This document shows, piece after piece, positions 1 through 33,238 of a stretch of 33,238 bases of DNA (its first letter is position 1; each line of letters begins with the position of its first letter). The stretch lies in contig JAHXHR010000028.1 in the NCBI GenBank assembly GCA_025656505.1, positions 1 through 33,238 of the forward strand, written 5' to 3'. Made by a program: the position numbers and the translations under genes. Under the pieces are notes generated by a model, which saw only the letters and a program-made list of their open reading frames with translations, did not search any database and was not told the DNA's origin. This stretch comes from Candidatus Thiodiazotropha sp. (ex Epidulcina cf. delphinae) (GTDB lineage Bacteria > Pseudomonadota > Gammaproteobacteria > Chromatiales > Chromatiaceae).

Positions 1-92
1 ATCTGGAATGGCCACAACCAGCATGATCAGGTGATGATCAATAAGGGCGGAATGCACTTATAGGGCTGTCTGAAAATTGGGGTCCACTACTC
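1..92. other. Unassigned left edge, possible insertion-sequence end
   Basis: Frame 1 is open from the window edge to a TAG at 61-63 (20 codons, tail ...INKGGMHL), so this may be the end of a gene outside the window. It is followed by TGTCTGAAAATTGGGGTCCA (67-86). Read on the other strand this starts TGGACCCC, and TG...CA ends are usual for IS3-type elements. No transposase domain is visible, so this is only a hint. Confidence 0.2.
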
Positions 93-121
93 TTGACATG
101 GTAATGCATTTGCATTACCAT
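93..121 (+). promoter_or_regulatory. Promoter and palindromic operator of the prlF-yhaV operon
   Basis: A perfect -35 box TTGACA (93-98) is separated by 17 bp from TACCAT (116-121), a fair -10 box. The interval is filled by a perfect palindrome, ATGGTAATGCA / TGCATTACCAT, with a TT centre (98-121). A repressor bound here would block RNA polymerase. PrlF antitoxins are known to repress their own operon with YhaV, so this is the natural autoregulatory operator. The sequence match is seen; the binding is inferred. Confidence 0.8.
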
Positions 122-157
122 TCAATATAGGTAATTGATATTGTTTTGGAGATCACA

Positions 158-496
158 ATGACCGCAACACTGACTGTGGAATCAACTCTCACCGACCGCT
201 ATCAGACAACGGTGCCTGAATCCGTGCGCCGCGCCCTGCACCTCGGAAAACGTGACAAAATCCGCTTCTCTCTTCAACCCGATGGAAGGGTCGTGCTGAC
301 CCGCGCCAACGACTCTGAGGCTGACCCACTTCTCGGACAGTTTCTGGGGTTTCTTGCCAAAGATATCGCAAAGCACCCTCAGCATGTACATGCTCTGAGT
401 GCCGACCTGGCCGAGAGAGTGCAATCATTGGTTGGTGATGTTGAAATTGACCTCGAATCACCACTCCCTGATGACGACCAGGACGAGGAAAACTGA
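158..496 (+). CDS. prlF: Type II antitoxin PrlF (SohA)
   Basis: This 112-aa protein is the antitoxin of a PrlF/YhaV module. Its N-terminal part (residues ~1-50) is an AbrB/SpoVT-type swapped-hairpin DNA-binding domain, seen in the TDRYQTTVPESVRRAL segment typical of such antitoxins. The acidic C-terminus (DDDQDEEN) is a likely flexible toxin-binding tail. I chose ATG 158 because GGAG (148-151) lies 6 nt upstream; the track's TTG at 146 has no such support. The stop lies two bases before the toxin start, so the two are cotranslated, in antitoxin-first order. The pair sits close to a tRNA-Leu attachment scar and probably stabilises an integrated element. Confidence 0.9.
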   Translation: MTATLTVESTLTDRYQTTVPESVRRALHLGKRDKIRFSLQPDGRVVLTRANDSEADPLLGQFLGFLAKDIAKHPQHVHALSADLAERVQSLVGDVEIDLESPLPDDDQDEEN

Positions 497-498
497 GA

Positions 499-1008
499 TT
501 GGCTGCCGGTAAACCCCTGGTCATCAATGGCTGGACCATCTTTGCTCACTCGCTCTTTCTCGAGCAGCTGGAAGCTCTCCTGCAGAAGGTAGAGCGCCTG
601 CGCCAAAAGAACCCGAAAGGTTACAATAAGAAGAACACCACTAAACAACTTGCCGCCATTGCCAAACTAGCGTTTGAGATCATCCCTCAAGATCCAGCCC
701 GAACGGATTATCGCCAGGGCTCCACATTGGGTGGCGAGCACAAGCACTGGTTCCGTGCCAAGTTCTTTCAGCAGTACCGACTGTTTTTCCGGTATCACCA
801 TGAGAGCAAAATCATCATCTATGCATGGGTCAATGATGACAATACAAAGCGAGCTTATGGAAGCAGTACAGATGCCTATCGCGTTTTTCGTCGTATGATC
901 GAGAGTGGCCATCCACCAGATGATTGGAAAACTCTATTGGAAGAAGCCAGACAGGATAGCAAGCGGCTTCAAGACACACTGGAAAAAACCGGTGGAACTC
1001 CGCGCTGA
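499..1008 (+). CDS. yhaV: Type II toxin YhaV, ribosome-dependent mRNA endonuclease
   Basis: This 169-aa protein matches the YhaV family along its length. Family-typical blocks are NGWTIFAHSLF near the N-terminus, FRAKFFQQYRLFFRYHH in the middle, and WVNDDNTKRAYGSSTDAY and GHPPDDWKTLL near the end. YhaV is a RelE-superfamily RNase that cleaves mRNA and stops translation unless bound by PrlF. It starts at TTG 499; GAGGA (485-489) lies 9 nt upstream and overlaps the end of prlF, which implies coupled translation. It is slightly longer than E. coli YhaV (about 154 aa) because of a charged C-terminal tail. No frame disruption is seen, so it is presumably functional. Confidence 0.9.
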   Translation: MAAGKPLVINGWTIFAHSLFLEQLEALLQKVERLRQKNPKGYNKKNTTKQLAAIAKLAFEIIPQDPARTDYRQGSTLGGEHKHWFRAKFFQQYRLFFRYHHESKIIIYAWVNDDNTKRAYGSSTDAYRVFRRMIESGHPPDDWKTLLEEARQDSKRLQDTLEKTGGTPR

Positions 1009-1108
1009 TTCAATCTATAAGCATTTACTTATTGGAGCGTGAGTGGAGCGCAGAAAAGTACAAAATTCGTATCCCATTGTTTTAAATAGTATTTCCATGG
1101 GTTCTTTA

Positions 1109-1136
1109 TGAGGTTCAAGTCCTCTCCTCGGCACCA
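1109..1136 (+). other. tRNA-Leu 3' fragment, probable attachment site (attR-like scar)
   Basis: The sequence reads as a T-arm (GAGG-TTCAAGT-CCTC), a 3' acceptor strand CCTCGGC, discriminator A and an encoded CCA, ending at 1136. The matching 5' strand would be GCCGAGG, as in many bacterial tRNA-Leu genes, and ACCA is the Leu-type end. No 5' half, D-arm or anticodon arm is present in the preceding 100 bases, so this is not a complete tRNA. A 3' tRNA copy followed by a terminator is what remains at one end of an element integrated into a tRNA gene. Confidence 0.7.
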
Positions 1137-1175
1137 AATTCAAAAACAATCACAGATTACCAAAAATCATGAAAG

Positions 1176-1199
1176 GCACTGTTTTTACAGTGCTTTTTT
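1176..1199 (+). terminator. Rho-independent terminator
   Basis: GCACTGT and ACAGTGC form a 7-bp stem with a TTTT loop, followed directly by six T residues. It lies 40 nt after the tRNA-Leu CCA end and was probably the native terminator of that tRNA gene. This supports the chromosome lying on the right of the scar. Confidence 0.85.
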
Positions 1200-1300
1200 G
1201 TGTCTGTAATTTCATTCCGTTGTCTCTCATTGGCATAGCATGACTATTCCGCGTTGTTGCGCCTTGCCCCGCACCCCCGCAAGCGCACACTTCACCCCGT

Positions 1301-1318
1301 CCAACTGCAGTTTTTAGG
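1301..1318 (+). repeat. Dispersed intergenic motif, copy 1
   Basis: CCAACTGCAGTTTTTAGG. The same core recurs at 7415-7432 and 13966-13983, always between genes. Flanking sequence is not conserved beyond about 18 bases. Function unknown. Confidence 0.55.
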
Positions 1319-1367
1319 ATTATTCAAGCTGCTGAAGATTTCCCTACAACACACCATTTATCCCCCG

Positions 1368-1385
1368 CTGTCATACAACTGTAAC
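1368..1385 (+). promoter_or_regulatory. Pho box (PhoB binding site) upstream of pstS
   Basis: CTGTCATACAACTGTAAC is a near-perfect match to the 18-bp Pho box, two CTGT-type half-sites 11 bp apart. A plausible -10 region (CATAAA, 1394-1399) follows about one helical turn downstream, the usual arrangement at PhoB-activated promoters. It lies 82 nt before the pstS start. It predicts induction of the whole pst operon by phosphate starvation. Confidence 0.88.
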
Positions 1386-1467
1386 AATACAGGCATAAAG
1401 TTGTAAAAAATCGAAACGTTCATTGTGGGGGGTTTTTACACACAAAAACACCATCCGAGGGGTAATC

Positions 1468-2349
1468 ATGAAAAGGAATTTTTTTATTGCCGTATCGTTG
1501 GCGACTACAACCCTATTTTATTCCCTGCCGGCCAATGCCGCTGATCGCACCATTATCCAGAACAAAGGCTCCGACACCCTGGTCAATGTCGCCCAGGCAT
1601 GGGCGGAAGCCTATCGGGATGTCGATGCCGATATCGCGGTCGCCGTCTCCGGCGGTGGTTCTGGGACAGGCATCGCGGCAATGATCAACGGCACTGTGGA
1701 TATCGCCAACACCAGCCGAAAAATGAAGTCGAAAGAGGTGAAAATGGCGAAAGGCAAAGGCCAGCACCCGTTTGAGCATGTGGTAGGCTACGATGCCCTG
1801 GCGGTATTCATCCATAACGACAATCCCATAAAATCCCTCTCTTTCGAACAATTAAAATCGATTTTCGGCCGTGGCGGCAAGGCTACGAAATGGTCCGATA
1901 TCGGCATCAATGTCCCCGGCTGCAAGAGCGACAAGATCGTCGTGGTCAGCCGTCAGAACAACTCCGGAACCTATGCCTATTTTAAAAAGGCGGCACTCGG
2001 TAAGAAAGGAAAATTCCGCCAAGGCACGCTGGACATGCACGGCTCCAAGGATGTTGTGGATCTTGTGGAAAAGACCCCCTGCGCCATCGGTTACAGCGGC
2101 CTTGCCTATGCGACCGACCATATCAAGATGACCTGCATCGCCAAACAGAACGGTGGTGAGTGCGTCAATCCGAGCGTCGAGACCGCCAGTGATCACAGCT
2201 ACCCCATTGCCCGGCCCTTGTTCATGTACACCAATGGCGAGCCCAAGGGCGCCGTCAAGACCTATCTCGATTGGATCAAGAGCGATGCCGGCCAGTGCAT
2301 CCTGATGAAAAAGGGTTATGCGCCAAGTCGTGATGTAAGTTGCGGCTGA
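1468..2349 (+). CDS. pstS: Phosphate ABC transporter, periplasmic phosphate-binding protein
   Basis: This 293-aa protein captures phosphate in the periplasm and delivers it to PstCA. It has a signal peptide of about 25 residues ending PANA|ADR, then a PBP-like fold with NKGSDTLVNVAQAW at the start of the mature protein, SGGGSGTGIAAMINGTVDIA as the first binding loop, and a SRQNNSGTYAYF loop that fits the second phosphate-contact region. I start at ATG 1468 (GAGGGG at 1457-1462) rather than the track's TTG 1423, since this gives a clean signal peptide. It is the first gene of the operon, behind the Pho box. The mature protein is shorter than E. coli PstS and belongs to the compact PstS type common outside enterics. 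Confidence 0.9.
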   Translation: MKRNFFIAVSLATTTLFYSLPANAADRTIIQNKGSDTLVNVAQAWAEAYRDVDADIAVAVSGGGSGTGIAAMINGTVDIANTSRKMKSKEVKMAKGKGQHPFEHVVGYDALAVFIHNDNPIKSLSFEQLKSIFGRGGKATKWSDIGINVPGCKSDKIVVVSRQNNSGTYAYFKKAALGKKGKFRQGTLDMHGSKDVVDLVEKTPCAIGYSGLAYATDHIKMTCIAKQNGGECVNPSVETASDHSYPIARPLFMYTNGEPKGAVKTYLDWIKSDAGQCILMKKGYAPSRDVSCG

Positions 2350-2384
2350 ATCACGACAGGATAATCAAAGCGGAGCATCAAGCC

Positions 2385-3461
2385 ATGTCCCACCTCGATG
2401 AACGTTTGGAGCACGACCTCAACAATATCCACGACCGGGTGGTAAAAATGGGGACTCAGGTCCAGCAAGCGGTAAAAAATGCCGTCAACGCCCTCCAGAC
2501 CGGTAATGCCAAACTCGCCTACGCTACGGTGCTGAACGATAACCCGATCAACCGTTCGATGCGCGAAATCGATAAGACCTGCCATCGCTTCTTCGCCATA
2601 CATATCCCCAGTGGTGGTCACCTGCGTCTGCTCTCTTCGGTTATCCGCGCGAATATCGAACTGGAGCGTATCGGTGACTATGCGGTGACCATCGCCCGTG
2701 AAGCAGCGCAACTCTCTCAGCCGCCGAGCGGTAACCTCGGCAGAGAACTGGATCGCATCGCCGGTGAAACCATGCGCATGTTGCAACAGGCCATCAAGGC
2801 ATTTACCGAGCTCGATGCAGACATTGCAAAAATCACCATGGTCATGGCTGATGAATTTGAGCACAATCTGGATGGTGTCTACACCAGGATGATGGCCAAT
2901 GATGAACAAGCCAGGGTCAGGGAAATACTGGCGACCTTCGTGGTCTTCAACCAATTAAAGCGCATTGCCGACCAGGCAAAGAACCTGTGTGAGGATACTG
3001 TGTTTGCCGTTATAGGGGAGCAGAAGGCGCGCAAGAGCCTCAATATTATCTTTATCGACGAAGACAACAGTTGTTTTAGTCAGCTAGCTGAGGCCATTGC
3101 CCGAAAGAACCACCCTCAGACCGGCAATTATCGGAGTGCGGGACGCATACCGGCAGAGGCCATAAACCCGAATCTGGTATCGTTCATGGAAAATCGAGGC
3201 ATTGATTTCAGTCAGGCTCAATTGACGGCACTCGATCAACTGACGGCTAAAGAGATTTCAGATCAGCATGTCATTGTCAGTCTTCAAGGCAGCATATCCT
3301 CCTATCTTCCACAGATTCCCTTTCATACCTCAGGGATTGAATGGGGTCTGGGTGAGATCCCCAGGGATGAAGATTCCCATGAATTTGAGTTGCTATACCG
3401 TGAAATCGCCATCTTAATAAAGGATCTGATGGAATTGCTTCGCGGGGAAGGGGCGAACTGA
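2385..3461 (+). CDS. phoU: PhoU fused to a catalytically dead LMW-phosphatase-like domain
   Basis: Residues ~1-215 are PhoU: two helical bundles beginning LDERLEHDLNNIHDRVVKMG, with the family's metal-cluster type motif RIGDYAVTIA and its repeat KRIADQAKNLCED. PhoU restrains Pst transport and PhoR signalling when phosphate is plentiful. Residues ~218-358 are an extra domain resembling low-molecular-weight protein tyrosine phosphatase/ArsC: a beta strand, P-loop region (IDEDNSCFSQLAEAIAR), then SAGRIPAEAINPN and GLGEIPRDED. The catalytic Cys of the CX5R loop is Asp225 and the Arg position is Phe231, so no phosphatase chemistry is expected. ATG 2385 has GGAG 9 nt upstream. Usual PhoU is about 235 aa. 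It lies between pstS and pstC, an unusual position, since phoU is often last. Confidence 0.85.
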   Translation: MSHLDERLEHDLNNIHDRVVKMGTQVQQAVKNAVNALQTGNAKLAYATVLNDNPINRSMREIDKTCHRFFAIHIPSGGHLRLLSSVIRANIELERIGDYAVTIAREAAQLSQPPSGNLGRELDRIAGETMRMLQQAIKAFTELDADIAKITMVMADEFEHNLDGVYTRMMANDEQARVREILATFVVFNQLKRIADQAKNLCEDTVFAVIGEQKARKSLNIIFIDEDNSCFSQLAEAIARKNHPQTGNYRSAGRIPAEAINPNLVSFMENRGIDFSQAQLTALDQLTAKEISDQHVIVSLQGSISSYLPQIPFHTSGIEWGLGEIPRDEDSHEFELLYREIAILIKDLMELLRGEGAN

Positions 3462-3462
3462 A

Positions 3463-4395
3463 ATGCTGGAAGTCAACCCGCTGCAAAGACCGATGACCAC
3501 AGACTTCGACAGCCGCGACATGGACTGGTACATCGATAAAATTGTCCAGTTCCTGGTCTTTGTCGCAGGTATTTCCGCCATTGTTTTCATCATCGGCATC
3601 TTTGTCTTCATCACCTTCGAGGGCTTCGGCTTTCTGCTTGAGGATTTCAGTTTCCGAGAATTTTTCCTCTCTCCTTTCTGGGAGCCATCGGACGAGGATG
3701 TGCCTGAATACGGTATCCTCGCACTTGTCGCGGGTACGGCAAGCGTTACCGGACTGGCGATGATCGTGGCCATCCCCTTCTCTCTCGGCGCCGCCATATT
3801 CATCGGCGAGTTCGCCACGGGTAAGCTCAGAGAGTCACTCAAGGTTTTGGTGGAGCTCCTGGCAGCCATCCCGTCGGTGGTCTGGGGTTTCATCGGTCTT
3901 TCCATCATGAATCCACTGATTATCGATCTGTTCGACGTACCCGTTGGCCTGAATGTGCTCAATGCCGGCGTCATTCTGGGATTGATGGCGGCGCCGATCA
4001 TGACCTCCATCGCCGAGGACGCCCTCAAGGCGGTGCCGGATCGTTACCGTGAAGCGGCCGAAGCACTGGGCGCAACTCGCTGGCAAGTGATTTATAAAAC
4101 CGTTCTGCCGGCAGCGAAAAACGGTCTCCTCGGTGCAGTGCTGTTGGGCGTGGGCCGTGGCTTCGGTGAAACCATGGCGGTGCTGATGGCTACCGGCCAC
4201 GCGGTCAATATCCCAGGCAGTCTGTTCGATCCGGTACGGGCGTTGACCGCCACCATCGCCGCAGAATTGGGCGAAACCGCGGTCGGTTCGCCCCATTATC
4301 AGGCGTTGTTTACGATAGGGATCTTTCTTTTCATCATCACTTTTTTGATCAACCTGACTGCGGATCTCATCGTTCGCGGCATCCGTAAAGGATAA
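3463..4395 (+). CDS. pstC: Phosphate ABC transporter permease PstC
   Basis: This 310-aa inner-membrane protein forms half of the phosphate channel. A first membrane segment (~25-52) is followed by a periplasmic stretch and five further segments. The cytoplasmic coupling (EAA) loop REAAEALGATRWQVIYKTVL contacts the ATPase. VELLAAIPSVVWGFIGL is a PstC/PstA family hallmark. It starts one base after the phoU stop, so translation is tightly coupled. The long N-terminal cytoplasmic arm and the EPSDEDVPEYGIL loop are typical of the non-enteric PstC subgroup. Confidence 0.9.
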   Translation: MLEVNPLQRPMTTDFDSRDMDWYIDKIVQFLVFVAGISAIVFIIGIFVFITFEGFGFLLEDFSFREFFLSPFWEPSDEDVPEYGILALVAGTASVTGLAMIVAIPFSLGAAIFIGEFATGKLRESLKVLVELLAAIPSVVWGFIGLSIMNPLIIDLFDVPVGLNVLNAGVILGLMAAPIMTSIAEDALKAVPDRYREAAEALGATRWQVIYKTVLPAAKNGLLGAVLLGVGRGFGETMAVLMATGHAVNIPGSLFDPVRALTATIAAELGETAVGSPHYQALFTIGIFLFIITFLINLTADLIVRGIRKG

Positions 4396-4401
4396 ATCGA
4401 G

Positions 4402-5271
4402 ATGTTCGCCGAATCATCACTCAATGTCCGGAACAAGCGCATCCAAAACCTATTCCGCATCCTGTTCCTGATAATGACTATCCTGCTGATCATTCCGGTG
4501 GTCGCCATTCTGGCCACCCTGATCGCCAAGGGGGGGAGCATCATCTCCATCGATTTCCTGTTCACCCATCCCACAAACGGCATGACGGCCGGCGGCATCT
4601 TCCCTGCCCTGCTGGGTACGGTGTGGATCGTGGCGGTCGCCTTGTTGGCCTCTGTCCCCCTGGGCGTGGCGGCGGCCATCTATCTGAATGAATATGCCGG
4701 CGACAACTGGTTCACCCGCATCATCCAGCTCGCCATCATCAACCTGGCCGGCGTCCCCTCCATTGTGCATGCCCTGTTCGGTGTAGGCGCCTTCGTCATC
4801 TTTTTCGGATTCGGCACCAGCATCCTCGCGGCCGGTCTGACCCTGGCCATCATGACCCTGCCGGTGGTGATCGTTTCCACCCGTGAATCCCTGCGGGCCG
4901 TTCCGCAAGCCTTCAGAGAGGCCTGCTGGAATATGGGCGCCACCCGCTGGCAGACCATCCGCCGGGTGGTCCTCCCCAATGCCGTGAGCGGTATCCTGAC
5001 CGGTGTCATCCTGGAGGTTTCGCGCACTGCTGGCGAGACGGCGCCGATCATGTTCACCGGCGCCGTCTTTTTCCTGCCCTTTTTGCCACAGGGCGTGTTC
5101 GACCAAACCATGGCCCTCTCCCTGCACCTGTTCGTCATCGCCACCCAGGTGCCCGGTGTCCCCGAGAACCTGCCCTTCGGTGTCGCATTGGTTCTTATCG
5201 CCATGGTGCTGCTGATGAACAGTATCTCCATCGCATTCCGCATGTATCTGCGAGGCAAAAAGAAATGGTAG
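4402..5271 (+). CDS. pstA: Phosphate ABC transporter permease PstA
   Basis: This 289-aa protein is the second permease half of the phosphate channel. It has an N-terminal membrane segment (~18-42), the conserved GGIFPALLGTVWIVAVALL region, INLAGVPSIVHALFG, and the coupling loop REACWNMGATRWQTIRRVVL. It starts six bases after the pstC stop with a weak ribosome site. Its end overlaps the start of pstB1 by seven bases, so permease and ATPase are made together. Length and motif order match PstA. Confidence 0.9.
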   Translation: MFAESSLNVRNKRIQNLFRILFLIMTILLIIPVVAILATLIAKGGSIISIDFLFTHPTNGMTAGGIFPALLGTVWIVAVALLASVPLGVAAAIYLNEYAGDNWFTRIIQLAIINLAGVPSIVHALFGVGAFVIFFGFGTSILAAGLTLAIMTLPVVIVSTRESLRAVPQAFREACWNMGATRWQTIRRVVLPNAVSGILTGVILEVSRTAGETAPIMFTGAVFFLPFLPQGVFDQTMALSLHLFVIATQVPGVPENLPFGVALVLIAMVLLMNSISIAFRMYLRGKKKW

Positions 5272-6080
5272 ATATGAGTATCAATCCAGCGACCGCTGAC
5301 ACGTTGATAGCGGCCATTGCGCAAGACCCGGTCAAACTCGGCGTCAGTGATCTGCACATCAGTTATGGAGGCGCTCCGGCCCTGAGCATCGTCGGCCTGA
5401 CAGTGAAGGAACATGAGATCTTCGGTATTATCGGACCCGCCAATGCCGGGAAGACCTCATTTCTCAAGGCGTTGAACCGGATGGATACCTTCAACCCGAA
5501 TATGCGGGTCAAGGGTGAGATCCTGTTCAACGGGCTGAATGTGCGAAACCTGAAAAACATCTATGCCTTACGCAGTCGCATCGGCGTGGTCTTCCCCTTG
5601 CCCGTAGGCCTGCCCCTGACCATCTATGAAAATGTCGCCCTATCCCCGCGTCTGCGCGGGATTAACCGAACCGGCGACCTGGATGTGATCGTCGAACGCT
5701 GCCTCACCAGGGCCGCGTTATGGGATGAAGTCAAAGACCGGCTGGGCTCGCTGGGGAGCCTGCTTTCCGGCGGACAGCAGCAAAGGCTGACCATCGCCCG
5801 CGCACTGTCGCAAGAGCCTGATCTGTTAATGCTGGATGAATTCTCCATCGCCGTGGACCCGGTCACCACCATGCGCATAGAGCATGTACTCAAAGAACTC
5901 AAGCAGGACATGACCATCATCCTGGTGACCAACCTGGTCCAGCAGGCTCGGCGTCTTGCTGATCGCACTGCCTTTTTTCTTGCCGGTGAATGCGTCGAGA
6001 TCGGCGAAACGGAAGACCTGTTCAGCGGTGATGTAAAAGACCAAAGGACACGGGACTATGTTGAAGGAAAATTCGGCTGA
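5265..6080 (+). CDS. pstB: PstB-like ATPase with degenerate Q- and H-loops (pstB1)
   Basis: This 271-aa ABC ATPase is clearly PstB-like but has lost residues needed for hydrolysis. The Walker A loop is GPANAGKTS (Lys63), usable but atypical. The Q-loop reads VVFPLPVGLP, so the Gln is Pro111. The signature is intact (LSGGQQQR, 167-174). Walker B is LDEF (Asp191, Glu192), with Phe replacing the usual Pro. The switch His is Asn223 (VTNLVQQA). ATG 5265 overlaps pstA and has AGG 9 nt upstream; ATG 5274 is a possible alternative. Paired with pstB2, it would give its good signature to the partner's good nucleotide site. It is probably a structural or regulatory half rather than an independent ATPase. 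Confidence 0.85.
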   Translation: MVDMSINPATADTLIAAIAQDPVKLGVSDLHISYGGAPALSIVGLTVKEHEIFGIIGPANAGKTSFLKALNRMDTFNPNMRVKGEILFNGLNVRNLKNIYALRSRIGVVFPLPVGLPLTIYENVALSPRLRGINRTGDLDVIVERCLTRAALWDEVKDRLGSLGSLLSGGQQQRLTIARALSQEPDLLMLDEFSIAVDPVTTMRIEHVLKELKQDMTIILVTNLVQQARRLADRTAFFLAGECVEIGETEDLFSGDVKDQRTRDYVEGKFG

Positions 6081-6111
6081 GCCGGAAACCTGGACCTTTG
6101 CAGGAGATCCT

Positions 6112-6915
6112 ATGAAAATCGCCACCACCGACACCATGAATGACACCGCGCCGAAATATGCCATCCGAACCAGCAGACTCAATCTCTGGTATGGTGCGTT
6201 TCAGGCCCTGTTCGATGTCGATCTCAATATCGATAACGGCAGGATCACATCCCTCATCGGTCCCTCAGGATGCGGTAAGTCCACTTTCCTACGCAGTGTA
6301 AACCGCATCAATGAAAGACTGGATTATGTGCGTATCGAAGGCGCCATCGATGTGATGGATAAGAATATCTATGACCCGGATGTGGAGCTGATGCAGGTGC
6401 GCAAGCAGGTCGGCATGGTGTTCCAGCGTCCCAATCCATTGCCCATCTCCATCCGCGACAATATCCTATTCGGCCACAGTCTCCATAACAAAGGTAAGAA
6501 TGCCTCTCGGGCGGATCGGGAAGAGATAGTCGAGTCTTCATTGAAACAGGTTCTGCTATGGGACAAAATCAAGGATCGTCTCAATCAAAAGGGAACGGAG
6601 TTGTCACTTGAAGAGCAGCAAAAGCTCTGTATCGCCCGCCTCCTCCCGGTCAAACCCAGCGTACTGTTAATGGACGAGCCCTGTTCCGCACTCGATCCGA
6701 AAGGTACGGCCGCGGTCGAAGAGTTGATATGGGAGCTACGAGGTGAATACACCATCCTTATCGTCACCCACAACATGGCGCAGGCAAGACGGGCCAGCGA
6801 AGCGTGTATTTTCATGCTGATGGGGAAAGTGGTCGAACACCAAGCGACGGAAGATCTGTTTGTCACGCCCGAAGAAAAGGAGACCGCGGATTATATTGAA
6901 GGACGGTATGGGTAA
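6112..6915 (+). CDS. pstB: PstB-like ATPase with degenerate signature motif (pstB2)
   Basis: This 267-aa ABC ATPase has an intact Walker A (GPSGCGKST, Lys56), Q-loop (VFQRPNP, Gln105), Walker B (LLMDEP, Asp188/Glu189), D-loop (SALDP) and switch His220 (VTHNMAQA). Its signature reads LSLEEQQKL (164-172) in place of LSGGQQQRL, losing both glycines. That is the reverse of the defects in pstB1, so the two appear to form an obligate heterodimer. I prefer ATG 6112, which has AGGAG 5 nt upstream, over the track's ATG 6058, which lies inside pstB1. It ends the pst operon; no phoB or phoR follows in the window. Confidence 0.87.
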   Translation: MKIATTDTMNDTAPKYAIRTSRLNLWYGAFQALFDVDLNIDNGRITSLIGPSGCGKSTFLRSVNRINERLDYVRIEGAIDVMDKNIYDPDVELMQVRKQVGMVFQRPNPLPISIRDNILFGHSLHNKGKNASRADREEIVESSLKQVLLWDKIKDRLNQKGTELSLEEQQKLCIARLLPVKPSVLLMDEPCSALDPKGTAAVEELIWELRGEYTILIVTHNMAQARRASEACIFMLMGKVVEHQATEDLFVTPEEKETADYIEGRYG

Positions 6916-7043
6916 GCCATGATCATTGTTGGCTATGTCTGTGAAATGAGCATGCAGAATTCCTCCCGCCAAGACCGCAAAGTACGCCGAGAAGGCCATG
7001 AAATAGCTTATTTTGAGTCCCTCCGGCTCCTGCCATTCGCAAT

Positions 7044-7293
7044 CTAGCCCGCATTTCTCACCAGACGGACCGTACTAACAGGAAAACTTATGAAAGTTGA
7101 ACAGGTTAGCATCTCTCACCGTATGGCATTCATCGGACCATCTGCCCTATTTGGTTTTTGGAACAACCAGGCCGAGCCTCTTGAACGATCGGGCTTGAAC
7201 CATAGGCCCGGCTATGCTTCTGCACCCGATCGTCCAACCTGCTTCGGCCTGGTTGCACCAAAAACCAAAATCCTGGTGAGAAATGCGGGCTAG
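7044..7293. mobile_element. MITE-like foldback element with 21-bp terminal inverted repeats
   Basis: CTAGCCCGCATTTCTCACCAG (7044-7064) is perfectly inverted at 7273-7293. Between them, 7150-7269 forms a second long hairpin: TTTGGTTTTTGG pairs with CCAAAAACCAAA, then CAACCAGGCCGA and ACGATCGGG pair with their complements. A CATAG/CTATG stem closes the top. About 85 unpaired bases sit between the left terminal repeat and the hairpin. No transposase is encoded; the 67-aa reading frame inside follows the repeat and is not a gene. It looks like a non-autonomous element or a large structured repeat. Confidence 0.7.
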
Positions 7294-7414
7294 TATTTTT
7301 CCTTCAACCTCCATCGAGGCTTGATTAGTTGGAATTATCGTTGCATTGATGATTTTAATAGGACCAATCCCTCCTCCACCGCATAGCGGCCGTTTCGAGG
7401 CCCTTCTACAGTGG

Positions 7415-7432
7415 CCAACTGCGGTTTTTAGG
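7415..7432 (+). repeat. Dispersed intergenic motif, copy 2
   Basis: CCAACTGCGGTTTTTAGG, 17 of 18 bases identical to copy 1 at 1301. It lies between the foldback element and the binding-protein gene. Confidence 0.55.
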
Positions 7433-7560
7433 TTGAATCTAGGAAGCTAATTATGCGTTAAATCTAAGAAGCTGATTATTAGGAAACCTATGAGTCCCTG
7501 TGCTTTACTTGAAGGTAGAAGAGTACCTTCCATCACAGTGCGGATATAACGAGCAATGTT

Positions 7561-8565
7561 ATGAAAAAACAGGCTTGGTGGTTTGCTATAGTGGGTGTGA
7601 TTATCGCTGGAGTCCTGGTCTTGTCACTCAGCAGACCGACAACTACAGCACCGCAAATCATGCACGAAATCGTTATCGCACTGTCTACCACGCCACCGTC
7701 AGGACTGATCTATATAGCCCACGAAAAAGGCTATTTTACGGATCAAGGCCTGGATGTGACATTGCAGAAAGTGGATTCGGGCAAGGCGGCGCTAGCGATG
7801 GTCCTGGAAAAACGCGCCGATATGGGCGCGACTTCAGAGAACCCTATCATGCATGCGGTCCTTCAGGATGAACCGGTGCGCCTGCTCGCAACCATTTTAT
7901 CCACCGGCAGGAACTATGTGGTGCTGGGCAGGAAGGACCGGGATATATCGTCCGTGAGTGATTTAAAAGGAAAAAAGGTCGGCGTTACAGCGGGTACGAA
8001 CAGTGAGTTTCTTCTTGAGGCGATGCTGACCCTGAACGGGGTGAGTGGTGAGGAAATCGAAAAAGTGCCTATTCCACCCACGCAGATCACGGATGCCGTC
8101 GTCAATGGCGAGGTCGACGCCATTTCATCCTGGAATCCCCATATCCTGAAGGCGCAAAAAAAACTACGGGACAATCATATCACCTTCTATGGCAGCGAGA
8201 TCTATACGGCGACGTTTAATCTTGTGGCGTTAGCCGGGTACATCAAAGACAACCCGCTGGTGATTGAGAAGGCGCTACGCGCCTTGATGAGCGCGGAGAA
8301 TTTCGTTAAAAAAGAGCCGCAGCAGGCGCGCTCCATGCTTGCCAAACATATCAGGTTGAATAAACCCATGCTCGACGAACTATGGGAGATATATAACTAC
8401 GAAGTCACCCTCGATCAGACCCTGATCACCACCATGGAAAGCCAGGCAAAGTGGGCCATCCGCCATGGTATGAGTAACAGAAAAACGCTTCCTGACTTCC
8501 TCGGCGTTATCTATCTTGACGGGATGAATGCGGTAAAGCCTGATGCAGTGACCGTGATCCACTGA
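7561..8565 (+). CDS. NMT1/TauA-like periplasmic binding protein, orphan
   Basis: This 334-aa protein has an N-terminal membrane anchor or uncleaved signal (residues ~6-24, no clear cleavage site) and then an ABC-type solute-binding fold of the NitT/TauT/NMT1 kind. Family features are PSGLIYIAHEKGYFTDQGLDV near the start, the DLKGKKVGVTAGTNSEF loop and VNGEVDAISSWNPH. Such proteins bind small organics such as taurine, sulfonates or pyrimidine precursors; the ligand here is unknown. No permease or ATPase gene accompanies it. The next genes are a hybrid kinase and a diguanylate cyclase, so it more likely presents a ligand to the kinase than feeds a transporter. The ribosome site is weak. Confidence 0.75.
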   Translation: MKKQAWWFAIVGVIIAGVLVLSLSRPTTTAPQIMHEIVIALSTTPPSGLIYIAHEKGYFTDQGLDVTLQKVDSGKAALAMVLEKRADMGATSENPIMHAVLQDEPVRLLATILSTGRNYVVLGRKDRDISSVSDLKGKKVGVTAGTNSEFLLEAMLTLNGVSGEEIEKVPIPPTQITDAVVNGEVDAISSWNPHILKAQKKLRDNHITFYGSEIYTATFNLVALAGYIKDNPLVIEKALRALMSAENFVKKEPQQARSMLAKHIRLNKPMLDELWEIYNYEVTLDQTLITTMESQAKWAIRHGMSNRKTLPDFLGVIYLDGMNAVKPDAVTVIH

Positions 8566-8574
8566 GGACGGACC

Positions 8575-8646
8575 ATGAACACCGATTTCGAATACATGGC
8601 TGTGACCTGTCATTGCATCGGCGTGAAACACAACCGTGCGCATTAA
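8575..8646 (+). CDS. Possible 23-aa leader peptide overlapping the kinase start
   Basis: ATG 8575 is preceded by a strong GAGGA site with 6-nt spacing and reads 23 codons to TAA 8644-8646. The kinase GTG start (8636) lies inside its end in another frame and has little ribosome-binding sequence of its own. This suggests a coupling peptide that delivers ribosomes to the kinase. The product ([20 protein letters not shown]...) resembles nothing I know. It may not be a functional protein. Confidence 0.35.
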
Positions 8647-11600
8647 AAGCCGACTGGTCATTACTGCTATTCTTCCCCTGTTGATGGGAGTGGCGGTGGT
8701 TGGGCTATTTTTCTGGGAATCCGATAAATCCAATGAATTCTCCCGGCAGCGGCTGGTTGTCGGACAGATTGCCAAGGCGGTTTTCGAACTCACTTTGGTT
8801 GGGCACGAATACCACACGGAAAACAGCATCCTTCGCACCAAGACTCAATGGCTGAAACGCTATCAATCCTTGCCGCTGCTGTTTCAAGAAACCCGATTCC
8901 AGTATCAAGACAACATTCAATACCTAGCGAGGCTGATGCTTACTCATCAAAACCTTGGCTATCTTTTTTCCAGATTGAAGCAGGCGCGTGATAACCCGGA
9001 TGTGCGGGGAGAAGCAAACAGGGAGTTGGTCACTATGCTGTCGGGTCAGATGCGGTCGAAACTGCATGAGATGTTGGCATATACGGATCGTCTCGTTCAT
9101 TCTATTGCTCAGAAGGAAAAGGAGCTTAACCGCCAGACACGCCTGTATGCGCTCATTTCGGCAGGATTGATTGCCGCTTTGAGCGCCCTGTCCTCATGGT
9201 TTATCAGCATGGGCATCCTGAATCCCGTGGCAAGGCTGCGCCTGGGTGCGGAGATTGTCGGCAAGGGCGACCTCTCGTATAAGGTGGGTAGCGGCGCGAA
9301 AGATGAAATCGGTGAGCTGTCTCGCGCCTTTGACGCCATGACCGACAACCTGCAACAGGTTACCGCCTCCCGTGAAGAACTGAGCCATGAGGTGAAGTTC
9401 CGCAAACAGATACAACGGAATCTGGAAAAAACCTCCGAGCAACTCAAACACAATCATGCGCTTATTCATGGTATAGAACGCTTACGCGACCAGTTCATAC
9501 AGGATGCCGATCCTTTCATCATGTTCGATAATCTGCTTCGGGAAATACTTGACCTCACCGCTAGCGAGTTCGGATTTATCGGTGACATCCTTCATGATAA
9601 AGAAGGCGATCCATACCTGAAAGCCTATGCTTTCACCAATATAGCCTGGGATGAAGAGAGCCGGAATTTCTATGAGAAAAACAAAGAGACCGGCTTCATT
9701 TTTAAAAAGTTGGATAACCTTTTCGGCCGGGTCATCACTTCGGAAAAAGTGGTAATCTCCAATGATCCGAAGCATGATCCCCGCGCCGCCGGCATCCCTC
9801 CAGGACACCCGGCACTCCGAGCATTTATGGGCATTCCCATCTATTACGGCGATAGGATGGTTGGGGAGATCGGCCTGGCCAATCGGAGCGGAGGTTATGA
9901 ACAGGCCATAAAGACTGAACTGCAACCCATCCTTGATGCCTGCGGACAGATTATAGTTGCCCGCCTGGACCGGGTGGAGCACCAGCAGGCGGAGAGATAC
10001 CGTCATGATAACGAGAGGCGTCTGAAGATGCTCATGGATCTGAATAAAGATGCCCGGCTGCTGGAGGAGAAGGAAATGCTGGAGCGTGCGGTTGATGTGG
10101 CCGTTGAGGCGACATACAGCAAGGTCGGCTACCTCCACCTAATCGACGATGACCAGGAAACACTCCACTTGTCCAGTTGGAACCAAGAGGCAATAAAACA
10201 GTGCCGTACGGAGCATGAAAAACACTATTCCATATCCGATGCCGGTATTTGGGCGGATACCGTTCGCTTTAGGAAAACGGTTGTACACAACGATTTTACC
10301 GATCAGGAAAAGCGCAAGGGGTTTCCCCAAGGACACTTGCCCCTGCTGCGCCACATGAGCACGCCCGCTATCGACCGCGACAAGGTGCAAATGATCATCG
10401 GTGTAGGGAACAAGGAAGAGCCCTACGATGACAATAATATCCAGCAACTGGAATTGGTCGCCCAGGATGTTCTGAAGATCTTTATCCAGCGGCAAGCCGA
10501 ACAGGGTCTGCGTGAGGCCAAGGAGAGCGCCGAGATGGCCAACCAGGCCAAGGGCAGTTTTCTGGCCAATATGAGCCATGAGATCCGCACCCCGATGAAC
10601 ACCATCATCGGCATGGGCTATCTCGCGCTTCAAACCGACCTCTCAGAAAAACAGCGTCATTACATCGAAAAGATCAATGCATCGGCCAACAATCTCCTCT
10701 GTATCATCAACGATATCCTGGATTTCTCCAAAATCGAGGCAGGGAAACTTGAATTGGATTTGTCCCCCTTTGATCTGGATGAGGTGCTGAAGTTACTGAG
10801 AGACACCACCCTGGCCAAGGTTGGGAGCAAGGAGATCGAAGTGCTTTACTCCGTTCCCCCGGCCATTCCCCGCACCCTGGTCGGTGATCCGATCCGCCTG
10901 GGCCAGATACTCACCAACCTGTGCGACAACGCGGTCAAATTCACGGATCGCGGGGCAATTGTCATCAGCATCAAAGAGGTAGCCTCACATACAAAATGGA
11001 TTACGCTGCAGTTCTCGATACGCGACACCGGTATCGGTATGAGCGAGGAGCAGATCAGAAAACTTTTCGGTCCCTTTCAACAGGCCGACAGCTCCACCAC
11101 CCGGAAATATGGAGGCACCGGTTTAGGTCTCAGTATTTCCCTGGATCTGGTGGAACTGATGGGTGGAGGCATGACAGCTATAGGCAAGCAGGGAGAAGGC
11201 GCCGAGTTCACCTTCACCGCAACATTCGGTCTGCGGGAAAAAGACAAGGAGGATAGCCTGATTATACCGCAGAATCTTATGGGCTTACGTATCCTCGTGG
11301 TTGATGACAATAGGGATGCCTGTGAGATCCTGCAAACTTTGTTGACCTCATTATCTTTCGAGAATTCCGCTGCATCGTCAGGACCGAAAGCGCTGGAAGA
11401 GCTGGAAAGAGCGTCTAACGCCGATGAGCCCCCTTACAGGCTGGTCCTCATGGATTGGAAAATGCCTGGGATGGATGGTGTGGAGACCAGTCAAAGAATA
11501 CGGAAGCATCGGTTTGTTACAGACATTCCCATCATTATCATGGTGTCCGCCTTCCATCGTGATGAAGTGATGCTTCAGGCAGAAGAGTCCGGTTTGGGGG

Positions 11601-12781
11601 CTTATCTTCAAAAGCCTGTAACCGCTTCAGATCTGTTCGACAGCATCTTGACGGTATTCGGTGAGAAAACGGAGAGATTGAAATATCCTCATCCGGACGA
11701 AGCGGTATCAGAGGAGGTTTTACATAAGATTCATGGAGCCCGGGTGTTGGTGGTGGAGGATTTCAAGTCCAATCAAGAGGTGGCGGAGGAAATCCTGATA
11801 CAACGCGGAATGGAGGTAACCCTGGCGAATAACGGCGAGGAAGCCATTGACGCCATCGAGAATAGTGACAAACCTTTCGACATGGTTCTTATGGATATTC
11901 AAATGCCGGTTATGGACGGACATGAGGCGACTAAAATAATCCGTGAGAACCCGAAATTCAGGGATCTACCCATTATCGCCATGACAGCCGGCGCCATGGC
12001 GGGGGATGTGAAGATGTGCCTGGCCTCGGGAATGAACGACCATATCGCAAAGCCCATCGATATCAATAAGCTTTGTCAGTCCCTGCTGCGCTGGATTAAA
12101 CCGATGGAGAGGAAGATGGACGTTGCCATGGTGAAGGCGTCACAAGTGGAAGATGACTCATCACTGCCCGCACAACTGGAAGGTGTGGATCTTGAAGCCG
12201 GGTTAGCGCGTTTAGGGGGAAACCGAACACGCTATGGCAAACTCCTGCGGGATTTCGTGCGCAACCATGCGGAGATCTTAAAACGAATTCGAGTTGCCGT
12301 TGAGCAAGGGAAGCGTGACACTGCCGGGAAACTTGCTCATGGGCTGAAAGGCGTGGCGGGTAACATCGGCGCCACGGCCTTGCAGGATGCCGCCCAGCGC
12401 TTGGAGTCGAGCCTTGCCGGCGTGTGGGATGAGGAAAAACCTGACGCCCTGTTGGATGTTTTAGAAAAGGCGTCGAACATCGTGCTGGATTCAACGGCGA
12501 CAATTGACCCGCCCAGGGCGGATCTCAAGCAACCGGAGGAGGCGTTCACCGAAGATAATCTGGTCGAGCTACGTACGCTTGTGGCCGAACTGGATCAGTT
12601 CCTGAACGAGAATGACTTCCGCGCTCAACGGGCATTCGAGGCGCTGACGGCCCGTTTGCCGAGATGGGGAAGCAGCGTATCTCAGAAGCGTCTGGCGGCG
12701 GCGATGAAACATCTGGACGCTGACAAAGCGCTGAGGCACCTCAGGGAGGTCGCTCGGGACTTGGATATTGCCGAGGAGTGA
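8636..12781 (+). CDS. Large hybrid sensor histidine kinase (HAMP-GAF-GAF-HK-REC-REC-HPt)
   Basis: This 1381-aa inner-membrane protein is a full phosphorelay in one chain. Order: membrane segment ~8-28, periplasmic sensor ~30-170, membrane segment ~172-195, HAMP ~196-250, a GAF-type domain ~270-445, a second GAF ~465-615, HisKA with NMSHEIRTP (phospho-His648), an ATPase domain with DNAVKF, DTGIGM and GTGLGLSI boxes, REC1 (Asp940 in MDWKMPG), REC2 (Asp1087 in MDIQMPV), and an HPt domain (His1235 in [10 protein letters not shown]). All phosphotransfer residues are present. GTG 8636 is the first possible start after an in-frame stop. It sits between an orphan binding protein and a REC-GGDEF gene, its likely input and output. 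Confidence 0.88.
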
Positions 12782-12787
12782 CAAAGC

Positions 12788-13687
12788 ATCGACACCAAGG
12801 CCACACTGCTGATCGTCGATGATGAACCCACCAACATCCAAGTGTTGGGAGAGATTTTTCAGAACGACTACCGGATTCTTTGGGCCACCTCAGGTGAGAA
12901 AGCGCTGCAGATCGCACGCAGTAAAATACCTGATCTGATTCTTCTCGACATTATGATGCCGAGCATGGATGGATACAAGGTCTGCGAAAAGCTGCGCAAA
13001 GACGACTTTACACAATCGATTCCCGTGATCTTCGTCACGGCGTTGGAGCAGACGCAATACGAGATGACCGGTCTGGAGTCGGGAGCCGTAGACTATCTCA
13101 CCAAACCGATCAATCCGGGGATAGCCAAACTCCGGGTGCGAAACCATCTTCAACTGAAACAGGCCAGGGACCAGTTGGAGAGACTGGCTGACACCGACGG
13201 TCTTACCGATATCCCAAATCGCCGCTATTTCGATCAGCGCATGATTCAGGAATGGTATCGAGCCCTGCGAACGCAATCCTTCCTCTCTCTGCTAATTGCT
13301 GATATCGACTTTTTCAAGGCATTCAATGACAGCTACGGACATTTGGTAGGCGATAAATGCCTGAAACGCCTCACCAAGACACTGTCAGAAAATCTGGTTC
13401 GTGCAACGGACATGGTCGCTCGATACGGAGGAGAAGAGTTCGTCTGCCTGTTGCCGAATACGGATCATAAGGGCCTGTACCTTATCGGTGAAAAGCTTCG
13501 TCACGCTGTTTCCGCCCTGAAAATACCACACCGAAATTCCAAGGTTGCAGATCATGTCACCCTGAGTCTCGGTGGCGCCACAATGGTCCCGGATTCCGGG
13601 CGAAATCCGGAAGAACTACTGAAAATTGCAGATCAGAATCTTTATAAGGCGAAGAAGGAGGGTCGTAACCGGCTCATTCAATCATAA
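12788..13687 (+). CDS. Response regulator diguanylate cyclase (REC-GGDEF), non-standard start
   Basis: This protein (about 299 aa) makes c-di-GMP. REC (~6-125) begins LLIVDDEPTN and has phospho-Asp54 in LLDIMMPSMDG and a TKP motif. The GGDEF domain is active in form: GGEEF at 214-218, with an RATD inhibitory site five residues before it. No ATG, GTG or TTG exists between the kinase stop (12779-12781) and GTG 12842, yet the REC domain already reads in frame upstream of 12842. Starting at 12842 would remove the acidic metal pocket. I therefore place the start at ATC 12788, six bases after the kinase stop and behind GAGGAG. A CTG at 12806/12809 or a base error are alternatives. Confidence 0.75.
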   Translation: MDTKATLLIVDDEPTNIQVLGEIFQNDYRILWATSGEKALQIARSKIPDLILLDIMMPSMDGYKVCEKLRKDDFTQSIPVIFVTALEQTQYEMTGLESGAVDYLTKPINPGIAKLRVRNHLQLKQARDQLERLADTDGLTDIPNRRYFDQRMIQEWYRALRTQSFLSLLIADIDFFKAFNDSYGHLVGDKCLKRLTKTLSENLVRATDMVARYGGEEFVCLLPNTDHKGLYLIGEKLRHAVSALKIPHRNSKVADHVTLSLGGATMVPDSGRNPEELLKIADQNLYKAKKEGRNRLIQS

Positions 13688-13704
13688 GCGTGCAATTCGC
13701 CCCG

Positions 13705-13731
13705 TTAGTCCGGGTGAAATATCCGGGTTAG
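13705..13731 (-). repeat. 27-bp palindromic repeat, family of 18254-18280
   Basis: The sequence around CCGGGTGAAATATCCGGG matches the reverse complement of the repeat at 18254-18280 at 24 of 27 positions. The three differences are C/T changes in the outer arms, which weaken the palindrome. It lies just after the diguanylate cyclase stop and could also act as a transcript-end hairpin. Confidence 0.65.
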
Positions 13732-13882
13732 CCCTGCCCATTACCCACAAATATTTCCACCCTTTAAAAACAACGAGTTACAAACCATACCCCTAACAGC
13801 CAACAAAAATATGAACCTAACGAAAACAACAGGTTATGTCATGTCTGTTCCCATATTTCAGACTTATGGGTAATGGGCAGGG
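13732..13882. repeat. Inverted-repeat element with 16-bp arms
   Basis: CCCTGCCCATTACCCA (13732-13747) is perfectly inverted at 13867-13882. Both ends are bordered by GGGTTAGCCC-like sequence, related to the ends of the 27-bp palindrome. The 119-bp interior is A-rich and has no coding frame. It looks like a small non-autonomous element. Confidence 0.6.
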
Positions 13883-13965
13883 TTAGCCCGGTTCCCCCAG
13901 TCGGTGAATAGGCAAATCGAAGTTAATAGTTTGCCTATCAGTAGTTTAGTATCAGAATGGAGCGA

Positions 13966-13983
13966 TCAACTGCGGTTTTTAAG
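13966..13983 (+). repeat. Dispersed intergenic motif, copy 3
   Basis: TCAACTGCGGTTTTTAAG. It shares the CAACTGCGGTTTTTA core with copies at 1301 and 7415. It directly precedes an inverted repeat at 13986. Confidence 0.5.
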
Positions 13984-13985
13984 AT

Positions 13986-14071
13986 CTCAAGTTTCGGAGT
14001 TCGTCCTGTTTACATCATGCGCTCCCACATAGAACATGGAAACGAGTTGAATTTGAACGCCGAAACTTGAG
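13986..14071. repeat. Inverted repeat with 12-bp arms
   Basis: CTCAAGTTTCGG (13986-13997) is perfectly inverted at 14060-14071, with a further GTT/AAC match beyond one mismatch. The spacer is about 62 bp and encodes nothing obvious. It could be a small mobile repeat or a structured leader. Confidence 0.55.
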
Positions 14072-14362
14072 TTAAGATGATAAACAATGGGGGTAAAGGG
14101 CGTATACCTGGTATTCAGCGAATTCACCTCAAATAGAATTATTATTCCTATTCCGTGCCGATTCGTACGCCTCGATTGGGAAAATTGTCAGATCGGCCAA
14201 GGGAAGACCCTTCTTCCCCATCAGGTCAGACCTGTAGAAAACCTTGGAGATGCCGATATAGCAGTAGCGTAGATGATTTTGTTCACCATATAGCGGCAAA
14301 GGAACCACTTTCATATTAAAGAATATACTTAAATATATGTTAATTCAACTGTTTATCGCTCT

Positions 14363-15439
14363 ATGCTCAAGCGAATTCTAATTTTGTACATAGGATACGC
14401 AACCTTACTTGCAACAAGGTGTAAACCTGCGAAAAGCCCTTTCAGTGCTCTGATACTGCTGTCAACAGCGCCTCTCGTCTTTTATACCAAAACCACATAT
14501 GCAGCGTTGGATTGGGGCCTGGGGCTCAATAGCCGATGGGCCATTGATATTTCGAGTAAAGCGTCATGGGATCCTGATACTCACCACTCAGCCATGGCGC
14601 ACGCATTCGGCCTGGACTTTCACAAGGTGTTCTCCAGTGAATCAGGCGATATCGGCACGTTGGTTTTCCAACCATACCTTGTTTCTTTAAATAATGTCCC
14701 CAATCCCCCATTCTTTTTTGATGATGGCAACGACACGGAACTGACCTGGCGTATCGCCAATTTCAATTACACAGCCCTTTCTGAGGGAGAGTTCAATATC
14801 CGCGCAGGCCATTTTGAAATACCGTTCGGACTTGAACAGAATATTGACACGAATGGCGCGCTCCGCCAGTACACTTTCAGCGATCGCGGCATAAAGGCGG
14901 ACTGGGGCATTTCGGTAAATGGCGTGTTACCCGCGTTGGATTATGAAATCGCCCTGACACGAGGGTCCGGAAACGAAATCGAAAACCAGGAAAATCCATA
15001 TATCATTTCCGGCCGTATCGGATCACCTTCATATAAAAATCTGGTTAGCGGGTTTTCCTGGTTGTATGGCGATGTTCTAGGCGCCGTCGGTGTGACTCGG
15101 CTAAAAAGAGCCGCTGTCGACGTTGCGTATTATTACCACAACTGGGAGTTCCTGATGGAACTCTCCGGAGGAAAAAACGAACATACAGACACCCTTAACT
15201 CATTGATTGAGGTTTCATGGAGAAATGCCTTAGAGGATCTTCACCTCTACATCCAGTGGAGGCATTTGCAACTCAAACCGGAAAGCCGTTGGGAGGCAGG
15301 TGATGATATTGCCGCAGGCGTCCGCTGGTTGCCTATGCCATACTTAGAAATCAGCACGCAATATGAAAAGCAAGTTGACTTGATAAAACAACAGCAGAAC
15401 CCTACACGGTTAACGCTTCAATTTCGCCTGCGTATATAA
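14363..15439 (+). CDS. Predicted outer-membrane beta-barrel protein
   Basis: This 358-aa protein has an N-terminal hydrophobic export signal; the segment SALILLSTAPLVFYTKTTYA fits a signal ending before ALDWG. The rest alternates polar and aromatic residues as in beta-barrels (FEIPFGLEQN, DWGISVNGVLP, LTLQFRLRI). The GHFEIPFGLEQ segment is reminiscent of porin-like families in which barrel strands run VRVGQFKIPFG. No function can be assigned. The start is uncertain: ATG 14363 leaves an unusually long leader of about 48 residues with no ribosome site, and a TTG at 14384 is possible. It precedes an exported protein and a GGDEF/EAL protein, apparently one transcription unit. Confidence 0.6.
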   Translation: MLKRILILYIGYATLLATRCKPAKSPFSALILLSTAPLVFYTKTTYAALDWGLGLNSRWAIDISSKASWDPDTHHSAMAHAFGLDFHKVFSSESGDIGTLVFQPYLVSLNNVPNPPFFFDDGNDTELTWRIANFNYTALSEGEFNIRAGHFEIPFGLEQNIDTNGALRQYTFSDRGIKADWGISVNGVLPALDYEIALTRGSGNEIENQENPYIISGRIGSPSYKNLVSGFSWLYGDVLGAVGVTRLKRAAVDVAYYYHNWEFLMELSGGKNEHTDTLNSLIEVSWRNALEDLHLYIQWRHLQLKPESRWEAGDDIAAGVRWLPMPYLEISTQYEKQVDLIKQQQNPTRLTLQFRLRI

Positions 15440-15457
15440 AATGCCGGGAGCTGTAAC

Positions 15458-16063
15458 ATGAACAAAGCTACTTACCTAATATGCAGGGTAATCATCGTTA
15501 TGCTTGCAAGCAACAACATGGCGTTTGGCGCCTATTGTTCTTTGCGTGATCCGATTGCCGCCATTAAGACGCTCTATCAGGGTTCGAATCAATATCGCTC
15601 GATTGTCGCAGCTATTACTGATGAAAACAAGAATAGTGTAAAAGAGCGTCTTCCCTTTACCTTGCACCGGAGTGAAATCGGAAAACATACCCTATATTTG
15701 GTGCTTGAAAACAATAAGCCCCATGGTTTTGTCCATGCCAGATCAGAATTGGCTGAGTGGGGTCTCATAGAGATTGCATGGGGCATGAATTTCGACATGA
15801 CAATCAACGGATTGTTTTTTCAACGTTGCCGAAGCCCGAAATGCAGCCGGGAACTCACTGACAGGCTTAACGTACTATTAAAAAGCAGATCATTTAGTGA
15901 AATCCGCAAAATGCTGACGAAAAACGGCGCTGAAACCACTGCGCATATAGCATCTGACTTCGCAAAATCCGGGGATCTGGCCTTATTAGCCATTAGGTCG
16001 GCCCTGAAAACCATAGCCATTACCGAAATTGCCTGGAAAAAAGAGATTACTGAACTCAAATGA
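15458..16063 (+). CDS. Exported protein of unknown function
   Basis: This 201-aa protein begins with a signal peptide (residues ~1-25, ending MAFG|AYCS). The mature part carries LPFTLHRSEIGKHTLYLVLE, then GFVHARSELAEWGLIEIAW and a two-cysteine segment FQRCRSPKCSREL. I do not recognise the family. The middle (ligand-like beta strands with a GLIEIAW core) vaguely recalls periplasmic FMN-binding domains, but their flavin-attachment motif is absent. It sits 18 bases after the barrel protein and 65 before the GGDEF/EAL gene. A periplasmic role linking the barrel protein to the sensor is possible but not shown. Confidence 0.6.
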   Translation: MNKATYLICRVIIVMLASNNMAFGAYCSLRDPIAAIKTLYQGSNQYRSIVAAITDENKNSVKERLPFTLHRSEIGKHTLYLVLENNKPHGFVHARSELAEWGLIEIAWGMNFDMTINGLFFQRCRSPKCSRELTDRLNVLLKSRSFSEIRKMLTKNGAETTAHIASDFAKSGDLALLAIRSALKTIAITEIAWKKEITELK

Positions 16064-16128
16064 TCCGCATCAGTACACTAATGAGTACATCGGTTCAGCG
16101 GTATTGATGTATTACGAAGCATCTGACA

Positions 16129-18168
16129 ATGAGTATTAAAACGTACTTGGCTATCTTGATCCTCACCTGTCTGGCAGGAGGGTATGCTCTGGAAGCCGCT
16201 CTTTCCAGGCAATTCGACAATATCCATGAACTGTCTGATAGATATAATACCGATTTACTATGGGAAAAAGATCTTCAACGCACGGGCGAGAATACCGCAC
16301 AATTCCTAATCTCAGTCGATTTAATACTTGGCTCAGGAAATACATATCTTCTGGACGGTACATTCAAAAAAGGCGTTCTCTTACATGATTCTTTTACCGA
16401 GTTATCAAAAAACACTTCATTGCTAGTGAACTCAAACATATTGGCGGAATCCGCAAAACAGATCAGATCCATCAATGAGCTATTAGCCAAGGCCGACAAT
16501 CTTACGAACGATAACTATTTAGAGAAAAAATTATCTGAACTTCTTATTCAGCATGACCAACTGGGTCGTCTACTGGAAAAAAACATTCGGGCCGCCATGT
16601 ATGATATAAGGGAAAAACTGCACCAGGATGCGTTGGCTCTTAATGATAAAAAAGACCATGCGGCTATGATAAGGCATATCTCCAGGGGTCTATTCTCACT
16701 ACTCATCGCCATACTCTGGTATTGGGCAAGTAAGCAAATCAGCATACCGCTAAGAAACTTGAAAGCATTATCCGCCAACGCGCTCACCGGAAATAGCTTT
16801 GAAGCCATCGCTTCAGGACCAAAAGAGATTATTGATTTGAGCAATCACCTGGAGGATCTGACAGCAACACTTTTCTATCAGGCTTCTCACGATCAATTAA
16901 CCGGCCTCTATAATCGCAGGGCATTTGAACGTTTTCTAAAAAAGAAACCGGATGAAGGTGAAAGTCACATCCAAACCAACGCGCTATGCTTCATCGATCT
17001 CGACTATTTCAAAACGATCAATGATGCATGCGGACATGCGGAAGGTGATAAATTACTCGCCAGTGTGGCTCATGTCCTCACCAGTAAAGTTCGCGCCAGC
17101 GATATTATTGCCCGTATAGGCGGAGACGAATTCGCTATCCTGTTTATCGGCTGCGAACTGGAAGAGGCTTTACGCATCAGTGAGGGCATCAGAACCGGCA
17201 TTAACGATATACAGCATAGTTGTGGCAATAAATATTTTCAGGTAGGAGCAAGTATTGGCGTAACCGAAATCGTGGGTAGTAAACGGATAATAACGGAAAT
17301 CCTGAATTCAGCGGATATTGCCTGCAGCATTGCAAAAGAGTCGGGCAGAAACAAAGTTCATGCTTTCGATCACGGCAGTGAATTATCCGTCCTACATCGC
17401 AAACAGATGATATCTGTCGAACAGATCAAGGATGCCGTCACTCATAACAATTTTAAATTATTCAAACAGGATATCGTACCCTTTGATTTACAGGCTAATG
17501 CTAACGTCAGAATGGAAATATTGCTTAGAATGCAACAACCGAACGGCGGCATTATAGCGCCTGATAATTTCCTTCCGGTGGCTGAGCGTTACCAGTTGTC
17601 GAATCGCATTGATCGTTGGGTGATCAATCAGACCATCGACTGGTTCCACAGGCATCCGATCGAACTGGAAAATACCGAGTCTATTTCTATAAATCTTTCA
17701 GTCCAGTCTTTATCGGACAATGACCTGAAGAAATTCATTATTGAAAAATTAAAACACGATGACTTTCCCGCTGACAGACTCTATTTTGAAATAAAGGAAG
17801 CTGAGGCAATGTCCAATATTGATGATGCAAAACGATTTATGCAAGAACTAGGTTATCACGGCTGCAAATTCGCACTGGATAACTTCGGCAGTGGGCACTC
17901 ATCCTATGCCTACTTAAAGCAGTTACCGACCGATATCATCAAAATTGACGGCGCTTTGGTAAAAGAGATGACTAATAACTCAGTCGACTATGCAACGGTA
18001 AAATCGATAGTAGAAATATCAAAAGCGGTTAATCAGTTAACCATTGCAGGGTCCGTGGAAAATGATGAAATTGCGGAATCCCTAAGAAAACTGAATGTTG
18101 ATTTCGCACAGGGATTCCTCTTCTCCAAACCTGAACCTCTTGATAATTACAAAGTTCCTAAAAATTAA
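16129..18168 (+). CDS. Membrane GGDEF protein with degenerate EAL domain
   Basis: This 679-aa inner-membrane protein has membrane segments at ~5-22 and ~183-204 around a helical periplasmic sensor. A GGDEF domain follows (331-335 GGDEF, with RASD at 322-325 as inhibitory site) and looks able to make c-di-GMP. The C-terminal EAL domain is altered at key positions: EILLRM replaces EALLRW (Glu463 kept), LDNFGSG replaces DDFGTG (Asp584 kept, Asn585 replaces the second metal-binding Asp), and IAGSVE replaces the usual AEGVE. Phosphodiesterase activity is therefore doubtful; it may bind c-di-GMP as a sensor. It ends a unit with the barrel and exported proteins. Confidence 0.85.
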   Translation: MSIKTYLAILILTCLAGGYALEAALSRQFDNIHELSDRYNTDLLWEKDLQRTGENTAQFLISVDLILGSGNTYLLDGTFKKGVLLHDSFTELSKNTSLLVNSNILAESAKQIRSINELLAKADNLTNDNYLEKKLSELLIQHDQLGRLLEKNIRAAMYDIREKLHQDALALNDKKDHAAMIRHISRGLFSLLIAILWYWASKQISIPLRNLKALSANALTGNSFEAIASGPKEIIDLSNHLEDLTATLFYQASHDQLTGLYNRRAFERFLKKKPDEGESHIQTNALCFIDLDYFKTINDACGHAEGDKLLASVAHVLTSKVRASDIIARIGGDEFAILFIGCELEEALRISEGIRTGINDIQHSCGNKYFQVGASIGVTEIVGSKRIITEILNSADIACSIAKESGRNKVHAFDHGSELSVLHRKQMISVEQIKDAVTHNNFKLFKQDIVPFDLQANANVRMEILLRMQQPNGGIIAPDNFLPVAERYQLSNRIDRWVINQTIDWFHRHPIELENTESISINLSVQSLSDNDLKKFIIEKLKHDDFPADRLYFEIKEAEAMSNIDDAKRFMQELGYHGCKFALDNFGSGHSSYAYLKQLPTDIIKIDGALVKEMTNNSVDYATVKSIVEISKAVNQLTIAGSVENDEIAESLRKLNVDFAQGFLFSKPEPLDNYKVPKN

Positions 18169-18171
18169 CGG

Positions 18172-18345
18172 GAATTCGTTTGAGCATTTTCATGATGGTG
18201 GTTTTACCCGCGCCGTTGTGGTCGAGCAGGCCAACGATCTCCCTTTGACCGATCTAGCCCGGATATTTCACCCGGGCTAGAATGAGACCTGGTCGACTGC
18301 CGTCAGATCGCCGTAGATTCGGGTTAAAGATTTAACTCGGATCAT
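18172..18345 (-). pseudogene. ABC transporter ATPase remnant interrupted by a palindromic repeat
   Basis: On the minus strand, after a good AGGAG site, ATG 18345 opens a frame reading MIRVKSLTRIYGDLTAVDQ, the first strands of an ABC ATPase. It reaches ...VSF and hits TAG exactly where the 27-bp palindrome begins. After the repeat a second frame resumes with REIVGLLDHNGAGKTTIMKM, the Walker A region, and is cut off at 18172 by the end of the GGDEF/EAL gene. Only about 50 codons of a ~230-300-codon gene survive. The layout shows an insertion inside a once-functional ABC-2 type ATPase gene, followed by deletion of its remainder. Confidence 0.8.
18254..18280 (+). repeat. 27-bp palindromic repeat inside the ABC ATPase remnant
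   Basis: CTAGCCCGG (18254-18262) and CCGGGCTAG (18272-18280) are perfect inverted arms around ATATTTCAC. It is 24/27 identical (inverted) to 13705-13731, and its arms share CTAGCCCG with the ends of the foldback element at 7044. It may also act as a hairpin between the convergent genes on either side. Confidence 0.75.
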
Positions 18346-18364
18346 CAATGGACTCCTACCGTCA

Positions 18365-19762
18365 CTAATATTCATTCATTTCGCTGTCGATATCTATGTC
18401 ATGATGAGGAATTAATCCATACTGACGAATCAATCGACGCAACCTCGGCCTCGAAACCCCAAGTATTTCGCAAGCTTGGCCTTTGTGCCAACCCGTTGCC
18501 TCCAGAACACGTTTGACATGCACGCGCTCGATATCTTCAAGGCTTTGTTCAGTCAGCGGTTTGTAATCCCTATGGTGGCATATATTGCGCAATTTTTCTG
18601 CTCTCAAGGGCTCCGGTAGCTGATCCCTGGTCAAAGAGTCGCCTTGAGACAGGGCAATACTCTTCATCAGTATATTCTCAAGTTCTCGAACGTTACCCGG
18701 CCACTCATAGTGTTCAAATGCTTCCAACACCTCCTTGGTAATATGCGTAACATTACGATGCAATTCCTTATTGATCCGCCCCAAAAGGGTCTGAATGAGA
18801 TCCATTAGATCCTCTTTACGTTCACGCAAGGGCGGCAGATGGATATTGACCACCTGCAGCCGGTAATAAAGATCTTCACGAAAGGCTTTTTCGCTAACCT
18901 TTTCCGCCAGATCAACGTTGGTCGCTGTAATTACCCTGGCATCGGTGGTTTGAGACTTTTCGGCTCCCAGCGCGGTGAACTCTTTATACTGTAAAACCCT
19001 CAGCAACTTGGCCTGCATACCTAACGATAGTTCTCCAACCTCATCCAGGAAGATTGTTCCACCCCGGGCCAAGGAAAACTTACCCTCTTGACGAACCACC
19101 GCACCTGTGAATGCGCCTTTTTCATGGCCGAACATGTCCGATTCAAGCAATGTCTCCACCAAAGCCGCACAGTTGACGGCCACGAATGGACCACTGGGGT
19201 TTTGCCCCGAGCGGTGGATGGCTCTCGCAACCAATTCCTTACCTGTACCGGATTCGCCGGTAATCAAAACCGTAGCAGGACTTTTTGCCACCAAGCCGAT
19301 GGTCTTGAATATCTCCTTCATGGCTCGGCTGCGGCCGACCATGCTCAAGATGTCACCAATATTTTCCGGATTGGTGGGGATAAACAGGTTTTCCGTATCC
19401 TTTGTCGTGGTCAATAACCGGGTAATGGAAGTATCCAATTCATCGATATCGATCGGTTTGTGAATATAATCTTCCGCACCCTGTTGCATGGCTTCAATCG
19501 TGCTGTCCATATCATGGAATGCGGTGATCATAATCACATGTACATTCGGTAATAATTTCTTGAAGTCCTGAAGGCCCTCAAGCCCGGAACGTCCCGGCAT
19601 GCGTATATCGAGAATAATCAAATCGGGATGCTGTGTGCCTGTAATTGCCAGGCCTTCATCCACACTACCGGCAATTTCCACATCATGATCCTGGCTTCGT
19701 AAATGAAACTGAAGTGTCAGGCAGCTAGCCTTATCGTCATCAACAATCAATATCTTGCTCAT
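18365..19762 (-). CDS. Sigma-54-dependent NtrC-family response regulator
   Basis: This 465-aa protein activates sigma-54 promoters on phosphorylation. REC ~1-120 has the acidic pair DDDK and phospho-Asp52 in LDIRMPG. The AAA+ domain ~145-380 has Walker A GESGTGKELVARAIH, the sigma-54 contact loop GAFTGA (216-221) and Walker B GGTIFLDEVGEL. A Fis-type helix-turn-helix lies at the C-terminus (GQACEILGVSRPRLRRLI). All residues for activation are present. It overlaps the preceding kinase gene by 4 bp (ATGA), its obvious partner. It is the last gene of the minus-strand operon and the probable activator of the sigma-54 promoters at 31941 and 32245. Confidence 0.92.
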   Translation of the reverse strand: MSKILIVDDDKASCLTLQFHLRSQDHDVEIAGSVDEGLAITGTQHPDLIILDIRMPGRSGLEGLQDFKKLLPNVHVIMITAFHDMDSTIEAMQQGAEDYIHKPIDIDELDTSITRLLTTTKDTENLFIPTNPENIGDILSMVGRSRAMKEIFKTIGLVAKSPATVLITGESGTGKELVARAIHRSGQNPSGPFVAVNCAALVETLLESDMFGHEKGAFTGAVVRQEGKFSLARGGTIFLDEVGELSLGMQAKLLRVLQYKEFTALGAEKSQTTDARVITATNVDLAEKVSEKAFREDLYYRLQVVNIHLPPLRERKEDLMDLIQTLLGRINKELHRNVTHITKEVLEAFEHYEWPGNVRELENILMKSIALSQGDSLTRDQLPEPLRAEKLRNICHHRDYKPLTEQSLEDIERVHVKRVLEATGWHKGQACEILGVSRPRLRRLIRQYGLIPHHDIDIDSEMNEY

Positions 19763-22368
19763 GAGACCATCTCCTGAATGATCGTAGCATTATTATCCAT
19801 ATCAATTTGATGCCTGACAGGTATTACAACGGTGACACAACTCCCTGAAGGTATGTTTTGTGTTACAGATATGTTTGCCTGATGCTGGTCAAGAATACGT
19901 TTGACGATCGCCAGGCCGAGTCCTGTCCCCTTTGCCCATGTAGTAAAAAACGGCTCAAAAATCTTATCCCTCTCCTCTTCGATGACGCCACAACCGTTAT
20001 CACTGATTTCAACCCGGATCGCCGTACCCTCCATGCCCAATTCCAACATCACATCGATAACCACCATCGGGTCACTGCTGGATTCAGTGGCCTGGGCCGC
20101 ATTCGATATCAGATTGGAGAATACTTGTCTCAGTTTTGTTGCGTCGGCATGCAAGGTAGGCAAACCCGGATGATAATTGGTGATCAACTTAATCTTGTAT
20201 TCATCGATTCTTCGCTGAGACAGACTGATTGACATATCGATGATCTTATCGATGGTAAGCCATTCCAGTTTCAGTGCATCCGGCCGGGAATAGGTGAGCA
20301 TATCCGAGAGAATCTCTTCCATATAGCGGATCTGCTCAAGTGAGGCATTGCATAGTCCTTTCACTTCAGCATCGACATCCATATCCAACTGCTTACCCAG
20401 AATCTGAAGAGTCATTTTTACCGATGAGAGGGGATTGCGAAGATCATGGGCGATCATGCTCGCCATCCTGCCCATGGCAGCCAGGGTTTCAGAGCGCGCC
20501 AGATCCCTGTTTTGTTGCTCCACCTCTGATTCAAGTCGCTTACGCACAGTAATATCCTCCTTAACTGCCAGAAAGTGGGTTATTTTTCCCGCTGTATTTC
20601 TTATTGCCGAAATAACCGCCCCTTCCCAGTAGAGTTCTCCGTTTTTTCTCCGGTTATGGAATTCGCCACGCCACTCACCTCCCTCTAATACCGTATTCCA
20701 TAAACTTTTATACTCTTTCTGACTGGTTTCACCGGATTTCAGAAAACGCGGGTTTTGACCAAGCACTTCTTGCGATTCATAACCGGAGACTTCGGTGAAT
20801 TTTGGGTTTACGTATTCGATAAGGCCATGATCATTGGTAATGATAACTACACTTGGACTCTGCTCCACTGCTTGATAGAGCTTCAGTAAATCCGTTTCGG
20901 CCTTACGCTTGTCTGTAATATCTTCACCAATACCGGTAACACCAATCACATTGCCGTCAGTATCATAGGAAAGTGTGTTATTCCATGCTATTAAACGCCG
21001 CCCACCACTCTTTATCTTTACCTTATTTTCATAGCGCCGTGGAAATCTATCAGGATTTCCGATTTGTTTAATTATCTCACCGATCTCATCAGCCAGTTCA
21101 TCGGGAACAAACTGCTGTAACCAGTTTCGGCCGATGACTTCGTTTTTATCCCATCCTGATATCTTGAGGAAATAGTTGTTACAGAATGTCACTTCTCCAT
21201 TGAGATTGATCGTCACTGCCGCCAGTTCTATATGCTCAAGGGTATATCTGAAGCGTTGTTCATAGTCTCTCTGGGCCATCACCGCCCGGCGATGTTGTTG
21301 TGAATAGGTCAATAGCCATGCAACCCCGGCAACCAATACAAACATTGCGAAATAGAGCGCATAGTGATTCTGTATAAAGAAGGATAACGTAGCAGAGAGT
21401 TCACGTGACGAGACGCGGGATATGATTTTCCAATAATATCCCGTCCCGTCATCACTGCCTACACTATCCCCATGGAATGGCAAGGTTCCCATTGCCGCAA
21501 TCAATGGACGAATGGTGGTAAAGGTATAAAGACCACTATCCGTCTGTATCCGGCCTTGGTCTTTCTCTGTGATTTTCATCCACTCATAGGAGTTGTCCGT
21601 CTGAAATCGGGCGTCATGACCCAGCATGAACCCCCATTCATCTTGCTGCCTTGGACTGCTCAGCCAATAGCCGTCATCGTTCACCAGTTCTATGTGATCA
21701 GCGATGTTGGCTGCGGCCCTGGTGAAGTTTTGAATCAGGCGATCACCCAAGTAGTTCAACAAAACAATCCCGCGCTTTCCCCCCTGACTGTCAAATACCG
21801 GTGTGCCGAAACGGATTACAGGCTTTAACGGATACTCGATTTCCCCCTCTTCCATGTTCAAATCGAATGGAGAGAGATATATATGCCCCCTGCCCAATAA
21901 CAGCGCTTCTTGAAAATAGTAACGGTTCCCTTTATTCTGCAGTTCCGATTCGGATACGACCTTGCTCTCTCCATGCGAGCAGTTGACTCGCACAACTTCC
22001 ATGCCCGTACTATCGATATATCGAATCTGATCATAGAACCCTTTGTTTTTCGCAAAGACCTTGAATTCTTCCGAGATTCTTTGTTCTTTGGCCCATGGCA
22101 GTGCTTCAGGCAGACCTCTACGTTCTATATGTTCTGCGAGAAATAGCAAATCGCTGACCACATCGGCGATATCCTTCTCAATCATCCGCCTGGCTAGATC
22201 GACATTGAGCAGTTCCCTCGACTCAACCGAAGAGCGCTCAGTGGTATAGAAGGTGTAATAATGCATCGCACCGATAATCATCAACACCAGACACATGGGT
22301 ATAAAAATAGCCGTGAAGCCCTTCAGCATTCCTAGACGGGTGACCGATGGTGGGTGCATTATCGGCAT
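19759..22368 (-). CDS. PAS-domain sensor histidine kinase
   Basis: This 869-aa inner-membrane kinase has membrane segments at ~16-38 and ~337-358 around a large periplasmic Cache-like sensor (YIDSTGMEVVRVN, then the paired FGTPVFD strand). Two PAS domains follow (~370-485, ending in a GIGEDITDKRK-type linker; ~495-610 ending VKEDITVRKRLE), then HisKA with phospho-His641 in MIAHDLRNP and an ATPase domain with NLISNAAQA, DNGCG and GTGLGLAIV boxes. It is of the NtrB/AtoS-like class that pairs with NtrC-type regulators. The second PAS resembles NifL/Aer-type redox sensors, but no cofactor residue can be read with certainty. Its start overlaps the preceding small gene by 10 bp. Confidence 0.9.
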   Translation of the reverse strand: MPIMHPPSVTRLGMLKGFTAIFIPMCLVLMIIGAMHYYTFYTTERSSVESRELLNVDLARRMIEKDIADVVSDLLFLAEHIERRGLPEALPWAKEQRISEEFKVFAKNKGFYDQIRYIDSTGMEVVRVNCSHGESKVVSESELQNKGNRYYFQEALLLGRGHIYLSPFDLNMEEGEIEYPLKPVIRFGTPVFDSQGGKRGIVLLNYLGDRLIQNFTRAAANIADHIELVNDDGYWLSSPRQQDEWGFMLGHDARFQTDNSYEWMKITEKDQGRIQTDSGLYTFTTIRPLIAAMGTLPFHGDSVGSDDGTGYYWKIISRVSSRELSATLSFFIQNHYALYFAMFVLVAGVAWLLTYSQQHRRAVMAQRDYEQRFRYTLEHIELAAVTINLNGEVTFCNNYFLKISGWDKNEVIGRNWLQQFVPDELADEIGEIIKQIGNPDRFPRRYENKVKIKSGGRRLIAWNNTLSYDTDGNVIGVTGIGEDITDKRKAETDLLKLYQAVEQSPSVVIITNDHGLIEYVNPKFTEVSGYESQEVLGQNPRFLKSGETSQKEYKSLWNTVLEGGEWRGEFHNRRKNGELYWEGAVISAIRNTAGKITHFLAVKEDITVRKRLESEVEQQNRDLARSETLAAMGRMASMIAHDLRNPLSSVKMTLQILGKQLDMDVDAEVKGLCNASLEQIRYMEEILSDMLTYSRPDALKLEWLTIDKIIDMSISLSQRRIDEYKIKLITNYHPGLPTLHADATKLRQVFSNLISNAAQATESSSDPMVVIDVMLELGMEGTAIRVEISDNGCGVIEEERDKIFEPFFTTWAKGTGLGLAIVKRILDQHQANISVTQNIPSGSCVTVVIPVRHQIDMDNNATIIQEMVS

Positions 22369-22691
22369 TGTTTATCTATATGTTGCTGTAATCTCTCGAT
22401 ATAGCCATCCTGGCTCTCATCGTTTTGGCGAGGCGCCAGAAACATCAGTCTGGCGGCAATGATATAGGGTTTACGATCTCCATCACCTGCGGGCTGTTTC
22501 TCATTCAATATCCGTTTAACACGCCCAATGACACCGTCTGGATACTGACAATATCTTGGCATAGTGACATACTCGCCATACCACTGCGCCGCTATGGAAA
22601 TTAATAATAATATCAATAGGATAACCAGAATCAATCTTAACGGTCGAAACGGGGTTTTCCTCCCTGCCTGTGGGCTGTCTGTATTAACCAT
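22359..22691 (-). CDS. Small single-pass membrane protein, unknown function
   Basis: This 110-aa protein has one membrane segment (LRLILVILLILLLISIAAQW, ~18-38) with a basic N-terminal side, which predicts an N-in topology. The periplasmic part (~40-110) has two cysteines, YCQYPD and a C-terminal KQCR, which might form a disulfide. I do not recognise a family. It lies between the HemY-like gene (13 bases) and the sensor kinase (10-bp overlap), so it may belong to the signalling unit. ATG 22691 has GAAGG directly before it, too close to be ideal. Confidence 0.65.
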   Translation of the reverse strand: MVNTDSPQAGRKTPFRPLRLILVILLILLLISIAAQWYGEYVTMPRYCQYPDGVIGRVKRILNEKQPAGDGDRKPYIIAARLMFLAPRQNDESQDGYIERLQQHIDKQCR

Positions 22692-22704
22692 CCTTCACCG
22701 TCTG

Positions 22705-24111
22705 TCATCTTGCCAACACAAATGACAGTTCCCGTGGTGAGAATTGCGCGCTTGATTTCAGTTTAACAGCTATCTTTTGAGCCAGTTGCCGACCTTGAAA
22801 TATACGTTCTCTTACCGACACACCGTTTTGATAATTAGCATTAAGATAAAGACCAGGGAGCGTTCTTATCATGTTCTCAATTTTCTCTAAGCGCGCTTGA
22901 TACCGACCATGATAGAGAGGAAGTCCTTGGTAATGCCTATCAACCCGGATGTAGTTCTCTGACCCTTTTATTCCAAGCAGTGGTTTCAAGTCAGACAAGA
23001 CCAGATCCGCTAATATTTCATCACTTTGATCGACCTGTTCCGGATGACGCGCTCCGCCCAGATAGGTAGTCAACAGCGTATTCTCACTCGGCGCTCTTTC
23101 CGGGAATAGGCGGCTCATCCACAGGTTGCCGTTGAAAGAAAGACGGTTTTGACCGGAAACGAGGAAACCCGTGCCATCCAACGGATGGTTGATGCTGCCG
23201 CTTTCGATGCCGATGTGCAAGACGGCAATGGGCGCATACGCAATTTCCGCCAGTAATTGACTCAGGGATTCATCGACAGGTCTTAGCAGATCGGCAGCGA
23301 TATCCGCCGGCGTACTCACCACCAGATGAGGTATGGATATCTGATGCTGAACCCCCTCTTTTCCGGCCGTTACCTGCCAATAGTCCTGATATTTCCTTAC
23401 CGACCCGACTCGCATGCCACATCGCAGCGTCACACCTGATGTATCCGCCAGGGCATTGACGAGATCAGACATGCCCCCGGTAAATGAGAAGGTATCCGCC
23501 TTATTCACCCTGCGACGCTTCAGGACACGATTGATCAGCATGCCCACGGTAAGGCTGCCATAGCGCTGTTCAAGCGCCTTGAGCCTAGGCAGCACCGAAC
23601 GAGCCTCAGCCAGGTCCGGATCAGATGCCAGGGTGCCTGCAACGAAGGGATCCATGGCGGTATCGAGAATTTCCCGTCCCAGGCGGCGTTCTATGAAAGT
23701 GGAGACCGTCTCATCCTCCTGACGGCTCCTCGGAATCATAATCTCCGTAATCAAGCGCAGTTTTGTGAAGAGACTCCAGAGTGGCGAAGCGAGCAGTGCC
23801 GGCATCAGCATAGGCGCCTGAATCAATTCGCCGTTATGCACCACATAGCGGTTGAGCGTCTCGTCACGCAGTCGTTTGCTGTGTGACAGACCTGTCTGCT
23901 GAATCATCTGATCAACCTCATTTCTGAAATTCACCAGTAATCCGGCCCCCCGCTCCGTGGTATAGCCTGCTTCAGTGGTAGTGCGGATTTTTCCACCAGG
24001 CCGTTCATCCGCCTCCCAGACCTCTACTGAGACACCCTGCTGCGCCAGCCACCAGGCCGTTGACAGGCCGGAAATGCCTCCGCCGATAATCAGTACGGCA
24101 GTCTCTGTCAT
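22705..24111 (-). CDS. hemY: HemY-like oxygen-dependent porphyrinogen oxidase (FAD)
   Basis: This 468-aa flavoprotein has the N-terminal dinucleotide-binding motif IIGGGISGLSTAWWL, the E at VEVWEADERPGGKI that contacts ribose, and a C-terminal FAD segment of the LYLNANYQNGVSVRERIFQGRQLA type. HemY oxidises protoporphyrinogen IX to protoporphyrin IX (or coproporphyrinogen III in Gram-positive types) with O2. Length fits (usually 450-480). Its placement next to a radical SAM protein with tetrapyrrole-type repeats suggests a dedicated tetrapyrrole task. It may serve general heme synthesis, or act on another porphyrin-like substrate. It overlaps the radical SAM gene by 4 bp. Confidence 0.8.
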   Translation of the reverse strand: MTETAVLIIGGGISGLSTAWWLAQQGVSVEVWEADERPGGKIRTTTEAGYTTERGAGLLVNFRNEVDQMIQQTGLSHSKRLRDETLNRYVVHNGELIQAPMLMPALLASPLWSLFTKLRLITEIMIPRSRQEDETVSTFIERRLGREILDTAMDPFVAGTLASDPDLAEARSVLPRLKALEQRYGSLTVGMLINRVLKRRRVNKADTFSFTGGMSDLVNALADTSGVTLRCGMRVGSVRKYQDYWQVTAGKEGVQHQISIPHLVVSTPADIAADLLRPVDESLSQLLAEIAYAPIAVLHIGIESGSINHPLDGTGFLVSGQNRLSFNGNLWMSRLFPERAPSENTLLTTYLGGARHPEQVDQSDEILADLVLSDLKPLLGIKGSENYIRVDRHYQGLPLYHGRYQARLEKIENMIRTLPGLYLNANYQNGVSVRERIFQGRQLAQKIAVKLKSSAQFSPRELSFVLAR

Positions 24112-26147
24112 TTTCGCTGCAACTCCGCCTTCATCTTTGCAAGCATTTCCCGGTCTAACAGACCGAGTCCACCACCATCCGGATCCTGTTTGGATTCCAC
24201 ATAGTGTCGAATCTCTGCGAAACGTTTCTCTGCCTGAAGGTTCTCTTTCAAACGTGGCACACGCTCTCTGGCAATGGCGAAGGCATCGAAATTCAGTTCC
24301 TGCATGCCGAAACCCTTCATACGGCGAACCGCCTTCATCATCGCCCGGTTGCGAAACCGGGTCAGATCCTCTGAGGTGATACGTGCCAGTCCCTCGCTAC
24401 GGGCGCTGAATTCAGCGGCCTTTTTGACACCCCCACGGATAAATTCAGGCGCCGATTCCACACGTTCGAGTGCATCTCTCTCCCACGCCACACCGGCGAG
24501 TCCGGTCTGTACAATTTTTCCAACATCATCAATGGAAACGACAATGGCGCCTCGACGATTAGCCTCTCGCTCGGCGGCTGCTTCCATAGTGGGTTTAACA
24601 AACAGTTGAACCTGAGGTGGTCGATCAGCCAGACCCTCTGTCAAAAGGATTTCGGCAGCGGACTCCCAAGGGAGTTTACGACCCGGTGTATCTTCTTCCT
24701 CCAAACGATGCATGAGTTTAATATTCACTTCCAGGTGACCCTCATTGCGTGCGACATCCTCAGCGACTGCGAACACACCTTCACGCAGAAATCCCGGTAG
24801 TTCATCGAGATAGGCTCTGGCCTCCTGGGTCCAGGCAAGACCGCTGGTGGAAAACTTTACGAATGTCTTTGTTTGATCGCCCTCGGCAGTGGCGGGCCGC
24901 TTACCAGGAAATTTGTCGCCAAAACGTTTTGCAGCCAAGGTGGCCATGTGCCCAGTGGTGACTATAGGCTCACCCAGTTCGCTGACATAGGACTCGGCAC
25001 GTTTACGCACCATTTTACGCAGAAAACCCGGTACACGAGACAAACGCTGTTCGGCCTCAGGACTCCAGGTCAGCAACGTATCGGGGTTGTCGCTCATCGG
25101 TTCGATAAGCGGCTGACCGGAGGGATAATGACCGCACCAGAGATCGGTATCCATCAGCGTGCCGCCCATTGCGAGCGGGCGTGCCCGACAGCCGCCGCAC
25201 AGCTTCTGAAATTCGCACTTGCCGCACTTACCCTCAAGCTTAGGATTGCGCAGCAGTTCAAAAGTTGACGTTTGCTCCCATATGTCCCAAAAGGCTCGTT
25301 CTCGAATCGAGCCTTCTTCATCCGGGATATAGGGACAGGCCGTCACACCACCTTCCGGTGTGATCCGGCAATAGTGGATACCCGCCAGACAACCACCACC
25401 CTCATACCCCTGAGCCCGGGTCATTGTGGATTCTGGATTCGCCTGGTAGGCCACCCGTTTAAAATGGGGTGCGCAGCGAGCACGCACAATCAGATCCGTT
25501 GTCTCTTCCTGGACCTGCACCAATTGTGAAAGCACCTGCTCATAGCGGGCGGGGGTGATATCCGACATGGATTCCCCCCGACCGGTGCAGACCAGGAAAA
25601 AGATATTCAACACATGGGCGCCCACCGCTTTGGCAAAGTCGATCATCGACCCTACTTCATGGGCATTCTTTTCCGTAACCGAGAAATGGACTTGAAAAGG
25701 GAGATCATGCTTGCGGCAGTGGTCCATGCCGGCCAGAGTTTTTTTCCAACTCCCCGGACAGCCGCGAAACCTATCGTGACTTTGGGGATCCAGGGAATCG
25801 AGGCTGATCCCCACTCCCATGGCGCCGGCCTGCTTCAGCATCCCGACCCGATCTTCATTGAGCAGCACACCATTGGTGCCAATGACCATCGAGAGTTCCA
25901 ATCCACTGCCATGAGCAACCAGTTGTTCCAGGTCTCTACGCAACAGCGGTTCACCACCGGTTAAAACCACCATGGTTTCATTATTACGTGAAGCGATCTC
26001 ATTGAGTAACTGCTTGACCTCCTTCGTACTCAGCTCGTCATTTCCTCCAGCCCGGCGTGTATCGGCATCCATATAACAGTGTGCGCAGGCCAGGTTGCAT
26101 CGACGTGTTAGGTTAACGGCCAGCAGAAAAAGATCGCCGGCACTCAT
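24108..26147 (-). CDS. Radical SAM/SPASM protein with three C-terminal PCP_red-like repeats
   Basis: Residues ~5-215 are a radical SAM barrel with the cluster motif CNLACAHC (Cys17, 21, 24) and GGEPL for SAM binding. A SPASM-type cysteine cluster follows (CGKCEFQKLCGGCRARP and a later WCGHYP), able to bind extra Fe-S clusters. The N-terminus (NLTRRCNLACAHCY) resembles NirJ/AhbC/AhbD-type enzymes that modify hemes. Three repeats follow at ~362-415, ~440-490 and ~556-605, each starting W(S/T/E)xEA... and holding PxFxR and a later A-rich helix, the form of the PCP_red domain at the end of BchB/ChlB. It overlaps the stress-protein gene by 4 bp. Its substrate is unknown; a tetrapyrrole is my inference. 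Confidence 0.82.
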   Translation of the reverse strand: MSAGDLFLLAVNLTRRCNLACAHCYMDADTRRAGGNDELSTKEVKQLLNEIASRNNETMVVLTGGEPLLRRDLEQLVAHGSGLELSMVIGTNGVLLNEDRVGMLKQAGAMGVGISLDSLDPQSHDRFRGCPGSWKKTLAGMDHCRKHDLPFQVHFSVTEKNAHEVGSMIDFAKAVGAHVLNIFFLVCTGRGESMSDITPARYEQVLSQLVQVQEETTDLIVRARCAPHFKRVAYQANPESTMTRAQGYEGGGCLAGIHYCRITPEGGVTACPYIPDEEGSIRERAFWDIWEQTSTFELLRNPKLEGKCGKCEFQKLCGGCRARPLAMGGTLMDTDLWCGHYPSGQPLIEPMSDNPDTLLTWSPEAEQRLSRVPGFLRKMVRKRAESYVSELGEPIVTTGHMATLAAKRFGDKFPGKRPATAEGDQTKTFVKFSTSGLAWTQEARAYLDELPGFLREGVFAVAEDVARNEGHLEVNIKLMHRLEEEDTPGRKLPWESAAEILLTEGLADRPPQVQLFVKPTMEAAAEREANRRGAIVVSIDDVGKIVQTGLAGVAWERDALERVESAPEFIRGGVKKAAEFSARSEGLARITSEDLTRFRNRAMMKAVRRMKGFGMQELNFDAFAIARERVPRLKENLQAEKRFAEIRHYVESKQDPDGGGLGLLDREMLAKMKAELQRK

Positions 26148-28483
26148 CGATACTGATCCGGATTGGATTCGGAGTGAAAACCACTACCCAGCCGCCAGCT
26201 CTCGCCGGCCTTTTCCACCGCTTCCCTATTGACGACTTCCAGACCGAGTTTCCGGGCACAGCGTTCCACCTCCAGCATGACCATACCACGCACAACTTCT
26301 GGAATTCGCTGCATGCGGGCCTTCGCTTCCTCATCCCATGCCATACTGGGGGTCTGTTTCGATGATCCGGCAGACCACTCGGCATATTTCTCTTCCACCA
26401 GCGCCAAAGAGATATCCTTCAGGCCCTTTTTACCGGCATAGGTCTCAATGCGCTGACGCGTAAGGTCGCGCATGAATCCTTCAGGTACACGCATAAGACG
26501 GGCCAAGGCAGCCGCCTGCCAGTTGAAATCATCGGTTATGGGTTGTGCCTGTGTGGCCTTTTCAGCACCATGCACTTGGCTTCCGGGATCGGAAGGGTCG
26601 AGGTGGAACACCCCTCGCTGCTGCCACTGAGTCTTGACCGCACCCTCCGTTTCCAGCTCTGATGACGTTGTTTTGTCGCTACCGTTTGACGCTTTACCCA
26701 GACCGGCAAAGGGACAGGCACTCTCCTCCCTGGACGATTCCGGCTGTTGGTCACTCTGCATGTGCAGCATCGCTTTACGGGCCTCTTCCAGGCCGGCCTC
26801 AGCCGTATCGAGACTGATCTCGGAAACACCCTGCTGTTGCGCATAAGTCTCGATGCGCTGCCTGCAACTATCACGCATAAAGCCCTCTGGTACACGCATC
26901 AGGCATGCAAGCGCGGAAGCATGCCAATGGAAATGGGGGGGGGAGACGACCTTTTCATCCTGAGGTGACAGGGATGGTTGGGTCGTTACAACAGACGCTT
27001 TCCCTTGTACCGGTCTATCATCGTCCAAAAAACTTTGAATATGCGCCGCTTCGACCTGACGGCTACCGGCAGCGCGCGCTTTTTTCTCAGCCCGCATGCT
27101 GAGATTGCCCCGTAAACTAAGATCATCGATGCCCAGCAGCAATTTTGTTGCTGCCTCACTCCAGCGTATCGCCGCCTCGGCATCCGGTTTGCGCTTTAAT
27201 TCACCACGATCATAGGCTTCGACGATCTCTGACATCGCCTGTTCGGCATGCCCGGGCATGAGTTGCGCGGTGGCCTCTTCAACGATACTTTCAGTGATCA
27301 CGGTATGACCTTTTTCCTGGGCATACCGAAGAATCGCCATCCGCGCCATACTGCGAACGAATGAGGGAACCCGCTCCATACGAGCTTCTGCTTCATGGGT
27401 CCAGGAGGTGGATACTGATGCGAGGCGATCAACCTGAGGCTTATGCTCACGTTGACTCAGCAATACGGCACATGCCGCGTCATTCAGCAGATACTCACTA
27501 TTGCCGCCAATATCCAACGCACTGTCTGCATGGATACCCGTGGTGCCCAACACCAGCAGTGATGGTTTGACATCCAACAGATAGCGATTGATCACTTCGT
27601 GGGGCTTGCCATCAAGGAGCACTGTTTCAATCTCCATTCCCCAATCATTGGCAATCGACTGCGCTACGGCTAAGTGTCCCTGATAGATTTTCGCTAATCC
27701 GGAATCAATGATCTCTTCATGGAGTTTTTCCTGTTCCTTGAATTTGAACACCTCGCCTGCTTCATCCGAAAGGACGCCGGCAATCCGATTGAAGGCAACA
27801 TAATGGTAATAGGGATCGAAGGCGGAGACCACCTTCAGCTCAACACCCCAGGCCTTAGCCATTGAAAGCGCAGTCAACAGCCCACCGTAAGACTTGGCTG
27901 AACCATCAATACCTACAACGATTGGTCCGTTTTTAAGTGATTGGGTGGGACTCTTGATAATTAGCGTATCGATGCGGGAACGGCGCGAAACCCGTTGGCA
28001 GACAGTGCCAAGACGACTGCCTTTTACAGCCCCCAGTCCCAAGGCGCCCATTACCAGGAGATCGTAGTGACCGCTGTTGGTCTCATGTACCAACTCACGG
28101 TAGTTTTTACCTTCCAACGACCGTCTTGCGACGGGGATAGAGGCATCTCCGGCAGTATGATCCACTTGATCGAGATAGGAGTCTGTAATAATGGAGAGTC
28201 CTCGGGTGATCAGATCGTCATGCACATCCCGTTGACGCTCAAGCTCCTGCTCTTCTCGAAACGGCTCCGGCAGTCCTCCCTCCATTTGACGGAAACGCAG
28301 ATCATGTAATTTTGCCGCATAAACATGAGCGGCTGTAAGACGGCTTTTGAACAAGCCGGCCAGGTCCACGGCTTCAATAACACCACGGTTTGCATAATCC
28401 GAAGAGTCTACCGCCAATAAGATCGATTCATAGCCCGGTAGTGAGTCAGACGCCTGTTTCTCTGTACGAACCTGTGCGCTCAA
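26144..28483 (-). CDS. Tandem universal-stress protein with five PCP_red-like repeats
   Basis: This 779-aa cytoplasmic protein joins two UspA domains (~18-180 and ~188-350) to a repeat region. The first Usp domain keeps an ATP-binding GxxG-x9-G(S/T) motif (GALG...GT), and the second has a variant (GTTG...GG). Five PCP_red-like units follow at ~357-415, ~440-490, ~518-573, ~648-700 and ~708-757. Units 3 and 4 are close copies (LMRVPEGFMRD and QRIETYA in both), units 1 and 5 keep the RVPSFVR/RIPEVVR core, and unit 2 is worn. Linkers are polar and probably disordered. The start is TTG 28483 with AGAGG upstream. I know no defined role for this combination; it may act as an adaptor for the radical SAM partner, which has the same repeats. 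Confidence 0.8.
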   Translation of the reverse strand: MSAQVRTEKQASDSLPGYESILLAVDSSDYANRGVIEAVDLAGLFKSRLTAAHVYAAKLHDLRFRQMEGGLPEPFREEQELERQRDVHDDLITRGLSIITDSYLDQVDHTAGDASIPVARRSLEGKNYRELVHETNSGHYDLLVMGALGLGAVKGSRLGTVCQRVSRRSRIDTLIIKSPTQSLKNGPIVVGIDGSAKSYGGLLTALSMAKAWGVELKVVSAFDPYYHYVAFNRIAGVLSDEAGEVFKFKEQEKLHEEIIDSGLAKIYQGHLAVAQSIANDWGMEIETVLLDGKPHEVINRYLLDVKPSLLVLGTTGIHADSALDIGGNSEYLLNDAACAVLLSQREHKPQVDRLASVSTSWTHEAEARMERVPSFVRSMARMAILRYAQEKGHTVITESIVEEATAQLMPGHAEQAMSEIVEAYDRGELKRKPDAEAAIRWSEAATKLLLGIDDLSLRGNLSMRAEKKARAAGSRQVEAAHIQSFLDDDRPVQGKASVVTTQPSLSPQDEKVVSPPHFHWHASALACLMRVPEGFMRDSCRQRIETYAQQQGVSEISLDTAEAGLEEARKAMLHMQSDQQPESSREESACPFAGLGKASNGSDKTTSSELETEGAVKTQWQQRGVFHLDPSDPGSQVHGAEKATQAQPITDDFNWQAAALARLMRVPEGFMRDLTRQRIETYAGKKGLKDISLALVEEKYAEWSAGSSKQTPSMAWDEEAKARMQRIPEVVRGMVMLEVERCARKLGLEVVNREAVEKAGESWRLGSGFHSESNPDQYR

Positions 28484-28515
28484 GGTTGATGCCTCTCTCG
28501 ATCGGTCGGGGTGGA

Positions 28516-28647
28516 TTACTGCATAAACCAGTAGCCAACGATAAGGCCGATCACCAACATATTGATGATGCCGGCGACGATGGCCATATAGTCCATCAGG
28601 CCTAGTCGTCGCTCCCGTTTATCCGTTATGGCAGAATTCGATAGCAT
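28516..28647 (-). CDS. 43-aa single-pass membrane peptide
   Basis: This frame is too short for the ORF track. ATG 28647 lies three bases after the cupredoxin-like gene's stop, so translation is probably coupled, and it runs 43 codons to TAA 28516-28518. The N-terminal 16 residues are charged (ITDKRERRLGLMD), then a hydrophobic segment follows (MAIVAGIINMLVIGLIVGYW) ending in FMQ. N-in topology is expected. It resembles the small single-helix subunits found with membrane oxidases. It fills the gap between two operon genes exactly, which supports it being real. Confidence 0.65.
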   Translation of the reverse strand: MLSNSAITDKRERRLGLMDYMAIVAGIINMLVIGLIVGYWFMQ

Positions 28648-28650
28648 GGC

Positions 28651-29394
28651 TTATTTGAATGTAAAGTCGACCGTTGCAGTTCCGCCCGCATCGACTTTCA
28701 CCTTCGCCTTCTGATTCTTCAGCATGCCATGCCACGCCTTGATGGTGTATGAACCGGGAGGCACATCGCTAATGGTGAAGGTGCCGTCCTCAGCCACCAT
28801 GGCGAAATAGGGATTCTTCGCCACAAAAACAAAACCATGCATGAAATCATGGGCGTCGCACTCCACTTTGATGGCCGGCCCTTTTTTCATTTTGATGGTA
28901 TTCGTGACAGTACCTGGATCAGGCTGACTGATATTTGTCAGGGTCTTTTTCGGACCCTTGGCATCACCGCGAATCAGCTCATAGGTGTGGATATTGTGCA
29001 ACACAGGATCAGCGTTGACGGCTGAAAGTTTACTCTTGTTTTTCATGACTTGAAGAAACGGCTTGAACTCACATCCCTTCTGATCGATGCTGGCATCGCC
29101 CACATCCGCCTGGAAGGGTTTACCCTCCTTCACTTTATCAAGGTAGACAACCGTATCCATCAGATGACCGTTGCTGACGCGGACATAGTCGATTTCCCTC
29201 TTACCCGTACCACAGACATCGTTGTCTTTCGTAATGCTGTAGACTTTTGGGTTCTTGTCCTTGCCGGAAAATTTCACACTACCGGTAATCGTACCTCCAT
29301 TGCTGACAGCTCCCTCTTTATAGGCGGCTGCGTGACCCACGGACGACAGCGCGCAAAGGCTTGCCAGACTGAGGTAAATAAGTAATTTCTTCAT
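28651..29394 (-). CDS. Secreted cupredoxin-like protein with carboxypeptidase-regulatory-like end
   Basis: This 247-aa protein has a signal peptide (residues ~1-23, VGHA|AAY). The mid part looks like a cupredoxin: a His in LHNIHTYEL and CDAHDFM (C-x2-H-x2-M) resemble type-1 copper ligands, though the Met spacing is shorter than in plastocyanin. The last ~45 residues (DGTFTISDVPPGSYTIKAWH) form a carboxypeptidase-regulatory-like beta domain. AGGAG lies 8 nt upstream of ATG 29394. Periplasmic electron transfer or copper delivery is plausible. It follows the HEAT gene by 29 bases and precedes the 43-aa membrane peptide. Copper binding is inferred from the motif only. Confidence 0.75.
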   Translation of the reverse strand: MKKLLIYLSLASLCALSSVGHAAAYKEGAVSNGGTITGSVKFSGKDKNPKVYSITKDNDVCGTGKREIDYVRVSNGHLMDTVVYLDKVKEGKPFQADVGDASIDQKGCEFKPFLQVMKNKSKLSAVNADPVLHNIHTYELIRGDAKGPKKTLTNISQPDPGTVTNTIKMKKGPAIKVECDAHDFMHGFVFVAKNPYFAMVAEDGTFTISDVPPGSYTIKAWHGMLKNQKAKVKVDAGGTATVDFTFK

Positions 29395-29423
29395 GCTTTT
29401 TTCTCCTGGTTTCGATCCTGATA

Positions 29424-31898
29424 TCAGGCTGCCTGTCCAGACTGCGCCTGATCCGGGTTGAGTATCTCTTCAATCATTTCGATATACACACTGCGTTTCA
29501 CGCTGTCTTCCGCCATCTTCAAATGCGCCAGCAACGTACGGTGGCTCAAAGCAGGACCGAATCCACGTAGCGCCCGGCCGATCAAACGTGCTTCTTCACC
29601 GGTGAATTCACTGACACTGGCTACAATCTTTTCAACGGCGCGCTGGGTCAGCGTTTCATCTTGGATCTCCGGCATTACTTTCGAGAGTGCTTTGGTCGCT
29701 GCAACCCGAACCCCGATATTGTCATCATTCAGGCACTCCAGAAGTTTTCTCGCCACGCTGACGGAAGGAACGTCCCGTACAACCATATGTCCGGCCTCTG
29801 CGGGATCAAGACTGTCACAGGTGAGCCTGGCAAGGCTATGGATGGCTTCTATTCGCACATTGGCTTGTCTGTCCTTCAGCGCCTCCATCAGCGGCGCCAG
29901 CGCCGAGCGGTTTCCGAGAAAACTCAAACTTCGGGCACAGGCAATCTTCTGCTCAAAGTCACCTACTGACAGTTGGGTAATGAGCATTCCCACCGCATCC
30001 ATCAATTTTGGATTTCCTCTATTGCGCTGTGCAATTTCACCAATCGCTTCAGCCGCTTCCCGACGTATCAGGTCATCCTCATCGTTCAATGCCTGAATCA
30101 AAGCCCCAATTGCAGTGTCATCATTGGCTGCCGCCAACACTCTTGCGCCCAACCGGCGCACATCCTGATCCGGTGTGAAGCGCTTACCGGCGCGGATGCG
30201 TCTCATCTCCGCCTTATTGGCTTCCACTACATCGAGATACTCTTGTGTCGCTTCATCTATCTCAGGCATCTGTTGCGCTGACTTGTCCTTATCAAGCATG
30301 GCCTCGACATTCTCCATGGCGATAGCATCGAGCGTCGAAACGGCAGGCGATACTTCGCCGACTTCGACAATCTGTGCCGGCGCATCAGGCAGCTTAACAG
30401 TCTCTGCCATCCGCTGAGGAACGGGGATTTCATCTATTTCAGGATCGGCTGTCGATTCAGTAGCATGTCTCTCCGTGTCCGTATCAAATTCAACCACAAC
30501 ACCATTTTTAACCCTGCTTTCCGACCCTGCATCTTGCTGCTGAGCCATTCCGGCATCTCCGGATACAATCTCAGATGCGGTTTTTTCCGGCACTCGTATA
30601 TTGCCGTTCACCGCATCAATGACGATGGATAGCGGCCTGCGAGACACCTCTTTCGCTTCCGCTGAATTTACCTCGACAAACTGTGCATCCAATGCCATCA
30701 AAGTCGTTAGCGCAGCCAACCTGACCGGCTGCTGTGAATCACTGACGGCATTGATCAGCGAATCAATAATCTCATCGGTTATCCGGCCGAACCGGCCGAT
30801 CGCCAGAATCGCTTCACGGCGAACCATGGGGTGACCTTCGCTGTTGTTAACATGCTCAAGCAGAACGGGCATTGCATCAGGATTGTTATTTTCACCGAGT
30901 AACCGACAGGCTGCCGTAGCCGTTTCAGCACGCGCATCATGGGTGCAGGCAACCACCATCTTCAAATTCTCATCCGAGAGCGGATAGCTGCTAACAACCG
31001 GAACAAGCGTGTTTAGCAGGGTAGCCCTTACCTGACTACTGGGATCAGTCAACATCGGCAGCAGCGTTTTCTGCAGGCCGCCGGAGTCAGCAACCCGGCC
31101 CGCCAGTTGGACCACCGCCTTGATAGCGATATTACGAACCTCTTCACTTGAATCACGTAACAGCAACACCAGCGCACCGAGATAGCGCCCTGCTTTTTGA
31201 TTCGCCAGAGCCTGTGCCGCTTCCGCTCTCACTTCGGGATCTGAATCCCGTAACGAGCGCCCCAGCACCTTGACGGCTTTAGATGATCTTGAACCTGCCA
31301 AGGCGCGTACGGCGCGCCGGCGGTGCAGGGCCTTGCTTGATTGATCCTGCAATCGCTCGATCACCCGGTCCAGGCCAACGCCTGAAATAGCAACCAAGGC
31401 GCCTAATACCTCATTTTCAATATCTTGCTGAGCATCGTCATTGATGAAATCGACAAGCGTGTCGACGGCCTCTTCCGCGCCTGCAGCACCCAATGCTTTC
31501 ACGGCTTCCAACTGGATATCCCACCAGGTATCCCAATCCTCATCCCACTCAAGACCTTGTGGACGTTCAGTCAGCACCTTCACGAGCACCCCCACGGAAT
31601 CGGCACTGGTAATCTTACCGAGCGCTTCCGTGACCATGGAACAGACTTCTCCACTGGTATCGTTTTTCAATGAATCAGTCAGTGCAGGCACCGCGTACTC
31701 ATCACCGATCTTCCCGAGGGCTTCTGCAGCGTCAATGCAGACGTCAACATCATCATCCTTGAGCCTGCCTATAAGATATGGCACGGCACGATGGTTGCGT
31801 AGAACGCCCAGAGTACGCGCTGCATAACAGCGATCCGCCTCATCCCCTGACTGAAGCAACTCACACAAAACATCGACGATTTCTTTTTGAAGGCTCAT
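29424..31898 (-). CDS. HEAT-repeat scaffold protein (PBS-lyase type repeats)
   Basis: This 824-aa cytoplasmic protein is almost entirely HEAT-like repeats of about 30 residues, for example RCYAARTLGVLRNHRAVPYL and CIDAAEALGKIGDEYAVPAL. They form two blocks (~1-415 and ~590-800) joined by an acidic, probably disordered linker (~430-590). The alanine-rich helices with central acidic pairs are typical of the EZ-HEAT/PBS-lyase repeat class, which includes phycobilin lyases. Here they suggest protein-protein binding rather than lyase action. No catalytic motif is seen. It is the first gene of the minus-strand operon, directly behind a sigma-54-like promoter, and may scaffold the complex formed by the downstream proteins. 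Confidence 0.82.
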   Translation of the reverse strand: MSLQKEIVDVLCELLQSGDEADRCYAARTLGVLRNHRAVPYLIGRLKDDDVDVCIDAAEALGKIGDEYAVPALTDSLKNDTSGEVCSMVTEALGKITSADSVGVLVKVLTERPQGLEWDEDWDTWWDIQLEAVKALGAAGAEEAVDTLVDFINDDAQQDIENEVLGALVAISGVGLDRVIERLQDQSSKALHRRRAVRALAGSRSSKAVKVLGRSLRDSDPEVRAEAAQALANQKAGRYLGALVLLLRDSSEEVRNIAIKAVVQLAGRVADSGGLQKTLLPMLTDPSSQVRATLLNTLVPVVSSYPLSDENLKMVVACTHDARAETATAACRLLGENNNPDAMPVLLEHVNNSEGHPMVRREAILAIGRFGRITDEIIDSLINAVSDSQQPVRLAALTTLMALDAQFVEVNSAEAKEVSRRPLSIVIDAVNGNIRVPEKTASEIVSGDAGMAQQQDAGSESRVKNGVVVEFDTDTERHATESTADPEIDEIPVPQRMAETVKLPDAPAQIVEVGEVSPAVSTLDAIAMENVEAMLDKDKSAQQMPEIDEATQEYLDVVEANKAEMRRIRAGKRFTPDQDVRRLGARVLAAANDDTAIGALIQALNDEDDLIRREAAEAIGEIAQRNRGNPKLMDAVGMLITQLSVGDFEQKIACARSLSFLGNRSALAPLMEALKDRQANVRIEAIHSLARLTCDSLDPAEAGHMVVRDVPSVSVARKLLECLNDDNIGVRVAATKALSKVMPEIQDETLTQRAVEKIVASVSEFTGEEARLIGRALRGFGPALSHRTLLAHLKMAEDSVKRSVYIEMIEEILNPDQAQSGQAA

Positions 31899-31940
31899 CT
31901 TCTTTTGACATCTCTTAATTCGACCGGGTCAATCACTGTA

Positions 31941-31956
31941 AGCAGAATCTGTACCA
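31941..31956 (-). promoter_or_regulatory. Sigma-54 (-24/-12) promoter for the HEAT-led operon
   Basis: The minus strand reads TGGTACAGATTCTGCT. The GG (-24) and GC (-12) pairs are spaced by 10 bases, and TGG.AC......TGCT agrees with TGGCACG-N4-TTGCW. Expected start of transcription is near 31930, about 30 bases before ATG 31898. The operon's own last gene is an NtrC-type activator. Confidence 0.6.
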
Positions 31957-32017
31957 GTTTAAGAAAAAGAGGTTTTGCCCTAGATCCAAGGCTTTACTCC
32001 GGTTGTACCCGGATAGC

Positions 32018-32036
32018 ATTGAATGAATCATTCAAT
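32018..32036. promoter_or_regulatory. Perfect 19-bp palindrome, candidate activator site
   Basis: ATTGAATGA and TCATTCAAT are perfect inverted arms around a single A. It lies about 65 bases upstream of the minus sigma-54 element and 210 from the plus one. This is a plausible enhancer-type site for the NtrC-family regulator, but other repressors would bind such a site too. Confidence 0.4.
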
Positions 32037-32103
32037 ATCAAGATGCCCGCCTATGGTTAAGGAACGGATTGTTCAAAATCTCTGTGCTATACCGAGATGT
32101 GAG

Positions 32104-32118
32104 GGATTACCGTAACCC
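32104..32118. promoter_or_regulatory. Near-palindrome, candidate upstream activator site
   Basis: GGATTAC and GTAACCC flank one C, with one mismatch in seven pairs. It lies about 127 bases upstream of the plus-strand -24 element, the usual distance for an enhancer site. The evidence is position and symmetry only. Confidence 0.3.
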
Positions 32119-32244
32119 TTAACAATTTTTAAGTGTTAATTGATGATGACTCCGTTAACCACAGATCTCTGTTACAGTTTTTATTGCTTTGAGATAAGCA
32201 CCGCTTGAGCCGCAAACCACCTGGCATCTCCATTCCCCGAAACC

Positions 32245-32260
32245 TGGCCCGCTTTTTGCC
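32245..32260 (+). promoter_or_regulatory. Sigma-54 (-24/-12) promoter for the bd-like operon
   Basis: TGGCCCGCTTTTTGCC matches TGGCACG-N4-TTGCW at all key positions except one A to C change and the last base, with exact GG to GC spacing. Transcription would start near 32271, about 58 bases before ATG 32329. Stronger than the minus-strand element. Confidence 0.68.
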
Positions 32261-32328
32261 TTTCATGCTGGATTAGGCGCTTCAAAAACAATGCACCTGT
32301 AATAATATGAGGCGAACAGGAGAAAGGC

Positions 32329-32484
32329 ATGAATACAACACCTGATCATGATGAAGCCAAGCAGCCTGAATCTCAAAACCACTCCTGGGGACCCAAGCTG
32401 TTTATAGCGGTATTGTCGGCAATGCTGGGCTTTTTCTATTGGCTGTTGATCTACTCAGGCGGTATCTCAGTACATCACGGCTAG
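32329..32484 (+). CDS. 51-aa single-pass membrane peptide
   Basis: Too short for the ORF track. ATG 32329 has a good ribosome site (AGGAGAAAGG upstream) and runs 51 codons to TAG 32482-32484. The first ~20 residues are polar and His/Gln/Glu-rich, then KLFIAVLSAMLGFFYWLLIY forms one membrane helix, followed by a short periplasmic end with paired His (VHHG). It is the first gene of the plus operon. Small subunits of this shape accompany terminal oxidases, but I cannot name a family. Confidence 0.72.
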   Translation: MNTTPDHDEAKQPESQNHSWGPKLFIAVLSAMLGFFYWLLIYSGGISVHHG

Positions 32485-32499
32485 CACAGGCCATCCACT

Positions 32500-32649
32500 A
32501 TGCAAACAAAAAGCAGCAGCATCCTATCCATGCTGGTTTCGTTAATCGTCTCATTCGTGACAGCACTGGCCTTCTTTTACGGCCTTGACCACTTTGTCAT
32601 GAGCATCCAGGGGCTGCCATTGAGTCTCAACTTGTCACCCGCCGGCTGA
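32500..32649 (+). CDS. 49-aa single-pass membrane peptide
   Basis: Also too short for the track. ATG 32500 lies 15 bases after the previous stop and reads 49 codons to TGA 32647-32649. A short N-terminus is followed by the hydrophobic MLVSLIVSFVTALAFFYG and then DHFVMSIQGLPLSL. The second half may lie along the membrane or in the periplasm. It is not obviously homologous to the 51-aa peptide, but both lead directly into the bd-like gene. No clear ribosome-binding sequence is seen, so coupling is likely. Confidence 0.65.
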   Translation: MQTKSSSILSMLVSLIVSFVTALAFFYGLDHFVMSIQGLPLSLNLSPAG

Positions 32650-32671
32650 CCGGTGAACAAGGAATACGTTT

Positions 32672-33238
32672 ATGAATGAGAGAAGTCTTTCGAATCACCC
32701 GGCTCAATCATCCATATTAAAACATTGGCATCACTTTATATGGGTTGTAACGGCTACCCTGCTGCTGTCAACCGGACTGATTCAAGCGGCGGAAGACACC
32801 GATGCACTTAGCCGTATTTCACCCGTGGGGATCGTGCAGATAGAAGGTGAGCCGGCTATTGAAAAAAGCCTCGTAGCTACGATGAAAGTGGAAACGGCGG
32901 AACCCATTGTCGCCCCGAATCCATCCCCTAGTGACTACCCTGATATTGGGGTCAGCAGTCGCGCTGTAGTCTGGATACTCGCCCAGCTACACCTGTTTTT
33001 TGCCGCCTTGGTGCTGGCAGTCCCCCTGTTTGTATTGACGATTGAACTGCTGGGTGTCTATACCGGCGATGAACGCTATGACAACATGGCCTATGAGTTC
33101 ATGAAAATCAGCCTCACCGGGTTTTCCATTACTGCGATTTTCGGTGGTTCGCTGGCATTGGCGCTGTTTGTACTCTATCCCGATTTCATGGGCTACATGA
33201 TGCATGTATTCGGTGCCCAGGTTTTGGTTTATGCCATT
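32672..33238 (+). CDS. Cytochrome bd (CydA)-like subunit, N-terminal part, runs off the window
   Basis: The frame is open from ATG 32672 (AAGGAAT upstream) to the window end, 189 codons with no stop, so the track missed it. An N-terminal membrane or signal segment (~23-40) precedes a ~50-residue periplasmic stretch that ordinary CydA lacks. Then WILAQLHLFFAALVLAVPLF, GVYTGDERYDNMAYEFMKIS and GFSITAIFGGSLALALF follow the first helices of the CydA family, with His in the first core helix as candidate heme ligand. The usual GTxWxxF-type sequence after helix 2 is not kept, so this is a divergent bd-like branch. Quinol oxidase activity cannot be judged from this part. Confidence 0.65.
   Translation, partial: MNERSLSNHPAQSSILKHWHHFIWVVTATLLLSTGLIQAAEDTDALSRISPVGIVQIEGEPAIEKSLVATMKVETAEPIVAPNPSPSDYPDIGVSSRAVVWILAQLHLFFAALVLAVPLFVLTIELLGVYTGDERYDNMAYEFMKISLTGFSITAIFGGSLALALFVLYPDFMGYMMHVFGAQVLVYAI

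Follow-up and report, generated by a model that had tools for sequence, protein, structure and literature searches.

The PCP_red domain is otherwise known from chlorophyll-making enzymes. What, then, are arrays of PCP_red units doing on two adjacent proteins of Candidatus Thiodiazotropha, one built on a radical SAM (rSAM) core and the other on tandem universal stress protein (Usp) domains? The window (the whole stretch of DNA analysed, 33,238 nucleotides) is one entire contig and ends within a divergent cytochrome bd-like gene. Within it, the genes for the Usp protein (Usp-PCP), the rSAM protein (rSAM-PCP) and a HemY-type oxidase overlap and run in one direction. Upstream of the Usp/rSAM pair lie genes for an exported, cupredoxin-like protein and for a protein of HEAT repeats. 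HemY is the first gene downstream of the rSAM gene, followed by genes for a 110-aa protein, a histidine kinase with a PAS domain and a sigma-54-dependent response regulator:

18365..19762, minus strand, sigma-54-dependent response regulator
19759..22368, minus strand, PAS-domain sensor histidine kinase
22359..22691, minus strand, small conserved protein, 110 aa, one hydrophobic stretch, no known family
22705..24111, minus strand, HemY-type protoporphyrinogen oxidase (TIGR00562; 4-bp overlap with the rSAM gene)
24108..26147, minus strand, radical SAM/SPASM protein of an AhbD/NirJ2-like group with a PCP_red tail (Pfam Radical_SAM, SPASM, PCP_red)
26144..28483, minus strand, tandem universal stress protein, two Usp domains and five PCP_red units, TTG start
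28651..29394, minus strand, exported protein; cupredoxin-like motif C-x2-H-x2-M (read by eye), carboxypeptidase-regulatory-like domain
29424..31898, minus strand, large HEAT-repeat protein
31941..31956, minus strand, sigma-54 type -24/-12 site TGGTACAGATTCTGCT, the sole strict match in the window
32672..33238, plus strand, divergent cytochrome bd-like (CydA-like) gene, start only, cut by the contig end

Identity of the units and of their carriers

An earlier, sequence-only reading of this DNA had counted eight PCP_red units, five on the Usp protein and three on the rSAM protein, and had proposed a search with the PF08369 (PCP_red) model as a check. In the Pfam profile scan, both proteins lie above the cut-off of 32.5 bits, the Usp protein with 162.1 bits and the rSAM protein with 114.6 bits, and seven of nine units exceed the same cut-off when scored singly. 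With a profile rebuilt from the units themselves, all five Usp units reach 48-68 bits (the top score among 1,000 shuffled tails being 6.3 bits) and three rSAM units 50-62 bits, in agreement with that count, and a fourth, degenerate rSAM unit is left with 2.6 bits. The units are placed as follows:

27272..27403, minus strand, Usp PCP_red unit 1, 59.8 bits
27035..27163, minus strand, Usp PCP_red unit 2, divergent, Pfam score 14.5 bits, 48.6 with the rebuilt profile
26798..26926, minus strand, Usp PCP_red unit 3, 39.9 bits
26390..26521, minus strand, Usp PCP_red unit 4, 39.6 bits
26207..26338, minus strand, Usp PCP_red unit 5, 44 bits
24945..25067, minus strand, rSAM PCP_red unit 1, 53.3 bits
24708..24833, minus strand, rSAM PCP_red unit 2, 33.5 bits
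24522..24605, minus strand, rSAM degenerate PCP_red-like unit, 12.4 bits, unit layout in the model
24357..24485, minus strand, rSAM last PCP_red unit, 39.5 bits

AlphaFold2 models (mean pLDDT 76.5 from 52 sequences for the rSAM protein and 76.8 from 56 sequences for the Usp protein) predict that each unit runs from a short strand through a short and a long helix to a second short strand and a final helix, and the degenerate stretch (rSAM residues ~493-548) has a similar layout. The count is thereby five plus three by sequence and five plus four by the modelled architecture. The reading of the repeats as PCP_red, as opposed to an unrelated helical repeat, is borne out. Fold searches with the whole models returned matches to the Usp and rSAM cores only, and none to the repeats.

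When 547 units are aligned by position, a core common to the units and BchB emerges, consisting of W, A, P, an R after F-V/L/M, and a further A. Of these residues, W, P and R are conserved in almost all units as well as in BchB, the P being missing in Usp unit 2. The alignment shows no His, Cys or Met that all units share; a common iron ligand is unlikely because there is no common His or Cys, and heme-iron ligation by such a residue is not supported. Every unit position has its own consensus, which indicates that the repeats are old and separately maintained, and across 56 orthologs the Trp is invariant in Usp units 1-4 and nearly so in unit 5. In the lineage of the window, the array was rearranged recently, since unit 4 closely copies unit 3, which it does not do in most orthologs, and a remnant of the usual C-terminus, WQQRGVFHLDPSDP, sits ahead of unit 4.

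A genome-wide profile scan places PCP_red at nine sites, all within the two genes. The genome therefore has no BchB, which rules out phototrophy or a hidden BchB and excludes chlorophyll synthesis as a role. The match to the BchB profile TIGR01278 is limited to the last ~60 positions of the profile, and no nitrogenase-like catalytic domain was found. The open-access literature yielded no relevant report on PCP_red or PF08369 in such a setting, and an earlier report may exist elsewhere.

The sequence-only reading was also correct in that the core folds of the two carriers are unrelated by profiles and fold matches (radical SAM/SPASM against tandem Usp), and in that their genes overlap by exactly 4 bp (26144-26147). 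The Usp protein matches PF00582 in two stretches (105.3 bits; cut-off 24), the fold match of its model is 3ab8, and its first Usp domain retains the ATP-type motif G-x2-G-x9-G-T (G146, G149, G159).

AhbD and NirJ work on the propionates of iron tetrapyrroles, and it is to this group that the rSAM core points. Specifically, its closest family is NirJ2 (TIGR04055, 308.6 bits), and the profile of the heme b synthase AhbD (TIGR04545) gives 297.5 bits; both scores are below the respective cut-offs of 500 bits, and both profiles match all 52 orthologs scanned. The cysteines C17/C21/C24 and C308-x2-C311-x5-C317-x20-C338 are invariant in 52 sequences and fit both motifs reported for NirJ, CX3CX2C and CX2CX5CX20-21C (PMC10548856). 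Judged by its sequence, the enzyme is kin of AhbD and NirJ and a member of neither family.

The third protein scores 260 bits with TIGR00562 (cut-off 97.85), and its nearest solved structure is 2ivd (E 2.1e-62). HemY enzymes oxidise porphyrinogens. A role as the general protoporphyrinogen oxidase (PPOX) of the organism is not supported, as HemY is missing from 14 members of the genus and coexists with HemJ in genomes G032 and G048 and with HemG in G022. The general PPOX of the genus was looked for and not found.

Distribution and neighbourhood

In a scan of species genomes, 225 stretches encode a relative of the Usp protein, and 80 loci were kept. Carriers include Ca. Thiodiazotropha, Sedimenticola, tubeworm symbionts, Thiolapillus, Thiothrix, Ca. 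Parabeggiatoa, Gallionella, Ca. Ferrigenium and Mariprofundus, among others. With the window included, rSAM-PCP is present in 69 of 81 loci and HemY in 63, many loci being cut by contig ends. Usp-PCP, rSAM-PCP and HemY form a module found in Proteobacteria that oxidise sulfur, iron and possibly nitrite. The Usp-PCP_red fusion had been called unusual, which holds in the sense that its distribution is restricted, but it is not unique, being present in at least 80 loci. In some lineages the module has copper proteins, hydrogenase or N2O-reductase-like genes as neighbours.

The number of units varies among these loci: 64 of the 80 related Usp proteins have five and 12 have three, and rSAM proteins show three clear units in 48 cases and one in 17 (in both sets, some are cut by contig ends). 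Distant versions combine an rSAM protein with one unit and a Usp protein with two, and the basic function therefore does not require many units. A tree of the rSAM core (midpoint root; several deep branches long) has one-unit proteins in its deepest rows and the three-unit state clustered, a pattern that fits a growth of the rSAM tail from one unit to three or four.

The module is closely tied to the divergent bd-like gene. Of 56 relatives, 11 have both the bd-like protein and HemY and the other 45 have neither; rSAM-PCP is found in all 11, plus as fragments in one 40%-complete genome, and Usp-PCP in 10 of the 11. At the level of the class (369 genomes), Usp-PCP is present in 14 and the bd-like protein in 16, with an overlap of 14 (Fisher p about 1e-23, ignoring shared descent); the two genomes with the bd-like protein and no Usp-PCP match are G519, which is fragmented, and G614. 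At the level of the phylum (399 genomes), all four genomes with the bd-like protein carry PCP_red outside BchB, and 30 of the 32 other PCP_red genomes are typical of phototroph BchB by scores and frame lengths, the rest being G129 and G279. The pattern is patchy inside one genus and runs across eleven families. Adjacency alone is ruled out as its cause by G032, where HemY and the bd-like gene share one contig and the rSAM and Usp genes lie on another, and by G090, where parts of the module are on separate contigs. Such near-exclusive co-occurrence with a porphyrin oxidase and a respiratory complex suggests that the two proteins produce a special heme for that complex or bring it there. The tetrapyrrole context proposed for them earlier is strong, since the rSAM core is nearest to AhbD/NirJ2, the next gene is of HemY type and the module tracks heme-protein genes from one genome to the next.

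The bd-like protein itself matches PF01654 over part of its length, and its alignment with solved CydA lies mostly in the N-terminal half; the GRQPW motif was not seen in its sequence, and CydB was not found among the conserved neighbour families tested. Beyond the point where the window ends, the loci of relatives continue with the bd-like protein, a cytochrome c, an EB_dh protein and SCO1. The EB_dh protein carries a heme domain of the ethylbenzene-dehydrogenase type (EB_dh) together with three CXXCH motifs and, compared by published descriptions, resembles the alternative NxrC of Nitrospira, Nitrospina and anammox bacteria, which is encoded beside a bd-like oxidase in those organisms (PMC6606698, PMC3578206). 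In Nitrospira the cytochrome bd-like complex reaches high expression, and it is also conserved among anammox bacteria; its function is unexplained (PMC6606698, PMC3578206). A type II DMSO-reductase-family alpha subunit is encoded nearby in three distant loci (G048, G757 and G545).

As for regulation, the sigma-54 site is placed 58 bp before the HEAT gene, and a -24/-12 site recurs in 12 of 20 homologous HEAT/bd-like intergenic regions, against 0.08 sites expected. We infer that this site and the sigma-54 activator encoded last in the operon make up a coherent circuit.

Candidate roles

Our leading reading, to which we give an even chance, is that the two PCP_red proteins are parts of a dedicated module that supplies or modifies a tetrapyrrole (heme) for the bd-like respiratory complex. 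In such a module, HemY would oxidise a porphyrinogen or a side chain, and the AhbD/NirJ-like radical SAM enzyme would then act on the propionate groups of the (iron) porphyrin so formed. The tandem-Usp protein may be an ATP-binding scaffold or carrier, and the PCP_red units of both proteins may dock partners and/or hold the tetrapyrrole between steps; a reactive intermediate would in this manner be channelled to the bd-like complex and kept from the general heme pool. Co-localisation of ahbD with hemY/hemH/hemQ has been described in other organisms (PMC10548856). A more specific version is tentative and on balance doubtful, namely that an undescribed heme-type cofactor, made by HemY and the PCP_red-bearing AhbD/NirJ-like enzyme and carried on the Usp-PCP_red scaffold, serves specifically as the prosthetic group of a bd-like/alternative-NxrC complex common to nitrite, iron and sulfur oxidisers. 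Several observations count against the leading reading: the units share no metal-ligand residue, the conserved cluster showed no ferrochelatase gene, G519 and G614 have the bd-like gene and no Usp-PCP match, and the minimal versions manage with one rSAM and two Usp units. Given the copper, hydrogenase and N2O-reductase-like neighbours, the module could also serve something else in some lineages.

The same enzymes might instead provide ordinary heme b by a coproporphyrin-type route that is used conditionally, with HemY as coproporphyrinogen oxidase and the rSAM protein as an AhbD-like coproheme decarboxylase, boosting heme while the adjacent complex receives its cytochromes. Partnership of HemY with AhbD is known from coproporphyrin-type routes (PMC7242693, PMC10548856) and the AhbD profile does match, but the score is below the cut-off, no ferrochelatase gene was seen in the conserved cluster, and the Usp protein, the PCP_red repeats and the tight tie to one complex are left unexplained; we regard this route as unlikely. 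Also unlikely is that the units serve protein docking only, holding Usp, rSAM and perhaps HemY together without the tetrapyrrole ever contacting them. Many copies on two partners from overlapping genes, the lack of common ligand residues, a copy number of one to five and an array rearranged in the window lineage, as is often the case with scaffold repeats, all agree with docking, whereas the conservation of W, P and R in almost all units as well as in BchB, with a separate consensus at each position, suggests a more specific role.

It is improbable that the rSAM protein is a SPASM-type peptide or protein maturase for a subunit of the bd-like or copper proteins, its tetrapyrrole resemblance being incidental. 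The best structural matches of its core are indeed the SPASM peptide maturases SkfB, PqqE and SuiB, but no AhbD or NirJ entry is among the PDB matches listed, so that the structural ranking says little, and NirJ2 and AhbD lead among the family profiles, with HemY as the constant partner. The degeneracy of some units might recall relics of a former BchB that have no present role, yet this reading is largely refuted by the conservation of the Trp of the Usp units over 56 orthologs, and the repeats are widely conserved in chemotrophs; we consider it very improbable.

The findings matter in two respects: (i) a partner set with recognisable tetrapyrrole enzymes provides a testable handle on the bd-like complex, where an unusual heme should be sought, and (ii) PCP_red gains a second setting, in organisms without chlorophyll.

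Comparison with known systems

The nearest relative of the repeats is the C-terminal PCP_red domain of BchB/ChlB (DPOR), solved as 2kru and 2l09, which is the same small domain by sequence and has a matching order of secondary structure in the models. In BchB/ChlB, one unit ends a nitrogenase-like protein, whereas here five and three to four units are found on a Usp and an rSAM protein, in an organism without BchB. AhbD and NirJ/NirJ2 have in common with rSAM-PCP the radical SAM/SPASM core, the cysteine motifs and a porphyrin oxidase gene nearby; rSAM-PCP differs in being below every equivalog cut-off and in its extra PCP_red tail, and its locus, unlike those of the heme b and heme d1 pathways, has no ahb and no other nir genes alongside. 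Two Usp domains, as in Usp-PCP, are also present in TTHA0350 (3ab8), Rv2623 (3cis) and UspE, from which Usp-PCP is set apart by a conserved insert, HDxRFRQMEGGLP, and by the five C-terminal PCP_red units. Finally, the cluster described for Nitrospira, Nitrospina and anammox bacteria (PMC6606698, PMC3578206) comprises, as here, a bd-like membrane protein, small cytochromes c and an alternative NxrC that has c-type hemes and an EB_dh domain for heme b; in three distant loci a type II DMSO-reductase-family alpha subunit is shared as well. The present cluster differs in that it belongs to sulfur and iron oxidisers and is tied to the HemY/rSAM-PCP/Usp-PCP module.

The insert and repeat array of the Usp-PCP protein

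The tandem universal stress protein with five PCP_red units (Usp-PCP) carries, at about residues 53-105, an insert that is atypical of Usp domains, and within which the HDxRFRQMEGGLP and ELERQRDVHDDLI motifs are strongly conserved; the insert could be a binding site. Its PCP_red array has been recently rearranged: unit 3 is closely copied as unit 4, before which sits a stranded remnant of the old Usp C-terminus.

Features of the window
146-1008, toxin-antitoxin pair PrlF/YhaV, at the contig's left end
26390-26926, rearranged part of the PCP_red array
28168-28330, insert in the Usp protein

A stand-alone PCP_red frame (~62 aa, 62.5 bits) was seen at about 9950-10080 of locus L192 (genome G129, contig C107), with the rest of the module absent from view around it.

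Protoporphyrinogen oxidases in the genus

At the thresholds used, neither HemY nor HemJ was found in the cluster-less members of the window's genus (G001-G021 searched), and HemG was likewise missing there except for one weak match, so that these members are without a recognised protoporphyrinogen oxidase.

Neighbours of the module in relatives

Genes for the small and large subunits of a [NiFe] hydrogenase immediately follow the sigma-54 regulator in the L051 genome and two similar Thiodiazotropha genomes. In three distant genomes, alpha subunits of the type II DMSO-reductase family, NXR-like in size, are encoded close to the bd-like and PCP_red genes, and in Gallionella-type genomes a nitrous-oxide-reductase-like protein adjoins Usp-PCP.

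Neighbouring genes, by compared locus
L051:668-3543, [NiFe] hydrogenase small and large subunits
L206:8426-11953, L207:2357-5893 and L058:13531-18793, type II DMSO-reductase-family alpha subunit (in L058 also beta)
L194:3964-5739, L112:5819-7609, L116:6819-8651 and other Gallionella-type loci, nitrous-oxide-reductase-like protein

The last of these combines a beta-propeller with a CuA-type cupredoxin (CSHFCGPLHLEM), and its top PDB match is the nitrous oxide reductase 7aq6 (E 1.6e-20). This gene contrasts with a pangenome paper according to which Gallionellaceae are without nosZ (PMC10734462); the protein is possibly a member of clade III, the lactonase type.
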